This document shows, piece after piece, positions 1-64,000 of a stretch of 64,000 nucleotides of DNA. This DNA comes from Pseudomonas fluorescens. GTDB taxonomy: Bacteria; Pseudomonadota; Gammaproteobacteria; Pseudomonadales; Pseudomonadaceae. Positions within the stretch are counted from its first letter, which is position 1. The number at the start of each line of letters is the position of its first letter. Made by a program: the position numbers and the translations under genes. The DNA lies in NCBI RefSeq assembly GCF_902497775.2, contig NZ_OZ024668.1, forward strand, positions 271,826 to 335,825, given 5' to 3'. The notes under the pieces are model-generated. The model was given only the letters and a program-made list of their open reading frames with translations. It searched no databases and was not told where the DNA came from.

Positions 1-30
1 TGGGCGTTTGGCTCGACTATGGCGGCAGCT

Positions 31-60
31 TCATCGCGGGGCAAGCCCGCTCTCACATCG
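31..60. repeat. Single REP-like element
   Basis: A GC-rich palindromic core (CGCGGGGCAAGCCCGC) just upstream of the first gene. The same core recurs in inverted pairs at about 3670, 15185 and 22500, which marks it as the species' REP family. Confidence 0.6.
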
Positions 61-98
61 GTTAGAATAGCGCCCTCGCGTTGACTCAGAAGTTCACT

Positions 99-758
99 AT
101 GTCAGAACCTGCCGACCCCCATCAGCTCGCCGACCTGCCACTGGAAGACCTGGTGGCCTGTCACGAATGCGACCTGCTGATGCGCAAGCCTGTGCTCAAG
201 CAGGACGAAAAGGCCCACTGCCCACGCTGTGGCTACGAGCTCTACGCCCATCGGCACAATGTGGTCCAGCGCAGCCTGGCCCTGGTGCTGGCAGCCTTGC
301 TGCTCTATGTGCCCGCCAACTTCCTGCCGATCATGCAATTGCATCTACTTGGTCAAAGCTCCGACGACACCGTCTGGAGCGGCGTGGTCGGGCTGTACAA
401 CACTGGCATGCGCGGCGTGGCGGTGGTGGTGTTTCTCTGCAGCATGGCCATACCTCTGCTCAAGCTGCTGTGCCAGCTGGCAGTGTTGCTGAGCATTCGC
501 CTGAACATCGGCCGCAGTTACGGTTTGTTGCTCTATCGGATTTATCACCATCTGCGCGATTGGGGCATGCTCGAGGTTTACTTCATGGGCGTGCTGGTGG
601 CGATGGTCAAACTGGTTGACCTGGCGGAGCTGAGCCTCGGCCTGGGTCTGGTCTGCTTTATCAGTTTGTTGTTGGTGCAGGTGTGGCTGGAGGTGGTGAT
701 GTCGCCCCACCAGATATGGAGTGCTTTGTCGGGGGAAGACCTGCATGCGTGCGATTGA
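99..758 (+). CDS. PqiA/LetA-like membrane protein, first half-module
   Basis: About 219 aa. An N-terminal four-cysteine zinc-ribbon-like part (CHEC ... CPRC, residues about 24-46) precedes four predicted membrane helices, as in one PqiA module. E. coli PqiA and LetA carry two such modules in one chain of about 420 aa; here they are two genes. The ATG at 99 is preferred over an in-frame TTG at 81. The stop overlaps the next gene by 14 bases. With the two following genes it should form an inner-membrane/periplasm lipid transport system serving the outer membrane; this role is inferred from the family and the MCE neighbour. Confidence 0.85.
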   Translation: MSEPADPHQLADLPLEDLVACHECDLLMRKPVLKQDEKAHCPRCGYELYAHRHNVVQRSLALVLAALLLYVPANFLPIMQLHLLGQSSDDTVWSGVVGLYNTGMRGVAVVVFLCSMAIPLLKLLCQLAVLLSIRLNIGRSYGLLLYRIYHHLRDWGMLEVYFMGVLVAMVKLVDLAELSLGLGLVCFISLLLVQVWLEVVMSPHQIWSALSGEDLHACD

Positions 759-1368
759 TGCTGGGATTCTGGTTTGTGGCGAATGCCATGAACTGAATCG
801 CCAGGAGCCGGGCAGTGATGCGCAAACCTGCACCCGCTGTGGCGCAGTGGTACACGCGCGGCGGCCAAACAGCCTGGTGCGAACCTGGGCGTTGCTGATC
901 ACTTCGGCAATCTTGTATATCCCGGCCAACGTGCTGCCGATCATGACGGTCAGCGCTCTGGGGCAGGGTAGCCCGGACACGATCATGTCCGGTGTGATCA
1001 CCCTTATGAAGCACGGCATGCTGCCGATCGCCGCCGTGGTGTTCATCGCCAGTATCCTGGTGCCGACCTTCAAGCTGGTGGGCATTGCCCTGCTGCTCTA
1101 TTCGGTGCAGCGCCACCAACCGTTGTCAGCCCGGCAACGGATCCTGATGTACCGCTTCATCGAATTCATCGGACGCTGGTCGATGCTGGATATTTTCGTG
1201 ATCGCCATTCTGGTGGCGGTGGTGAATTTCGGCAGGATCGCCAGTGTCGAAGCCAATCTGGGCGCCGTCGCCTTCGCCAGTGTGGTGATTCTGACGATGC
1301 TCGCTGCAGTAACCTTCGATCCCCGACTGATTTGGGATAACACGGAGTCGGATGACGACCATGAGTGA
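745..1368 (+). CDS. PqiA/LetA-like membrane protein, second half-module
   Basis: About 207 aa with the same plan as its upstream neighbour: a CGEC ... CTRC zinc-ribbon-like start, then four hydrophobic helices. The ATG at 745 follows a GGGGAAG ribosome-binding site; a GTG at 721 is also open but lies deeper in the upstream gene. The 3' end overlaps the MCE gene by 8-17 bases, so the three genes are translationally linked. Together the two half-modules match one full-length LetA/PqiA. Confidence 0.85.
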   Translation: MRAIDAGILVCGECHELNRQEPGSDAQTCTRCGAVVHARRPNSLVRTWALLITSAILYIPANVLPIMTVSALGQGSPDTIMSGVITLMKHGMLPIAAVVFIASILVPTFKLVGIALLLYSVQRHQPLSARQRILMYRFIEFIGRWSMLDIFVIAILVAVVNFGRIASVEANLGAVAFASVVILTMLAAVTFDPRLIWDNTESDDDHE

Positions 1369-3661
1369 TTTGCCTACGGCTAAAACCCGCCCAGCTTCGA
1401 ACTGGTCGGCCATATGGATATTGCCCCTGATCGCCCTGGTGATCGGTGGTTGGCTTGGCTGGCAGGCCTATCGTGAGTCAGGTGTGAACATCCAGGTCCG
1501 CTTTGAAAGCGGTGAGGGTATCGTCGCCAACAAGACCGAAGTGGTCTTCAAGGGCATGTCGGTCGGTAAGGTGAAAGAGCTGGTACTGGATGCCAAGGGC
1601 AGCAATACCGGGGTTATCGCCACCATCGAGATGAACAAGGAAGCCGAGCCGCACCTGAACACCGGTACGCGCTTCTGGCTGGTCAAGCCAAGCGTCAGCC
1701 TGGCCGGGATCACCGGCCTGGAGACCCTGGTCTCGGGCAACTACATTGCCGTGAGCCCGGGGCAGGGTGAGCCGACCAAACGCTTCAAGGCGCTGGATGA
1801 GGCGCCGCCGTTGTCCGATAGCGAGCCAGGCCTGCACCTGACCCTCAAGGCCGACCGCCTGGGTTCGCTCAACCGCGACAGCCCGGTGTTCTACAAACAG
1901 ATCCAGGTCGGCCGGGTGAAGAGCTATCGCCTGGCTGAAGACCAAGGTACGGTCGAGATCAAGGTGTTCATCGAGCCGGCCTACGCCGATCTGGTGCGCA
2001 AGCACACGCGATTCTGGAATGCCAGCGGCATCAGCATTGACGCCAACCTCTCCGGGGTGAAGGTGCGCAGCGAGTCGCTGGCCAGCATCGTCGCCGGCGG
2101 TATCGCCTTCGCCACGCCCGAGCACCGCAAGGACAGCCCGCCAACCGATTCGAATCTGCCGTTCCGTCTGTACGAGGACTTCGACGCAGCCCAGGCCGGA
2201 ATTCGCGTCAAGGTCAAGCTGAGCGACTTCGAGGGCCTGCAAGCCGGGCGTACCCCGGTGATGTACAAAGGTATCCAGGTCGGCTCGCTGAAGGCCCTCA
2301 AGGTCGATACCGACCTGGCCAGCGCCATGGCCGAACTGACCCTCGATCCGCTGGCCGAAGACTACCTGGTCGATGGCACGCAGTTCTGGGTGGTCAAGCC
2401 GTCGATCTCCCTGGCCGGTATTACCGGTCTGGAAGCGCTGGTAAAAGGTAACTACATCGCTATCCGCCCAGGCGACAAGGGCGCGACCCCGCAGCGTGAG
2501 TTCGAGGCGCGGGCCAAGGCGCCGCCGCTGGACCTCAAGGCGCCTGGGCTGCACCTGGTGCTGTACAGCGACAACCTTGGTTCACTGGAAGTCGGCAGCC
2601 CGATCCTTTACCGTCAGGTCAAGGTCGGTACGGTGCAGAGCTATCAGTTCTCGAAGAAGAGCAAACGCCTGCTGATCGGTGTGCATATCGAGAAAGAGTA
2701 CGCCGGCCTGGTCAACGGTTCGACGCGCTTCTGGAATGCCAGCGGCATTACCCTGAGTGGTGGCCTGTCGGGCATTCAGATCAAGAGTGAATCGCTGCAA
2801 AGCCTGATGGCCGGCGGCATTGCCTTCGACACACCCATCCCGAATGTGAAGCTCAAGCGCCGTATTCCATTCTTCCGCCTGAATGAAAGCCAGGAGGTGG
2901 CCAACCGCAGCGGTACCACGGTAACCATTCGTGTCGATCGCGCGGACGGCCTCAAGGTCGGCACGCCGATTCGCTTCAAGGGCCTGGACGTCGGCAAGGT
3001 CGAGCAGGTCGACCTGACCAATGATCTGCAGGCGGTGCTGCTCAAGGCACGCATCACCGAAGTGCCGGAGCGCATTGCCCGCGAAGGTTCGCAGTTCTGG
3101 GTGGTCAAGCCGGCCTTGGGCATCGTCAAGACCGCCAACCTGGAAACCCTGGTCACTGGTCAGTACCTGGAAGTGCAGCCGGCAGTCAGGAGTACCGGGC
3201 CACAGCTCACCTTCAATGCCTTGCCACAGGCGCCGGATTTCTCCGAGCGCGAAGCGGGATTGTCGCTGGTGCTCAGTGCTGCGCGGCGGGGTTCGATCAA
3301 ACCGGGCGTGCCAGTCACTTACCGCGAGATCCCGGTAGGCAAGGTCACCGGTTTCGAATTGGGGCAGACCGCCGACCGGGTGCTGATCCATATCCTGATC
3401 GAACCCAAGTATGCATCGCTGGTACGCGGCGGTAGCCGTTTCTGGAACAGTAGCGGCTTTGGCTTCGACATCGGCCTGTTCAAAGGCGCGACGGTGCGTA
3501 CCGAGTCGCTGGAGACCCTGATCGAGGGTGGTATTGCCTTCGCAACGCCGGAGGGCGAGAAGATGGGCAACCCGGCGCGCCCGCAGCAGACCTTTGCTTT
3601 GTTCGACAAGGCCGAGGATGAATGGCTGCAGTGGGCGCCGAAGATTCAGATTGGTAAGTAG
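1352..3661 (+). CDS. PqiB/LetB-like protein with six MCE domains
   Basis: 769 aa (766 if the second in-frame ATG at 1361 is used). One membrane helix near residues 19-40 anchors a periplasmic chain. I count six MCE repeats, each beginning with a stretch like GVNIQVRF or GLHLTLKAD and carrying a G-x-PV-x-Y/F-K/R-x(2)-x-VG signature. E. coli PqiB has three and LetB seven, so this is an intermediate tube length. Known MCE proteins of this class stack as rings and form a hydrophobic tunnel for phospholipids between the two membranes; that role here is inferred. It shares the operon with the two PqiA-type genes. Confidence 0.88.
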   Translation: MTTMSDLPTAKTRPASNWSAIWILPLIALVIGGWLGWQAYRESGVNIQVRFESGEGIVANKTEVVFKGMSVGKVKELVLDAKGSNTGVIATIEMNKEAEPHLNTGTRFWLVKPSVSLAGITGLETLVSGNYIAVSPGQGEPTKRFKALDEAPPLSDSEPGLHLTLKADRLGSLNRDSPVFYKQIQVGRVKSYRLAEDQGTVEIKVFIEPAYADLVRKHTRFWNASGISIDANLSGVKVRSESLASIVAGGIAFATPEHRKDSPPTDSNLPFRLYEDFDAAQAGIRVKVKLSDFEGLQAGRTPVMYKGIQVGSLKALKVDTDLASAMAELTLDPLAEDYLVDGTQFWVVKPSISLAGITGLEALVKGNYIAIRPGDKGATPQREFEARAKAPPLDLKAPGLHLVLYSDNLGSLEVGSPILYRQVKVGTVQSYQFSKKSKRLLIGVHIEKEYAGLVNGSTRFWNASGITLSGGLSGIQIKSESLQSLMAGGIAFDTPIPNVKLKRRIPFFRLNESQEVANRSGTTVTIRVDRADGLKVGTPIRFKGLDVGKVEQVDLTNDLQAVLLKARITEVPERIAREGSQFWVVKPALGIVKTANLETLVTGQYLEVQPAVRSTGPQLTFNALPQAPDFSEREAGLSLVLSAARRGSIKPGVPVTYREIPVGKVTGFELGQTADRVLIHILIEPKYASLVRGGSRFWNSSGFGFDIGLFKGATVRTESLETLIEGGIAFATPEGEKMGNPARPQQTFALFDKAEDEWLQWAPKIQIGK

Positions 3662-3665
3662 TCGC

Positions 3666-3727
3666 TAGCCATCGCGGGGCAAGCCCGCTCTTACACAAAC
3701 CTGTAGGAGCGGGCTTGACCCGCGATG
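3666..3727. repeat. REP pair (inverted)
   Basis: Two copies of the REP core face each other around a short loop (CGGGGCAAGCCCGCTC ... GAGCGGGCTTGACCCGCG). It sits between the convergent MCE and rpsT genes. Confidence 0.8.
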
Positions 3728-3760
3728 CTTTTTTGCAAGCAACCCAAATCACAGGCAATA

Positions 3761-3786
3761 AAAAACCGACCCTAGGGTCGGTTTTT
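3761..3786. terminator. Bidirectional terminator between MCE gene and rpsT
   Basis: A perfect stem (AAAAACCGACCC / GGGTCGGTTTTT) with A/T tracts on both sides. It can terminate rpsT leftward and the MCE operon rightward. Confidence 0.85.
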
Positions 3787-3801
3787 CAACAAGCGTGTCG
3801 C

Positions 3802-4080
3802 TTAGGCAGCTGCAGCTTCTTTCAGCGCCTTGATGTGGCCATTCAGACGGCCTTTATGGCGAGCAGCCTTGTTCTTGTGGATGATACCTTTATCGGCCAT
3901 GCGGTCGATAACTGGAACAGCCAGAGTGTAAGCAGCTTGCGCTTTTTCGGCGTCTTTTGCGTCGATGGCTTTAACTACATTCTTGATGTAGGTACGAACC
4001 ATGGAACGCAGGCTGGCGTTGTGGCTGCGACGCTTCTCAGCCTGTTTTGCACGTTTTTTGGCGGAAGGTGAGTTGGCCAC
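3802..4080 (-). CDS. rpsT: 30S ribosomal protein S20
   Basis: 92 aa, lysine/arginine/alanine rich, beginning [17 protein letters not shown] as in S20, a 16S rRNA binding protein of the small subunit. The start codon is GTG with a strong ribosome-binding site (GAGGAG) just upstream. In E. coli S20 a weak UUG start takes part in autogenous control, so a non-ATG start here is suggestive of the same. It is transcribed away from murJ and ends before a shared terminator. Confidence 0.97.
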
Positions 4081-4130
4081 CGTCGAGCTCCTCGAAAGAC
4101 TTGGTAAATAGCAAACAAAATAGGCCGCGA

Positions 4131-4159
4131 ATCATGCCGATGAGTTGATCGGTTGTCAA
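4131..4159 (-). promoter_or_regulatory. Sigma-70 type promoter of rpsT
   Basis: On the minus strand a perfect TTGACA (4154-4159) is followed after 17 bases by CATGAT (4131-4136), leaving a leader of about 45 bases before the GTG start. Confidence 0.65.
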
Positions 4160-4331
4160 GGGCACTTGCATGGTTCCGCTGAGTGGTCGTTCTGTACAAG
4201 GGAGTGATTCCCTTCTGCGGTACGACCTGTAAACTCGGGAGTTTTTGCTCTGCTTGCGTTGCGGCGCGGAGTATCGCACAACTGGGCGCGTTGCGGCACA
4301 GCCCTTTATCCTCAGGCGTGAAAAACTTTCG

Positions 4332-5870
4332 ATGAATCTTCTCAAATCCCTGGCCGCGGTCAGCTCCATCACCATGATCTCGCGGGTGCTGGGCTTTGTC
4401 CGTGACACCATCCTGGCGCGGGTATTCGGCGCCGGCGTGGCCACCGACGCCTTTTTCATTGCCTTCAAACTGCCCAACCTGCTGCGGCGTATCTTTGCCG
4501 AAGGCGCGTTTTCCCAAGCGTTCGTGCCGATTCTGGCCGAATACAAGACCCAGCAAGGCGAGGAGGCGACCCGCACCTTCATCGCTTATGTCAGCGGCCT
4601 GCTGACCCTGGTGCTGGCCCTGGTCACCGCCCTCGGCATTCTCGCTGCGCCCTGGGTGGTATGGGTCACGGCACCGGGTTTTGTCGACAGCGCCGAAAAG
4701 TACCAGCTGACCACCGACCTGCTGCGGGTGACCTTCCCTTATATATTGCTGATCTCGCTGTCATCGCTGGCCGGCGCCATCCTCAATACCTGGAACCGCT
4801 TTTCGGTACCCGCGTTCGTGCCGACCCTGCTCAACGTGGCGATGATCGGCTTTACCCTGTTCCTGACACCGTACTTCGACCCACCGATCATGGCCCTGGC
4901 CTGGGGCGTGCTGGCTGGCGGCCTGGCGCAGCTTTTGTATCAGCTGCCGCACCTGAAGAAGATCGGCATGCTCGTGCTGCCGCGCCTGAACCTGCGCGAT
5001 AGCGGCGTGTGGCGGGTACTCAAGCAGATGCTGCCGGCGATCCTAGGGGTCTCGGTGAGCCAGATCTCGCTGATCATCAACACCATCTTCGCCTCGTTCC
5101 TGGTGGCAGGCTCGGTGTCGTGGATGTATTACGCCGACCGCCTGATGGAGCTGCCTTCCGGAGTGCTCGGCGTGGCCCTGGGCACCATCCTCCTGCCAAC
5201 CCTGGCCAAGACCTACGCCAACCGCGACCGCGACGAGTATTCGCGGATTCTCGACTGGGGCCTGCGCCTGTGCTTTCTGCTGGTGCTGCCGTGCACCTTG
5301 GCCATGGCGATTCTCGCCGAGCCGCTGACCGTGGCGCTGTTCCAGTACGGTAAATTCAGCGCTTTCGACGCAGCCATGACCCAACGTGCGCTGATTGCCT
5401 ATTCACTCGGCCTGCTGGCGATTATTCTGGTCAAGGTGCTGGCACCTGGCTTCTATGCCCAGCAGAACATCCGTACTCCAGTGAAGATCGCGATCTTCAC
5501 TCTGGTCTGCACCCAGCTGTTCAACCTGGCATTCATCACCCACCTGCAGCACGCTGGCCTGGCCCTGGCCATCAGCCTTGGTGCCTGCCTGAACGCCGGC
5601 CTGTTGTACTGGAAGCTGCGTCAGCAGCAGTTGTTCCAGCCGCAACCGGGCTGGGCCAAGTTCCTCGCCAAGCTGGTGGTGGCGGTGTTGTTGATGTCGA
5701 CGGTCTTGCTGGTGGGCATGCATTACATGCCGGCCTGGGCCGAAGGGCAGATGCTCGAGCGCTTCCTGCGCCTGGGCGCGCTGATCCTGGCCGGGGTCGT
5801 GACCTATTTCGGCTGTCTGTTGCTGTTTGGATTTCGCCCGCGTGACTTCGCCCGCAAGGCGTTGCATTAA
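4332..5870 (+). CDS. murJ: Lipid II flippase MurJ
   Basis: 512 aa, the usual MurJ length, with about 14 hydrophobic helices. It moves lipid II across the inner membrane for peptidoglycan synthesis. Conserved charged residues of the family fall at the same numbers as in E. coli: R18, R24, D25, R52. The start ([12 protein letters not shown]) matches the family; an open stretch upstream to 4245 overlaps the rpsT promoter side and is not part of it. It is followed by ribF, the usual Pseudomonas order. Confidence 0.95.
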
Positions 5871-5954
5871 GGGCTGACGACGGTCAGACGTCGGTTTTAC
5901 ACATTCCACGCCACGGGGTGACGCTGCTGCCTGTCGTCAGCGCCCGGGTGTGGT

Positions 5955-5960
5955 TATAAT
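5955..5960 (+). promoter_or_regulatory. Possible -10 element for ribF
   Basis: A perfect TATAAT lies 28 bases before the ribF start codon. The -35 region (CTGTCG near 5931) is weak. Confidence 0.4.
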
Positions 5961-5988
5961 CGACCACTTTATGAGCAAGAAGCGCGTT

Positions 5989-6939
5989 ATGCAGCTGGTT
6001 CGAGGCCTCCACAACCTGCGCCCCCAGCACCGGGGCTGTGTCGCCACTATTGGCAACTTCGACGGTGTTCACCGCGGCCACCAGGCAATCCTGGCACGCC
6101 TGCGTGAGCGAGCGCACGAGTTGGGCGTGCCCAGCTGCGTGGTGATTTTCGAGCCACAGCCGCGTGAATACTTCGCCCCCGACACCGCGCCTGCGCGCTT
6201 GGCCCGCCTGCGCGACAAAGTCGCCCTGCTGGCCGCCGAAGGCGTCGACCGGGTGCTGTGCCTGGCGTTCAACCAGCGCCTGAGCAAGCTCAGCGCCGCC
6301 GAGTTCGTCGACACCATCCTGGTCGATGGCCTGGGCGTCAAACACCTGGAAGTGGGCGACGATTTCCGCTTCGGTTGCGACCGGGTCGGCGACTTCGACT
6401 TCCTCGAGCAGGCCGGCATCCTCCAGGGGTTTACCGTGGAAGAGGCGCAAACCGTCGAGCTCGACGGCCTGCGGGTCAGCAGCACGCAAGTGCGCGATGC
6501 CCTGGCCAACGCCGATTTCGCCCTGGCCAAGCATTTGCTGGGCCGGCCGTTCCGCATCTGCGGGCGGGTGCTGCACGGGCAGAAGCTGGCACGCCAGCTG
6601 GGTACCCCGACAGCCAACATCCAGCTCAAGCGTCATCGCGTACCGTTCACCGGGGTCTACCTGGTCAGCGTCGACGTCGATGGCAAGAACTGGCCGGGCG
6701 TCGCCAATATCGGCGTACGGCCAACCGTTTCAGGTGATGGCAAAGCCCACCTGGAAGTACATCTTCTGGATTTTGCCGGCGATCTTTATGGCCGGCGTCT
6801 GACGGTGGAATTCCACCACAAGCTGCGTGAAGAGCAGCGATTCGCCTCCCTGGAGGCGCTGAAGTCGGCGATCGATGCGGATATCGCCGCCGCACGTGCC
6901 CATTGGCACGGTCAACCGCTAACGAAGAGCCTGAAATGA
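5989..6939 (+). CDS. ribF: Bifunctional riboflavin kinase / FAD synthetase
   Basis: 316 aa. It makes FMN from riboflavin and FAD from FMN. The N-terminal nucleotidyltransferase domain has the [11 protein letters not shown] motif (about residues 22-32); the C-terminal flavokinase domain starts near residue 185 with GTPTANIQL. The ATG at 5989 ([10 protein letters not shown]) matches the family start; in-frame codons at 5950 and 5971 are less likely. Its stop overlaps the ileS start as ATGA, so the two are co-translated. Confidence 0.95.
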
Positions 6940-9767
6940 CCGACTATAAAGCCACGCTAAACCTTCCGGACACCGCCTTCCCGATGAAGGCCGGCCTGCC
7001 ACAGCGCGAACCGCAGATCCTGCAGCGTTGGGACAGCATTGGCCTGTACCAGAAGCTGCGCGAAATTGGCAAGGATCGTCCGAAGTTCGTGCTGCACGAC
7101 GGCCCACCCTACGCCAACGGCAAGATCCACATCGGTCATGCGCTGAACAAGATTCTCAAGGACATGATTGTCCGCTCCAAGACCCTGTCCGGTTTCGACG
7201 CCCCCTACGTCCCGGGCTGGGACTGCCATGGCCTGCCGATCGAGCACAAGGTCGAAGTGACCCACGGCAAGCACCTGAGCGCCGACCAGACCCGCGAGCT
7301 GTGCCGCGCCTATGCCGCCGAGCAGATCGAAGGGCAGAAGACCGAGTTCATTCGCCTGGGTGTGCTGGGCGACTGGGACAACCCGTACAAGACCATGAAC
7401 TTCGCCAACGAAGCCGGCGAAATCCGCGCGCTGGCCGAAATGGTCAAGCACGGCTTCGTGTTCAAGGGCCTCAAGCCGGTCAACTGGTGCTTTGATTGCG
7501 GTTCGGCCCTGGCCGAAGCCGAGGTCGAGTACGCCGACAAAAAATCGCAGACCATCGATGTCGCCTTCCCGGTAGCCGATGAAGCCAAGCTGGCCGCCGC
7601 CTTCGGCCTGGCCGCGCTGGCCAAGCCTGCCTCTATCATGATCTGGACCACCACCCCGTGGACCATTCCGGCCAACCAGGCGCTGAACGTCCATCCGGAG
7701 TTCAAGTACGCCCTGGTCGATACCGGCGACAAACTGCTGGTACTGGCTGAAGAGCTGGTCGAGTCGTGCCTGAAGCGTTATTCGCTGGAAGGTTCGGTAG
7801 TCGCCACCGCGCCAGGCTCGGCGCTGGAACTGATCAACTTCCGTCACCCGTTCTACGATCGTCTGTCGCCGGTGTACCTGGCCGACTACGTCGAGCTGGG
7901 CGCCGGTACCGGTGTGGTTCACTCCGCACCAGCCTACGGTGAAGACGACTTCGTCACCTGCAAGCGCTACGGCATGGTCAACGACGACATCCTTACCCCG
8001 GTGCAGAGCAACGGCGTGTACGTGCCGTCGCTGGAGTTCTTCGGCGGCCAGTTCATCTGGAAGGCCAACCCGGCCATCGTCGAAAAACTTTCTGAAGTCG
8101 GTGCGCTGATGCACACCGAAACCATCAGCCATAGCTACATGCACTGCTGGCGCCACAAGACCCCGCTGATCTATCGCGCCACCGCGCAGTGGTTCGTCGG
8201 CATGGACAAGCAGCCCGACAACGGCGAGACCCTGCGCAAGCGTGCGGTCAAGGCCATCGAAGAGACCAAGTTCGTCCCGGCCTGGGGCCAGGCGCGCCTG
8301 CATTCGATGATCGCCAACCGCCCGGACTGGTGCATCTCGCGTCAGCGTAACTGGGGCGTACCGATCCCGTTCTTCCTCAATAAGCAAACCGGCGAGTTGC
8401 ACCCGCGCACCGTCGAGCTGATGGAAGAAGTGGCCAAGCGCGTCGAGAAAGAAGGCATCGAAGCCTGGTTCAAGCTCGACGCCGCCGAACTGCTCGGTGA
8501 CGAGGCCGGCCAGTACGACAAGATCGCCGACACCCTCGACGTCTGGTTCGACTCCGGGACCACCCACTGGCATGTGCTGCGTGGCTCGCACAGCATCGGC
8601 CACGAGACCGGCCCGCGCGCCGACCTGTACCTGGAAGGTTCCGACCAGCACCGCGGCTGGTTCCATTCCTCGCTGCTGACCGGCTGCGCCATCGACAACC
8701 ATGCGCCGTACCGCGAGCTGCTGACCCACGGCTTCACCGTCGACGAGAACGGCCGCAAGATGTCCAAGTCGCTGGGTAACACCATCGAGCCGCAGAAGGT
8801 CAACGACACCCTGGGTGCCGACATCCTGCGCCTGTGGGTTTCGGCTACCGACTACTCCGGCGAGATGGCGGTTTCCGAGCAGATCCTGCAGCGCAGCGCC
8901 GACGCCTACCGGCGTATCCGCAACACCGCGCGCTTTTTGCTCTCCAACCTGTCCGGCTTCGACCCGGCCCGCGACCTGCTGCCGGCCGAAGACATGCTGG
9001 CGCTGGACCGCTGGGCCGTCGACCGTACCCTGCTGCTGCAGCGCGAGCTGGAAGAGCACTACGGCGAATACCGCTTCTGGAACGTCTACTCGAAGATCCA
9101 CAACTTCTGCGTGCAGGAGCTGGGTGGCTTCTACCTGGACATCATCAAGGACCGCCAGTACACCACCGGCGCCAACAGTGTTGCCCGTCGTTCCTGCCAG
9201 ACCGCGCTGTACCACATCAGCGAAGCGCTGGTGCGCTGGATCGCGCCGATCCTGTCGTTCACCGCCGACGAGCTGTGGCAGTACCTGCCTGGCGAGCGCA
9301 ACGAGTCGGTCATGCTCAACACCTGGTATGAAGGCCTGAGCGAGCTGCCGGAAGGCTTCGAGCTGGGTCGCGCCTACTGGGACCGCGTGATGGCGGCCAA
9401 AACCGCGGTCAACAAGGAACTGGAAAACCAGCGTGCGGCCAAGGCCATCGGTGGCAACCTGCAAGCCGAAGTCACCCTGTTCGCCGACGACGCCCTGAGT
9501 GCCGACCTGAACAAGCTGGGCGACGAGCTGCGTTTCGTGCTGATCACCTCGGCGGCCAGCGTTGCGCCGTTCGCCCAGGCGCCAGCCGATGCGGTCGAGA
9601 CCGAAGTCCCTGGCCTGAAGCTGAAAGTGGTCAAGTCCGGCCACGCCAAGTGCGGCCGTTGCTGGCACTTCCGCGCAGACGTGGGCTCGAACCCCGAGCA
9701 CCCGGAAATCTGCGCCCGTTGCGCCGACAACATCAGCGGCAAGGGTGAGGTGCGCCACTATGCCTAA
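6936..9767 (+). CDS. ileS: Isoleucyl-tRNA synthetase
   Basis: 943 aa, the typical Pseudomonas length. It charges tRNA-Ile with isoleucine and edits valine. Class I motifs are present: HIGH at residues 65-68 and KMSKS at about 608-612. The C-terminal zinc finger has two CxxC pairs (CGRC ... CARC, from about residue 906). The start overlaps the ribF stop, and the end overlaps the lspA start by 8 bases, so ribF-ileS-lspA-fkpB is a tight operon. Confidence 0.97.
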
Positions 9768-10275
9768 CCCTGGTGTGGGGCGCTTCGGGCGCCTCAGCTG
9801 GCTGTGGCTGAGCGTGCTGGTCCTGGTCCTTGACCAGGCCAGCAAGTTCTACTTCGAGGGTGCGCTGAGCCTCTACCAGCAGATCGTGGTCATTCCCGAC
9901 TACTTCAGCTGGACCCTGGCCTACAACACCGGTGCTGCCTTCAGTTTCCTGGCTGACAGCTCCGGCTGGCAGCGCTGGCTGTTCGCCCTGATCGCCGTGG
10001 TGGTCAGCGCGGTCCTGGTGGTCTGGCTCAAGCGCCTGGGGCGCAACGAAACCTGGCTGGCAGTCGCCTTGGCGCTGGTGCTCGGCGGCGCGCTGGGCAA
10101 CCTGTACGACCGCATCGTGCTGGGTCACGTGGTCGATTTCATCCTCGTGCACTGGCAGAACCGCTGGTACTTCCCGGCCTTCAACCTGGCCGACAGCGCC
10201 ATTACCGTGGGTGCGGTGATGCTGGCGCTGGACATGTTCAAGAGCAAAAAGTCCGGAGAACCCGTCCATGACTGA
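9760..10275 (+). CDS. lspA: Lipoprotein signal peptidase II
   Basis: 171 aa with four membrane helices. It removes signal peptides from prolipoproteins in the inner membrane. The aspartic protease pair is visible: D126 in VVDF and D145 in FNLADS, with the same 19-residue spacing as the catalytic pair of the P. aeruginosa enzyme. The ATG at 9760 (MPNPGVG) is preferred over a codon at 9745 deep in ileS. Confidence 0.96.
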
Positions 10276-10705
10276 GACCCGTATCGGCCAGAACACCGAA
10301 GTGAAACTGCACTTCGCGCTGCACCTGGAAAACGGCGACACCGTCGATAGCACCTTCGACAAGGCCCCGGCGGTGTTCAAGGTGGGTGATGGCAACCTGC
10401 TTCCGGGCTTCGAAGCGGCAATCTTCGGCTTCAAGGCCGGTGACAAGCGCACGGTGACCGTCGAGCCGGAAAACGCCTTCGGCCAGCCTAACCCGCAGAA
10501 CGTGCAGATCATTCCACGGTCGCAATTCAACGACATGGAGCTTTCCGAAGGTCTGCTGGTGATCTTCAATGACGCTGCCAATGCCGAGCTGCCGGGTGTG
10601 GTCAAAGCCTTCGATGACGCTCAAGTGACCATCGACTTCAACCATCCACTGGCTGGCAAAACCCTGAGCTTCGAGGTGGAAATCCTCGAAGTCACGGCGC
10701 TTTGA
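10268..10705 (+). CDS. fkpB: FKBP-type peptidyl-prolyl cis-trans isomerase (SlpA/FkpB)
   Basis: 145 aa cytoplasmic FKBP of the SlyD/SlpA class: an FKBP half, an inserted flap around residues 70-120 (ENAFG motif), and return to the FKBP fold. Unlike SlyD there is no histidine-rich tail. The start overlaps the lspA stop by 8 bases. It lies between lspA and ispH, the order usual in gammaproteobacteria. Confidence 0.93.
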
Positions 10706-10719
10706 GCCGGGAGCCGAAC

Positions 10720-11667
10720 ATGCAAATCAAACTCGCCAACCCCCGTGGCTTTTGTGCCGGTGTGGACCGGGCGATCGAGATCGTCAATCGTGCGCTGGAA
10801 GTCTTTGGCCCGCCGATCTATGTGCGCCATGAAGTGGTGCACAACAAGTTCGTGGTCGAAGACCTGCGCGCGCGCGGGGCGATTTTTGTCGAAGAGCTGG
10901 ACCAGGTGCCGGATGACGTGATCGTCATCTTCAGCGCTCACGGTGTTTCTCAGGCCGTGCGCCAGGAAGCGGCGGGGCGTGGCCTGAAAGTGTTCGACGC
11001 GACCTGCCCACTGGTCACCAAGGTGCATATCGAGGTGGCGCGCTACAGCCGCGACGGCCGTGAGTGCATCCTGATCGGCCACGAAGGTCACCCGGAAGTC
11101 GAAGGCACCATGGGGCAGTACGACACCGGCAACGGTGGCGCCATCTACCTGGTGGAAGACGAGGAAGATGTTGCCAGTCTGCAAGTCAACGACCCGGACA
11201 AACTGGCCTTCGTCACCCAGACCACCCTGTCGATGGACGATACCAGCCGGGTGATCGATGCCCTGCGCGCGCGCTTCCCCAATATTGGCGGGCCGCGCAA
11301 AGACGACATCTGCTACGCCACCCAGAACCGTCAGGACGCGGTCAAGCAACTGGCCAACGAGTGCGACGTGGTACTGGTGGTCGGCAGCCCGAACAGCTCC
11401 AACTCCAACCGCCTGCGTGAGCTGGCTGAGCGTATGTCGACGCCGGCCTACCTGATCGACGGCGCTGAAGACCTGCAAAAAAGCTGGTTCGAGGGTGTCG
11501 AGCGCATTGGTATCACCGCTGGCGCTTCGGCGCCCGAGGTGCTGGTGCGTGGCGTGATCGAGCAACTGCGGGCCTGGGGTGCCACTGGCGCCGAAGAGCT
11601 CGATGGTCGCGAGGAGAACATCACTTTCTCGATGCCCAAAGAGCTGCGCGTGCGTTCACTGATCTGA
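10720..11667 (+). CDS. ispH: 4-hydroxy-3-methylbut-2-enyl diphosphate reductase
   Basis: 315 aa. Last step of the MEP isoprenoid pathway, reducing HMBPP to IPP and DMAPP with a 4Fe-4S cluster. The three cluster cysteines are visible (C12 in NPRGFCAGV, one in DATCPLV near residue 96, one in DDICYATQ near 197), as is the SSNSNRL substrate motif. The ATG at 10720 ([12 protein letters not shown]) is the family start; the open frame extends to 10702 without a good signal. Confidence 0.97.
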
Positions 11668-12171
11668 CCCGCCAGCCGCGCACAGCGGCTGCTCGCCGGG
11701 CTCCTCGCGCAGGCTGACCCGGCCTGTGTGGGCCAGTACCACCCGGTACTGGCTGAAGGCTTTGGGGCGCTGGCAAATGAACAGCGTCCCGGCCTGAAAC
11801 GCTCCCCCCGCATGCAAGGGCACCCCCAGCCCGCTGAAGCGCACCTGTCGGGCCACCGGCTGATTGCCGACAATCATCACCACCGCTTCAAGCCGACGCT
11901 GTTCATACAGCAGCTGCTGGCCATCCTGCTCAAGGACCATGCGCCAGCCATTGCTCCAGTTGTCCTCAAGCGCCTGCAGGCGTACCACCTGGTTACGCAG
12001 CGAGGCCTCGCTGCGCGCGGTGCGCAAGGCTTGCGCCAGGTCGCGGGCGGCGGCGCGCTGTTGTAGCCCACCGCTCATGGCGCTGTAGGTCGGCACGCTG
12101 ATGTGCGTCAGCATCCCCACCAGCGCTAGCGCGAACATCATTTGTATCAGTGTTACGCCCTGTTGCTTCAC
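11656..12171 (-). CDS. GspH/FimT-type minor pseudopilin with Gln at position 5
   Basis: 171 aa. Prepilin-like leader (MKQQG) and hydrophobic helix followed by a FimT/GspH-like globular region. The mature start reads VTLIQMMF, so the nearly invariant Glu5 of type IV pilins is replaced by glutamine. The start is GTG at 12171 with a GGGAGGAAT site upstream. It is divergent from the pilV-pilW-pilX-pilE genes and its 3' end overlaps the ispH end by 12 bases. The expected role is in the minor-pilin initiation complex; function with Gln5 is uncertain. Confidence 0.75.
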
Positions 12172-12280
12172 CGTGCATTCCTCCCTGGAAGTGCTTCTAT
12201 AGAGTCAGGCCGACGGACAGGAGCGTCCAGTCGGCCGGGTTGGCAAAGGGCTGTGGAAAAGTCGCAGGAGGAAAGGCGCC

Positions 12281-12469
12281 ATGGATGGCGGACGGCAACA
12301 AGGGATGAGCCTGATCGAGGTGCTGCTGGCCATGCTGGTGCTGGGGCTTGGCCTGTTTGCCGCGGCGGGCGCGCAAGTGCGGGCGCTGCAGGCCACCGAC
12401 AGTGCCTTGCAGGCTACCCAGGCGGCGTATCTGCAGCATGGCGCGCTCGAACAGGCGCGTATCCGATGA
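12281..12469 (+). CDS. Short PilV-like minor prepilin
   Basis: Only 62 aa: leader (MDGGRQQG), then MSLIEVLLAMLVLGLGLF with the canonical Glu5, then about 35 more residues. PilV proteins are usually well over 100 aa. A strong AGGAGGAA site precedes the ATG, and the stop overlaps the next start as ATGA, so this is probably the natural end rather than a sequencing error. It may be a reduced pilin that keeps only the helix, or a decayed gene. Confidence 0.7.
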   Translation: MDGGRQQGMSLIEVLLAMLVLGLGLFAAAGAQVRALQATDSALQATQAAYLQHGALEQARIR

Positions 12470-13125
12470 GCCGGCAAGGCGGCGTCGGCCTGGTCGAAGT
12501 GCTGCTGGCCTTGAGTCTCGGCTTATTGCTGTTGCTCGGTGCAAGCCGCTTGTTCCTGGTGGCCAGCCAGAACTGGCAGGCTCAGGGTATCGCGGCCCAG
12601 TTACAGGAAGACGCACGCCTGGCGTTACAGCGCATGGCCCAGGACATTCGCATGAGCGGCATGCTCGGCTGTTTGCGAGCGGATGCAATCAGCCATGTGA
12701 ACCCGTCCTCGGCACAGGCGTTTGCCCAGCCGCTGGAAATTACCCTGGCAGCGGATGGGCGGCTGCAGCTCCTGAGTCTCATCAGCGCCGAAGTGGCCGG
12801 CGCCGGTGGGCGGCCGAACTGGACACTGGTCACCGATTGCATTCGCCTGGCGCGTGTCTATGCCGATGTGCAGGTGGCACCTGCCGGGCAGTACGCAATT
12901 CCGATACGCCGCCAGACCTATCGGGTAGAGGGCGCCAGCCTGATGCTCGGCAGCGGCGCGAGCTATGCGCCATTGATCGACAACCTGGGCGAGTTGCGCG
13001 TCGACCTCATCAGGCGAGATAGCAACGGCATTGCCGGGCTACGCCTGAGCCTGACCTTGCTTGACCCGCAGTCGCGGGTCAGGCCGCAGCAGTATCAACT
13101 GACGGTGGCCTTGCGCAATGGCTAG
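12466..13125 (+). CDS. PilW-like minor pilin
   Basis: 219 aa. Leader ending RQG, then GVGLVEVLLALSLGLLLLLGASRLFL, a prepilin helix with Glu in place, and a longer C-terminal domain with LARVYADV and LRLSLTLLDPQ stretches as in PilW. Starts on the ATGA overlap with the pilV-like gene and overlaps the pilX-like gene by 8 bases. Part of the minor-pilin operon that primes type IV pilus assembly. Confidence 0.8.
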   Translation: MSRQGGVGLVEVLLALSLGLLLLLGASRLFLVASQNWQAQGIAAQLQEDARLALQRMAQDIRMSGMLGCLRADAISHVNPSSAQAFAQPLEITLAADGRLQLLSLISAEVAGAGGRPNWTLVTDCIRLARVYADVQVAPAGQYAIPIRRQTYRVEGASLMLGSGASYAPLIDNLGELRVDLIRRDSNGIAGLRLSLTLLDPQSRVRPQQYQLTVALRNG

Positions 13126-13627
13126 GCCCGGCAGCCAGCGCGGCGTGGTTTTGCTGGTCAGCCTGGTGTTGCTGGGGCTGTTGGGTGTGCTCGGCCTCTC
13201 GGCCATGGTCAGTGCCACGCTGCAAGAGCGCATGGCCGGCAACCTGCACGCAGCCCTGCAAGGTTTCGAGCATGCAGAACAGACCTTGTTGCTGGGGGAG
13301 TCGCAGGTTTCGGGCGTGCTGCCATGCAGCTACTGTTTACCACCCCCTGAAGCCGGGCGGGTGAGGTTGGCTGGCGTCTACCGCGGTGAAGGACCAACGT
13401 CCGGCCTGAGCTGGCAACACGGCGCCAGCGGCTTCTACCTGGTGCAGAACCTTGGCCAGAGCACCCATGCCGCACATTGGCCCGCCAATCAGGCCGCCAC
13501 CCTGTACCGGATCACCGCAGTCAGCCATGACGGGGCAGGACGCAGTGTGCTGGAAAGCGTTTATGCACAGGCTGTAGAAGAGTGCGCCTCTGAGCCCAGG
13601 CGCATTCTCTGGCGGCAGATTCACTAG
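13118..13627 (+). CDS. PilX-like minor pilin
   Basis: 169 aa. QRG followed by VVLLVSLVLLGLLGVLGLSAM, then the QERMAGNL stretch common to PilX proteins. PilX N-termini often depart from the Glu5 rule, and none is seen here. A CSYC pair near residue 69 may form a disulphide. Overlaps the pilW-like gene by 8 bases. Confidence 0.78.
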   Translation: MARPGSQRGVVLLVSLVLLGLLGVLGLSAMVSATLQERMAGNLHAALQGFEHAEQTLLLGESQVSGVLPCSYCLPPPEAGRVRLAGVYRGEGPTSGLSWQHGASGFYLVQNLGQSTHAAHWPANQAATLYRITAVSHDGAGRSVLESVYAQAVEECASEPRRILWRQIH

Positions 13628-13638
13628 GAGTTCGACTT

Positions 13639-14046
13639 ATGTACACCCTGCAGAAAGGTTTGAGCCTGATTGAACTGTTGCTTGTCGTCTCCGTGGTCGG
13701 CATTCTGGCGGGCATTGCCTATCCCAGCTACAGCGAACAGGTCCGCAAGGCCGCACGCACGGAAATCGCCGGGTTGCTGTTCGAGAGCGCGCAGTTGCTG
13801 GAGCGTCATTATTCACGCAGCGGCCAGTATGCCGACAGCGAAGCCCTGGTCACCCCATTGGCGCCCGGGACCGAGCACTACCGGCTGCAAGCCGTTCGTC
13901 ATTCGACGTCATTCATCCTTACCGCCCAGCGCATTGCCGGTGGCTTGATGAGCAGTGACCGCTGCGCCGATTTCGAACTCGACCAGGCCGGTATGCGCCG
14001 CAATCCCGGCGCCGTTGATGGCGGCCGTGGCTGTTGGGGTGGCTGA
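13639..14046 (+). CDS. PilE-like minor pilin
   Basis: 135 aa. Leader MYTLQKG, then LSLIELLLVVSVVGILAGIAYPSY, a canonical type IV prepilin start with Glu5, and a short C-terminal domain with two late cysteines (about residues 113 and 132) that could form the D-region disulphide. An AGGAG site lies 8 bases before the ATG. Last gene of the minor pilin cluster; thiO follows 27 bases later. Confidence 0.82.
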   Translation: MYTLQKGLSLIELLLVVSVVGILAGIAYPSYSEQVRKAARTEIAGLLFESAQLLERHYSRSGQYADSEALVTPLAPGTEHYRLQAVRHSTSFILTAQRIAGGLMSSDRCADFELDQAGMRRNPGAVDGGRGCWGG

Positions 14047-14073
14047 GGTTTACTTCAGAAGTTGGATCAATAC

Positions 14074-15177
14074 ATGACCAAGCAAGTAGTGATTGTCGGC
14101 GGCGGGGTGATCGGCCTGCTGACAGCGTTCAACCTGGCGGCGGACGTCGAGCAGGTGGTGCTGTGTGATCGTGGCGCGCTCGGCCAGGAGTCTTCCTGGG
14201 CCGGTGGTGGCATCGTCTCGCCGCTGTACCCGTGGCGCTATAGCCCGGCGGTAACGGCCCTGGCGCACTGGTCGCAGGATTTTTATCCACAGTTGGGCGA
14301 GCGCCTGTTCGCCAGCACCGGGGTTGACCCGCAAGTGCACACCACCGGCCTGTACTGGCTGGACCTGGACGACGAAGCCGAGGCCCTGGCCTGGGCCAAG
14401 CGCGAGGGGCGACCGTTGAGTGCTGTGGATATCTCTGCGGCCTATGACGCGGTGCCGGTGCTTGGCGGCGGTTTCCGTCGCGCAATCTACATGGCCGGGG
14501 TGGCCAACGTGCGCAACCCGCGCCTGGTCAAATCGCTCAAGGCCGCCTTGCTGGCGCTGCCGAACGTGAGCATTCGCGAGTACTGCGAAATCACCGGCTT
14601 CAGCCGTGAGGGCGAGCGCATCACCGGGGTGGAGACTGCGACCGGGCCGATCCAGGCCGATCGCGTGGTGCTGACCGCAGGCGCCTGGAGTGGCGACTTG
14701 CTGCGGCCATTGGGCCTGGAGCTGCCGGTTGAGCCGGTCAAAGGGCAGATGATCCTGTACAAGTGCGCCGAAGACTTTTTGCCGAGCATGGTCCTGGCCA
14801 AGGGGCGTTATGCGATCCCGCGGCGTGATGGGCATATTCTGGTGGGCAGTACCCTGGAGCATGCCGGTTACGACAAGACCCCGACCGACGAAGCGCTTGA
14901 AAGCCTGAAGGCGTCGGCGGTCGAACTGTTGCCGGCGCTGGCCGATGCCACCCCGGTGGCCCATTGGGCGGGGCTGCGGCCGGGTTCGCCTGAGGGCATT
15001 CCGTATATCGGTGAGGTGCCGGGCTATGCCGGGCTGTGGCTGAACTGCGGGCATTACCGCAACGGCCTGGTGCTGGCGCCGGCGTCGTGCCAGTTGTTTG
15101 CGGATTTGTTGCTGGGACGTGAGCCGATCATTGACCCGGCGCCGTATGCGCCGGCTGGGCGGGTGGCTGCTCTTTAG
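14074..15177 (+). CDS. thiO: Glycine oxidase ThiO
   Basis: 367 aa FAD-dependent amine oxidase. The N-terminal FAD-binding motif is VVIVGGGVIGLLTA (residues 5-18), and the C-terminus has the GLWLNCGHYRNGLVLAP stretch typical of ThiO. The enzyme oxidises glycine to the imine used in thiazole (thiamine) synthesis. The ATG at 14074 is chosen over a TTG at 14062. Confidence 0.9.
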   Translation: MTKQVVIVGGGVIGLLTAFNLAADVEQVVLCDRGALGQESSWAGGGIVSPLYPWRYSPAVTALAHWSQDFYPQLGERLFASTGVDPQVHTTGLYWLDLDDEAEALAWAKREGRPLSAVDISAAYDAVPVLGGGFRRAIYMAGVANVRNPRLVKSLKAALLALPNVSIREYCEITGFSREGERITGVETATGPIQADRVVLTAGAWSGDLLRPLGLELPVEPVKGQMILYKCAEDFLPSMVLAKGRYAIPRRDGHILVGSTLEHAGYDKTPTDEALESLKASAVELLPALADATPVAHWAGLRPGSPEGIPYIGEVPGYAGLWLNCGHYRNGLVLAPASCQLFADLLLGREPIIDPAPYAPAGRVAAL

Positions 15178-15180
15178 GGC

Positions 15181-15241
15181 CTCATCGCGGGGCAAGCCCG
15201 CTCCTACAACCCGGTAGGAGCGGGCTTGACCCGCGATGCAG
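15181..15241. repeat. REP pair (inverted)
   Basis: Two REP cores in opposite orientation (GGGGCAAGCCCGCTCC ... GGAGCGGGCTTGACCC) between the convergent thiO and PP0621-type genes. Confidence 0.85.
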
Positions 15242-15252
15242 GCGCCGCGCAA

Positions 15253-15483
15253 TCAGCGCTGCGCCCCAGGCCCCTGCTCCAGGTGTGCCTGGCTGCAATA
15301 CCACTGCGCCCCGCGATGCAGTGCCCGGTCACTGGGCAAATGCACACCGCAATGGGCGCAACGGACCATCTTCAGCGGGTCTTCGAGGCTGTTGTTTTGC
15401 CCAGCAGCATTGCTGGCCTTGAACTTGCGCCACAGCCAGAAGGCAGCAGCAATCAGGGCAATCCAGAAAAGTAGGCGAACCAT
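15253..15483 (-). CDS. PP0621-type small membrane protein with zinc-ribbon cysteines
   Basis: 76 aa. An N-terminal membrane helix (LLFWIALIAAAFWLW) is followed by CAHC and a later single cysteine with histidines (RGAQWYCSQAH), a small treble-clef-like cluster. I recall this as the PP0621 family in pseudomonads; no function is known to me. It is downstream of and collinear with bamD but separated by a terminator. Confidence 0.75.
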   Translation of the reverse strand: MVRLLFWIALIAAAFWLWRKFKASNAAGQNNSLEDPLKMVRCAHCGVHLPSDRALHRGAQWYCSQAHLEQGPGAQR

Positions 15484-15533
15484 GGTGTCCAGCTTTGTCA
15501 GTGAAGAGCCTTCAGTCTAGGGCTCGGGCATGA

Positions 15534-15560
15534 AAAAAGGGAGGCCTTGGCCTCCCTTTA
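15534..15560 (-). terminator. Rho-independent terminator of bamD
   Basis: Stem AAGGGAGGCC / GGCCTCCCTT followed on the minus strand by a T tract, 16 bases after the bamD stop. Confidence 0.85.
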
Positions 15561-15575
15561 TCTTTACACGATGGC

Positions 15576-16598
15576 TCAGTCGAACACACCGAAGGTCATG
15601 TAGCTGAACCAGGAGCGGTCTTCGTTGTTGCCTTGCGCTTCATGGTTCTCTTCTTCGATGACGTCACCGTTTTCATCTTTAGGCAGCAGTTCTTCCGGGA
15701 TCGCGTCTTTGGCGTCCTGGTACTGCTTCACCACGTCCTGGTTGGCGCGGGTTTCGCCCGGTGGCAGCGGCGTGGCGGTATTGATCAGGCCCAGGGTCGC
15801 CTTGGACAGCCACGAACGGTTGTCGGCCTCGTCCTGCTGCGGCACGAACTGGCCATCGACCAGGCTCGGGTGGTCCGGGTAGTTGAGCTTGAGGGTTTCC
15901 AGGCTGGTGGCGGCCAGTTCGTCCAGATGCAGACGCATGTAGGCTTCGGTCATCACCGCCAGACCGTCGCCGACCGATGGGGTTTCCTGGAAGTTTTCTA
16001 CAACGTAGCGGCCACGGTTGGCGGCAGCGACGTAAGCCTGACGGGTCAGGTAGTAGTCGGCCACGTGGATTTCGTAGGAAGCCAGCAGGTTGCGCAGGTA
16101 GATCATGCGCTGCTTGGCGTCTGGCGCGTAGCGGCTGTTGGGGAAGCGGCTGGTCAGCTGGGCGAATTCGTTGTACGAGTCGCGGGCAGCGCCCGGGTCA
16201 CGCTTGGTCATGTCCAGCGGCAGGAAGCGCGCCAGCAGGCCGCGGTCCTGGTCGAAAGAGGTCAGACCCTTGAGGTAGTAGGCGTAGTCGACGTTCGGAT
16301 GCTGCGGATGCAAGCGAATAAAACGCTCGGCGGCAGACTTGGCAGCCTCCGGTTCGGCGTTCTTGTAGTTCGCGTAGATCAGCTCGAGCTGGGCCTGGTC
16401 GGCGTAACGGCCGAACGGATAGCGCGATTCCAGGGCCTTGAGCTTGCTCGTGGCGCTGGTATAGCTGTGGTTGTCCAGGTCGGCCTGCGCCTGCTGGTAC
16501 AGCTCGGCTTCGCTCAGGTTTTCGTCGACGACTTCCTTCGAAGAACAAGCAGCGGTCAGTCCGAGGATGGCGATCAGCAGCAGGTGTTTCACTTGCAT
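15576..16598 (-). CDS. bamD: Outer-membrane assembly lipoprotein BamD
   Basis: 340 aa. Lipoprotein signal with lipobox LTAAC (Cys18), then TPR-like repeats ([47 protein letters not shown]). BamD is an essential part of the BAM complex that inserts beta-barrel proteins. The ATG at 16598 puts a standard signal peptide at the N-terminus; the frame extends to 16682 but that part is not signal-like. It is divergent from rluD, the conserved arrangement in gammaproteobacteria. Confidence 0.94.
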
Positions 16599-16748
16599 GG
16601 CGGCTTGCGTCCCTATGACGGCCGCTGTCTTGGGCGTGGCCGTCCTGTTATGATGAGCACCCCGATGCAACCCTCGGGGCAAAAGACGTCGTATTTAACC
16701 ACAAGCGTGCAGTCGAAACCAAAGGCTGTGCCGCCCGCTGATTCGAGC

Positions 16749-17711
16749 ATGTCCGAGATCATTCAACTTCGCGCAGAGGTGCCGTCCGAATTGGGCGGGC
16801 AACGCCTCGACCAAGTCGCCGCCCAATTGTTCGCTGAGCACTCGCGCTCGCGCCTGTCCACCTGGATCAAGGAGGGGCGCCTGACGGTCGATGGCGCTGT
16901 CCTGCGTCCTCGCGATATCGTCCACGGCGGTGCGCTGCTGGCGCTCGATGCCGAGCAGGAAGCCCAGGGCGAGTGGGTGGCCCAGGACATCGAGCTGGAT
17001 ATCGTCTATGAAGACGACCACATCCTGGTGATCAACAAGCCTGCCGGGCTTGTGGTGCACCCGGCTGCGGGCCACGCCGATGGCACCCTGCTCAATGCCC
17101 TGCTGCACCATGTGCCGGACATCATCAACGTGCCGCGCGCTGGTATCGTCCATCGCCTGGACAAGGACACCACCGGTCTGATGGTGGTGGCCAAGACCAT
17201 CCAGGCGCAGACCCAACTGGTCGCCCAGTTGCAAAGCCGAAGCGTCAGCCGCATCTATGAATGCATCGTGATCGGTGTGGTCACCGCCGGCGGCAAGATC
17301 AACGCGCCGATCGGTCGCCACGGCGGCCAGCGCCAGCGCATGGCGGTTACCGAAGGCGGCAAGCCGGCGGTCAGCCACTACCGGGTACTGGAGCGCTTCC
17401 GCTCGCACACCCATGTGCGGGTCAAGCTCGAAACCGGGCGTACCCACCAGATTCGCGTGCACATGGCCCACGTCAACTTCCCGTTGGTCGGCGATCCGGT
17501 CTACGGCGGGCGTTTCCGCATTCCGCCAGCGGCCAGCCTGACCATGGTCGACGCGCTCAAGACCTTCCCGCGCCAGGCCCTGCACGCACGCTTCCTGGAG
17601 CTGGATCACCCGGTGACCGGCGAGCGCATGGGCTGGGAATCGGCGCTGCCGGATGACTTCGTCTGGCTGCTGTCGCTGCTCAAGCAAGACCGTGAGGCAT
17701 TCGTCGGATGA
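16749..17711 (+). CDS. rluD: 23S rRNA pseudouridine synthase RluD
   Basis: 320 aa. N-terminal S4 RNA-binding domain (residues about 15-75), then the catalytic RluA-type domain with GIVHRLDKDTTG, where the Asp (about residue 138) is the nucleophile. RluD modifies U1911, U1915 and U1917 of helix 69. The ATG at 16749 (MSEIIQLRAEV) matches family starts; upstream open sequence belongs to the bamD leader region. Its stop overlaps pgeF as ATGA. Confidence 0.95.
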   Translation: MSEIIQLRAEVPSELGGQRLDQVAAQLFAEHSRSRLSTWIKEGRLTVDGAVLRPRDIVHGGALLALDAEQEAQGEWVAQDIELDIVYEDDHILVINKPAGLVVHPAAGHADGTLLNALLHHVPDIINVPRAGIVHRLDKDTTGLMVVAKTIQAQTQLVAQLQSRSVSRIYECIVIGVVTAGGKINAPIGRHGGQRQRMAVTEGGKPAVSHYRVLERFRSHTHVRVKLETGRTHQIRVHMAHVNFPLVGDPVYGGRFRIPPAASLTMVDALKTFPRQALHARFLELDHPVTGERMGWESALPDDFVWLLSLLKQDREAFVG

Positions 17712-18448
17712 GCGAGCTGACGCAAGCGCTGCTGTTTCCTGACTGGCCTGCGCCAGCCGGGGTACGCGCCTGCGTCACCACGCGCAGCGGCGGGGTCAGC
17801 CTGCCGCCCTATGAAAGCTTCAACCTCGGTGACCATGTTGGCGATGCGCCAGCGGCGGTGGCCGAGAACCGCCGGCGCCTGACCGCCGAGTTCGGCATCC
17901 AGCCGGCCTGGCTCAAGCAGGTGCATGGCGTGGTGGTGGCCGATGCCGACCCAAGCGTTATCGCCGAGGCCGATGCCAGCTACAGCGCAACGCCGGGCAT
18001 TGCCTGCACGGTAATGACCGCCGACTGTTTGCCGGTACTGTTCTGCGACCGCGCCGGTACCCGCGTAGCCGCCGCTCATGCTGGCTGGCGCGGGCTGGCC
18101 AACGGTGTGCTGGAAGCCACTCTGGAGCGCCTGGCACTGCCGCCCGAAGATGTTTTAGTGTGGCTCGGCCCGGCCATTGGCCCGCAAGCCTTTGAAGTCG
18201 GCCTGGAAGTACGCGACGCGTTCACGACCGTTCATCCGGAAACTGCCCAGGCCTTCGTGCCCGGTGCCCAGCCTGGCAAGCTGATGGCCGACATCTACCA
18301 ACTGGCCCGTCTGCGCCTTGCGGCACGCGGCGTCGAAGCGGTCTATGGTGGTGGTTTGTGCACCGTCAGCGACCCGCGCTTCTATTCTTATCGGCGCACC
18401 CCGCAGGGTGGCCGCTTCGCTTCCCTGGTCTGGCTGGCCCCGCGCTGA
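17708..18448 (+). CDS. pgeF: Peptidoglycan editing factor / purine nucleoside phosphorylase-like (YfiH family)
   Basis: 246 aa. The metal-site motifs of the family are present: QVHGVVV, TADCLPVLFCD and AAHAGWRGLANGV. Homologues were first called polyphenol oxidases; E. coli YfiH/PgeF prevents mis-incorporation of serine into peptidoglycan stems, and related proteins act on purine nucleosides. Position after rluD and before clpB is conserved. Confidence 0.9.
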   Translation: MSELTQALLFPDWPAPAGVRACVTTRSGGVSLPPYESFNLGDHVGDAPAAVAENRRRLTAEFGIQPAWLKQVHGVVVADADPSVIAEADASYSATPGIACTVMTADCLPVLFCDRAGTRVAAAHAGWRGLANGVLEATLERLALPPEDVLVWLGPAIGPQAFEVGLEVRDAFTTVHPETAQAFVPGAQPGKLMADIYQLARLRLAARGVEAVYGGGLCTVSDPRFYSYRRTPQGGRFASLVWLAPR

Positions 18449-18468
18449 CCTGGATCAAGCCCGGCTAG

Positions 18469-18495
18469 CTTGAATCTTCCAGAATCACCCTTATC
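18469..18495 (+). promoter_or_regulatory. Sigma-32 type heat-shock promoter of clpB
   Basis: CTTGAA at 18469-18474 and ACCCTTATC at about 18487-18495 fit the RpoH consensus (CTTGAA, 11-16 bases, CCCCATNT). It lies about 80 bases before clpB, in the only gap between pgeF and clpB. Confidence 0.72.
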
Positions 18496-18572
18496 TATAG
18501 GGGTATCTCTGGCAGGTTTTTCTTCATCAGGTGTGTCCATCGCTCCGACCTGCCCATAAAGGAAGGTAACTT

Positions 18573-21137
<2,565 letters not shown>

Positions 21138-21156
21138 GTTTTCGGCGGGTTACGCT

Positions 21157-21185
21157 AAGGCCTCGAATTTCGAGGCCTTTTTTCT
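21157..21185 (+). terminator. Rho-independent terminator of clpB
   Basis: Stem AAGGCCTCGAA / TTCGAGGCCTT followed by a T tract, 20 bases after the clpB stop. Confidence 0.92.
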
Positions 21186-21440
21186 TTGCATTTTTTCTCG
21201 AGTGCTTGTAAAGTGCGCCCCGCTGTATGTCGCCCCGCAGCTTCCCGGCAAAATTGGGAATCTGAAAAAAAGTTGCAAATCAGTAAGTTGAATGCAAATT
21301 AGGGGTTGACAAGGGTTTTGAAGGTTGTAGAATAGCGCGCCTCAGAGGCATGAACGCAGCGATGCACAAGGTCGAAGAGTTCGAAGCGGTAGTGATACAG
21401 CACTCGAAATTGCAGCACTGTTGTAATTGAAATTGATAGT
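21186..21440 (+). promoter_or_regulatory. tRNA operon promoter and leader
   Basis: The gap before the tRNA genes is AT-rich upstream of a near-consensus promoter: TTGACA at 21306-21311, 16-base spacer, TAGAAT at 21328-21333, followed by GCGCGCC, a discriminator-like GC-rich start typical of stable RNA promoters. About 100 bases of leader precede the first tRNA. No protein gene is supported here. Confidence 0.75.
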
Positions 21441-21516
21441 TCCGCGATAGCTCAGTCGGTAGAGCAAATGACTGTTAATCATTGGGTCCCAGGTTCGAGT
21501 CCTGGTCGCGGAGCCA
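21441..21516 (+). tRNA. tRNA-Asn(GTT)
   Basis: 76 bases with encoded CCA. Acceptor TCCGCGA pairs with TCGCGGA; anticodon loop CTGTTAA gives GTT; T-loop GGTTCGAGTCC is standard. Confidence 0.96.
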
Positions 21517-21526
21517 AATTTCAAGC

Positions 21527-21603
21527 CGGGGTATAGCGCAGTCCGGTAGCGCGCCTGCTTTGGGAGCAGGATGTCAGGAGTTCGAATCCCCTTACCCCGA
21601 CCA
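21527..21603 (+). tRNA. tRNA-Pro(TGG), first copy
   Basis: 77 bases with CCA. Acceptor CGGGGTA / TACCCCG; anticodon stem CCTGC/GCAGG with loop TTTGGGA, anticodon TGG. Identical to the copy at 21783-21859. Confidence 0.96.
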
Positions 21604-21608
21604 TTTTT

Positions 21609-21684
21609 GGGTCGTTAGCTCAGTTGGTAGAGCAGTTGGCTTTTAACCAATTGGTCGTAGGTTCGAATCCTACACGACCCACCA
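21609..21684 (+). tRNA. tRNA-Lys(TTT)
   Basis: 76 bases with CCA. Acceptor GGGTCGT / ACGACCC; anticodon loop CTTTTAA gives TTT. Confidence 0.96.
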
Positions 21685-21748
21685 TTTTTGAAGCCGGTAC
21701 GCTGGGTTCAAATCTTAAAAGGTTGGTTTGCCATTAGCAGCCAGCCAT

Positions 21749-21780
21749 AAAAAAGGCGCCTTAGTTGGTGCCTTTTTTTT
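21749..21780 (+). terminator. Terminator after the first three tRNAs
   Basis: AAGGCGCC-TTAGTT-GGTGCCTT stem (one G-T pair) followed by eight T. It separates the first three tRNA genes from the second tRNA-Pro. Confidence 0.8.
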
Positions 21781-21782
21781 AC

Positions 21783-21859
21783 CGGGGTATAGCGCAGTCC
21801 GGTAGCGCGCCTGCTTTGGGAGCAGGATGTCAGGAGTTCGAATCCCCTTACCCCGACCA
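21783..21859 (+). tRNA. tRNA-Pro(TGG), second copy
   Basis: 77 bases, identical to 21527-21603 including CCA. It starts only two bases after the T tract of a terminator, so it depends on read-through or on a promoter inside the short gap; none is obvious. Confidence 0.95.
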
Positions 21860-21870
21860 TCTTCAGAAAG

Positions 21871-21902
21871 AAGGGCACCTTGCAAAAGGTGCCCTTTTTT
21901 CG
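21871..21902 (+). terminator. Terminator of the tRNA cluster
   Basis: AAGGGCACCTT-GCAA-AAGGTGCCCTT stem followed by T tract. Confidence 0.88.
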
Positions 21903-21955
21903 TTTCTGCGCCCTGGCTGATACTATCCGGCTATTTCCTGCAAAGGAGTTGCGCC

Positions 21956-22486
21956 GTGACCCTGAAAACCTCCGTCTACATCGCCACCAGCCTTGATGGC
22001 TTTATCGCCCGTGAAAGCGGTGAGCTGGACTGGCTGATGGTCGCCACCAGTTCCAGTGACGATCACGGTTATGCGGCGTACATGGCGACCATCGACACCC
22101 TGATCATGGGCCGCAACACCTTCGAGAAGGTCCTGACCTTCGGCGAGTGGCCGTATTCGCACAAGCGCGTGGTGGTGCTGAGCAGCACCTTGCAGCCGGC
22201 AGACATGCAGCATGGGGTCGAAGTGCATCCGGGGCCGATCGCCGAGCTGGTCGAATACCTGAGTGAAACAGGCGTCAAGGGCCTGTATCTCGATGGCGGG
22301 CAGGTGATTCAGAGCTTTTTGCGCGAGGGGCGGCTGGATGAACTGACCATCACTCGCATACCGGTGTTGCTGGGGAGTGGCATCCCGTTGTTCGGGGCCC
22401 TGGAGAAGGACGTGACGCTGCAGCATATGCGCAGTACCACCTTTGAGAGCGGCTTTGTGCAGAGTACCTATAGGGTACTGAAGTAA
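21956..22486 (+). CDS. Dihydrofolate reductase-like protein (RibD C-terminal fold)
   Basis: 176 aa. Starts KTSVYIATSLDGFIARESGELDWL and contains MGRNTFEKV and LYLDGGQVIQSFL, the signature stretches of the DHFR/RibD-C superfamily. The physiological substrate is unknown; NADPH binding is expected from the family. Start is GTG at 21956 with a perfect AAAGGAG site; the frame runs upstream into the tRNA, which is artefactual. Confidence 0.85.
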   Translation: MTLKTSVYIATSLDGFIARESGELDWLMVATSSSDDHGYAAYMATIDTLIMGRNTFEKVLTFGEWPYSHKRVVVLSSTLQPADMQHGVEVHPGPIAELVEYLSETGVKGLYLDGGQVIQSFLREGRLDELTITRIPVLLGSGIPLFGALEKDVTLQHMRSTTFESGFVQSTYRVLK

Positions 22487-22497
22487 ACAATGCCGAT

Positions 22498-22567
22498 GCC
22501 ATCGCGGGTCAAGCCCGCTCCCACAGAAACACCGCCATACCTGTGGGAGCGGGCTGGACCCGCGATG
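22498..22567. repeat. REP pair (inverted)
   Basis: CGGGTCAAGCCCGCTCCCAC ... GTGGGAGCGGGCTGGACCCG, two REP cores head to head between convergent genes. Confidence 0.85.
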
Positions 22568-22590
22568 AGGCCCTCAAAGCCAATACAAAC

Positions 22591-23886
22591 TCAGTGCAAC
22601 TTCAACCGCGGCTCAGTCCCGCGCCCGATCCGGCTACCCAGCATCAGCATCAAGGTGCGGAAGGTCCCGTACAGCGCCATCTGGTGCATGCGATACAGCG
22701 ACACATAGAACATCCGCGCCAGCCAGCCCTCGAGCATCACGCTACCGGTCAGGTTGCCCATCAGGTTGCCCACCGCCGAGAAGCGCGACAGCGACACCAG
22801 CGAACCGTAATCCCGGTACGCATAAGTCGGCAAAGGCTTGCCTTCCAGGCGCGCCTTCAGCCCCTTGGCCAGCAACGACGCCTGCTGGTGCGCAGCCTGC
22901 GCCCGTGGTGGCACGTTACGGTCACTCCCCGGTTGCGGGCAGGCAGCGCAGTCGCCGAAGGCAAAAATGTTGTCGTCCAGGGTAGTCTGCAGGGTAGGGC
23001 GCACCACCAACTGGTTGATCCGGTTGGTTTCCAGGCCGTCGATGTCCTTGAGGAACCCCGGCGCCCGAATACCCGCCGCCCAGACCTTGAGGCTGGCCTG
23101 AATCACATCACCATTGCTGGTGCGCAGCTCATCGGCGGTCACTTCACTGACCGCCGAGTTGGTCATCACCGTCACCCCGAGTTTTTCCAGGGTCTTGTGC
23201 ACCGGCACGCTGATGCGCTCCGGCAGTGCTGGCAGTACCCGTGGGCCGGCTTCGATCAGGGTGATGTGCATGTCTTTGGGCTGGATACGATCCAGGCCAT
23301 AAGCCGCCAGCTCATGGGCCGCGTGATGCAACTCGGCCGCCAGCTCCACACCGGTGGCACCGGCACCGACAATGGCCACGCTGATTTGCTCATTGGCCTG
23401 ATCGCCAGCATGGGCGCGCAGGTAGTGGTTGAGCAGTTGCTGGTGGAAGCGCTCGGCCTGCTTGCGGGTGTCGAGGAACAGGCAATGCTGCGCCGCGCCC
23501 TGGGTGCCGAAGTCGTTGGTGTTGCTGCCCACCGCGATTACCAGGGTGTCATAGCCCAGGGTACGCGCAGGCAGCAGTTCGCGGCCGTCTTCATCGAGGG
23601 TCGCAGCCAGCTGGATCTGCTTGGTTTCGCGGTCCAGGCCGCTCATGCGCCCGAGCTGGAACTGGAAGTGATTCCACTTGGCCTGGGCCACGTAGTTCAG
23701 TTCGTCTTCGCAAGAGTTGAGCGAGCCTGCCGCCACTTCGTGCAGCAGTGGCTTCCAGATGTGCGTCAGGTTGGCGTCGACCAGGGTGATGCTGGCGCTG
23801 CCTTTTTTGCCCAGGGTCTTACCCAGGCGGGTCGCCAGTTCCAGGCCGCCGGCGCCGCCGCCGACAATCACTATACGGTGAGTCAT
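22591..23886 (-). CDS. Type II NADH dehydrogenase-like flavoprotein
   Basis: 431 aa. Two Rossmann motifs: IVIVGGGAGGLELA (residues 5-18, FAD) and VAIVGAGATGVELAAEL (about 170-186, NADH), and NIFAFGDCA for FAD contact. A C-terminal amphipathic part should attach it to the inner face of the membrane. NDH-2 enzymes pass electrons from NADH to quinone without pumping protons. A DUF3094 gene lies upstream on the same strand. Confidence 0.9.
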   Translation of the reverse strand: MTHRIVIVGGGAGGLELATRLGKTLGKKGSASITLVDANLTHIWKPLLHEVAAGSLNSCEDELNYVAQAKWNHFQFQLGRMSGLDRETKQIQLAATLDEDGRELLPARTLGYDTLVIAVGSNTNDFGTQGAAQHCLFLDTRKQAERFHQQLLNHYLRAHAGDQANEQISVAIVGAGATGVELAAELHHAAHELAAYGLDRIQPKDMHITLIEAGPRVLPALPERISVPVHKTLEKLGVTVMTNSAVSEVTADELRTSNGDVIQASLKVWAAGIRAPGFLKDIDGLETNRINQLVVRPTLQTTLDDNIFAFGDCAACPQPGSDRNVPPRAQAAHQQASLLAKGLKARLEGKPLPTYAYRDYGSLVSLSRFSAVGNLMGNLTGSVMLEGWLARMFYVSLYRMHQMALYGTFRTLMLMLGSRIGRGTEPRLKLH

Positions 23887-23970
23887 GGAGATATCTCATA
23901 AGGTTTACGGAATTCGGGTCTTGAGTGGTAGGCCGCACGGGGCGGGCGTTGTGGGCGAGCGCAAGGCAGC

Positions 23971-24144
23971 TCATAGCACCAGTTGACTCAAGAGGCGGCT
24001 CAACAAGCCGAGCGCAACCGTCACGACCACCACCAGCACAAGGAGCAGCCAGGGCCGGAAAGGCTTGCGCTCGACTTGGTGCTGAGGGGCTTGAAGGTAT
24101 TCATCGACACGACGCTGGTCATCGGGATTCAGGCGGCTGGTCAT
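23971..24144 (-). CDS. DUF3094-like small membrane protein
   Basis: 57 aa, read by hand: begins MTSRLNPDDQRRVDEYLQ and has one C-terminal membrane helix (PWLLLVLVVVVTVALGLL). This matches my memory of DUF3094 proteins found beside ndh in pseudomonads. A GAGGCCC stretch precedes the ATG. It ends 84 bases before the ndh-like gene on the same strand, so an operon is likely. Confidence 0.75.
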   Translation of the reverse strand: MTSRLNPDDQRRVDEYLQAPQHQVERKPFRPWLLLVLVVVVTVALGLLSRLLSQLVL

Positions 24145-24312
24145 GAGGGCCTCGTCAAATAGACGCTTGTGACTGTGGGAACGCTACAGTGTTCACTGTA
24201 GTAGCTCGAAGGTCGCCCATCTTTCAGTCACGTGGCTGTCTTTATAACGAATGATTGCGCTTTGTATCACCGGCGCAGAATTTATGCCATCGGGCTTTGG
24301 CAGGGGGCCAGC

Positions 24313-24942
24313 TCAGAGGCTTATTCCGACATCAAAAACGATGCTGCGCCCCAGGTTGCCGCGCAGGAAATCCGGCGCATCCGGGTGGGCAAACAGCACC
24401 CGGGCGAAGGTCGGGCCCACCAGCGACAACGAGCGCCAGCCCTGGCGCAGGTATTCGGTGGGCGGCGGGAAGTGGCTATTGAGGTCGAGCACTTCGCGCT
24501 TGAGGCTGGCGAAGGCAATGATGTCCAGCTCGCTCAGGTCCAGGCCGCGTTCCTGATAGTTGTGCGACTTTTTACGCAGGGTCGGCGCCAGGCGCTGCAA
24601 CAGTTCCTGGGCGCTGATCCGCCGTGGCCGGGCTTCGCGGCGTACCAGTTGGCTCAACGAAAAGGCACTGCGCCGGCGTTGCAGCTCTTCGCGCCATTCG
24701 TCGTTCAGGCGCCGGCCCTCATCGAGGACAAAAAACACCTCGAAGGCGGCATCGCGAAACAACACGTCAGGCGGCTCTTGCCCGGCGGCGGCAAAGTCTT
24801 CGCTGCGGTAGGGAATATTCAGGCCTTGCAGCAGGCGCTGGCAGACCCAACGCTCACGTTCCCATTTACGGGCATTGGAAAGAAACGCATTGGCTTGTTC
24901 GGCCTGAATGGTGAGCAGGCGCAAGTAGTCTGAGTCGTCCAT
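24313..24942 (-). CDS. DUF1780-like protein
   Basis: 209 aa, soluble, rich in Arg and Leu. N-terminal part (MDDSDYLRLLTIQAEQANAFLSNARKWERERWV) and a C-terminal LVGPTFARVLFAHPDAPDFLRGNLG stretch are what I associate with DUF1780, a pseudomonad family of unknown function. The ATG at 24942 is preferred; the frame continues upstream to 25029 through a region crossing the neighbour's leader. No catalytic motif is evident. Confidence 0.65.
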   Translation of the reverse strand: MDDSDYLRLLTIQAEQANAFLSNARKWERERWVCQRLLQGLNIPYRSEDFAAAGQEPPDVLFRDAAFEVFFVLDEGRRLNDEWREELQRRRSAFSLSQLVRREARPRRISAQELLQRLAPTLRKKSHNYQERGLDLSELDIIAFASLKREVLDLNSHFPPPTEYLRQGWRSLSLVGPTFARVLFAHPDAPDFLRGNLGRSIVFDVGISL

Positions 24943-25063
24943 GGGCACAAGCTTAGCGTTCAATTGAGCTTTGCAGGAAATGTCTGCAAGCCATTGCTGC
25001 GCAGGCAAGCCAGCGCCTAGACTGCGCACCCGTTGTGGGCTCAGTGAATATCAGGGAAGAAGC

Positions 25064-25525
25064 ATGAGCGTAGTGAAGATGGGCGGTATATTCGGCTCCG
25101 GTACCGTGGTATGCGCCCTGGTGGTGTACGGCATAGGGGCATTGTTGTGGAAGCCGACCCTGCCTTACGACACCGCCGATGGCCGCTATGTGCTGCTCAA
25201 GGAGGGCGATTCGCCGCCCTACAACGTCAAACTGATCGAGCATCGCGGCGGCGAATCCGAAGTCGTGCGCAGTTTTGCCGAGTTCAACCCCAAGGTGCTC
25301 AGCGTCATGCCCGGTGACTATCGCGTACGCCTGAGCCTGAACGAGTTCGGCTGCTATGGCGCCTGGGCCGATGTGCAGGTGTCGGCAACCACCGTCAGCG
25401 TCATCGAACAGCAGCGCAACCCCAGTTGCCAGCCGCCGGACTGGCTGGTTAAAGGCGCGGTGTTCCGCCTGTTCGAGGCACCGAAAGCGCCAGAAGAGGC
25501 TGATCAAGCCAACCCCGAGGTGTAG
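25064..25525 (+). CDS. Hypothetical membrane-anchored periplasmic protein
   Basis: 153 aa. One membrane helix (GSGTVVCALVVYGIGALLW, about residues 10-28), then an Ig-like or beta-rich periplasmic part with two cysteines (about 106 and 127). I do not recognise the family. The ATG at 25064 follows AGGGAAGAAG. Its last 30 bases are almost identical to the last 30 bases of the transporter gene that follows (see findings), giving both proteins the ending ADQA-x-PEV. Confidence 0.65.
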   Translation: MSVVKMGGIFGSGTVVCALVVYGIGALLWKPTLPYDTADGRYVLLKEGDSPPYNVKLIEHRGGESEVVRSFAEFNPKVLSVMPGDYRVRLSLNEFGCYGAWADVQVSATTVSVIEQQRNPSCQPPDWLVKGAVFRLFEAPKAPEEADQANPEV

Positions 25526-25548
25526 TTCAGCTCATTACGGGGACGGAC

Positions 25549-26772
25549 GTGCGTATGGCTTTGTCAGTCTGGCGGATATGGAGCGCGGTGACGGTGCTGT
25601 GCATCGCGTCCTTCGCGATGGTCACCTCTGAGTTCGCCCCGATCGGTTTGCTGTCACAGATTTCCGCCGACCTCGCGCAGGAGCCTGCCACGGTTGGGCT
25701 GAGCGTGACCTTGTATGCCTGGATCGGCGCAGTGAGTGGTTTGCTTGCCAATAGCCTGAGTCGCCGGATTGGCCGCAAGCCGCTGATGATTGCCCTGATG
25801 TTGATACTGGCAGCATCGAACGGGCTCTCGGCAATCGCCCCGGAATTTTCCAGCCTGCTCGCTGCGCGGGCGCTGGGGGCGTTGGCCCATGGCGTGTTCT
25901 GGGCCACTGTGGCCGCCACCGCTGCGCTGATCGCGCCGGCCCGGCAGATGGGCCTGGCCACCTCGATCGTGCTCGGCGGCATCACCATCGCCACGGTCAT
26001 GGGCGTGCCACTGGTCAACCTGGTGGGCCAATACGACGGCTGGCGAACGGCCTTCGGTTGCCTGGCGCTGCTCTGTGTCGCCAGTGCCGGGGCAATCGCC
26101 CTGGTGGTGCCTAACCTTGGGCTGGTCGCCGCCGCGCCAGGCAATGGCTACGCTGCGGCGCTGCGGCGCCGGGATTTGTTGATCACCTTCGCCATAACCG
26201 GGCTGACGGCCGCTGCACATTTTGCCGCCTACACCTTTGTCGAGCCCTTCATCAGCCAGGTGCGCGACATAACGCCGGTGCTGATCGCAACACTGCTTTT
26301 TGCCTTCGGCGCCGCCGGCTTTCTCGGCAACCTGTTGAGCGCGATCTTTATCGACCGCTACCTCAAGCTATTCATCCTCCTGGCACTGATCGCCATGGCC
26401 GGTGCATTGCTGACCCTCGGCCTGCTCGGGCCTGAGCTGAAGCTGCTGTCCGTGGCGGCCCTGCTGATTATCTGGGGCGTTGCCATCTCGGCGTTGTTTA
26501 CCGGCCTGCAGACCTGGGTGCTGAGCATCGCCGGCGCCCATACCGTGCCGGCCACGGCCCTGCACACAGCAGTGCTCAATGGCGCAATCGGCCTGGGGGT
26601 AATCATCGGCGGTGGAGCGCTTGAGGTTATTGGCCTGCGCGGTGCCATGCTCGGCGCCAGCATGCTGATAGTCCCGGCCATTGTGCTGCTGGTGGCTTCA
26701 GGTGCGCGTTACCCTGCAACGCCTGGATTGTGCGCAGCCACCGAGGCTGATCAAGCCCGCCCCGAGGTGTAG
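25549..26772 (+). CDS. MFS transporter, sugar-efflux (SotB)-like
   Basis: 407 aa, about 12 membrane helices, with the MFS loop motif NSLSRRIGRKPLMI between helices 2 and 3. The N-terminus (TSEFAPIGLLSQISADL) resembles the DHA1 efflux group that includes SotB/YdeA. Substrate unknown. Start GTG at 25549 has a GGGGA site at good spacing; ATG at 25555 is the alternative. The gene is bracketed by an imperfect 30-bp direct repeat that includes its own stop codon. Confidence 0.8.
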   Translation: MRMALSVWRIWSAVTVLCIASFAMVTSEFAPIGLLSQISADLAQEPATVGLSVTLYAWIGAVSGLLANSLSRRIGRKPLMIALMLILAASNGLSAIAPEFSSLLAARALGALAHGVFWATVAATAALIAPARQMGLATSIVLGGITIATVMGVPLVNLVGQYDGWRTAFGCLALLCVASAGAIALVVPNLGLVAAAPGNGYAAALRRRDLLITFAITGLTAAAHFAAYTFVEPFISQVRDITPVLIATLLFAFGAAGFLGNLLSAIFIDRYLKLFILLALIAMAGALLTLGLLGPELKLLSVAALLIIWGVAISALFTGLQTWVLSIAGAHTVPATALHTAVLNGAIGLGVIIGGGALEVIGLRGAMLGASMLIVPAIVLLVASGARYPATPGLCAATEADQARPEV

Positions 26773-26817
26773 ACTGCCCTCACGTCTATTGCCTCACTCG
26801 AACAAGGGTTATTTGCC

Positions 26818-27507
26818 GTGATCAGTGCCGCCGTACTTTCCAGCCAGACCCTGACCATCGCCTGGGTCGCCTACGTGCCTGTGCTGATCTGGGCGGTGGC
26901 GCGTACCCGCTGGCTGGAACTGTTCGCTGACAGCCGGCGCCAGCACTTATTGTTTGGCACGGTGTTCGCCTTGTTTGCCCTGTGGCTGGTGCGCCGCGAC
27001 TTCGACACCGGGGTGTCGTATCACTTTATCGGCATGACCGCCGTGACCCTGCTGCTGGACTGGCCGCTGGCGATTGTCGGGGGGGTGCTGGCACAACTCG
27101 GCCTGCTGGCGCTGGGACGTCAGGACCTGGCGGCGATGGGGGTCAATGGCCTGCTGCTGATCGGTCTGCCGGTGCTGGTCACCGAGGTGTGCGCGATCCT
27201 GGTGGAGCGGGCACAGCCGCGCAACCTGTTCGTTTATATCTTCTGTTCGGGATTTTTCGCCGCGGCGCTGTCGGCACTTTTGTGCCTGCTTGCTGGGCTG
27301 GGGTTGCTGTGGATGGACGGGCGGTTCGTCATGCCGGAGTGGATCGAGGACTTTATCGGCTACCTGTGGCTGATCATCTTCCCCGAAGCCTTCATCAACG
27401 GCATGGTGGTCAGCGCCCTGGTGGTGTTCTGCCCGGAGTGGCTGGAGACCTTCAACCGGACCCGCTACCTGCAGGCCCCGTGGAAGGATGACGACCCCGA
27501 GCGCTGA
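26818..27507 (+). CDS. CbiM-like ECF transporter permease
   Basis: 229 aa with about seven membrane helices; motifs HFIGMTAVTLLLDWPLA and NGLLLIGLPVL resemble CbiM-type substrate-specific components of energy-coupling factor importers. No ATPase or other ECF subunits are next to it, so partners would have to be elsewhere, or the protein works alone. Start is GTG at 26818 without a strong site. Confidence 0.7.
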   Translation: MISAAVLSSQTLTIAWVAYVPVLIWAVARTRWLELFADSRRQHLLFGTVFALFALWLVRRDFDTGVSYHFIGMTAVTLLLDWPLAIVGGVLAQLGLLALGRQDLAAMGVNGLLLIGLPVLVTEVCAILVERAQPRNLFVYIFCSGFFAAALSALLCLLAGLGLLWMDGRFVMPEWIEDFIGYLWLIIFPEAFINGMVVSALVVFCPEWLETFNRTRYLQAPWKDDDPER

Positions 27508-27511
27508 CAGC

Positions 27512-27712
27512 TCAGTGGCGCGGGTCGAGCTCGCCGGAGAACAGCTCGTCTTCGGCATCCGGTGCGACCGGAATCTTGTGTTCTTCAGCGGCCCAGGCAC
27601 CCAGGTCGATCAGCTTGCAGCGGTCGGAACAGAACGGCCGAAACGTGCTGGCGGCGGTCCATTCCACAGGGGCGCCACAGGTCGGGCAATCTACGGTTGT
27701 TGGTTGGCTCAT
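27512..27712 (-). CDS. yacG: DNA gyrase inhibitor YacG
   Basis: 66 aa zinc protein. Four cysteines in [10 protein letters not shown] and [12 protein letters not shown] bind zinc; the acidic C-terminal tail is typical. E. coli YacG blocks gyrase by binding GyrB. It overlaps the coaE stop by 4 bases and ends the pilC-pilD-coaE-yacG run. Confidence 0.95.
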
Positions 27713-28332
27713 GCTTGGCCTCCTCGCAAAGTCAGGTAAAAGTGGTGCAGGCGGTCGACCTCCGAATGCAGCCAGGCCAGGTCGCGGTCATTGACGATCA
27801 CGTCGTGGGCGTGGCTCAGGCGCACTTCGCGGCTGGCCTGGGCCTGGAGGATGGCCTGCACTTGTTCGGCGCTGGTCTGGTCGCGCAGCAGGGTGCGTTG
27901 TATTTGCAGCTCCTGCGGCGCATCGATCACCAGCAGGCGGTCGGTGCGCTTGTACTGGCCAGACTCCACCATCAACGGCGAGACGAACACCGCATAGGGC
28001 GACTCGGCCTTGGCCAGGTAGCTGAAGATCTCCTGGCCGATCAATGGATGCAGCAGCGCTTCGAGCCACAGCCGTTGCTGCGGGTCGGCAAAGATCTGCT
28101 CGCGCAGGGCGGCGCGGTTGAGCTGGCCGTCTTCGAGCAGCACCCCCGGGCCGAAACGCTCGACGATACTGGCCAGCGCCGGGCGGCCTGGCTCGACCAC
28201 CCAGCGCGCGGCCTGGTCGGCATCAACCAGGTGCACACCCAGCTCGACAAAGCGCTGCGCAGCAGCGCTCTTGCCACTGCCGATGCCGCCGGTAAGGCCG
28301 AGAATCCAGGGGGTGAAAGCAGCGGTGGTCAT
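27709..28332 (-). CDS. coaE: Dephospho-CoA kinase
   Basis: 207 aa. P-loop [11 protein letters not shown] (about residues 12-22) and [14 protein letters not shown] follow the family. It phosphorylates dephospho-CoA, the last step to coenzyme A. The ATG at 28332 shares a base with the pilD stop, so translation is coupled; a frame open upstream to 28905 lies over pilD and is not real. Confidence 0.95.
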
Positions 28333-29201
28333 CAGAGTCCGGAATATTTCAGATAGGAAGTGGTTATTTGACCACCCCAGAGCAGCGCGATCCACCCCGC
28401 GATGGCCAGATAGGGACCAAAGGGGATCGGCGTGCTGGCCTGCTTGCGCTGCAGGCGCAGCATACTCAGCCCGATCAACGCCCCCAACAGCGACGACAAC
28501 AGCAAGGTCAGCGGCAGAATCTGCCAGCCACCCCAGGCGCCAAGCAGGGCCAGCAACTTGAAGTCGCCGTAGCCCATGCCCTCTTTGCCGGTAATCAGCT
28601 TGAACACCCAGAACACTGTCCACAGGCTCATGTAACCGGCCACCGTGCCCCACAGGGCATCTTCCAACGGCACGAACAACTCGAAGGCATTGACGATCAA
28701 CCCCAGCCACAACAACGGCAGCACCAGGGCATCGGGCAGCAGATGGTGCTCGATATCGATCATGCTCATGGCCAGCAGGCCCCAGCTCAGCAGCAGCAGC
28801 GCCAGGGCGGTGCCGGTGAAGCCGAAGCGCCAGGCGACAAACAGGGTCAGCGCCCCGCAGGCGAGCTCCACCAGCGGGTAGCGCGGGCTGATGCGCGCCT
28901 GGCAACTGGAGCAGCGCCCGTGCAAGGCCAGGTAACTAATGACCGGTATGTTTTCCCAGGGGCGAATGCGGTGGGCGCAATGCGGGCATTGCGACGGCGG
29001 CAACAATAGATCGAAGCGCGGCGCTTGTGCCTCGCTAGGCAATTCCAGCACCTCGCGTGCCTCGGCCTGCCATTGGCGTTCGAGCATGATCGGCAGGCGA
29101 TGCACCAGTACATTGAGAAAGCTGCCGACGATCAGCCCGAGCAACAGGGCGAAGCTCAGGTAAATCAGTGGCTGGCTGGCCAGGGTGTTCAACAGGTTCA
29201 T
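28332..29201 (-). CDS. pilD: Prepilin peptidase / N-methyltransferase
   Basis: 289 aa inner-membrane enzyme that cleaves prepilin leaders after glycine and methylates the new N-terminus; it also serves type II secretion. The cytoplasmic loop has two CxxC pairs (CPHC, CSSC). The catalytic aspartates of the aspartyl protease are in [12 protein letters not shown] and GYGDFKLL. Its substrates in this window include the pilA product and the minor pilins at 11.6-14.0 kb. Confidence 0.95.
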
Positions 29202-29203
29202 GG

Positions 29204-30412
29204 TCAGATCACATTGCCCAGTTGGAAGATTGGCAGGTACATGGCGATTACCAGGCTGCCCACCAGCAACCCCAGAATCAGCACGATCAACGGCTCTAGC
29301 AGGGCCGTGAGGGTGTCGAGCAAGTGGTCGATGGCCTGTTCATAATGGCTGGCGATCCTGGCGAGCATATCGTCCAGCGTGCCGGCTGTCTCGCCAATGG
29401 CGCACATCTGCACCACCAGCGCCGGGAACAGCTCGCTGGCGCGCAAAGCCACGTTCAAGGCCAGGCCGCTGGCGAGCTCCTCGCGTACCTTGTGCACCGC
29501 CTGCTCGTACAACAGATTGCCACAGGCTCCGGCAACCGGCCCCAGCGCCTCCACCAACGGCACCCCGGCGGCAAACGAGGTCGACAAAGTGCGGGCAAAG
29601 CGGGCGAGGGCGGCATGCCTGAGCAGACTGCCCAGTACCGGCAGCCGCAGCGCCACGCGCACCAGCCACAAACGCAACGAAGGCTTGTGCCGATAACCCC
29701 AAACCAGCGCGGCACAAGCACTGCAAAAAGTGATCAACAGCCACCAGAGGTGCGCGCCCAACCACTGCGACAAGCCAATCACCTGTTGGGTAAACGCCGG
29801 CAGCTCGGCACCAAAGCCGCCGAACAACGACTGAAAGCGCGGCACCACCTCCAGCAGCAACAACGCCGACACCCCGAAGCCCACTAGCAACACCAGCAGT
29901 GGATACGTCATGGCTTTTTTGAGCCGCATGCGCAGGGCCTGACGTTGCTCCTGCAGTGCCGCCACCTGGGCCAGCACGACCTCCAGGCTGCCGGACTGCT
30001 CACCAGCGTCCACCAGGTTGCAGTACAGCCGGTCGAAGTAATGCGGGTGGCGGCGCAGCGCAGTGGCCAGGCTGCTGCCGGCGGCGATATCCGCCTTGAT
30101 CGCCCCCAGCAGGCTGGCCATCGCCGGGTTGGCGCTGCTCTGGGCCACCACATCCAGCGCCTGTAATAGCGCCACCCCGGCCTTGACCAGGGTGGCCAGC
30201 TGGCGGCTGAACTGGCTCAGCGCCTTGCCATCCAGTGGTCGGCGCCATTGCCACAACGGCTGGCGCACACTGGCGATACGCCCTGGGCGAATCCCGCGCT
30301 GGCGCAACTGCGCCCTGATCAACGCCGGGCTGCGCGCCGCACTTTGGCCGCTGATCGACGCGCCCTGGGCGTTAGTGCCTTGCCAGCTGTACATCCGGTT
30401 GCTTGCGGTCAT
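29204..30412 (-). CDS. pilC: Type IV pilus inner-membrane platform protein PilC
   Basis: 402 aa with two GspF domains (about 65-190 and 270-395) and three membrane helices. Motifs FSRQLATLVKAGVALLQALD and ALARFARTLSTSFAAGVPLVEAL are characteristic. The ATG at 30412 (MTASNRMYSW) is the likely start; the frame runs further to 30496. The assembly ATPase gene pilB that usually sits between pilA and pilC is missing here. Confidence 0.93.
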   Translation of the reverse strand: MTASNRMYSWQGTNAQGASISGQSAARSPALIRAQLRQRGIRPGRIASVRQPLWQWRRPLDGKALSQFSRQLATLVKAGVALLQALDVVAQSSANPAMASLLGAIKADIAAGSSLATALRRHPHYFDRLYCNLVDAGEQSGSLEVVLAQVAALQEQRQALRMRLKKAMTYPLLVLLVGFGVSALLLLEVVPRFQSLFGGFGAELPAFTQQVIGLSQWLGAHLWWLLITFCSACAALVWGYRHKPSLRLWLVRVALRLPVLGSLLRHAALARFARTLSTSFAAGVPLVEALGPVAGACGNLLYEQAVHKVREELASGLALNVALRASELFPALVVQMCAIGETAGTLDDMLARIASHYEQAIDHLLDTLTALLEPLIVLILGLLVGSLVIAMYLPIFQLGNVI

Positions 30413-30629
30413 CGCCACATCCTTGCTGCGCTGCCTTGCACAAGCCTGGTAACAGCTCCAGGCCCCGAGCGGCGGGCAGTGATGCCCGCCGCCCACTAGA
30501 GTAGTCGAGCCAGAGTGACCGAATGACCGTCACGGGGTGACAAAAGGTGTCTGTTCGGGCCTACTGGCGCGCCTGCTGGCGCCGCACCACTGCGGCCGGC
30601 ATGAACTGATTTTGTGAGGGAGAGTGTCC

Positions 30630-31040
30630 ATGAACGGGCAACGCGGTATTACCTTGATCGAACTGATGATCGTGGTGGCGATCATCGGCATTCTGGCGAC
30701 CATCGCCTTGCCGATTTACACCAACAGCCAGGTACGCACCAAAGCCACGGCGGCCCTGGTAGAAATTTCTGCCCTGAAAACCGCCTTCGACCTGCGCCTG
30801 AACGAAGGCAAAGACATCGCCAACGTCGCCGCCCTGGGCGGCCAGGAGCGCACCGCCCACTGCGCCATTGCCGCCAGCGGCACCGCGGCCACGGGCGTGG
30901 GCAGCATCGTCTGCACCCTGATCGACGCCCCGGCCATCGCCACCGACAAAACCATCACCCTGACCCGCGCCGCGACCGGTTGGGCCTGCACCAGCACCCT
31001 CAGCGAAGACCTTGCCCCAGCAGGCTGCAAAGCCCTCTGA
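30630..31040 (+). CDS. pilA: Type IV major pilin PilA
   Basis: 136 aa. Short leader MNGQRG, then [24 protein letters not shown], the canonical prepilin start with Glu5. Four cysteines lie in the C-terminal half (two near 77-93, two near 119-133), compatible with pilin disulphides. The ATG at 30630 has a GAGGG site at good distance; a GTG at 30624 is too close. Divergent from pilC, with about 217 bases between them. Confidence 0.92.
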
Positions 31041-31110
31041 AACAGACGCAATTGCTGTTAATAAACAGTGATTTGCGTAAGCGATCCGGCAGTGGTAGCG
31101 TTATCGCCAC

Positions 31111-31186
31111 GCCGGTGTAGCTCAGTCGGTAGAGCAGCGCACTCGTAACGCGAAGGTCGCAGGTTCGATTCCTGTCTCCGGCACCA
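31111..31186 (+). tRNA. tRNA-Thr(CGT), island integration site
   Basis: 76 bases with CCA. Acceptor GCCGGTG / TCTCCGGC-type pairing with the 3' end; anticodon loop CTCGTAA gives CGT. The last 23 bases recur at 46688-46710 with one mismatch, which identifies this gene as the target of the island. Confidence 0.96.
31164..31186 (+). repeat. attL core (tRNA-Thr 3' end)
   Basis: 23 bases ending CTGTCTCCGGCACCA, matching 46688-46710 at 22 of 23 positions (T versus C at the sixth base). Confidence 0.88.
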
Positions 31187-31230
31187 TTCAACTGTTCCGA
31201 TACGTCTCTTCTTGTACACGGAACCCCATG

Positions 31231-31256
31231 AAAAGCCCGCCATGTGCGGGCTTTAT
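31231..31256 (+). terminator. tRNA-Thr terminator (island copy)
   Basis: AAAGCCCGC-CATGT-GCGGGCTTT followed by ATTGT. A related hairpin follows attR at 46753, so the island seems to bring a replacement terminator for the tRNA it splits. Confidence 0.75.
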
Positions 31257-31286
31257 TGTCTCTGGTTGTCTCATTCTGTCTCTAGG

Positions 31287-31346
31287 CATATACCGATTTT
31301 AGGTATACGTTAGGGTATACGCCGGTTCGACGAGAAAACGTATACC
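31287..31346. promoter_or_regulatory. Putative integrase/excisionase arm sites, left end
   Basis: Four related octamers: CATATACC (31287), GGTATACG (31302 and 31314, 12 bases apart), CGTATACC (31339). They fill the gap just before the integrase start and recur at the right end (46614 and 46626) with the same orientation and 12-base spacing. Confidence 0.6.
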
Positions 31347-31347
31347 T

Positions 31348-32676
31348 ATGGCACGCACCGTTACGCCCCTCTCAGACCCCAAATGCGAGGCCGCCAAGCC
31401 GCGGGACAAGGACTACACCCTGTTCGACGGTCAGGGCCTGTTCCTGCTGGTCAAGAAGAACGGCAGCAAGATCTGGCGCATGAAGTTCAAGCGGCCGGAT
31501 GGCAGAGAGGGGCTGGCCACCTTCGGCAACTACCCAGCGCTGACACTCAAAGCCGCCCGTGCGCGCCGAGCCGAAGCGCTGGAGTTGTTGGCGCATGGTA
31601 AAGACCCGATTGAGAGCGCCAGGCAGGGGAGGGTCGAAGCGGCGAACGCGAGGGCCAACACCTTCGGCGTGCTGGCCAAGGACTGGCACGACGCCTGCTC
31701 TAAGAAGTGGTCCCCAGGTCATGCCGCGACGGTGTGGCGGCGTATCGAAACTTACCTGCTCCCGGCCCTGGGCCAGCGCCCGGTGGCCGGCCTCAAGACC
31801 CGCGACCTGTTGGCGCCGCTCAAGGCTGTGGAAAAGCGCGAAGTTTTGGACACTGCCGGCCGGCTACGGCAGTACATGACTGGGATCATGCGCATGGCTG
31901 TCCAGCACGGGCACATCGACACGAACCCTGCAGTCGACCTTCAGGGCGCAACTGCTACACGCAAGACCGTCCACCGGCCTGCGCTTGCGCTGGATCGGCT
32001 GCCTGAGCTGCTGCAACGAATCGACAGCGACACTGGTCGGCCGCTGACACGGTTGGCCACCCAGCTCACCCTGCTGGTGTTTATTCGATCCAGTGAGTTG
32101 CGGTTTGCGCGCTGGCCAGAGATCGACACCGATCGCTCCATGTGGGAGATCCCCGGGGAGCGCCAGCAGATTGAAGGTGTGAAAAACTCGCATCGCGGCT
32201 CCAAGATGAGCACGCCCCACCTGGTACCTCTCAGTCGCCAGGCACTGGCCACGCTCGAGCAGGTGCGCCTGCTCACCGGGCGCTTCGACCTTGTGTTCGC
32301 GGGTGACAGCAACCACTGGAAGCCCATGAGCGAGAACACGGTGAACAAGGCGCTTCGACGCATGGGCTACGACACCAAGACCGAGGTGTGTGGGCATGGG
32401 TTCAGAGCCATGGCCTGTTCTGCGCTCGTCGAATCGGGACTGTGGAGCAAGGACGCGGTAGAGCGTCAGATGAGCCACCAAGAGCGTAACAGTGTGCGGG
32501 CGGCATACATCCATAAGGCTGAGTACATTGAAGAACGCCGGCTCATGGTTCAGTGGTGGGCCGACTATCTGGATGCCAATCGAGAGAAGCACATCACGCC
32601 TTATGACTTTGCTCGCGTGGGGGAGGGTGTAAGCAATGTGGTGCGTGGAGCATTCGGCATGATTGGACAGCAATGA
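31348..32676 (+). CDS. P4-type tyrosine integrase
   Basis: 442 aa. N-terminal DUF4102-type arm-binding domain (GQGLFLLVKKNGSKIW, about 25-90), core-binding domain (about 105-190), catalytic domain with R247 (FIRSSEL), H350 and R353 (HGFR), H377 (MSHQ) and nucleophile Y387 (AAYIHKAEY). All catalytic residues are intact. It should cut at the tRNA-Thr 3' end and be responsible for att recombination. The start codon abuts the last arm-like site, so integrase may control its own promoter. Confidence 0.95.
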   Translation: MARTVTPLSDPKCEAAKPRDKDYTLFDGQGLFLLVKKNGSKIWRMKFKRPDGREGLATFGNYPALTLKAARARRAEALELLAHGKDPIESARQGRVEAANARANTFGVLAKDWHDACSKKWSPGHAATVWRRIETYLLPALGQRPVAGLKTRDLLAPLKAVEKREVLDTAGRLRQYMTGIMRMAVQHGHIDTNPAVDLQGATATRKTVHRPALALDRLPELLQRIDSDTGRPLTRLATQLTLLVFIRSSELRFARWPEIDTDRSMWEIPGERQQIEGVKNSHRGSKMSTPHLVPLSRQALATLEQVRLLTGRFDLVFAGDSNHWKPMSENTVNKALRRMGYDTKTEVCGHGFRAMACSALVESGLWSKDAVERQMSHQERNSVRAAYIHKAEYIEERRLMVQWWADYLDANREKHITPYDFARVGEGVSNVVRGAFGMIGQQ

Positions 32677-32995
32677 AGACAAGTATTCGATTAAAAGCCG
32701 GTGTTCTTGGTGTTCTTGGTGTTCTTGGTGTTCCAAAAACGCTGGAAGCCAAAAACCACGAGGTCTGTAGCCAAGGAACACCTTTGTCTAAACGGCGGAA
32801 CACGAAGACGCCGGAACACCCAAGGTGTTCCATGAGCGAGGCGCCTCGGCCCGTGCGCCCGTCTACGCCAACGCAAGCCTCCTCCTCCTGCTGGCCGCTC
32901 TTCGGATGCGCTCACGCACTCAATCACGGCCCGGCGCGGCTTTGTCTGCGCCAACCGGGGCGTGGGGATCGTCAAATATCTAACGGCGCATTGCT
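32677..32995. other. Non-coding stretch holding the left GGTGTTC cluster
   Basis: No gene supported. It contains the left iteron-like block (32700-32831) and an 18-base stretch (TCCTCCTCCTGCTGGCCG, 32880-32897) that recurs in the same orientation at 45945-45962 beside the right block. Open frames here give proline/threonine repeats from the iterons and are rejected. Confidence 0.6.
32700..32831. repeat. Left GGTGTTC iteron-like cluster (putative replication origin or crr)
   Basis: Four GGTGTTC units exactly 9 bases apart (32700, 32709, 32718, 32727), then GAACACC at 32776 and 32814, GGAACACG near 32797 and GGTGTTC at 32824. The whole block is homologous to the reverse complement of 46055-46176. 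The unit resembles the GGTGAACA octamer bound by P4 alpha protein, as I recall it. Confidence 0.65.
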
Positions 32996-33850
32996 ATGAC
33001 TCTTGGCAAATTAATGAGTCCCCTGAACCTCGACCTCGACGAGCTTGAGTTGGAGTTGGAGTGGTTGCCGCTTTATGGCGAATTCGCCGAACGCTTCACT
33101 GAGGCGATTGATCTAGTGGCGGCTGGTATCGAAATGTGGAGTCCTCATGAGAGCGAAGAATGGGCAGTTGACGTGGCAGCAGAGATAAACCGAAAGCTCT
33201 ATAACATTGCGCAGGCGCTGGATCGGTCTCCAGCACTGGGCTTGGCTTGGGCGGTGCGTAACGCAGGGTCATGGGAAAGGCGTGCCACCGATTCACAGCT
33301 TGTGGCGGCCCTCGCTATGGCTTATGGCTGCCGGGCGATACATGCTCTTCGCAAATGGCTAACGCACTTGGCTGACGATGTGGTGGAGGCATTTGGACGC
33401 GTGCGTGTTGAGGACTTAAGGGTTAATGACCCTGAGGTTTACGCCACCATCGTTAATGATTGCCGTATTGAATGTCCGATAGCCGAGATCGAGGCACGGC
33501 AGTCGGCTGCAGATTTGCTGGGGCGCGCACGAAATTCCCTCATCTTCGCGGAGTTTTATCGGAATCCAAGTATTCCACCCGAAGCAATGGCGCGACTTAA
33601 TGAGCAAGCAGTAAAGAAATCTCGTGCAGCGACAGGCAGAAAAGCCGGGGCAAGAAGCGGTGCCGCCAGGCAGGAGAAGAATGCCGGGCGCGACAGGGAA
33701 ATCTGTGATGCGGGCCGGAAGCTACTCGCGTCTGGTAGGGCCCCCAGTGAAATCTCAGGGATCATTTCACGAATGGAAGTTTCGGGAAGCCTTGGGTCCA
33801 AGGGCGTACGGGACGTGCTACGCAAAGGACTTGTTCTGGATCCCGCCTAA
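32996..33850 (+). CDS. Hypothetical island protein
   Basis: 284 aa, soluble, acidic at the N-terminus (DLDELELELEWLP), mostly helical, with a basic segment around 210-235 (KKSRAATGRKAGARSGAARQEK) and a C-terminal part (SGIISRMEVSGSLGSKGVRDVLRKG) that could be a helix-turn-helix. I do not recognise it. The ATG at 32996 lacks a clear ribosome-binding site; a second ATG at 33014 is possible. Its position beside the left repeat cluster could fit a DNA-binding or replication role, but that is speculation. Confidence 0.6.
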   Translation: MTLGKLMSPLNLDLDELELELEWLPLYGEFAERFTEAIDLVAAGIEMWSPHESEEWAVDVAAEINRKLYNIAQALDRSPALGLAWAVRNAGSWERRATDSQLVAALAMAYGCRAIHALRKWLTHLADDVVEAFGRVRVEDLRVNDPEVYATIVNDCRIECPIAEIEARQSAADLLGRARNSLIFAEFYRNPSIPPEAMARLNEQAVKKSRAATGRKAGARSGAARQEKNAGRDREICDAGRKLLASGRAPSEISGIISRMEVSGSLGSKGVRDVLRKGLVLDPA

Positions 33851-33856
33851 ATTACA

Positions 33857-33881
33857 GGGAGGTGAACCATGTTCACCTCCC
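33857..33881. promoter_or_regulatory. Perfect inverted repeat GGGAGGTGAAC-CAT-GTTCACCTCCC
   Basis: An 11-base perfect palindrome with a 3-base gap, between the hypothetical gene and the HTH gene. Could be an operator for the HTH or AlpA protein or a tight hairpin. It contains GGTGAAC, close to the iteron unit. Confidence 0.5.
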
Positions 33882-33933
33882 TCCTGCCTCTTATCTTCGC
33901 CCCCGTTGGTTTCATCAAACCCGGGGGCATCAC

Positions 33934-34167
33934 ATGCAACTCAATCGAACTGTGACAACTGTTTCACCCGCTGACCTTCTCACGCCTGAGCAGGCGGCCC
34001 AACTGTTGGGCCTATCGGTAAAGACCCTGGCCACCTGGCGCAGCACTGGTCGGCACGCTCTCCCATTCATCCGCTGCGGCGCACGTATCCGTTATCAGCG
34101 CACCGAGCTGGTCGCCTGGCTAGCAGATCGGCACCACACCCCCGCCGCGCCTCGGGGGGAAATCTAA
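33934..34167 (+). CDS. Small helix-turn-helix protein (excisionase/MerR-like)
   Basis: 77 aa. LLTPEQAAQLLGLSVKTLATWRSTGRHALPFIRCGARIRYQRTELVAWLADR is a complete HTH_17-type winged fold. Such proteins act as excisionases or regulators in mobile elements. The ATG at 33934 is chosen for the family start. Its stop overlaps the next start as TAATG, opening a run of four coupled genes. Confidence 0.8.
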   Translation: MQLNRTVTTVSPADLLTPEQAAQLLGLSVKTLATWRSTGRHALPFIRCGARIRYQRTELVAWLADRHHTPAAPRGEI

Positions 34168-34499
34168 TGTCCCCGCATCAAACCTTTGGCAAAACCCCCG
34201 CCCAATCGACTCCTTGCCGTGCGCATACCCGCGAAGTCTCGGGGCGCAATCTGCGCCAGGATATGGGTCAAGCTCCAGGCTTTGACCCTGCCGCCACGCT
34301 GATTCGCTTCCCCGATGTAGTGGCTATGACCGGTCTAGCTCGCGCAACTATCTACAAGCGCCTCAAGGACGATCCGACCTTTCCCCGCCCCGTGCCGTTG
34401 AGCAACAGCACGTCACGGGGAGCACCAGTGGGATTTGTTCTCGCAGAAGTGCAGCGCTGGGCGCGTGAACGTATTGAAGCTCGGGGGATCACTGCATGA
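34167..34499 (+). CDS. AlpA-family regulator
   Basis: 110 aa. A variable N-terminal 40 residues, then LIRFPDVVAMTGLARATIYKRLKDDPTFPRPVPL and FVLAEVQRWARERIEAR, the AlpA / prophage CP4-57 regulator pattern. AlpA-type proteins promote excision or activate integrase in P4-like elements. Coupled by overlapping stop/start codons to both neighbours. Confidence 0.85.
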   Translation: MSPHQTFGKTPAQSTPCRAHTREVSGRNLRQDMGQAPGFDPAATLIRFPDVVAMTGLARATIYKRLKDDPTFPRPVPLSNSTSRGAPVGFVLAEVQRWARERIEARGITA

Positions 34500-35101
34500 G
34501 ATCCGCTCGCATGCCGTTTACTGGCCCCTTCTTCGACACATACGGAATTGGCTTTGCCCTGTACCAGACGGGCCGCAACAACTGGAAGCAACGTACCGTC
34601 GCAGGTGTAAGTTGGAATGGCCAGGAAGGAAAAGCGCACTTTTTCAACCCTGATGGCCTGGTGCTTCCGCTGGTTCCTTCCCCTTGGGAACTGCCTGCCG
34701 TGTTGCGCCAGCAGAGAACGCGAATGGAGCCGGCACAGGTGATGGGATCGGGTGTATTCGCTATGACCCATCCCGCTGGAGATTCGGTGCTATCGAACGA
34801 ATCAAACCAGTGGGTCACTTACTGGCTCGTAGGGAGTGATGCGGCCTATGCAAATTGCCAAGAGGTATGGGGTGCCTATGTGGAGTCTCAAGTAGCGGCT
34901 GAGCGCAAAGCGGCCGAACACAACTACGTTGATGCCCGCCGTATCAGCCAACGCGCAGAGCAGGAGCCGACCTGTGATGGTCTGCCCGAATGGGTCCGAG
35001 TAAACACTGAGGATTGCCGTCGCATCCTGCGTTCTGAGTATGAGCGCGAATGTGCGGAGGATCAGCGAGTTGCGGCCTGGTTGCGAGGGTGCGCCGCATG
35101 A
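34496..35101 (+). CDS. Hypothetical island protein
   Basis: 201 aa, soluble, aromatic-rich at the N-terminus (GPFFDTYGIGFALYQTGRNNWKQRTVAGVSWNG), charged helices at the end. Not recognised. Start ATG overlaps the alpA-like stop (ATGA) and its own stop overlaps the next start, so expression follows the AlpA-type gene. Confidence 0.65.
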   Translation: MRSARMPFTGPFFDTYGIGFALYQTGRNNWKQRTVAGVSWNGQEGKAHFFNPDGLVLPLVPSPWELPAVLRQQRTRMEPAQVMGSGVFAMTHPAGDSVLSNESNQWVTYWLVGSDAAYANCQEVWGAYVESQVAAERKAAEHNYVDARRISQRAEQEPTCDGLPEWVRVNTEDCRRILRSEYERECAEDQRVAAWLRGCAA

Positions 35102-35430
35102 AACCTATTTTCCTGCCCGCCGCTGCCCTTGATGCCATAGACGAACTGGGTCCAAAGGCACCTTCGCCTGGGCGACTGGAGCGACTGCAAAAACTCCGCG
35201 ACGAAGCACTGGCCAAAGGGGCGCACGTTCTACTGCTGATTTGGCCGACCCTCGATTGGGGGCTGCTCGCTGTCGAGGCGCCTGGGGACGTAGTAATTCG
35301 GGATGCAGCGCAGTTGGTGCCCAACGTGCTGGCCAATCCCGATGCATTAGGACAGATGTATGAGAAGGCCAGGCAAGGCCGCAATCTCACTTGGCTCAAG
35401 CTTGAGCGTCCCCCGGCCATTACCCACTAA
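35098..35430 (+). CDS. Hypothetical island protein
   Basis: 110 aa, starts MKPIFLPAAALDAI. Hydrophobic middle (HVLLLIWPTLDWGLLAVE) is too short and polar to be a clear membrane helix. Not recognised. Last gene of the HTH-AlpA run; a terminator follows 6 bases after its stop. Confidence 0.65.
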   Translation: MKPIFLPAAALDAIDELGPKAPSPGRLERLQKLRDEALAKGAHVLLLIWPTLDWGLLAVEAPGDVVIRDAAQLVPNVLANPDALGQMYEKARQGRNLTWLKLERPPAITH

Positions 35431-35435
35431 CGAAA

Positions 35436-35462
35436 ACGCCCCCGGCTGCAACCGGGGGCGTC
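35436..35462 (+). terminator. Hairpin ending the HTH-AlpA operon
   Basis: ACGCCCCCGG-CTGCAA-CCGGGGGCGT, a 10-base GC-rich stem, but followed by CTGAGG without a T tract, so termination strength is uncertain. Confidence 0.6.
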
Positions 35463-35592
35463 TGAGGATCTTCACTGTGCCCGCTCACTCTATGCCATGG
35501 CCAAGAGCCATGCAACCTGCCCGCACCACTCAGCTTGCGCTTCGTCGGCTCACACGTTACTCTCCGCCTGTCGCTGCAAATCCAGCGACCGG

Positions 35593-35617
35593 GTTTGGCG
35601 ACCCGATCAGTAACAGG
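35593..35617 (+). promoter_or_regulatory. seqA-like target of the antisense RNA
   Basis: Contains TTTGGCGAC and AGTAACAGG. Both are complementary to loop sequences of the downstream structured RNA (CGCCAA and CCTGTTAC) and both recur in the seqC-like site. Confidence 0.55.
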
Positions 35618-35656
35618 CGCACAGGCGCCCATACCACCATTGCAGGCGCTTTTTTT
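35616..35656 (+). terminator. Attenuator: antiterminator versus terminator
   Basis: GCGCC at 35625-35629 can pair with GGCGC at 35616-35620 (4-base loop) or with GGCGC at 35645-35649, which is followed by seven T (terminator). Antisense pairing to GTAACAGG (35610-35617) would take two bases of the first stem and favour the terminator. Confidence 0.55.
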
Positions 35657-35677
35657 GTGCCCGCAATGCCTTGTTAT

Positions 35678-35755
35678 GGTGGCCGTGCGTGGGAGACCTT
35701 CGGGTCTGCCGGGTTCCTGTTACCCCGGTTCGCCAACCTGCGCACGGCTGCCACC
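35678..35755 (+). ncRNA. Putative P4 CI / P1 C4-type antisense RNA
   Basis: A closing stem of 12 pairs (GGTGGCCGTGCG at 35678-35689 with CGCACGGCTGCCACC at 35741-35755, 3-base bulge) encloses two hairpins: AGACC-TTCG-GGTCT (35694-35707) and CCGGG...CCCGG (35709-35728). The second loop carries CCTGTTAC (35716-35723), complementary to GTAACAGG on both sides. In P4 the CI RNA pairs with seqA and seqC to terminate the replication operon; the same layout is seen here. Assignment is inference from structure and context. Confidence 0.6.
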
Positions 35756-35763
35756 CATAATCG

Positions 35764-35806
35764 TTTGGCGACGGTTTGTGGCAGCTCCTCACCAGTAACA
35801 GGAGCT
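35764..35806 (+). promoter_or_regulatory. seqC-like target covering the ribosome-binding site
   Basis: TTTGGCGAC (35764) and GTAACAGG (35795-35802). AGCTCCT (35783) and AGGAGCT (35800) form a hairpin whose 3' arm is the AGGAG ribosome-binding site of the gene at 35813, so antisense pairing would cover that site. Confidence 0.55.
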
Positions 35807-35812
35807 ACGCCC

Positions 35813-35977
35813 ATGCACGCCCTCAATCCGTCTGCTCTCCAGAGCCACATTGCCGCCCTGAAGGCCCGTGCCATTGCGGCACTGCACGCCAATTCATCCC
35901 TCTCCGTCCGCTTGGCGCGTTACAACGCGGCGATGGCCCGTGCCCGCGCCCTGGAAGCAAACGGGGGTGCCCAATGA
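35813..35977 (+). CDS. Small leader-gene protein of the replicase operon
   Basis: 54 aa (MHALNPSALQSHIAALKARAIAALHANSS...), helical and alanine-rich, with a good AGGAG site. It occupies the place of the small kil/eta-type genes between CI RNA and the replication genes in P4, but no sequence similarity is claimed. Its stop overlaps the next start as ATGA. Confidence 0.6.
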   Translation: MHALNPSALQSHIAALKARAIAALHANSSLSVRLARYNAAMARARALEANGGAQ

Positions 35978-36261
35978 CTACTCAAGTACAGCACTGCTCT
36001 CAACCCGAAGACCTGCTTTGCGTTACCGCACAGGCGCCCGCTGGCGTCCCAATAGATGCGATCACCTGTGCCGTTGAGCGAGCCCGGGCAGTGCTGTGCT
36101 TGCTGGAGGATCAGTTCGAGGCGGAGCAGGGGCAGCGCCTGGCTAACCGCGTGATTCTCGGCGCCCTGTGGGACGTACGTGGGACGCTGGAGCAGATTCA
36201 TACCCTGGTCGTGCATGCCGACGACTCGACCCGCCATGTCGGGGAAAGGGGGCGGAAATGA
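35974..36261 (+). CDS. Hypothetical protein of the replicase operon
   Basis: 95 aa, helical, with a C-terminal half (ALWDVRGTLEQIHTLVVHADD) similar in style to small pseudomonad proteins that accompany DUF3077 genes. Start and stop are both overlapped by neighbours. Function unknown. Confidence 0.65.
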   Translation: MTTQVQHCSQPEDLLCVTAQAPAGVPIDAITCAVERARAVLCLLEDQFEAEQGQRLANRVILGALWDVRGTLEQIHTLVVHADDSTRHVGERGRK

Positions 36262-36542
36262 GCGGGCGCGTTCAAGTTAATACGGCAGGTGGGGCCACTT
36301 TCTCTAAGCACAACTCGTTGAATCAACCGTTCTTCCAGGTGTGCCCTGGTATCTCCGGTGAGGAAGCTTTAGAGCAGGCTTCCGTGCTCATGGATTGCGT
36401 TAACAAATTAACTCAGTTGGCTGGCATGAGCGGCGATAACGAGTCCCTGGTATGGGCGGCACACTATCTGGGCGAGCAGGCAAAGGCTCTCATTGATGAC
36501 GTGGCCACCGGGATTCAGATTGCCGAGAGTGGCGAAGCATGA
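36258..36542 (+). CDS. DUF3077-like protein
   Basis: 94 aa. FFQVCPGISGEEALEQASVLMDCVNKLTQLAGMSGDNESLVWAAHYLGEQAKALIDDV is the DUF3077 pattern as I recall it. A paralogue lies just outside the island at 47936-48217. The family is common in pseudomonads and has no assigned function. Coupled by ATGA overlaps to its neighbours, directly before the primase gene. Confidence 0.75.
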   Translation: MSGRVQVNTAGGATFSKHNSLNQPFFQVCPGISGEEALEQASVLMDCVNKLTQLAGMSGDNESLVWAAHYLGEQAKALIDDVATGIQIAESGEA

Positions 36543-39415
36543 GCAGGAAGATGCCCAGCTCCCGGCATCCGACCTTTGCCCAGGTCAAAGCCGCTTCCTT
36601 GGCGGCGATTGACCGCGTGCTGGCCCACTGGCTTCCAGGTGGCAAGCGCGTAGACGGTGGCAAGGAGTACACCGCACCCAACCCAACAAGAGCGGACAAG
36701 CATTCAGGTTCGCTCAAGGTGAACCTGGCCAAAGCCACCTGGTGCGACTTCGCCACCGGTGACAAAGGCGGCGATTTGATTGACCTGGTGCGCTACCTTG
36801 ATCGCGGCACCGATGTGGAGGCCTGCAACAAACTGGCGGCCTTCCTGGGCGTCGAAGCGACAAATAGCACCAACGTCACACCGCCCACTAGCCAGGCCAA
36901 GAAACCAGAGTGGGTGCCCGTGTTGCCCATTCCTGAGCAGGCAATGCAGAAGGTGCTGCAAGCGCACCGGCAGCACGGTAAACCTTCCAAGGTTTGGATT
37001 TACCGTGACTCCAACGGTCAGCCACTTATGGTGTTGTACCGCTTCGACCTCGGGCCGGATGAGAGCGGCACGCCGCGCAAAGTGTTCGCGCCCCTCACTT
37101 GGTGCAAACACTCTGCAAATGACTCGATGGCCTGGCGCTGGCAGGGCTTGTCGGAGCCTCGCCCGCTGCTGCGCCTTGCTGAGCTGGCCAAACGCCCCTC
37201 GGCACCAGTAGTGCTGTGCGAGGGCGAGAAGGCCGCCGATGCCGCTGCCGAGCTGTTGCCCGAGCATGTTGCCACCTGCTGGCCTAACGGGACGAACTCT
37301 TGGCAGAAGGCTGATTTCGCTGCGCTAGTCGGGCGTGACGTGTTGCTGTGGCCAGACAACGACGTCCCAGGCTTGAAGTGCATGGATGCCTTGGCCGACC
37401 ACCTGCTAAAGCTCGGAGCTGCCAAGGTGCAGACGGTAGCCTTAACGGTGTTCGGACAACTCCCTGGTATGAACGGTGAGCGCCCCACCTTCGCCCCAGG
37501 CGGTGAGTGGCGCGAAGGTGACGATGCGGCGGATGCTCAATCCAAAGGCTGGACTGCTCAACACTTGGCAGAGCTGCAGCGCACCGGGGAGCTGTTCGCC
37601 CTCGCACCTGCCGCCACACCCGCCCTCACCAAGCAGAGCAAGACCACTGGCCAGGCCAAGCCGCAACCCGAGAAGAAAACCGCCCCGGCCCCGAGCGGCT
37701 TCCGTGTCACGAAGGATGGGGTGTTCTATGCCGGTGAGGATGGCGAAGCACGCCCGGTTTGCTCACGGTTAGAGATATTGGCTCGCACCCGTGACGAAAA
37801 GGGCCACGGCTGGGGCCTGCTGGTGGAGTTCGATGACCCGGATGGGGCCAACAAGCGCCTCAACATTCCGGCCAGGGCAATGGCGGGCGACTTTGGCAAG
37901 GAAGTGCTCGCGCCACTGGTTGATATGGGGCTGAGACTGGCGCCCGTGCGCACTGCTCGCAATTCGCGCAACGATCTACAGAGCTACTTGCAGGGCTATG
38001 ACAGTGCTGAGCGTGCTCGTCTGGTCACTCGTCTAGGCTGGCACGGGGATGCCTACTTGTTGCCAGATCGGCAGATAGGTGCCAGCGCCGAGTATCTGCA
38101 CTTCTACGAAGCCGGTGCCCAGCTTCCGCCGATCACTCAGGCAGGGACGCTGGAACAATGGCAGCAGCAAATCGGTTCGCTTTGCGTGGGCAATAACCGG
38201 CTGGCGTTCGTCGTATGCGTGGCTTTCGCTGGGGCGGTACTGCATCTACTGGGGCACGAGTCGGGCGGTTTCCACCTGTACGGCGATAGCTCGGGCGGGA
38301 AGACCACCCACCTGCAGGTGGCTGCCTCGGTTTGGGGTGGGCCACGTCTGGTGCGCTCCTGGCGCTCTACAGACAACGCCCTGGAAAGTATCGCGGCGGC
38401 GCACTCGGACGGGTTGCTGGTGCTCGATGAGATCGGGATGTGCGACCCACGGATCATTGGGGAAACGGTCTACATGCTGGGTAACGGCACCGGTAAGGCG
38501 CGGGCCAATGATCGGGGCATGAGTGGGCGCCAAGTTCAGGAGTGGCGCTTGCTGTTTCTCTCCACCGGGGAAAAGACCTTGGCGCAACACATGGCCGAGG
38601 CAAACAAGGAATTGAAAGCCGGTATGGAGGTGCGACTGCTTGCTGTACCGGCTGACGCGAGCAAAGGGCTAGGGTTGTTCGAAGAGCTGCATGGCTTCGA
38701 CGATGCCGCCGCGCTGTCGGATGCGCTCAAGGCCCGGGTGAGCCGATGCTATGGCACGCCTGCCCTGGCTTTCCTGTCGGCCCTCTGTGAGCCCGCCAAG
38801 TTGCGGGCATATGCGGCCATGGTGCGCAGCACTCTGGAGCGGTTTACCACCGAGGCATTACCTGCCAGCGCCAGCGGCCAGGCACAGCGTGCCGCAACTC
38901 GCTTCGGACTGGCAGCGGCGGCGGGTGAGTTGGCCACAGCCTTGGGCGTTACAGGATGGCCAGACGGTCTAGCGCTGCAATCCGCGCGCGTGTGCTTGGA
39001 TGCTTGGTTGGCTGAACGTGGCGGTGCTGGAAACCTGGAAGGTGACGCTATCGTGGCCAGATTGCGCGGCATGGTGGAGCGCTATGGAGAAAGTCGCTTC
39101 ACGCGATGGGATTCTATTGCCGCAAAGACCGATGACCATGCGCCACGTACAGCAGACCGGCTTGGCTTTCGCAGGACTATGGATCATGGCATTGGTGACT
39201 CTCTATATACGTCGGTGACCTATTACTTCCTCGGCACAACTTGGCGTGATGAGGTTTTTAAAGGAATGAACTTGCGAAATGTAAATAGAGAGCTAGTTAC
39301 GCGCGGAATACTTGAGCCGAGCGGAGATGGAAAAGCCGCCCAATCCGTATCACTACCCGGAATGCCGAAAGGACGGGTTTATGTTGTGAATTCAAACGTA
39401 TTGCTTAGCGACTAA
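36539..39415 (+). CDS. DUF927-type primase/helicase (satellite replicase)
   Basis: 958 aa. The N-terminal half is primase-like: a CHC2-like region without obvious zinc ligands (about 10-110) and a TOPRIM-like motif VVLCEGEKAADAA (about 224-236) with LLWPDNDVPG further on. The C-terminal DUF927 helicase-like half has Walker A GDSSGGKTT (about 582) and Walker B GLLVLDEIGM (about 625). This architecture is that of replicative proteins of satellites such as the P4 alpha protein. It likely recognises the GGTGTTC clusters of the island, which is inference. Controlled by the attenuator and antisense RNA upstream. The last 250 bases become AT-rich. Confidence 0.88.
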   Translation: MSRKMPSSRHPTFAQVKAASLAAIDRVLAHWLPGGKRVDGGKEYTAPNPTRADKHSGSLKVNLAKATWCDFATGDKGGDLIDLVRYLDRGTDVEACNKLAAFLGVEATNSTNVTPPTSQAKKPEWVPVLPIPEQAMQKVLQAHRQHGKPSKVWIYRDSNGQPLMVLYRFDLGPDESGTPRKVFAPLTWCKHSANDSMAWRWQGLSEPRPLLRLAELAKRPSAPVVLCEGEKAADAAAELLPEHVATCWPNGTNSWQKADFAALVGRDVLLWPDNDVPGLKCMDALADHLLKLGAAKVQTVALTVFGQLPGMNGERPTFAPGGEWREGDDAADAQSKGWTAQHLAELQRTGELFALAPAATPALTKQSKTTGQAKPQPEKKTAPAPSGFRVTKDGVFYAGEDGEARPVCSRLEILARTRDEKGHGWGLLVEFDDPDGANKRLNIPARAMAGDFGKEVLAPLVDMGLRLAPVRTARNSRNDLQSYLQGYDSAERARLVTRLGWHGDAYLLPDRQIGASAEYLHFYEAGAQLPPITQAGTLEQWQQQIGSLCVGNNRLAFVVCVAFAGAVLHLLGHESGGFHLYGDSSGGKTTHLQVAASVWGGPRLVRSWRSTDNALESIAAAHSDGLLVLDEIGMCDPRIIGETVYMLGNGTGKARANDRGMSGRQVQEWRLLFLSTGEKTLAQHMAEANKELKAGMEVRLLAVPADASKGLGLFEELHGFDDAAALSDALKARVSRCYGTPALAFLSALCEPAKLRAYAAMVRSTLERFTTEALPASASGQAQRAATRFGLAAAAGELATALGVTGWPDGLALQSARVCLDAWLAERGGAGNLEGDAIVARLRGMVERYGESRFTRWDSIAAKTDDHAPRTADRLGFRRTMDHGIGDSLYTSVTYYFLGTTWRDEVFKGMNLRNVNRELVTRGILEPSGDGKAAQSVSLPGMPKGRVYVVNSNVLLSD

Positions 39416-39510
39416 CTAATAGCATTTAACTAGCCGGGAGATTAGTGGCCACTTATAGGCTCGGCCTGCCTACGCCTGCGCTTACCTAAACTTAATTGTT
39501 GGAGTCCCAA

Positions 39511-40365
39511 ATGAGCAAAAATTCTTCTATGTTGAAACAATGTCAGGTTGAACTAGCAGGTTTGAAGAAAGATCTTCCTCGGCTGAAAGCCGTCGCTGAC
39601 GAGGCTGAGAAAACATTTGCCAATAGCCGTCAGGGAAGACCTGTCTATCCTCGGGATCAGATCGCGCCTTACTCGAATGCGAAAGCTAAAATTGATGAAC
39701 TATCTCGAGAGATTCCACGACTTCAAGGTTTGGTTAACTGGGAGGAAGGTATAAAATCTGCTTCTGAAACCGTGCATCTGGCTAGAAAAGAAATAGCGAA
39801 AACTCAGAGCGAAATTAAAACCCTGCGCGATAAGCGAGAAACGTTGGAGTCCAAGAGGGCAGCTCTTGTTGCGAAGCACGAACGCGAATTTAGAGATGCT
39901 GAGCGGGATGAGCACCAAGCTGCCCAAGCTTACGCCCAGTCGATGGGGGGAAATGATACTGGAGTTGAGCGCAAGGCAGAAGGACTGTTGCAGAAAGCGT
40001 CCCACGCATTGGCTGTAATCAAACAGGCGCTTCAAGGTGCTAATGCAGTCTCCTCTGCACTTAGTGCTCAGCTCTCGGAGCTTGACGATGCCATTCAACA
40101 GAAGCAATCCGAGCTTGACAGTTTGAACTCAAAAGTCCTCCAGGCAGCTCGATTCTATTGGGCGGACCGATTTGAAAAGGCTGCACAGGAACTGGCGATC
40201 CTAGCTGCCCACGTTTCAGCATCTGATAAATTACTGGGGTATGGTGATAGCTTAACCGATCTCTACATTCCAACTATGTCGCCGGAAAAAGCTCATTTCA
40301 TTTCTCATCGTAGGATTCTGGATCGACGCAGCCATGTCAAATTTGAACAGCTGACAGATATTTAA
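39511..40365 (+). CDS. Coiled-coil protein, hypothetical
   Basis: 284 aa, almost entirely charged helix with heptad-like Leu/Ile spacing (residues about 5-230), as in rod-shaped coiled coils. GGAG precedes the ATG at 39511. AT-rich compared with the replicase gene. Not recognised; it could be a structural or sensor partner of the cargo genes, but it points the opposite way to them. Confidence 0.7.
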   Translation: MSKNSSMLKQCQVELAGLKKDLPRLKAVADEAEKTFANSRQGRPVYPRDQIAPYSNAKAKIDELSREIPRLQGLVNWEEGIKSASETVHLARKEIAKTQSEIKTLRDKRETLESKRAALVAKHEREFRDAERDEHQAAQAYAQSMGGNDTGVERKAEGLLQKASHALAVIKQALQGANAVSSALSAQLSELDDAIQQKQSELDSLNSKVLQAARFYWADRFEKAAQELAILAAHVSASDKLLGYGDSLTDLYIPTMSPEKAHFISHRRILDRRSHVKFEQLTDI

Positions 40366-40731
40366 ACCCCCCAAAGCTGCCTAAAGCCAGCTTCACTACC
40401 CGATCCAAACACCATACTCGGATTGAGTGATGGTGTTTGGTTCATATGAATTAGGGCGAGTGCCGTCTGTTTTCAGTGAGAACCGCGCCGCTATTTTTAG
40501 TATGGACCTGTACTCCCTGGAAGCTGCCTCTATTGATGTGAGTTTTTCCGACGGCATAGTTCGTTTGACTTTACTAATCACCTCTGAAACGGCAGGGGCA
40601 GAACTCGCGCTTTCACTGGCTGAAGCCACCCAAAAATCTTAAGCCACTAACGTTGTAGCTCAGTTGCGGCCGGGGGGCGTCCGCTGCAATGACGGATCAG
40701 CCGTCAGGCTATGTGCGACTGACTTCGCCAT
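40366..40731. other. Gap between coiled-coil gene and cargo
   Basis: Contains an 11-base perfect inverted repeat (CCAAACACCAT at 40405, ATGGTGTTTGG at 40430, 14-base loop) that may end transcription from both sides, and GGGGGGCGTCCG at 40672-40683, repeated exactly at 45773-45784. A 71-codon frame at 40427-40642 is possible but has no start signal. Confidence 0.5.
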
Positions 40732-41370
40732 TCAGATTCTGAAGGCGGTGCCTACGTCATATAAAAAGCCGTTGCGGATCGCTATTTTGGTTTTCTCCAG
40801 GCTTCCAAGCATGTGGTTTACAGGAACCTTAGTCTTGCCAAATATGAATGAAGTCGATTCAGAAACTCGTTGGCGCTCATTCACTGGACTCGCGATCACT
40901 GCGAAGAGCAAGGAACCAATTAATGCTAACGGAAACTGGATTTTCCCGTTCCGCGTGCCGACGTAGAGGGCGTTTACAAACTCCACCTTCTCCGAGAGTT
41001 TGCCTTCATGAAGTAGTGAGCAGCGCATGACTTTATAGACAAGATCTTCGAATTCTATATATGTGCTCGACTCGCTAGCGCCCGAGATTTCAAACGAAAG
41101 GCTAGTTGTTTTAGCTGGTGTTCCATTGGTTAGTGACCAGAGAATGAAAGGCAGGGCGTCTTTCAGAAATTTTTTACAGCGCTGAGATGTCTTACTTCCT
41201 GGATAAAGCAGCTTGGCTGTACCGTCGATGGCAATTGCAAGTTGGATGAACGCATTTTCGGCATCTCCTATAGCGAGCTTGGTTGCGCATTCCTGAATTC
41301 GTGCTGCAATGGTCAATAGTGACACCCCTGCGGTCTGATAGCGTATATACGATAATTTGCTGGCTTCCAA
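40732..41370 (-). CDS. HEPN-like hypothetical protein
   Basis: 212 aa, helical. The stretch VYKVMRCSLLHEGKL has R116 and H121, an R-x4-H spacing found in HEPN ribonucleases, preceded by a long helix (AFIQLAIAIDGTAKLLYPG) that fits the HEPN fold. Start is uncertain: TTG at 41370 has no clear site, and a GTG further in is possible. It lies 70 bases after the ABC-type ATPase on the same strand. Working idea: effector RNase of an ATPase-regulated defence pair. Confidence 0.6.
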   Translation of the reverse strand: MEASKLSYIRYQTAGVSLLTIAARIQECATKLAIGDAENAFIQLAIAIDGTAKLLYPGSKTSQRCKKFLKDALPFILWSLTNGTPAKTTSLSFEISGASESSTYIEFEDLVYKVMRCSLLHEGKLSEKVEFVNALYVGTRNGKIQFPLALIGSLLFAVIASPVNERQRVSESTSFIFGKTKVPVNHMLGSLEKTKIAIRNGFLYDVGTAFRI

Positions 41371-41440
41371 AACGGGCTACCGTTGTGGTGGTGAGGCGCC
41401 CAATAGTAAAACTTTGAGCGCCTTGCTCTGCACCATACAG

Positions 41441-43195
41441 CTATGGCACCTCAGGCTCAACCAATGTGGAAATCATATGTTTGATTGTGAGATTTGCCAG
41501 TTTTGACCCTAGTCCAGAAAAGTTATCTTGGTTGGACCTGACATGCATTGCATCGTTATAAATTACCGCGAGCAAAAAATGAACCTCAGGAACAGAGACT
41601 CCCGTCGATTGGGCGAACTGTAATTTATTAACGGTTTTGTGTGTTGATAGAAATTCGTCCTCGAACTCGTCGTCTATTAAGTCGAAGCTTAGTTTTTCTA
41701 CCTGTCTGCGCACTCCGCTACAAACTGCAAGGGGGTCGAAGGTTTTGCCTTCGATATATCGTTTCAATTGATTCGCGCAGTGTGCAGAAAATTGAGACGC
41801 CTTAGCGAGTCCAGCAGAAAGATTGAGGGCCTGAAACTCGTTAGTAAGATCTATATCATCAGAGTGAAAGTGCAGGAAGTGCTTCGAAATTGCCTCCGAT
41901 ATCGTAGGATCCTCTCGTTTCGATATGATGCTTTCAACTGCTTTGTCCGACACCGCAATTTTGTTTAGGTGGCAAACTTTCTGGTCGCTAAACGTGAAGT
42001 TTCTAAAAAAACCAGGGTTTAAGTGTGTCATGATTAATGGGAAAATTTGACGGCCTTCAGATTTTAGCTCTGAAATCATTTGGGTCAAATAGTACTGGCA
42101 GGCAACTAGATTGGCGTCGTCTAGATAGTCGAATATCTCATCTATAACTAAAATAATGGCCTTGTTTTTCTTGAGCTGTAGCTTAGCCTTTTTCAGCTGA
42201 GCGACAAAACAAATGATGTCTCGTTCTCCGTTAGAGATTTGATTTGCCTTCGGGAAGGCAATTACGAGTCCGTCGCCTGTTTCTTTTGGTTGGATGTTAC
42301 GCCATGTGCCTTTAAGGGAAGTGAAATCCTCAATATAGGTTGCTTTCTCGAACACATAGTTAGCGCGCTCTCCTGCCTTTTTAAAGTTTGCCTTGTCGCT
42401 GGCATGAGTATCACCAACCTGCAGTGCTGCGAGGATAGCCTCGATTTGCGAGGTGTAATTTATTCCAGATTCCGCAAAGGCCTCCAAAATGCCACTAACA
42501 AAGTCAATGGCTAATACTGCTTGTATTGTATCATCCTCAATGTTGGCAAGAATTTGCTCTGAATTACCATTTTTTTCGTTGATCTCATCCCGTAGAGCTT
42601 TTATTGCTTTTTTTACACCGGCCTGTGCTTGTTTAGAAAAATCGATCTGATTCCAAATTTTGGCCATAGCACGGTTGTCGGTTAGAATATTGTAAATGTT
42701 CGGTAGGACTTTACCATTTTTTCCGAAGCTTACCTTTGCCGCTGCATAGGAGTAACTAAACTTAGCTTTTTCAGGAATTTTTTTGATCAGAACGACTGGA
42801 GTGACTTCAATTGCTGAGGTGACGATATTGGCACCTCCAATTCTGAGTTTTTTTGCTTTTGAAACCAACTGACTATTAATTACATGAACGCCAAATTCTG
42901 TGGCTAGTTCATTTCTGGTGTGGTTCGCTTCTTTTTCAAGCTTGCTTCCATCCTGCATGGTAAAGCTGATTTTAAGAGAAGGATTGAGATCTTCGTCTCC
43001 TTTGTGGCACTCATCCTTGTCTAATTCCATCCTCTTCGAACGCAGCGAGCGAAAAGCAGCAGTGATGGAGCTTTTTCCAAATCCGTTGGGGGCTACAACG
43101 AGAGTCGGTTTATTTGGAATTAACTGAACATCAAAAGCAGCATTTTCGATCCCCTTAACATTGGCTATGGTGATTCTATCTATTCTTTTAATCAT
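41441..43195 (-). CDS. ABC/SMC-type ATPase, putative defence protein
   Basis: 584 aa. Walker A APNGFGKSS (about 35-43), ABC-like signature QISNGERD (about 316) and Walker B AIILVIDEIFDYLDD (about 342-356) mark a RecF/SMC-like ATPase with both halves in one chain. The C-terminal 190 residues are helical and unassigned. No zinc hook and no nuclease domain are seen, unlike RloC. ATG at 43195 overlaps the small gene before it by 8 bases; a TTG at 43216 is also in frame. Strongly AT-rich. Confidence 0.8.
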   Translation of the reverse strand: MIKRIDRITIANVKGIENAAFDVQLIPNKPTLVVAPNGFGKSSITAAFRSLRSKRMELDKDECHKGDEDLNPSLKISFTMQDGSKLEKEANHTRNELATEFGVHVINSQLVSKAKKLRIGGANIVTSAIEVTPVVLIKKIPEKAKFSYSYAAAKVSFGKNGKVLPNIYNILTDNRAMAKIWNQIDFSKQAQAGVKKAIKALRDEINEKNGNSEQILANIEDDTIQAVLAIDFVSGILEAFAESGINYTSQIEAILAALQVGDTHASDKANFKKAGERANYVFEKATYIEDFTSLKGTWRNIQPKETGDGLVIAFPKANQISNGERDIICFVAQLKKAKLQLKKNKAIILVIDEIFDYLDDANLVACQYYLTQMISELKSEGRQIFPLIMTHLNPGFFRNFTFSDQKVCHLNKIAVSDKAVESIISKREDPTISEAISKHFLHFHSDDIDLTNEFQALNLSAGLAKASQFSAHCANQLKRYIEGKTFDPLAVCSGVRRQVEKLSFDLIDDEFEDEFLSTHKTVNKLQFAQSTGVSVPEVHFLLAVIYNDAMHVRSNQDNFSGLGSKLANLTIKHMISTLVEPEVP

Positions 43196-43331
43196 GAAAA
43201 GTCTTGCCTTTTTCAAGGTGTTTTGTTATTTCGCTACCGCGAGCCTGCGTTTTCGTAAAAGCACGAATCGAAAAAGTATTTGCTGATTTAGGAGCTTCGC
43301 CTAGTCTAAAATAAAATACTAGTTTGGACAT
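43188..43331 (-). CDS. Small protein upstream of the ATPase
   Basis: 47 aa (MSKLVFYFRLGEAPKSANTFSIRAF...). GGAGACCCC directly precedes the ATG. Its 3' end overlaps the ATPase start by 8 bases, so it is translated with it. It could be a short regulator or the remnant of a longer gene; no motif is evident. Confidence 0.55.
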   Translation of the reverse strand: MSKLVFYFRLGEAPKSANTFSIRAFTKTQARGSEITKHLEKGKTFHD

Positions 43332-43433
43332 GGGGTCTCCTGGCCGAATGTCGGTAACGCTCTTTAAAAACAGTCGAGGCAATCCCCATAGTTCGATGGC
43401 ATGACATCAAGAATGACTTTTTGACATCTGACC

Positions 43434-43462
43434 ATCCAGCCGGGAGAGGGTCCCGGCTGGAT
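43434..43462 (-). terminator. Strong hairpin after the OLD-type gene
   Basis: ATCCAGCCGGGA-GAGGG-TCCCGGCTGGAT, a perfect 12-base stem 8 bases past the stop. No T tract follows, but its strength suggests the OLD gene and the ATPase set are separate transcription units. Confidence 0.6.
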
Positions 43463-43469
43463 GTACAGA

Positions 43470-45485
43470 TTATTTCAGTGCAGCGTTGATATCTTTGAAT
43501 AACGCTGTAAATCGAGCAAGAGTGTCATCGGTACAGTTTTCAGCGATATTTGCCACGAAAGCCGCAGCCACAGCGTAATGGTTATAACCTCCGGAAGGGC
43601 GGATTTTTATGCTGTGGGTTGTGAGATACTTTTCAATTCGTCCGACAATTCGATCCCCTGGTGGAAGGTCCGATTGGGTAATGGCTTTATGACCAAGCTC
43701 TTTCTGAAATAATTTTGAGAAAACCATCATGTATCTATCAGGGTCAAGCAAATCCTCGACATCTGTCGCAACACTGTCTTCCCCGATTTTTGAAAGATCA
43801 CGGAACTGAGAGAAATTGAATACCGATTTTTTCTTCAGCAATTTCTGCTGAATTAAAGACTCAAGTTTTTGCTCCGGTTTTCCGTTGTAATCATGCAGCA
43901 CTGCAAGATTAAGGCCATTCGCCCCCAACAAGGATACAAATGTGGCAACATTGCTTAAGCCGCCAACTGGCACGATGGTGGCATTATTAATTAGTCCCAC
44001 CTCCCCAGCAGTCTCGACTATATGGGACATAGCCTGCAATATCGACAACTCTGAAATGCCTTCAACCAAGAGATTGAACTTGGTAACGAATAAGTTTTGA
44101 GCCAAGTTCCAACCAAGTGCTGCTTGGAGAGGGAAAATGGTACGAGGGTCAGAGCCTGAAAGGTTATCCGAAACCACTGTACCAATCTTAACCTTGTCTT
44201 CCACTACACGCACCTGATGCAGTCTGTCAGAATGCACCATGAATGGCGAGTGAGTGGTATATATTACTTGATAGCTTTCAGACAGGTGATCGATGTAGCT
44301 GAGGAAATCTGTCTGTGCAAGCGCGTGAAGAGCAAGTGCAGGCTCATCAAGTAGGAGCACCAAAGAATTATTACCAGCATTACCGCTCGCGTCGAGCTGG
44401 TGCTGAACACTATCGAACCATACAAGAAAGCTAAAGAACCAGATGAATCCGCGACTGCGTTGATCAAACGGGGTAGAAACACCACGATGACGGCGGTTTC
44501 TAATCCTGAGATAGATGTTTGGACCATTATTGAATGGGGCGGCGTCGGAGGTGTCTGGGCGAATGTCTATTTCGACTTCAAGGTCTTCATTCTGCTTCCA
44601 GAACTCTAGAACCTGGTCAGTTAGGCTGATAGAAACAGCTTCTATCTGCGATTTTAGTTCCTCGTAGGATTTACCGTTATCGAAATCGGACAAATCTACC
44701 TCGGCCATCCGAAGCAGTGCAAGGACCGCTTGGTGCTTTGGCTCGATCTGTTTGCTCGCATTAGCAGGGTCAGCCGCCGCAGCCTTTACTCGCTGCTTGA
44801 GATCGAGAAGGTTCAGCTTTCCGGGTAGTAAATCGTAATCGCTGAAATACAAAAAGCTGGGTATCGATGGTTTCAAATTTATCAATACTTCATAAGCAGA
44901 AATATGATTCCAGCCCTTGCTCACATCTGCGGCACCTATCCTTTTTTTCAACGACTCAATCAGCGTAGTATCCGCATCATTTGGGGATTCAAATTCTTCG
45001 AGGATCTTGAAGGCGGATCTGATAGTCGTTGCATCCTTGAGAATAGCTCTCACTCCTTCACTCAATGCCATGTTTGATGACATTTTCTTGAGGGCGGGCC
45101 CATCAGTTACGTTAACAGAGTTTGTCCGCTGGTTTTTATAATCAAAAGTTATCGAAAACTCAAAGCCTTCGGTTAAGTCGGTGCCAACCAGCTTATTAAC
45201 TCTATCGAGCTCGCTCGCAACAGGCCTGTATGTCAATTCAGCCGCAACGTCCGGATTATCTTCATGCCGCTTCCTGTAAGCGGTTACATCTTTCCTAGGG
45301 TAGTCATCCGTGATGTTAAAACCCTCTTTCCCCAAAGAATCATTGGCCTTGTGCAATGCTTTGAGAAAAACTGTTTTTCCGGCCTCATTCATGCCGACCA
45401 GTACAGTTACTTCGGAATCAATGGTCACCGTTTGTGGTTCATTGATTGAGCGAAAAGGCCCAACAGTTGCGCGTACGAGCTTCAT
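43470..45485 (-). CDS. OLD-family ATP-dependent nuclease
   Basis: 671 aa. N-terminal ATPase with Walker A GMNEAGKT (31-38) and Walker B LVLLLDEPALALHAL (about 378), then HSPFM, and a C-terminal TOPRIM part with LLVEGISELSIL (about 473) and ATDVEDLLDPDRY. The DxD of the TOPRIM site reads HDYNGK, slightly degenerate. OLD nucleases act against phages, e.g. P2 Old and Gabija GajA. There is no UvrD-like partner beside it, so this is a stand-alone class 1 OLD. ATG at 45485 has an AAAGGAT site; the longer frame to 45638 is not used. Confidence 0.88.
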   Translation of the reverse strand: MKLVRATVGPFRSINEPQTVTIDSEVTVLVGMNEAGKTVFLKALHKANDSLGKEGFNITDDYPRKDVTAYRKRHEDNPDVAAELTYRPVASELDRVNKLVGTDLTEGFEFSITFDYKNQRTNSVNVTDGPALKKMSSNMALSEGVRAILKDATTIRSAFKILEEFESPNDADTTLIESLKKRIGAADVSKGWNHISAYEVLINLKPSIPSFLYFSDYDLLPGKLNLLDLKQRVKAAAADPANASKQIEPKHQAVLALLRMAEVDLSDFDNGKSYEELKSQIEAVSISLTDQVLEFWKQNEDLEVEIDIRPDTSDAAPFNNGPNIYLRIRNRRHRGVSTPFDQRSRGFIWFFSFLVWFDSVQHQLDASGNAGNNSLVLLLDEPALALHALAQTDFLSYIDHLSESYQVIYTTHSPFMVHSDRLHQVRVVEDKVKIGTVVSDNLSGSDPRTIFPLQAALGWNLAQNLFVTKFNLLVEGISELSILQAMSHIVETAGEVGLINNATIVPVGGLSNVATFVSLLGANGLNLAVLHDYNGKPEQKLESLIQQKLLKKKSVFNFSQFRDLSKIGEDSVATDVEDLLDPDRYMMVFSKLFQKELGHKAITQSDLPPGDRIVGRIEKYLTTHSIKIRPSGGYNHYAVAAAFVANIAENCTDDTLARFTALFKDINAALK

Positions 45486-46054
45486 GCTTTCATCCTTTGA
45501 TAACACAGTCGCACCAGTAACATGGCATTGGGCCATGACGTCCGGGTTTGTAGCTGAGAATACCCATCCCCATCGGTAGAGTCTAGGCGCCAGCTCGTGG
45601 AGGTTTACGTCGTTTTTGGATGAAGTGCCAGCAGGCATCCCATACCTGAAGGGCCTTAAGACTCGCTGACTATTAACCTACGCATCGTGATGATCCATGG
45701 GTGTGCCGCGCGCAGGATGCGTATTTTATTGGTCAGATTCGCTACAGACGCCTAGTGACTTCCAAATTCAAAGGGGGGCGTCCGACGCGGTGTTGTCTCA
45801 CCAAGGCAGTGTAAGTTTCGAGAGCCAAGGGTGTAAGCTAGAGCCGGGTAATGACCGAACTGGGCCTAGCTAACCCTCGTGAAACGTCGTTGAGGCGATT
45901 AACGTAAATAGGCTCGGATCCTCTGTCTCGACTATACATACCCGTCCTCCTCCTGCTGGCCGGCCTTTAGCACTGGTGTGGTGTACCAACCTAACTTGCT
46001 TAATAGCCACCTCAAGCCCCATTCCTTAGCGGTCCACCTGATTCTAACGGGTAC

Positions 46055-46176
46055 GGAACACCTTTTGTGTTCCTGCACCTTCGTGTTCCACATGTTCGCA
46101 ATGGTGTTCCTGGGCTACAGGTCCCGTGGCTCCTGGTTTCCAGCGCTTTCGGAACACCAAGAACACCAAGAACACC
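46055..46176. repeat. Right GGTGTTC iteron-like cluster (inverted copy)
   Basis: GAACACC at 46056, TGTGTTC at 46067, CGTGTTC near 46083, GGTGTTC at 46103, and GAACACC at 46152, 46161 and 46170 (9-base spacing). Read on the minus strand it aligns along its whole length with 32700-32831; the left copy has one extra 9-base unit. Confidence 0.65.
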
Positions 46177-46613
46177 GGCTTTTTAATGGTTACCACTCCC
46201 CACGCCCCGGAAAGGGCTGATGCCAGCAGCGAGCCAAGCCCCTGTTCTTCCCGAATTGGCTAGCGGCCGCTTTGCCGGGGTCCGGACCAGAAAGCCTGCG
46301 GCTCATCGTTAGCGCCCCCTGCGCTGCCTTTTTTTGGGTCCTCCCCATACCCCCCTCCCTACACGGGTACGGGGACTCGCGGTTTCCCTGCAGCTGAGAT
46401 TTTCCTTGGGATGTCCGTCTTCTGTTTCATTCGGTTGAGACCCAAACGATCCCGAAAACTTGACTTGACGCTTGCTGTAAGAGCGCGGCTGCATCTCAGC
46501 CGTTAGCCGACCGGCCAGCTAAGCGGTCAGAAGACAGGCAGGCAGAGTTGCTGCTCGGCGGGATGTGTCTTGCGATGCCGCCGAGGCAGGGGGCGAGGGT
46601 GAATTGGGTTTTA

Positions 46614-46633
46614 GGTATATGGTTAGGTATACG
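46614..46633. promoter_or_regulatory. Putative integrase arm sites, right end
   Basis: GGTATATG (46614) and GGTATACG (46626), 12 bases apart and in the same orientation as the pair at 31302 and 31314. Confidence 0.55.
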
Positions 46634-46687
46634 GTTTGGAAATATAGAGGCTAGAGGTCAATAAATACGGGGTCTATGGGTGCCTAA

Positions 46688-46710
46688 TTCGACTCCTGTC
46701 TCCGGCACCA
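46688..46710 (+). repeat. attR core
   Basis: 23 bases matching the tRNA-Thr 3' end with one mismatch. Right boundary of the island. Confidence 0.88.
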
Positions 46711-46752
46711 GATATCGGATTTCTAGCAGTCTAAGATCTCCACGAAGCTCCC

Positions 46753-46784
46753 AACAAAGCCCGCCTTCTGCGGGCTTTGTTGTT
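46753..46784 (+). terminator. Terminator after attR (original tRNA-Thr terminator)
   Basis: AACAAAGCCCGC-CTTCT-GCGGGCTTTGTT, perfect 12-base stem, then TTTCT. Related in sequence and position to the hairpin after the intact tRNA at 31231. Confidence 0.75.
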
Positions 46785-46906
46785 TCTGGTTTATCCTGAT
46801 CTCTTGTTGTCTATCTACTGGTCCAAGGACTAATTAGGGACATTCAGCTGGTACCACTGATGAGTATTGCGGATAATGGAAGCCATGGAATCACGGAGTG
46901 TCCAGC

Positions 46907-47428
46907 GTGACAAAATGGAAGTTAGCCTTAGTTGGTCTAGTGTCACTGTCCCTCGCGGCCTGCGAGAACGCACCCTCTTATGAGTTCGAAGGCACGTACT
47001 TCATAACTGAAGGTGAGGACTGCACGGTTCCGGAAAGTGCGGAAGATAGCGAGAAGTATTTTTTGGAAATAACCAAGAAAGTACACAATGGGAGCGTGTC
47101 GTACTCCGCTAAGCTCCCATCAGTTGCAAAAGCCGAAATGCCAATTACTAGCGTGCAAAACGCCTCGCCAAGCAAAGACAATGAACTCACGTTCAACTTC
47201 ACTCACGCCAAGGTGACCGGCGCCGTGCCGGGAAATTCAAAGATGAGTTTCGAAATTTCGGTAGTGCCCAATAAAAACAAGGAAAACCATCTATGGCTGA
47301 CTAAACAAAAGGCCATCATGGTTCGGGACGAGAAAGTAACCGAGTACGATGTTCTTGATAATTTGAGAAGATTTTTCGAGCTCGGGAAGGTAGGGGCTTG
47401 CTTGAGAAAAGGTACAGCGGAGGGCTGA
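46907..47428 (+). CDS. Hypothetical lipoprotein
   Basis: 173 aa. Signal peptide with lipobox SLAAC, then a polar, probably beta-rich periplasmic domain (YEFEGTYFITEGEDCTVPE). A GTG at 46907 follows CGGAG at good spacing; a GTG at 46898 is an alternative. Family not recognised. First gene right of the island. Confidence 0.7.
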   Translation: MTKWKLALVGLVSLSLAACENAPSYEFEGTYFITEGEDCTVPESAEDSEKYFLEITKKVHNGSVSYSAKLPSVAKAEMPITSVQNASPSKDNELTFNFTHAKVTGAVPGNSKMSFEISVVPNKNKENHLWLTKQKAIMVRDEKVTEYDVLDNLRRFFELGKVGACLRKGTAEG

Positions 47429-47493
47429 GTACAACAGGGAGGCGGTGTTGGCGAGGATAGTCAGACTCGCTCAACCTCGCCCGCCACCTTCGG

Positions 47494-47862
47494 TCATTCA
47501 CCAAACAGCGCTTTGGTGTATTTTTTAGAGATGGCCCCAGATCGCTCCCCGTTCGCGCCGTAGTAGCGATCTTCGCGACACAGACGCTCTTTTACGTCGC
47601 AGAATATCCCGTTAGCGAAGGTGAATTGGGTCAGGTCAACGTCGCTCGATGTGAAGACGTCGGTCGTCGCTGCCTTCTTGCCTAGGTACTTTTCCGTTAG
47701 CTCGCGGGAGATGCCTTTGTCATTGGCGCACACGTAACGGTCGCAGAGCACGCCCGACGCAGGCGTTTTCAGCGTGACTCGCTGTTTGGCGTGTGCGGGC
47801 ATCACGCCCACGGCCAGTAGCAGCGCCAAAGAAAACAAAAGAGGTGATTTATTCATACTCAT
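47494..47862 (-). CDS. YcgJ-like exported protein
   Basis: 122 aa. Signal peptide (LLFSLALLLAVGVMPAHAKQ) and a mature part with four cysteines (CDRYVCA, CDVKERLC), likely two disulphides. The pattern SPASGVLCDRYVCAN...GIS..LT.KYLG matches E. coli YcgJ as I recall, periplasmic and of unknown function. Convergent with the lipoprotein gene. Confidence 0.75.
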   Translation of the reverse strand: MSMNKSPLLFSLALLLAVGVMPAHAKQRVTLKTPASGVLCDRYVCANDKGISRELTEKYLGKKAATTDVFTSSDVDLTQFTFANGIFCDVKERLCREDRYYGANGERSGAISKKYTKALFGE

Positions 47863-47935
47863 TGGACTTCATTCTGTGGATCAGCAGGTTAGCAGACCAT
47901 GTTAAGGCAAATAGGTTTCTACGAGACCAGGCAAT

Positions 47936-48217
47936 TCATTGCGAACGGCTATTCGCCGTCGCCAAATCCTCAACCAACGCCTTCGCCATCCCGCTCAGAA
48001 AATGAGCCGCACAAGCCATCGCTTCATCCTCTTCGATCATCGCTTGATGAGTCAGCTTGCTCACGCACCCCATCAGCAACGCCGCCTGCTCCAGAACAAA
48101 ATCCGCACTATGCCCTGGTTCAACCCGAAACAGTCGTTCAGTGGTCTTCCCGCTCGGGCCTTCGCCGAATGTGCCGACGCCTATCGTTTTCAGAACTGAA
48201 GCATGATCATCGTTCAT
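47936..48217 (-). CDS. DUF3077-like protein
   Basis: 93 aa. LFRVEPGHSADFVLEQAALLMGCVSKLTHQAM...AAHFLSGMAKALVEDLA is the same family as the island gene at 36258. A TAGGAGG site lies 5 bases before the ATG. The companion gene at 48283 is upstream on the same strand, 65 bases away. Confidence 0.78.
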   Translation of the reverse strand: MNDDHASVLKTIGVGTFGEGPSGKTTERLFRVEPGHSADFVLEQAALLMGCVSKLTHQAMIEEDEAMACAAHFLSGMAKALVEDLATANSRSQ

Positions 48218-48282
48218 CCATACCTCCTAAAGCAGGCAGCCAGCCTTGCCTAAGCAACACTGGCGCTCTTCTGAAATTAACC

Positions 48283-48510
48283 TCAGTGCTTCAATTGAAC
48301 CTTGCTCAAAGCCACTTCAATCAAGCTTCGGGCGTGTTCAATCTCATGCATGGTGGCCAAGGTCAGTACCTGCCCAGGCGGTCTGGGATGCAGTAGCACC
48401 GTTTGTTGGGCAATAGTCAGCGCGCAGACTAGATATTCGGAAGTCTGGACGAGCAGGTCTTCAAGGAATTGGTTGGGATGATGCGGTGGATCTGGGACGA
48501 TTTTTAACAT
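48283..48510 (-). CDS. Hypothetical small protein, companion of DUF3077
   Basis: 75 aa, starts MLKIVPDPP, a motif shared by many short pseudomonad proteins that often neighbour DUF3077 genes. Helical, soluble. GGGGAG precedes the ATG. Function unknown. Confidence 0.7.
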   Translation of the reverse strand: MLKIVPDPPHHPNQFLEDLLVQTSEYLVCALTIAQQTVLLHPRPPGQVLTLATMHEIEHARSLIEVALSKVQLKH

Positions 48511-48975
48511 GGTGTCTCCCCGGTGAGTGGAGCCGCCACGAATCTGCTGTCAAACAAATGGGTGGCAACTGTACGTGGGTTGACAGACCGAACACCGGAG
48601 AACTCGGCGCACACGAAGGTGCCCCACGCACAATCGCCATAAAGGCTTGCGCATGTCCACGGTGTAGTCGGCCTGTCAAAACCGGTCGTTGAATTGCCAA
48701 CGACCGGTCGAGACTAGAGTCCTACCGGGACCACTGCAATGCTTTAAAAGCGGCAAAAGTATGATTGGGAAATGGACTACAGGGAATCAGGAAATTCTGA
48801 AGATTTCCGCCGTTAAAGTACCGTTCTCGCGACTATTCGTTACAAATCAACGCAACCCACTGGTGACCCTGCCATCACCCACGCCATCATAGGAGGTCAC
48901 CGCAACCTGGCCCGGCCAGGCGCTGCGTTATGTACGAAGGGCAACGAAAGCCCTCTTTTTCTGCTGGGGCGATGG
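48511..48975. other. Gene-free region with two hairpins
   Basis: 465 bases. A perfect inverted repeat (ACCGGTCGTTG at 48681, CAACGACCGGT at 48698, 6-base loop) and a terminator-like hairpin AGGGC-AACGAAA-GCCCT followed by CTTTTTCT (48938-48962), just 13 bases before the next gene. No frame here has coding character. Confidence 0.5.
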
Positions 48976-49578
48976 ATGAAACAAGGGCGAGTGTGGGCGC
49001 TGATGTTGATGGTTGCGGTCTTGTCGGGCTGCGCCACGGCGCCGCCGAGGGATCAGAACAATCTGTGCAATATCTACCGCGAGTACCCAGACTGGTACGA
49101 AGATTCGCTGAAGATGCAGCAGCAGTTCGGCACGCCGCAACATGTGGCGATGGCGATCATGAAGCAGGAAAGCAGTTTCGTCTCTGATGCGCTGCCGCCC
49201 CGCGATTACTTGCTGTGGGTAATCCCGTGGGGGCGGGTGAGTTCGGCCTATGGTTATGCACAGGCCCAGGACCCGGTCTGGGGTGAGTACAAGACTGGCA
49301 CCGGCAATGGCGGCTCACGCGACAACTTCGATGACGCGGTAATGTTCATTGGCTGGTACACCGCCGGCACCCAGCGCCAGTTGGGGATTTCCAAGTGGGA
49401 TACCTACAACCAGTACTTGGCCTATCACGAAGGGCGCGGCGGTTTTAGTCGTGGGACCTATCGCAGCAAGCCGTGGCTGATGCAGGTGGCGCGCAAGGTG
49501 GAGGCGCAGTCGCGGCTCTACGGTGCCCAGCTCAAGGCCTGTCGCCAGGAGCTGGAAGATGATCGCGGTTGGTTTTAG
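48976..49578 (+). CDS. Transglycosylase-SLT-like lipoprotein
   Basis: 200 aa. Lipobox VLSGC (Cys19). MAIMKQESSFVSDA has the glutamate and ESSF of SLT lytic transglycosylases, and SSAYGYAQAQDPVWGEYK and NQYLAYHEGRGGF follow the fold. It should cut peptidoglycan from the outer membrane. ATG at 48976 gives a standard lipoprotein signal. Confidence 0.85.
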   Translation: MKQGRVWALMLMVAVLSGCATAPPRDQNNLCNIYREYPDWYEDSLKMQQQFGTPQHVAMAIMKQESSFVSDALPPRDYLLWVIPWGRVSSAYGYAQAQDPVWGEYKTGTGNGGSRDNFDDAVMFIGWYTAGTQRQLGISKWDTYNQYLAYHEGRGGFSRGTYRSKPWLMQVARKVEAQSRLYGAQLKACRQELEDDRGWF

Positions 49579-50450
49579 CGCGCTCGGCGCAGCAGCGGGC
49601 GGGTCTTGATCAGCCCAGTTACAAGGGCCGCCAGAATCAGGGCAATGGCAATGCCTTCGTTGCGGTCTATATGGTGGCCGAGCATGACGATGGAGCCGGC
49701 GATGCCGAATACCGGGATCAGCAACGACAGCGGCGCGACGGTTGAAACCGGGTACTCGCGCAGCAACAGGTTCCAGCCCCAGTAACAGAAGTGCGTCGCC
49801 GCATAGACCTGGAACAACAGCGATAGCAGCGCGATGCCCTCAACGTGGCTGGCCAGGGCGGTGAACGGCGCGCTGCCATGGTTGAGCCAGGTGAGCAGCA
49901 GCAAGGGGATCGGCGGGAAGAGGCTGGCCCACACCACAAAGGCAAACATCTCACGCACTTTCGTGCGTTTGATGATGACGTTGCCCAGGCTCCAGCTGAA
50001 GGCGCTGACCAGCACTACGCTGTAGCCCGCGGTCGTCGCCTGGCCGGGGCTGTTGGCGATAATGCAGATCAAGCCCAGGGCGGCGAGTACCACGCCAACG
50101 CACTGGCCAAGGCTCATGCCTTCGCGAAACAGCAGCACGCCCCACCCCAAGGTGAAGAAGGCACTGAACTGGATCAGCAGGGCAGCGGTGCCCGGTGGCA
50201 CGCCCAGGCTGATCCCTAAGTTGATCAGCGCCCACATCGCCACGCCGAAGATCAAGCCATAAGCGGCGAGCCAGCCCAGGGCCACGGGCGGGCGTTTGAT
50301 GAAGAAAATCCAGGGCAGGGCGGCGAGGCTGAAGCGCAGGGCGGTGAGCAACAGCGGGTCGATCTCGGCCAGGGCCAGTTTGCTGATGGGGAAGTTCAGG
50401 CCCCAGACGGCTGTCACCAGCACGGCGAGCAGCAGGTGTTTTCGTTGCAT
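49575..50450 (-). CDS. EamA/DMT-family exporter
   Basis: 291 aa with ten predicted helices in two EamA halves (about 5-135, 150-285). AVWGLNFPISKLALAEIDPLLLTALRF is the typical start. Similar proteins export amino acids and metabolites. ATG at 50450 chosen (MQRKHLLLAV). Divergent from the AraC-type gene at 50546, which may control it. Confidence 0.88.
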   Translation of the reverse strand: MQRKHLLLAVLVTAVWGLNFPISKLALAEIDPLLLTALRFSLAALPWIFFIKRPPVALGWLAAYGLIFGVAMWALINLGISLGVPPGTAALLIQFSAFFTLGWGVLLFREGMSLGQCVGVVLAALGLICIIANSPGQATTAGYSVVLVSAFSWSLGNVIIKRTKVREMFAFVVWASLFPPIPLLLLTWLNHGSAPFTALASHVEGIALLSLLFQVYAATHFCYWGWNLLLREYPVSTVAPLSLLIPVFGIAGSIVMLGHHIDRNEGIAIALILAALVTGLIKTRPLLRRAR

Positions 50451-50545
50451 GGTGTTGTTATCCACAGGCGGGCAGGGCGCAACTATGCGCAATGCAGGGG
50501 CTGGCCCGCTTGCGCTAACGGGTCGTAGGTCGGTAGATTCGGGCC

Positions 50546-51322
50546 ATGATTGAAATTGACCCGTATGAACACATTCCCCGCGATGCAGTGGTGACCGCCG
50601 TCGACTATGCCGATGGCCATCACTTCGCCCTGCATACCCATCGGCGCGGGCAGTTTGCCTATGCGGCCTGTGGGGTGATCACCGTGTTCACGCGCCAGGG
50701 CAACTGGGTGGTGCCGCCGCAACGGGCGATCTGGGTGCCGGCGCAGGTGCCCCATGAGATGGCCATGAGCGGGCCGGTGACCATGCTCAACACCTACATC
50801 AGCAACGAGGCGGTGGCGCGTTTGGGGTTGCCGGGGTTGTGTCAGGTGTTCGATGTGTCGGCGTTTTTGCGCCAGTTGCTGATTCAGGCGGCGCAGGTGC
50901 CGGCGCTGTATGCGGAAGCGGAGCGCGACGGTCATTTGATGGCCTTGCTGCTGCACGAAATCGCCAGCATGGCGCCGCTGTCGCTGAACGCGCCGCTGCC
51001 GGATGATCCGCGCCTGGCCCAGGCGTGCCAGCGGCTGTTGCAGCAACCGTCGCTTGAAGTGAGCATCGATGACATGGCCCGGCAGGTGGGCAGGAGCCGG
51101 CGCACGTTCACCCGGCTGTTTCGGCAGCAAACCGGTATCAGCTATGTCGAATGGCGCCAGCAAGCATGCCTGTTGGCAGCGGTGGTGCGCCTGGGCAATG
51201 GCGAGCCGATTACCCGGGTGGCGGTGGACCTGGGCTATAGCAGCCCGAGTGCGTTTACCAGTGTGTTTCGCAAGGTGCTGGGAGCGGCGCCAAGTCGGTA
51301 TTTCAGCAAGGAAGCGCTATGA
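50546..51322 (+). CDS. AraC-family regulator
   Basis: 258 aa. An N-terminal cupin (HTHRRGQFAYAACGVITVF, about 30-50; PHEMAM) binds an unknown ligand, and C-terminal tandem HTH (SIDDMARQVGRSRRTFTRLFRQQTG, VAVDLGYSSPSAFTSVFRKVLG) binds DNA. Shares a 95-base divergent promoter region with the EamA gene, a common regulator/exporter pair. Overlaps the next gene by 4 bases. Confidence 0.92.
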   Translation: MIEIDPYEHIPRDAVVTAVDYADGHHFALHTHRRGQFAYAACGVITVFTRQGNWVVPPQRAIWVPAQVPHEMAMSGPVTMLNTYISNEAVARLGLPGLCQVFDVSAFLRQLLIQAAQVPALYAEAERDGHLMALLLHEIASMAPLSLNAPLPDDPRLAQACQRLLQQPSLEVSIDDMARQVGRSRRTFTRLFRQQTGISYVEWRQQACLLAAVVRLGNGEPITRVAVDLGYSSPSAFTSVFRKVLGAAPSRYFSKEAL

Positions 51323-51873
51323 ATCATGAAGCACGGGTGCAGCAGATTATCTCGACCGATGTGCGCAGGTGGCAGGTGCTTGAGGTGGTCCGGCGCCTGG
51401 ACCTTGCGGACTGCTGGATCGGTGCCGGGTTTGTTCGCAATGCGGTGTGGGATTACCTCCACGGCCGTACGCCGTCACCGCTCACCGGGGACGTGGATGT
51501 CATCTGGTTTGATCCGGCTCGGGCAGACGCTACCGAAGACCAACGCCTGGAAGCGACGTTGCGCGAGCTGGCTCCCGGCATCGACTGGTCGGTAAAGAAC
51601 CAGGCGCGCATGCACAGCCGCAACGGCGATGCGCCCTACAGTTCATCAGCCGAAGCGATGTCCTTCTGGTGTGAAACGGCTACCGCCATTGCGGTACGAC
51701 GCACTGCTGAAGATGTATGTGAAGTGTCGGCGCCTTTGGGGCTTGATGACTTGTTCGAGCTGTTGCTCAGGCCGAGCCGGCGTTTTGTGGTAGAGAAGCG
51801 GTCGGTCTATGAAGAGCGGATTGTGGCCAAGGCGTGGTTGAGCAAGTGGCCACGGTTGCACTGTGTTGGCTGA
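51319..51873 (+). CDS. Nucleotidyltransferase-like protein (DUF925 type)
   Basis: 184 aa. CWIGAGFVRNAVWDYLHG and LTGDVDVIWFD form the nucleotidyltransferase core with the D-x-D metal pair; this is the pattern of the DUF925/nucleotidyltransferase family. Substrate unknown. Start overlaps the regulator stop (ATGA). Confidence 0.82.
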   Translation: MNHEARVQQIISTDVRRWQVLEVVRRLDLADCWIGAGFVRNAVWDYLHGRTPSPLTGDVDVIWFDPARADATEDQRLEATLRELAPGIDWSVKNQARMHSRNGDAPYSSSAEAMSFWCETATAIAVRRTAEDVCEVSAPLGLDDLFELLLRPSRRFVVEKRSVYEERIVAKAWLSKWPRLHCVG

Positions 51874-51967
51874 CATCGACGGGTTGAGAAAACTCCGCTG
51901 TTCTTGCTTGATTTCTCTAAAGGTGTCACCTCGAAAACACTAACGACACGCCTGCTGAAAGAATCTA

Positions 51968-52489
51968 CTACATACAAACTTTCGAATCCCAGCCTTTATC
52001 ATCAACATACGCAATCTGAACAACGTTTGCGCTACCGCCAGGTCCTGCTTTTAAGCAGAATTTTTTCACAAAACCAAATGTTGGATTTGTTGGATCCTCA
52101 AAGCGCGCGTTTATGTAAACTTCATAAACCCTTCCTGGCTGTAGAGCTTCTGCACGATCTGAGACAATTGCCCCTTTAGGAGTGACTCCGTAGGGAATAC
52201 AGATATCGCTCGAAAGGGGCTGTTGTTGACCTGTGGGGTAAGCAAATGACCAAACGATCTTTGAAGGAGACACCGCGGAATCATAAACCTCTAGAGCCGC
52301 CAGCCGAGGAGCCGAGTCACCACGATATGAACCCCATGCCCCCACAGCAAAGCAAGCCGCTCCCATGACCTCCCTCACTTCAGCCTCCTGCATCCGTACG
52401 TCAGTCACGCACGCCACCAATGACACCGATAATCCCAGAACGGAACTAAGGCAGGTTAACTGGCGACGCCGGATTTTCAATGAATTCAC
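51968..52489 (-). CDS. Putative lipoprotein, immunity to the zincin effector
   Basis: About 173 aa from GTG at 52489, which has GAGG 9 bases upstream; ATGs at 52498, 52504 and 52531 are alternatives. Signal with lipobox SLVAC, then a compact domain ending in KAGPGGSANVVQIAYVDDKGWDSKVCM. It overlaps the end of the effector-like gene. Location in the periplasm plus tight linkage to a toxin-like gene suggests T6SS immunity, as in similar pairs; not proven. Confidence 0.65.
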   Translation of the reverse strand: MNSLKIRRRQLTCLSSVLGLSVSLVACVTDVRMQEAEVREVMGAACFAVGAWGSYRGDSAPRLAALEVYDSAVSPSKIVWSFAYPTGQQQPLSSDICIPYGVTPKGAIVSDRAEALQPGRVYEVYINARFEDPTNPTFGFVKKFCLKAGPGGSANVVQIAYVDDKGWDSKVCM

Positions 52490-53447
52490 TGAGCACATCC
52501 TCATAAAGCCACAGGTGGTCTGAGTATTCATACATTCTCATTGCCCTGGGGGAATCCAAGAATTTTAATACGAAATAGTCCGCTAAAACCTCTCCCTGAG
52601 CCTCCATGTTATAATCGCTCAGTCGACGACCTTCTGCTAGCGTGTAATTATAATCAAGGCTGATTCGCGCTGCACCTCGCCAAAAAACCGGGTACCCCAG
52701 CTGATGCTGCCACACATGCACCATTTCATGAATAAACCAGCGCTTATCTCGCACTTCAGTAGAAAAATCTTCTTTAAAGTCCGCCGGGTGAAAGTATATG
52801 TTTCCGTTCGGCGCAATAGCCATTAGCTGAGGTTGAAATGGCAAATATTTTTTGTTGTAGACCCTCACGGCGCCATAATCAATTGACTCTTTGAAAAGTA
52901 AGCGTGCGAACCTCTTTTCTCCTTCCGTCAGGTAGCGATAACCCTTTTTTATCGTGACAGTTTTTACCGAGATACCATAGCCTTCTTCGGAGGTTTCAAT
53001 ACCCTTAAGCTCAAAGGATGGTGAAAACTGTTCGACGTGCCCGTGATCGCAGCACACATTCATTTCATCTACTAAAAATTCAATCCTCTCCACCCGCACC
53101 GCATTGGCGCTCTTAATTCTCTCAGTGCAGCCCGCAGTATCAATACATCCCCCAACAATCTTGCCATCACCCAACGTCACTCGGTATCTGGTGCCGGGTG
53201 GCACTCCATCCTCGCCAGACACAATTTTCAACTGCTCGTCGAACCGTCGACACTCACACACCCAACTGAGCCCTTGCTTATCTAGAATCTCACAGCCCGT
53301 TTCAGCATTTCGCAATTCAACACCCATAACAATTTCACCGCTGGCGGAATGAAACTGCAAGGAGTTGAATCTTTCACCAAAGGAGCTTTGCAACTTCAAC
53401 ATAACATCTAGATGTGTTTCGCAGTGACTGCCCTTGACCTGTGTCAT
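52446..53447 (-). CDS. Zincin-type putative T6SS effector
   Basis: 333 aa. The N-terminal part has GVPPGTRYRVTLGDGKIVGGCIDTAGCTERI (about 81-111), resembling the linker segment (PYRL..DG...G.TD..G.TER) found in VgrG, PAAR and Rhs proteins. The C-terminal part has a metalloprotease motif HEMVH (240-244) and DYNMEAQGEVLADYF, with a possible third zinc ligand glutamate. No signal peptide and no VgrG/PAAR gene nearby. Substrate unknown, possibly a peptidoglycan or protein peptidase acting in the periplasm of target cells. Confidence 0.72.
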   Translation of the reverse strand: MTQVKGSHCETHLDVMLKLQSSFGERFNSLQFHSASGEIVMGVELRNAETGCEILDKQGLSWVCECRRFDEQLKIVSGEDGVPPGTRYRVTLGDGKIVGGCIDTAGCTERIKSANAVRVERIEFLVDEMNVCCDHGHVEQFSPSFELKGIETSEEGYGISVKTVTIKKGYRYLTEGEKRFARLLFKESIDYGAVRVYNKKYLPFQPQLMAIAPNGNIYFHPADFKEDFSTEVRDKRWFIHEMVHVWQHQLGYPVFWRGAARISLDYNYTLAEGRRLSDYNMEAQGEVLADYFVLKFLDSPRAMRMYEYSDHLWLYEDVLSEFIENPASPVNLP

Positions 53448-53622
53448 TTTTCAAGCCTCATGGCAGAAATATAAACGATTGGGTCGAGCTGAGCGGTGAT
53501 GGTCATGTATCCATGATTGGCCATAAGCGTTACTCCCTGTAGTCAGAGAGCGCAGCCTAGATTCGAATAAGTTGATGGGTATGTAGGTCGTTTCCGAAAA
53601 TTGTTGCTTTGGCCTGAAAGAT

Positions 53623-54402
53623 CTACGCCCAACCAAACAACTCACAAGCATTACCCGTACTCACCTCAGCCAGCCGCTCAACCTCAATCCCCATGATCGC
53701 GGCCAGCGCCTGGGCAATCTGCGGCAGGTGCTCCGGGCTGTTGCGCACGCCGGGGAACATCACCGGGGCCATGTCTGGCGCGTCGGTTTCCAGCACCACG
53801 CTGTCCAGCGGTAACTGTGGCAGCACCTTGTGCAGGCGCAGCGCTTGCGGCCAGGTCGCGGCGCCGCCCAGGCCCAGTTTGAAGCCGAGCTTGTGGTACT
53901 CGCGGGCCTCTTCGACGCTGCCGGCAAAGGCGTGGATGATGCCGCCGCGCTTGAGCTTGTAGCGCTTGAGCGTGGCGATCACCACCGCGTGGCTGCGGCG
54001 CACGTGCAGCAGGGCGGGCAGGTTGCAGTCCGCGGCCAGTTGCAGCTGGGCTTCGAACAGCGCCTGTTGGCGCTCGCGGTCGAGTTCGGGCAGGTAGTAA
54101 TCCAGTCCGAATTCGCCGACGGCGCACAGCTGGCGCTCGCCCCGCAGGCGGGTCAGCCAGTCGCCCAGTGCGCTCAGGTGTTCGGGGCGGTGCTGGTCGA
54201 GGTAGACCGGGTGCAGGCCGAACGCGGCGTACAGTTGCGCGTCGCTGCGCACCAGGTCCCAGACGCGCTGCCAGTTGTCCTGATACACCCCCAGCACCAC
54301 CATGCGCTCGACCCCGCCAGCCCGGGCGTTGGCCAGTAGGGCCGGGCGGTCGGGGTCGAAGTCTGGAAAGTCCAGGTGGGTGTGGGTGTCGATCAGGCGC
54401 AT
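53623..54402 (-). CDS. TatD-family metal-dependent hydrolase
   Basis: 259 aa. Metal ligands: DTHTHLD (residues 5-11), GEFGLDYY (E near 96), HVRRSHA, HAFAGS and ETDAPDM. TatD-type enzymes are DNA exonucleases/hydrolases. It is directly downstream of cra with a 2-base gap; a shared transcript is likely. Confidence 0.93.
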   Translation of the reverse strand: MRLIDTHTHLDFPDFDPDRPALLANARAGGVERMVVLGVYQDNWQRVWDLVRSDAQLYAAFGLHPVYLDQHRPEHLSALGDWLTRLRGERQLCAVGEFGLDYYLPELDRERQQALFEAQLQLAADCNLPALLHVRRSHAVVIATLKRYKLKRGGIIHAFAGSVEEAREYHKLGFKLGLGGAATWPQALRLHKVLPQLPLDSVVLETDAPDMAPVMFPGVRNSPEHLPQIAQALAAIMGIEVERLAEVSTGNACELFGWA

Positions 54403-54404
54403 GC

Positions 54405-55400
54405 TCAGGCCGTGAAGAGTCGCTGTTTGAAGGTTCGACCGATGGCGTGCACACCGGGTTCGTATTGCTTCTGTTCAACGGCGGCGAGGGCCAGTTTGAG
54501 CGCGGTTTCGGCGATCAGGCCGTGCTGCTGGGCCATGGCGTTGACCGGCAGCGGCAGGAAGTCGAGCAGTTGGTTGTCACCGAAGGTGCCCAGTTGCAGG
54601 CTGCGCGAGTCGGCCGGGCGCGCTTGCAGTACGTCGAACACGCCTTGCAGCAGCACGTAGGAGGTGGTCACCAGGGCGTCGGGCAGGCGGCCGAGTTCTT
54701 CGATCAGTTGGTTCATCAGGCGCTGGCCGCACTCGCGGCTGAAGGCTTCGCCTTGCAGGCGGCTGATCTTGCCGCTGAAGCCTTCCAGGGCCTGATCGAA
54801 ACCGCCAGCGCGGGCCTGGCTGACGCTGAGCTCCGGGCGGGCGCCGATCAGGGCGATGTGCGCAGGCTTGCTGGCCAGCAGGCTGCGGGTCAGTTGCTGG
54901 CTGGCGTTGCGGTCGTCGCTGACGATCGAGCAGAAGTGCGCCGGGTCGAGGCTGCGGTCGATGGCGATAATCGGCATACCCTTGGCTTGCAGTTCGCGGT
55001 AGCTGTCGTCTTCTGGCGGCAGGCAACTGGCGACGAACAGGGCGTCACAACGACGGGCGCGGAACAGCTGCTGCAACTGGCGCTCGCTGTCGGGCTGATC
55101 GTCGCTGCTGGCGATCAGCAGTTGGTAACCCTGGGCCCGGGCGCGTTGTTCCAGTTGCTTGGCGATGCGTGCGTAGCTGGGGTTTTCCAGGTCGGGGAGG
55201 ATGAACCCGAGGGTACGCGTGTGCCGGCTGCGCAAGCCCGCGGCTTGGGGGTTGGGGGTGAAGCCATGGGCTTCGACCACCGCCCGCACCCGCTCGACAG
55301 TGCTGTTGCTGATGCGTTGCTGTTCGGCCTTGCCATTGATGACGTAGCTGGCGGTGGTGACGGACACACCGGCCAGACGCGCGATATCGCTGAGTTTCAC
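54405..55400 (-). CDS. cra: Catabolite repressor/activator Cra (FruR)
   Basis: 331 aa LacI-type regulator. HTH KLSDIARLAGVSVTTASYVINGKAEQQRIS (2-31), hinge around 45-60, then the sugar-binding core. Cra in P. putida senses fructose-1-phosphate and represses fruBKA. It is divergent from fruB, and an operator lies in the shared gap. Confidence 0.94.
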   Translation of the reverse strand: MKLSDIARLAGVSVTTASYVINGKAEQQRISNSTVERVRAVVEAHGFTPNPQAAGLRSRHTRTLGFILPDLENPSYARIAKQLEQRARAQGYQLLIASSDDQPDSERQLQQLFRARRCDALFVASCLPPEDDSYRELQAKGMPIIAIDRSLDPAHFCSIVSDDRNASQQLTRSLLASKPAHIALIGARPELSVSQARAGGFDQALEGFSGKISRLQGEAFSRECGQRLMNQLIEELGRLPDALVTTSYVLLQGVFDVLQARPADSRSLQLGTFGDNQLLDFLPLPVNAMAQQHGLIAETALKLALAAVEQKQYEPGVHAIGRTFKQRLFTA

Positions 55401-55756
55401 CGCATTTTCCTTGTTATTACCGAGACTGGCTGCAGAGCCTGACCGGGTATTGTCGCCGATCCTGGGAGGAGGGCGCAGACGACCATTGTCGCAATTGTCC
55501 TACAAGATGGGCAATGTTGTTCACAGTTCTAGCGGGCTTGCCCCGCGATGAGGCCCCTGCCGCCCCGCAATACGACAAGCAGGGCTTCATTGATCCCACA
55601 TTATCGAGTAACGTGCTCGTGAATTTAGATTAAACGTTTCAGCAGGCGATTTTTCTGCCGATCCATTCGCCTGGACAGGGCCATTGCAACTGGCCCTCAG
55701 CTGAACAATTCACAACAATACCTCAGCACCGACCTGGTGCTGCAAAGGAGAAGGTC
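55401..55756. other. cra-fruB intergenic region
   Basis: 356 bases with a single REP-like core at 55528-55551, the Cra operator at 55630 and a promoter region that I could not define precisely. No protein gene. Confidence 0.7.
55630..55641. promoter_or_regulatory. Cra operator of fruBKA
   Basis: TTAAACGTTTCA, 116 bases before fruB. This is the sequence I recall as the P. putida Cra target at the fruB promoter. Fructose-1-phosphate would release Cra and induce the operon. Confidence 0.8.
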
Positions 55757-58615
55757 ATGCTCGAGCTCACCGTGGAGCAGATATCCATGGGCCAGTCGGC
55801 TGTGGATAAGTCGGCGGCACTGCACCTGTTGGCCGAGCGCCTGGTCAGTGATGGCCTGGTTGCCGACGGCTATCTGGCCGGGCTGCAAGCCCGTGAAGCG
55901 CAAGGCTCGACCTTCCTCGGCCAAGGTATTGCCATCCCCCATGGCACCCCGCAAACCCGCGAGCTGGTGCATGCCACCGGCGTGCGCCTGCTGCAGTTCC
56001 CCGAGGGGGTGGACTGGGGCGACGGCCAGAGGGTCTATCTGGCCATCGGCATCGCCGCTCGCTCCGACGAGCACCTGCGCCTGCTGCAACTGCTGACCCG
56101 CGCCCTGGGCGAGACCGATCTGGCCGAAGCCCTGCGCCGTGCCAGCTCCGCCGAAGCCTTGCTCAAATTGCTGCAAGGCGCGCCCCAAGAGCTGGCGCTG
56201 GATGCGCAAATGATCGGCCTGGGCGTGCCCGCCGAAGATTTTGACGAGCTGGTATGGCGCGCCGCACGCCTGCTGACCCGCGCGGAATGTGTCGGCGGTG
56301 GCTTTGCCGGGGTGTTGCAGCAGGTTGATCCGCTGCCGCTGGGCGAGGGTCTGTGGTGGCTGCACAGCGAGCAGGCGGTGCGCCAGCCGGGTCTGGCCTT
56401 CGTCACCCCGGAGCATCCGCTGCGCCACAATGGCCAGCCGGTGCATGGCCTGTTCTGCCTGGCCAGTCTCGGTGCCGCGCATCAGGCCTTGCTTGAGCGC
56501 CTGTGCACGCTGTTGATCGAAGGCCGCGGCCAGGAGCTGTGCCGCGCCACCAACAGCCGCACTGTGTTGGAAGTGCTGGGCGGCGAGTTGCCCGCCGACT
56601 GGCCCAGCGCGCGTATCGGCCTGGCCAACGCCCACGGCCTGCATGCGCGTCCGGCCAAGGAACTGGCGCAACTGGCAAAAAATTTCGAAGGCGAGATTCG
56701 CCTGCGCCTGGTCGACAGCGGCCAGCCGGCGGTGTCGGCCAAGAGCCTGAGCAAGCTGCTCAGCCTCGGCGCACGGCGTGGGCAGATGCTGGAAATCATC
56801 GCCGAACCAAGCATCGCCAACGATGCCTTGCCCGCACTGCTGGCCGCCATCGCGGCGGGCCTGGGTGAGGAGGTCGAGGCGCTGGCGCCGGTCGTCGAAG
56901 CGGTCATCGAAGTGATGGCCGAGCCTGAACGTGTGGCGCCGGTAGCCGGTGCGCTGATCCAGGGTGTTGCCGCCGCACCGGGCATTGCCAGTGGCCCGGC
57001 GCATGTCCAGGTGCTGCGCGAGTTTGACTATCCGCTGCGCGGTGAGTCGCTACCCATTGAGCGGCAACGCCTGCAGCAAGCACTGGCCAATGTGAACCAC
57101 GAGATTGAAGCACTGACCCAGCGCAGCCCGGCCAAGGCCATCCGCGAGATTTTTGTTACCCATCAGGAGATGCTCGCCGACCCGGACCTCACCGACGAAG
57201 TCGACCAGCGCCTGCGCCAGGGCGAAAGCGCGGCCGCCGCCTGGATGGCGGTGATCGATGCCGCTGCGCGTCAGCAGGAGTCCTTGCACGACGCGCTGCT
57301 CGCCGAACGTGCTGCCGACCTGCGTGATATCGGCCGACGGGTATTGGCCCAGTTGTGCGGCGAAGCCGAAGTGCCGGCGCCGCAGCAGCCTTATGTGTTG
57401 GTGATGGAAGAGGTCGGCCCCTCTGATGTGGCGCGGCTCGACCCACAACGGGTAGCCGGAATTCTTACCGCCCGTGGTGGCGCCACCGCCCATAGCGCCA
57501 TCGTCGCCCGCGCCCTGGGCATTCCCGCTGTGGTGGGTGCTGGCGATGCCGTGCTGCTTATCGCCCCGGGCACACCGTTGCTGCTCGACGGCCAACGCGG
57601 CCGCCTGACCGTCGCCCCAGCCGCTGACGAACTCGAACGGGCCCTGGCCGAACGCGACCGCCGCGAGCAACGCCTGCAAGCCGCCAAGGCCCGGCGTCTG
57701 GAGCCGGCGATCACCCGTGACGGCCATGCCATCGAGGTGTTCGCCAATATCGGTGAAAGCGCCGGGATTGAAGCAGTGGTTGATCAGGGCGCCGAAGGCG
57801 TTGGCCTGCTGCGCACCGAACTGATTTTCATGGCCCACCAACAAGCCCCCGACGAAGCGGTGCAAGAGGCCGAATACCGCCGCGTGCTCGATGGCCTTGC
57901 CGGGCGCCCGCTGGTAGTGCGCACCCTCGATGTCGGCGGCGACAAACCCTTGCCTTACTGGCCGATCGCCAAGGAAGAAAACCCCTTCCTCGGCGTGCGC
58001 GGCATTCGTCTGACCCTGCAACGCCCGCAAGTGATGGAAAGCCAGTTGCGTGCCTTGCTGCGTGCTGCAGGTGATCGGCCGCTGCGGATTATGTTCCCGA
58101 TGGTCGGCCAGCTCGAAGAGTGGCGCCAGGCCCGGGCCATGGTCGAGCGCCTGCGCGAGGACATCGCCGTCAGCGACCTGCAACTGGGGATCATGATCGA
58201 GGTGCCGTCGGCTGCCTTGCTGGCGCCAGTGCTGGCCCAGGAAGTGGACTTTTTCAGCATCGGCACCAACGACCTGACCCAGTACACCCTGGCCATCGAC
58301 CGTGGCCACCCGAGCCTCTCGGCGCAAGCCGACGGCCTGCACCCAGCGGTGCTGCAACTGATCGACATCACCGTGCGCGCCGCCCATGCCCACGGCAAGT
58401 GGGTGGGGGTGTGCGGCGAGCTGGCGGCGGATCCGCAGGCGGTGGCGGTGTTGCTTGGCCTTGGCGTCGATGAGCTGAGCGTTGCCGCAAGGAGCATTGC
58501 CGAGGTGAAAGCCGAAGTACGTGAACTGAACTTTGAACATGCCCAGCAGCTGGCGCGCCAAGCGTTGCTGCAGGGCAGTGCCGGCGCAGTGCGGGCACTG
58601 GTGGAGACCCGTTGA
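55757..58615 (+). CDS. fruB: Fructose PTS multiphosphoryl transfer protein (EIIA-HPr-EI)
   Basis: 952 aa. EIIA-Fru (1-145; phospho-His H62 in AIPHGTP), a middle region, HPr-like domain (about 285-370; H296 in GLHARPA), and Enzyme I (about 395-952; active-site His about 579 in GGATAHSAIVARALG, PEP-binding TDLTQY stretch). One chain thus takes phosphate from PEP and hands it to FruA. It makes the fructose uptake route independent of the general EI/HPr. AAAGGAG precedes the ATG. Its stop overlaps fruK (TGATG). Confidence 0.96.
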   Translation: MLELTVEQISMGQSAVDKSAALHLLAERLVSDGLVADGYLAGLQAREAQGSTFLGQGIAIPHGTPQTRELVHATGVRLLQFPEGVDWGDGQRVYLAIGIAARSDEHLRLLQLLTRALGETDLAEALRRASSAEALLKLLQGAPQELALDAQMIGLGVPAEDFDELVWRAARLLTRAECVGGGFAGVLQQVDPLPLGEGLWWLHSEQAVRQPGLAFVTPEHPLRHNGQPVHGLFCLASLGAAHQALLERLCTLLIEGRGQELCRATNSRTVLEVLGGELPADWPSARIGLANAHGLHARPAKELAQLAKNFEGEIRLRLVDSGQPAVSAKSLSKLLSLGARRGQMLEIIAEPSIANDALPALLAAIAAGLGEEVEALAPVVEAVIEVMAEPERVAPVAGALIQGVAAAPGIASGPAHVQVLREFDYPLRGESLPIERQRLQQALANVNHEIEALTQRSPAKAIREIFVTHQEMLADPDLTDEVDQRLRQGESAAAAWMAVIDAAARQQESLHDALLAERAADLRDIGRRVLAQLCGEAEVPAPQQPYVLVMEEVGPSDVARLDPQRVAGILTARGGATAHSAIVARALGIPAVVGAGDAVLLIAPGTPLLLDGQRGRLTVAPAADELERALAERDRREQRLQAAKARRLEPAITRDGHAIEVFANIGESAGIEAVVDQGAEGVGLLRTELIFMAHQQAPDEAVQEAEYRRVLDGLAGRPLVVRTLDVGGDKPLPYWPIAKEENPFLGVRGIRLTLQRPQVMESQLRALLRAAGDRPLRIMFPMVGQLEEWRQARAMVERLREDIAVSDLQLGIMIEVPSAALLAPVLAQEVDFFSIGTNDLTQYTLAIDRGHPSLSAQADGLHPAVLQLIDITVRAAHAHGKWVGVCGELAADPQAVAVLLGLGVDELSVAARSIAEVKAEVRELNFEHAQQLARQALLQGSAGAVRALVETR

Positions 58616-59565
58616 TGGCCAAGATACTGACCCTGACCCTGAACCCGGCGCTGGACCTTACCGTCAGCCTCGACAGCCTGCATGCAGGTCAGGTCAACCG
58701 CAGCCAGGCGCAGCACAGCCACGCCGCCGGCAAAGGGCTGAACGTTGCCCAGGTGCTGGCCGATCTGGGCCACAGCGTCACCGTGGGCGGCTTTTTGGGC
58801 CGCGACAACCTGGCGCCGTTCGAGGCCCTGATCGCCCGCCGTGGCTTTGCCGATTGCTTCGTGCGGGTGGCGGGCGAGACCCGTTGCAACATCAAGCTGG
58901 TCGAAGCCGATGGCCAGGTTACCGATATCAACGGCCCCGGCCCGCAGGTCGATGAACAGGCGCGCCTGGAGCTGTTGACCCGTCTGGAACAGATCGCCCC
59001 CGGCCACGATGCGGTGGTGGTCGCTGGTAGCCTGCCGCGCGGTATCAGCCCGCAGTGGCTGCAGATGCTCCTGGCCCGGCTCAAGGCCATGGGCCTGAAA
59101 GTGGCCCTGGACAGCAGCGGCGAAGCCTTGCGCGCCGGGCTTGCCTGCGGGCCTTGGCTGGTCAAGCCGAACACCGATGAACTGGGCGAAGTGCTCGGTA
59201 GCGCTGTGCATGACTTTGCTGAACAGCAACAAGCAGCCTCCAAGTTGATCGGCCAGGGCGTCGAGCATGTGGTGGTGTCCCAGGGCGAGCAGGGCGTCAA
59301 CTGGTTCCGCCAGGGCATCGCCCTTGGCGCACTGCCGCCCAAGGTCAAGGTGGCCAGTACCGTTGGTGCCGGTGATTCGCTGCTGGCGGGCATGGTCCAT
59401 GGTCTGCTGAACGCCGACACGCCTGCGCAAACCCTGCGCCGGGCTACGGCGATTGCCGCCCAGGCGGTCACCCAGATCGGCTTCGGCATCAATGACCGGG
59501 CGCAACTGGCGCAGCTGGAAAGCCAGGTGCAGCTGACAGAAGAACAACAAGAGGGTTGCAGATGA
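58615..59565 (+). CDS. fruK: 1-Phosphofructokinase
   Basis: 316 aa PfkB-family sugar kinase. It phosphorylates fructose-1-phosphate to fructose-1,6-bisphosphate, removing the Cra inducer. Signature GGFLGRDN and VGAGDSLLAGMVHG (catalytic Asp in GAGD). ATG at 58615 shares a base with the fruB stop. Overlaps fruA by 4 bases. Confidence 0.95.
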   Translation: MAKILTLTLNPALDLTVSLDSLHAGQVNRSQAQHSHAAGKGLNVAQVLADLGHSVTVGGFLGRDNLAPFEALIARRGFADCFVRVAGETRCNIKLVEADGQVTDINGPGPQVDEQARLELLTRLEQIAPGHDAVVVAGSLPRGISPQWLQMLLARLKAMGLKVALDSSGEALRAGLACGPWLVKPNTDELGEVLGSAVHDFAEQQQAASKLIGQGVEHVVVSQGEQGVNWFRQGIALGALPPKVKVASTVGAGDSLLAGMVHGLLNADTPAQTLRRATAIAAQAVTQIGFGINDRAQLAQLESQVQLTEEQQEGCR

Positions 59566-61298
59566 ACATTGCCATCGTCACCGCCTGCCCCAATGGCCAG
59601 GTCTCCAGTGTGCTCAGTGCGCGCCTGCTGGAGGCGGCGACCCTGCGCCAGGGCTGGAGCACCAGCGTCGAAGTGCACGACCCGCAGCAACCCGAGCGCC
59701 AGTTGTCTGCAGCGGCGATTGCCGCAGCCGACTGGGTGCTGGTGATCAACACCGGCCCGCTGGACCTGCGCCGTTTTGCCGGCAAGCGCCTGTACCAGAG
59801 CACCCCGGCGCAAGCGCTGGCGGATGTGGAAAACTTTCTGCGTGAAGCGGCCGACAAGGCTGTGGTCTATCAGCCCGAAGCTGAGCAGCTTGCAGCGCCG
59901 GTAGAGCGCAGCGCCAAAATCGTTGCTGTCACCGCCTGCCCGACTGGCGTGGCCCATACTTTCATGGCCGCCGAGGCGTTGCAGCAGGCGGCGCAGCAAC
60001 TGGGCTATGCGCTCAGTGTCGAGACCCAAGGCTCGGTAGGCGCGCGTAACCCCTTGTCGGCAGCGGCCATCGCCGAAGCCGATGTGGTGCTGCTGGCGGC
60101 CGACATCGAGGTGCCCACTGCGCGCTTTGCCGGCAAGCGCATCTATCGCTGCGGTACTGGCGTGGCCCTCAAGCAGGCCCAGGCCACGCTGAAAAAAGCC
60201 CTGGCCGAAGGCCGCGAAGAAACTGCCACGCAAGGCGAAAACGCAGCGCCTGCGCGCAGCGAAAAAACCGGGGTGTACAAGCACCTGCTCACCGGCGTGT
60301 CGTTCATGCTGCCGATGGTGGTGGCTGGTGGCTTGCTGATCGCGCTGTCGTTCGTGTTCGGAATCGAGGCTTACAAAGAGCCCGGCACATTGCCTGCCGC
60401 TTTGATGCAAATTGGCGGTGATGCGGCGTTCAAACTGATGGTGCCGCTGCTTGCCGGTTACATTGCTTATTCGATTGCCGACCGTCCGGGCCTGGCACCG
60501 GGGATGATTGGCGGCCTGCTGGCCAGCACCCTCGGCGCGGGTTTTATCGGCGGTATCGTCGCAGGCTTTCTCGCCGGCTACAGCGCCAAGGCCATCAGCC
60601 GCTGGGCGCGCTTGCCCAGCAGCCTTGAGGCGCTCAAGCCGATCCTGATCATCCCGCTGCTGGCCAGCCTGTTCACCGGTCTGGTGATGATTTATGTGGT
60701 CGGCAAACCGGTGGCCGGCATGCTCGAAGGCCTGACCCATTTTCTCGACAGCATGGGTACCACCAACGCGATTCTGCTCGGCGTGTTGCTCGGCGGGATG
60801 ATGTGCGTCGACCTCGGCGGGCCGATCAACAAGGCGGCCTATGCGTTCTCCGTCGGGTTGTTGGCTTCGCAGAGTTATGCACCGATGGCCGCGACCATGG
60901 CCGCCGGCATGGTGCCGCCCATTGGCCTGGGCATCGCCAGCTTCATTGCCCGGCGCAAGTTCGCCCAGAGCGAACGCGAAGCCGGCAAAGCGGCGCTGGT
61001 GCTGGGCCTGTGCTTCATTTCCGAGGGGGCGATTCCGTTTGCCGCCAAGGACCCGCTGCGGGTGATCCCGGCCAGTGTCGTCGGCGGCGCGCTGACCGGC
61101 GCCTTGTCGATGTATTTTGGCTGCAAGCTGATGGCGCCCCATGGCGGCCTGTTCGTCATGCTGATCCCCAATGCGATCAACCATGCCTTGCTGTACTTGC
61201 TGGCGATTGTCGCTGGCAGCCTGCTGACGGCGCTGGTGTATGCCGTGCTCAAGCGCGGTGAAGGGGTGGAGTTGGCGGTACAGCCGGCCAAGGCCTGA
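59562..61298 (+). CDS. fruA: Fructose PTS EIIBC component with two EIIB-like domains
   Basis: 578 aa. Two EIIB-type modules at the N-terminus: TACPNG (C9) and VTACPTGVAHT (C126, the usual active cysteine), then EIIC with about nine helices. EIIC carries fructose in and EIIB phosphorylates it at C1. The first module lacks the full GxAHT sequence and probably is the non-catalytic B' domain known from E. coli FruA. Last gene of fruBKA. Confidence 0.95.
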   Translation: MNIAIVTACPNGQVSSVLSARLLEAATLRQGWSTSVEVHDPQQPERQLSAAAIAAADWVLVINTGPLDLRRFAGKRLYQSTPAQALADVENFLREAADKAVVYQPEAEQLAAPVERSAKIVAVTACPTGVAHTFMAAEALQQAAQQLGYALSVETQGSVGARNPLSAAAIAEADVVLLAADIEVPTARFAGKRIYRCGTGVALKQAQATLKKALAEGREETATQGENAAPARSEKTGVYKHLLTGVSFMLPMVVAGGLLIALSFVFGIEAYKEPGTLPAALMQIGGDAAFKLMVPLLAGYIAYSIADRPGLAPGMIGGLLASTLGAGFIGGIVAGFLAGYSAKAISRWARLPSSLEALKPILIIPLLASLFTGLVMIYVVGKPVAGMLEGLTHFLDSMGTTNAILLGVLLGGMMCVDLGGPINKAAYAFSVGLLASQSYAPMAATMAAGMVPPIGLGIASFIARRKFAQSEREAGKAALVLGLCFISEGAIPFAAKDPLRVIPASVVGGALTGALSMYFGCKLMAPHGGLFVMLIPNAINHALLYLLAIVAGSLLTALVYAVLKRGEGVELAVQPAKA

Positions 61299-61529
61299 TC
61301 AGGTGCGCGGGCGCGGGTACTTCTTGCGCAGGGGTACCAGCAGGTCGCTCAGGCCGTTGTGATCGACCTCGTGCATCAGCGCCAGCAGGCTGCCCAGCTC
61401 GCCCTTGGGAAAGCCCTGGCGGGCGAACCAGTTGAGGTAATGACCAGGCAGGTCGGCGATCAGCCGGCCCTGGTACTTGCCGTAGGGCATTTCGCGGGTG
61501 ACCAGCAGGACGAGGGCTTCCGGGTTCAT
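61299..61529 (-). CDS. DUF3820-like protein
   Basis: 76 aa. MPYGKYQGRLIADLPGHYLNWFARQGFPKGELGSLLALMHE is the DUF3820 pattern; the family was named as a putative quorum-sensing-regulated factor. ATG at 61529 (MNPEALVLL) matches family starts though its ribosome-binding site is weak. Convergent with fruA with no gap for a terminator. Confidence 0.85.
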   Translation of the reverse strand: MNPEALVLLVTREMPYGKYQGRLIADLPGHYLNWFARQGFPKGELGSLLALMHEVDHNGLSDLLVPLRKKYPRPRT

Positions 61530-61732
61530 GGCAACGCTGTTCTTTGAAGGGATGGGGCCAACATACATGCAATCTGCATGAAGGCCAAAGGACAGTTCAT
61601 GCAGAACGCGTGAAAGTCATAAGTTCATTTAATTTCAAGTCATTGAAATATAGCGATATTTTTCAAGTTGTCAGGCTGGCACGAACCCTGCTCCGATCTA
61701 TTGCATCTTCCCTCATGCAAAGGAGCAATGTC

Positions 61733-62209
61733 ATGACTACCCCCAACAAAGAAGTCGTCTCGGTTCTCAACGAACTGATCGAATTCAGCAAGGACGGTGA
61801 AAAGGGTTTCAAAACCTCTGCCGAGGATGTGAAGAATCCCCAGCTCAAAAGCTACTTCATCCAGCGTGCCGGTGAATGCGCTACTGCCGCTGCAGAACTG
61901 CAGCAGCAAGTGCGCAGCCTCGGTGGCGATCCGGAAACCTCAACCAGCGTCAGCGGTGACCTGCACCGTGGTTGGGTCAACTTGAAGTCGATGCTTACCG
62001 GCAAGGATGAAGAAGCGGTGCTCAACGAAGTCGAGCGCGGCGAGGACCATGCCCTCAAAGCCTACAAGGACGCCCTGGAAAAACTGGCCCGCCTCAACAC
62101 CCTGCCAAGCAGCGAGGTCTATGCCCTGGTTGAACGTCAGTACCATGGCGTGCAGCGCAACCATGACCAGGTCAAGGCCCTGCGCAACCAGGCTCGCGCC
62201 AGCTCTTAA
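61733..62209 (+). CDS. PA2169-type four-helix-bundle protein
   Basis: 158 aa, helical, beginning VVSVLNELIEFSKDGEKGFKTSAEDVKN as in the DUF2383/PA2169 ferritin-like group. Residues E17, E21, E57-type acidic positions and late His/Glu could bind metals, but the site is not verified. Often stress- or stationary-phase-induced in pseudomonads. AGGAG lies 8 bases before the ATG. Confidence 0.85.
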   Translation: MTTPNKEVVSVLNELIEFSKDGEKGFKTSAEDVKNPQLKSYFIQRAGECATAAAELQQQVRSLGGDPETSTSVSGDLHRGWVNLKSMLTGKDEEAVLNEVERGEDHALKAYKDALEKLARLNTLPSSEVYALVERQYHGVQRNHDQVKALRNQARASS

Positions 62210-63705
62210 GCAGCGGCTTCGACGCGGTTGCGACCGTTGCCCTTGGCACGGTAAAGCGCCTCATCGGCAGCGCCCAGCAAGGTCTGAAGATCTTGCTGGG
62301 CGCCTGGCGTGTGGCAACCGATACCGATGCTGACGGTGACCGGCGCGGTGTCATCGCCAAACGGCGGCAGTGCTTCAACGGCTGCACGAATACGTTCGGC
62401 CAGCAGCAGTGCCCCCGACAGTTCCGTCTCCGGCAACACCACCAGAAATTCCTCGCCACCATAGCGCGCGGCCAGGTCGGCCGGGCGGCGGATGCTGTTG
62501 GCAATCGTTGCGGCCACCTGGCGCAAGGCGGCATCGCCGCCCGGATGACCATGGCGATCGTTGAAGGCCTTGAAGTGATCGACATCGACCATCAGCACCG
62601 CCAGTGGCCGGGCATTGCGCAGGCTGCGCGCCCATTCCTGGCGCAGTACCTGATCCAGGCGCCGACGGTTGGCAAGGCCGGTCAGGCTGTCGGTGGCGGC
62701 CAGCGCCGCCAGGCCTTGTTCGGCGCTCTGCCGGCGGCGCAGCTCACGGCCCAGCAGCAGGGTCAGCCAGAGAATACCGATGCACAGCACGCCGGTCGCC
62801 ACGCTCACCAGCAGCGCGGTGCGCCGCCACGACTCAAAGACCTCATCGGCCGAGTGGGCGACGATGACGATCAGCGGCAAGTCGCCGACCCGGGCGAAGG
62901 TGAACAGGCGCTCTTTGCCGGTACGGGTAGAAACCCCGGCAAAGGTGCCGCTGACATCGGCGCGCATGCGCTGAAAGTTTGGCCGGTCGCTGTAGTTCTG
63001 GCCGATGCGTGGCTCGTCGGGCGTACCCGGCTGGCGTACCAGCAGGGCACCGTCGATGTTCATCAGGTTGATGCTGCTGTCGCGACCGATGTCCAGGCGC
63101 TGGAACAGCGCGCTGAAGTACGACAGGCGCAAGGCGCCGGCAGCCACGCCGAGAAATTCGCCGTGGGGCCCGGAAATCCGCCGGCTGAAACTGATGCACC
63201 AGTCCAGGTCGCCCAACCGTGCCTTGAAGGGCTGGCCAATGACCAGGCCCAGATCAGGGTTGTCGCGGTGCTGCTGAAAGTCTTTGCTGTCGGCGAAATT
63301 GGCCAGGCGCGGGACGGGGCTGGTGGAGTCGGCGACTACATTGCCCCTGGCGTCGAGCCAAAGGATATCGCCGCGTACCGGTGCGGTAACGGCCTGGTTG
63401 AACAGAATCTGTTGGCGCAGCTCGAGAGGTACGGCGAGCAGTTCCGGGCGCTGCACGGCCCAGATCAGGCCTTGCAGTGAGAGGTCATAGAGTTCGACAT
63501 TGCGCACGATGTCGCTTTCGATCAGTTGCACGATATTGCTGGCCGAGCGTGCGGCGGCCTGTTCGACACTGCTGCGTTCGCGCATCAACAGGAAGGTGAC
63601 GATGGCGACGATAGCGAGCACCGCGAGGCAACTGCCCAGATTGAGGATCAGCTCCGGATGAGACTTGTACAGGGCGGATCGCTGGGATCGGGTGGGCAAC
63701 GTCAT
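62206..63705 (-). CDS. Membrane-bound diguanylate cyclase (dCACHE-GGDEF)
   Basis: 499 aa. Helix near 20-42, a periplasmic dCACHE-like sensor (about 45-290), helix about 297-317, then GGDEF domain with GGEEF in RYGGEEFLVVLP. It should make c-di-GMP, which controls biofilm and motility. RxxD inhibitory site: RRPADL lies upstream of GGEEF but not at the standard place, so I-site is not claimed. Start at ATG 63705 chosen; the frame runs to 63789. Overlaps the PA2169-type gene by 4 bases, convergent. Confidence 0.9.
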   Translation of the reverse strand: MTLPTRSQRSALYKSHPELILNLGSCLAVLAIVAIVTFLLMRERSSVEQAAARSASNIVQLIESDIVRNVELYDLSLQGLIWAVQRPELLAVPLELRQQILFNQAVTAPVRGDILWLDARGNVVADSTSPVPRLANFADSKDFQQHRDNPDLGLVIGQPFKARLGDLDWCISFSRRISGPHGEFLGVAAGALRLSYFSALFQRLDIGRDSSINLMNIDGALLVRQPGTPDEPRIGQNYSDRPNFQRMRADVSGTFAGVSTRTGKERLFTFARVGDLPLIVIVAHSADEVFESWRRTALLVSVATGVLCIGILWLTLLLGRELRRRQSAEQGLAALAATDSLTGLANRRRLDQVLRQEWARSLRNARPLAVLMVDVDHFKAFNDRHGHPGGDAALRQVAATIANSIRRPADLAARYGGEEFLVVLPETELSGALLLAERIRAAVEALPPFGDDTAPVTVSIGIGCHTPGAQQDLQTLLGAADEALYRAKGNGRNRVEAAA

Positions 63706-63813
63706 GTTCACTGATGCCGAAGGCCGTCTAGAAAGTGCGGTATTACTGCGCGGCGGCCGTATTCTAGGGGGCCAAGGATTGTCGGACAAGGATTTAATCG
63801 TGTCTTCTGACGA

Positions 63814-63884
63814 ATGTGGGAGCGGGTTTGCCCGGCGATTGCGATGAGTCAGTCACATCGCATCGCGAGGCAAGCTCGCTCCTG
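63814..63884. repeat. Degenerate REP-like pair
   Basis: GGGAGCGGGTTTGCCCGGCG facing CGCGAGGCAAGCTCGCTCC. A variant of the window's REP family between the cyclase and porin genes. Confidence 0.55.
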
Positions 63885-63893
63885 CATGGTTGA

Positions 63894-64000
63894 TCAGAAA
63901 ATGTTCAGCGGGTAGTCAACGATCACCCGGTACTCGTCGACATCGTTATCGATCGCCGAGTAACCCTGCGTACCACGGTGCGAGGCCCAGCGCAGCAGTA
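63894..64000 (-). CDS. OprD-family porin, C-terminal end (partial)
   Basis: Only the last 34 codons are present, read by hand: a beta-strand pattern ending [14 protein letters not shown], with the C-terminal Phe needed for BAM recognition. This ending is that of OprD/OpdX specific porins of pseudomonads. The rest lies right of the window. Confidence 0.75.

Follow-up and report, generated by a model that had tools for sequence, protein, structure and literature searches.

A probable P4-type C4 RNA immunity leader in front of the primase operon of a Pseudomonas satellite

In a stretch of 64,000 nucleotides from Pseudomonas fluorescens, which is called the window throughout, we found what is very probably the immunity leader of a P4/PICI-like satellite (we put the probability at about 0.88). 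In this reading, one transcript carries a leader of the isrK/seqA type, a C4/CI antisense RNA and a target at the ribosome site. The element shares its four pairings and its C4 and isrK model matches with P4; it is a member of the C4 family that should work like P4 immunity, and it is not new as a kind. The sequence-only reading had suggested that it was perhaps undescribed. This suggestion has to be given up, because Rfam contains the families C4, c4-a1b1 and isrK, and because passages of PMC10111431 and PMC4825925 cover relatives. Less expected is the presence of dozens of C4 switches in related bacteria, most of which have, judging from their sequences, different specificities.

The transcript is expected to start near 35570, upstream of a replication operon of four genes. 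Read-through past the leader would yield the C4 RNA, which would probably be released through cleavage by RNase P at the GGU (35678). The RNA would then act back on two sites of its own transcript and of any copy that enters the cell, in the latter case conferring superinfection immunity. In the nascent leader, the C4 loop and the segment b’ would pair with the targets a1 and b1, the antiterminator arm would lose its GG, and the sequence GCGCC would be freed to form the terminator at 35625-35656. Further downstream, the same two segments would pair with b2 and a2, and thereby cover the Shine-Dalgarno motif of the first gene, the translation of which is probably coupled to that of the primase gene via ATGA overlaps. 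According to this model, the operon should be silenced twice by one RNA, by an early end of transcription and by a block of translation.

The satellite and its primase operon

The island comprises positions 31164-46710 and is bordered by 23-bp repeats at 31164-31186, at the end of a tRNA-Thr gene, and at 46688-46710. Family searches identified an integrase (31348) and an AlpA-like regulator (34167), and the Pfam run also revealed an HTH protein. These genes are followed by the leader, the C4 RNA, four genes with ATGA overlaps, and ATPases. Hence, the traits of a P4/PICI-like satellite, i.e. a tRNA-adjoining integrase, AlpA, an immunity RNA and a primase, are all present. No structural (capsid or tail) family was found among the subset of island ORFs that was run against Pfam.

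The operon is encoded on the plus strand, and it is open through the primase gene. The first gene (35813-35977, start codon ATG at 35813) encodes 54 aa, for which neither Pfam nor PHROGs yielded a match, and the second gene (35974-36261), which overlaps the first by ATGA, encodes 95 aa without a family in Pfam or PHROGs. The third gene (36258-36542), with a further ATGA overlap, encodes a DUF3077 protein (PF11275, E 7.6e-19). The fourth gene (36539-39415), again with an ATGA overlap, encodes a DUF927 primase/helicase of 958 aa (PF06048, E 1.6e-79; PHROG DNA primase, E 1.3e-79). The nearest named locus among the best 80 of 103 primase loci is L022 of Pseudomonas vranovensis, with a primase that is 97% identical and a leader and C4 RNA that are the same as in the window over the stretch compared. 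A search of viral contigs with the primase protein retrieved no relative.

Two further features of the island were observed. On the minus strand, 3’ of the primase operon (41441-45638), an SMC/AAA-type ATPase and an OLD/Gabija-like ATPase with TOPRIM are encoded, possibly as an anti-phage defence cargo. In addition, a second 23-bp direct repeat (91%) is located near the island ends (32880-32902 and 45945-45967); it differs from the att-like repeat.

Three RNA families on one strand

Three Rfam families were detected above their cut-offs, in order and on one strand. The c4-a1b1 element, consisting of a first hairpin and the hairpin that displays b1, covers 35557-35609 (plus strand; RF03163, 62.9 bits, cut-off 46.7). 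The isrK/seqA-like leader RNA, which ends at an intrinsic terminator, covers 35570-35656 (plus strand; RF01394, 53.8 bits, cut-off 50). The C4/CI antisense RNA covers 35672-35758 (plus strand; RF01695, 86.5 bits, cut-off 45). The sequence-only reading had named the Rfam C4 model as a check of its proposal, and the structured RNA that it had placed at 35678-35755 ends near the borders of this match. All other elements that it had listed were also present in the sequence at the positions assigned to them.

The C4 RNA folds at -47.4 kcal/mol (z -4.96), which was equalled by none of 200 shuffled sequences. The leader alone was unremarkable (z -1.20; 24 of 200 shuffles were as good). Our own C4 model, R1, was built from the ten C4 copies of the window’s genome and scored the window C4 with 94.4 bits, the window copy being among the ten training sequences. 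By its motif, the GGU at 35678 is a candidate for processing by RNase P; the proposal is derived from the GGW processing motif of C4 RNAs in passages of PMC5320573. In the best fold of the whole 280-nt transcript, a’ and b’ are paired in cis with the upstream sites and the C4 RNA loses its own fold. We regard the advantage of this cis fold over the C4 fold as a sign that processing or kinetics matter, and not as a refutation.

Four pairings and their covariation

The C4 RNA displays CCTGTTAC in its loop (a’, 35716-35723) and carries the segment b’, TCGCCAA, at 35730-35736; like their targets, both are on the plus strand and are defined by sequence and covariation. Upstream, the target b1 (TTGGCGA, 35595-35601) is a 7-nt complement of b’, and the seqA-like target a1 (GTAACAGG, 35610-35617) is an 8-nt complement of the loop. 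Downstream, the 7-nt complement of b’ recurs as b2 (TTGGCGA, 35765-35771). A second copy of GTAACAGG is found at 35795-35802, where it reaches into the AGGAG ahead of the ATG at 35813. The full target a2, GTAACAGGA (35795-35803), is a 9-nt complement of the loop and forms, together with the Shine-Dalgarno motif AGGAG (35800-35804), the region 35795-35804. Thus, the two loop complements and the second pair that backs them up at both sites, which had been claimed from the sequence, were both confirmed, and so were the extension of the downstream target into the AGGAG of the first gene and the overlap of the upstream target with the antiterminator arm: the final GG of a1 is identical with the first two bases of GGCGC at 35616-35620. 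When both flanks were shuffled with preservation of dinucleotides, 37 of 5,000 shuffles contained an 8-nt loop match in either flank, and none of the 5,000 contained one in both.

Related islands were retrieved from a collection of species genomes, and the best 80 of 103 primase loci were kept. Most of them are from Pseudomonas, some from Stutzerimonas, one from Azotobacter, and one from a MAG labelled Sphingopyxis. With model R1, a C4 RNA was found upstream of the primase in 78 of these 80 islands; for the remaining two (L051 and L052) the model yielded none. Together with the window and three phage records, 82 C4 loci were available for the covariation analysis. They contain 30 combinations of loop and b’, with 21 loop strings and 19 different 8-nt a’ types in register, a count that leaves out CCCTTTTG, which is out of register. 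Because the loci are related, locus counts overstate the number of independent events, whereas the number of a’ types does not.

As a check, the sequence-only reading had asked whether the loop covaries with both of its targets among related islands, and covariation was observed for all four contacts. Across the 30 combinations, the longest pairing with the own target, compared with non-cognate targets, averaged 7.6 versus 4.0 nt for a’:a1, 8.6 versus 4.2 nt for a’:a2, 6.9 versus 3.9 nt for b’:b1, and 7.0 versus 4.2 nt for b’:b2. In 10,000 permutations, the observed sum was not reached once for any contact. For a2, b1 and b2, no other target surpassed the own one in any of the 30 rows, and for a1 this was true of 29 of 30 rows. 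The sole a1 exception is the L042 type, with a mismatched a1. These satellites (L042, L040, L092 and L116) have the loop CCTTTGTC, an a1 with a mismatch (GACATTGG) and a matching a2; a loss of termination control only is possible for them. The CC at the start of a’ is kept in all 30 combinations; it meets the Shine-Dalgarno GG in a2 and, in most cases, the GG of the antiterminator arm in a1. One a’ was found with several b’ types, indicating that the a’ and b’ segments have been recombined.

These results imply that P4-type RNA immunity, so far known best from elements of enterobacteria, belongs to the standard equipment of this Pseudomonas satellite family. The 30 a/b combinations (19 a’ types) predict which satellites should exclude one another, and, given the near-perfect covariation, short RNAs could be used to test the antitermination model directly.

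The leader as a proposed attenuator

An alignment of 82 satellite leaders on the b1 hairpin yielded the consensus TTGCaC...TACTCT, from which we infer a promoter-like pair in the window, TTGCGC - 17 nt - TACTCT, at 35535-35563 (plus strand). This pair was missed by a simple sigma-70 scan. Likewise, a simple terminator scan missed the terminator at 35625-35656, because its loop exceeds the length that the scan allows.

The segment GCGCC (X’, 35625-35629) can pair either with the GGCGC upstream of it (X, 35616-35620) or with the GGCGC downstream of it (X’’, 35645-35649), which is followed by seven T (35650-35656). The first option is the antiterminator hairpin GGCGC-ACAG-GCGCC (X:X’, 35616-35629, plus strand), and the second is the intrinsic terminator with its U7 tail (X’:X’’, 35625-35656, plus strand). 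In this leader, both hairpins have the same computed energy of -8.3 kcal/mol. The pair probability of the antiterminator is about 0.84 in the free leader and 0 when a1 is blocked, whereas that of the terminator rises from 0.12 to about 1.0; in silico, the leader is a switch at equilibrium. The full mRNA may adopt further alternative structures: a hairpin with the U7 in its loop, which can form only after read-through (35640-35666, plus strand; computed energy -12.7 kcal/mol), the Shine-Dalgarno hairpin described below, and a pairing of the 3’ strand of the C4 stem with a downstream copy of GTGGCAGC (computed value -20.5).

The folding of other leaders did not yield uniform results. In a survey with a coarser terminator measure, 113 of 138 entries, representing 95 distinct leaders, could be tested. 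The other 25 entries, including L042, L040, L092 and L116, lacked either the T run or a well-placed a1 match of 6 nt and were left out. The mean measure across the 95 leaders was 0.67 in the free state, 0.96 with a1 blocked, and 0.61 with control blocks. A rise of more than 0.3 was seen in 39 of the 95 leaders with a1 blocked, compared to 4 with control blocks; the rise was 0.3 or less in 56 leaders, and the measure fell by more than 0.1 in two. In many leaders the terminator predominates at equilibrium without any block of a1, e.g. in that of P4 (1.00 in both states) and in L011 (1.00 free, 0.96 blocked). If such leaders do switch, they must do so kinetically.

The two exclusive helices were strongly conserved. 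Both were present at five of five pairs in 92 of 103 leaders, versus 45 of 2,060 mononucleotide shuffles, and the antiterminator helix was complete in 99 of the 103. Locus L011 alters all three segments together (GGCGT/ACGCC/GGCGT), and L114 and L154 alter X and X’ together. However, the three segments are identical in 80 of 103 leaders and thus nearly invariant, which limits the compensatory evidence to a handful of loci. Taken together, the attenuator logic put forward in the sequence-only reading is supported by the modelled folding of this leader and by the conserved exclusive helices, and less clearly by the other leaders.

Alternative explanations

An arrangement of the P1 type would require only one target. 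The terminator would be constitutive, C4 would act solely on translation of the first gene, and a1/b1 would be a decoy or a relic. Passages of PMC5320573 describe the C4 RNAs of P1 and P7 as occluding ribosome-binding sites, and the preference of many leaders for the terminator even with a free a1, the L042-type satellites with their kept a2 and mismatched a1, and the many other C4 copies without a T run (15 of 52 copies in genome G049 have one within 60 nt before C4) are in line with such an arrangement. Nevertheless, we regard it as quite unlikely, since the covariation with the loop is almost as strict for a1 as for a2, and since the antiterminator helix is complete in nearly all leaders. 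A decay of the element to a relic with no present function is highly improbable. Some copies indeed look degraded (L010, with a b1 match of 3 nt, and L242), but in the window the four pairings, the operon that is open through the primase gene and the att-like repeats are all present, and the same RNA is kept in nearly all of the related islands.

The leader might also act mainly as an activator, as does IsrK. In that case, the short terminated RNA (35570-35656) would titrate C4 or open the read-through mRNA in trans. The match of the leader to the isrK model points in this direction, and the short RNA holds complements of both C4 segments; in Salmonella Gifsy-1, the IsrK read-through mRNA is activated for translation by the short form of IsrK, according to passages of PMC4825925. 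This possibility is compatible with the double silencing by C4 that we prefer. The sequence gives no sign of effective amounts of the short RNA, and we consider a mainly activating role to be unlikely.

The ribosome site and a possible nested gene

In the minimum-energy fold of 35777-35816, the Shine-Dalgarno motif is hidden without C4 in a hairpin formed by AGCTCC and GGAGCT (35783-35806, plus strand). The frame of the first gene is open back to 35351, and an open frame of 205 aa (35360-35977, plus strand) runs through the leader and the C4 RNA, with the first gene nested in frame at its end. In P4, CI sits inside a protein-coding gene that, when translated, prevents termination and that also contains the nested frame of a shorter protein (PMC10111431, in passages). 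The 205-aa frame may be a counterpart of the P4 nested genes. Of the 80 distinct satellite loci, 44 have the frame of the first gene open across the leader and the C4 RNA; for frame +2 the count is 54, and for frame +1 it is 20. Because frame +2 is open more often than the frame of the first gene, P4-like nesting is suggestive only and not established for the family. At this locus, a conserved nested gene of the P4 type is possible.

Comparison with P4 and other C4 systems

The immunity region of P4 (X51522, 7000-10500) was measured in the same way. As in P4, complementary sites lie on both sides of C4 on the same strand, and an intrinsic terminator is located between the upstream site and C4. 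The likeness between the two extends to the order of the elements, to pairings in P4 of 8 nt for a’:a1, 9 nt for a’:a2 and 7 nt each for b’:b1 and b’:b2, to matches of P4 to the C4 and isrK models (74.9 and 60.8 bits), to the T-run terminator between seqA and CI, and to a first-gene frame that is open back through CI. The P4-type layout, which had been recognized from the sequence, is supported. Two differences were noted. The c4-a1b1 score of P4 (44.1 bits) is below the cut-off of 46.7, and the P4 terminator is favoured in both states in silico and does not require a1 to be blocked at equilibrium. Briani et al. 2000 reportedly found that the P4 terminator t1, between the promoter and cI, needs CI RNA and seqA.

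The C4 RNA of P1 controls antirepressor expression, whereas the operon controlled here ends in a primase gene. The C4 fold, the a’ and b’ segments, the ribosome-binding-site target and the GGW motif are common to the window and to P1/P7 C4, as far as passages of PMC5320573 describe the latter. The C4 and isrK profiles detect CI/seqA relatives and match several Gram-negative satellites (passages of PMC10111431). IsrK is a structural homolog of SeqA, and a CI-like RNA may modulate termination at the IsrK terminator, as stated in passages of PMC4825925. According to the same passages, IsrK/STnc1160 of Salmonella Gifsy-1 resembles the present element in that a leader with an intrinsic terminator precedes a stable, processed RNA that has sequences complementary to it; in contrast, the short leader there has an activating role, and the product of the operon is an anti-repressor-like protein (PMC4825925).

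The best phage match was phiAH14b, a satellite of Pseudomonas sp. ANT_H14, with 81.8% identity over 91% of a query of 254 bases. It has int, AlpA, leader, C4 and primase in the same order, and a CDS is annotated over the stretch that matches the 205-aa frame. However, its a’ and b’ segments are others (CCTTTTGC and CCGTCAA), and primase and helicase are annotated as two genes. The word “antisense” is absent from the main text of the phiAH14b paper (PMC4936722).

A large repertoire of C4 RNAs in Pseudomonas

The genome of the window contains ten C4 RNAs over the cut-off (loci L009-L018), and the own a2 was the unique best target for 8 of the 10. Among the leaders listed for this genome, a run of seven T before C4 is present only in the island leader and in L011. 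A second C4 of the window is located outside the island at 48558-48644 on the minus strand (76.1 bits). It has its own a1/b1 element (57 bits; whole unit 48558-48717, minus strand), its loop and b’ differ from those of the island, and it precedes a gene of 75 aa starting with MLKIVPDPP and a DUF3077 gene.

A genus sample of 59 genomes, one per species and including that of the window (G000-G058), was searched with stricter filters, which may lose weak matches. C4 RNAs over the cut-off were found in 53 of the 59 genomes. At an E value of 0.001 or better, the search yielded 996 matches, with a median of 14 and a maximum of 54 per genome, and none in five genomes. A fuller search of the genome with the largest set (G049) retrieved 55 matches, 52 of them over the cut-off (loci L191-L242). 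The copy number of DUF6124 tracks that of C4 across the sample (Spearman 0.88), from which the genome of the window departs with 3 DUF6124 matches versus 10 C4 RNAs. In G049, a start of the type P[ND]PP follows C4 by 39-56 nt in 36 of 52 cases. When six proteins encoded behind C4 were compared with Pfam, one matched DUF6124 over the cut-off, one matched DUF3077, and four matched nothing, the latter including one that was out of frame and the second gene of the operon.

Weinberg et al. 2010 predicted C4 RNAs for Pseudomonadales, as cited in passages of PMC5320573. The Group 1 C4-like sRNAs of A. baumannii are similar in having many chromosomal copies and a variable a’ loop (passages of PMC5320573). 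The copies examined here often precede genes that start like those for DUF6124 proteins. Among the matches listed in literature searches on C4/isrK RNA, DUF3077 and DUF6124, we found no description of the large Pseudomonas set, and DUF6124 had no literature match.

We tentatively propose, at somewhat less than even odds, that the switch of the satellite belongs to a large repertoire on the chromosome, with up to about fifty C4 units per genome, many of them gating a small gene of the DUF6124/DUF3077 type. Paralogous units of one genome would have been driven apart in specificity, and the resulting set of largely orthogonal switches could serve as self-silencing, addiction-like units and as RNA immunity against incoming satellites or phages of a matching a/b type. 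Such a repertoire makes the uncharacterised DUF6124 and DUF3077 families approachable.

The specificities were compared for 132 loci of three genomes. The pairing with the own a2 averaged 7.1 nt, versus 4.5 nt for others, and none of 5,000 permutations reached the observed sum. The frequency with which an a segment was shared over at least 7 nt hardly differed within genomes (84 of 2,886 pairs, 2.9%) and between genomes (203 of 5,760 pairs, 3.5%). Both a and b were shared by 8 within-genome and 52 between-genome pairs. For pairs with downstream regions at least 85% identical over 300 nt, chosen after a shared-word prefilter, both segments were shared in 3 of 59 pairs within genomes versus 21 of 70 between genomes (Fisher p 0.0002). 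Because the pairs are non-independent and the between-genome pairs include orthologues, this result reveals a divergence of paralogues and does not prove selection.

In G049, all 52 loop strings are distinct, yet the a’ cores are partly common, e.g. CCTTGATT in L194, L214 and L235; the loop finder misplaced a few loops of this genome (L204, L227 and L234). Only 20 of 52 rows had their own target as the single best match, and 14 of 2,652 non-cognate matches were at least 8 nt long. Complete orthogonality of this set is not claimed, given the partly shared cores and the non-cognate matches. Ten G049 loci share the first 7 nt of one satellite a’ type; where compared, their b’ segments are unlike those of the satellites of that type, and the predicted cross-immunity is therefore weak. 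Eight genomes contain two C4-bearing islands each, and the loop types differ within each genome; estimated from the loop frequencies, chance gives such a difference about half the time, and it was not taken as a signal.

Within a genome, closely related downstream genes are mostly preceded by C4 RNAs with different loops. Three pairs of loci have downstream regions that are 94-98% identical over 300 nt and C4 loops that are unrelated: L217/L218 in G049, L249/L252 in G019, and L294/L310 in G036. L249 and L252 have a common b’ despite their unrelated loops.
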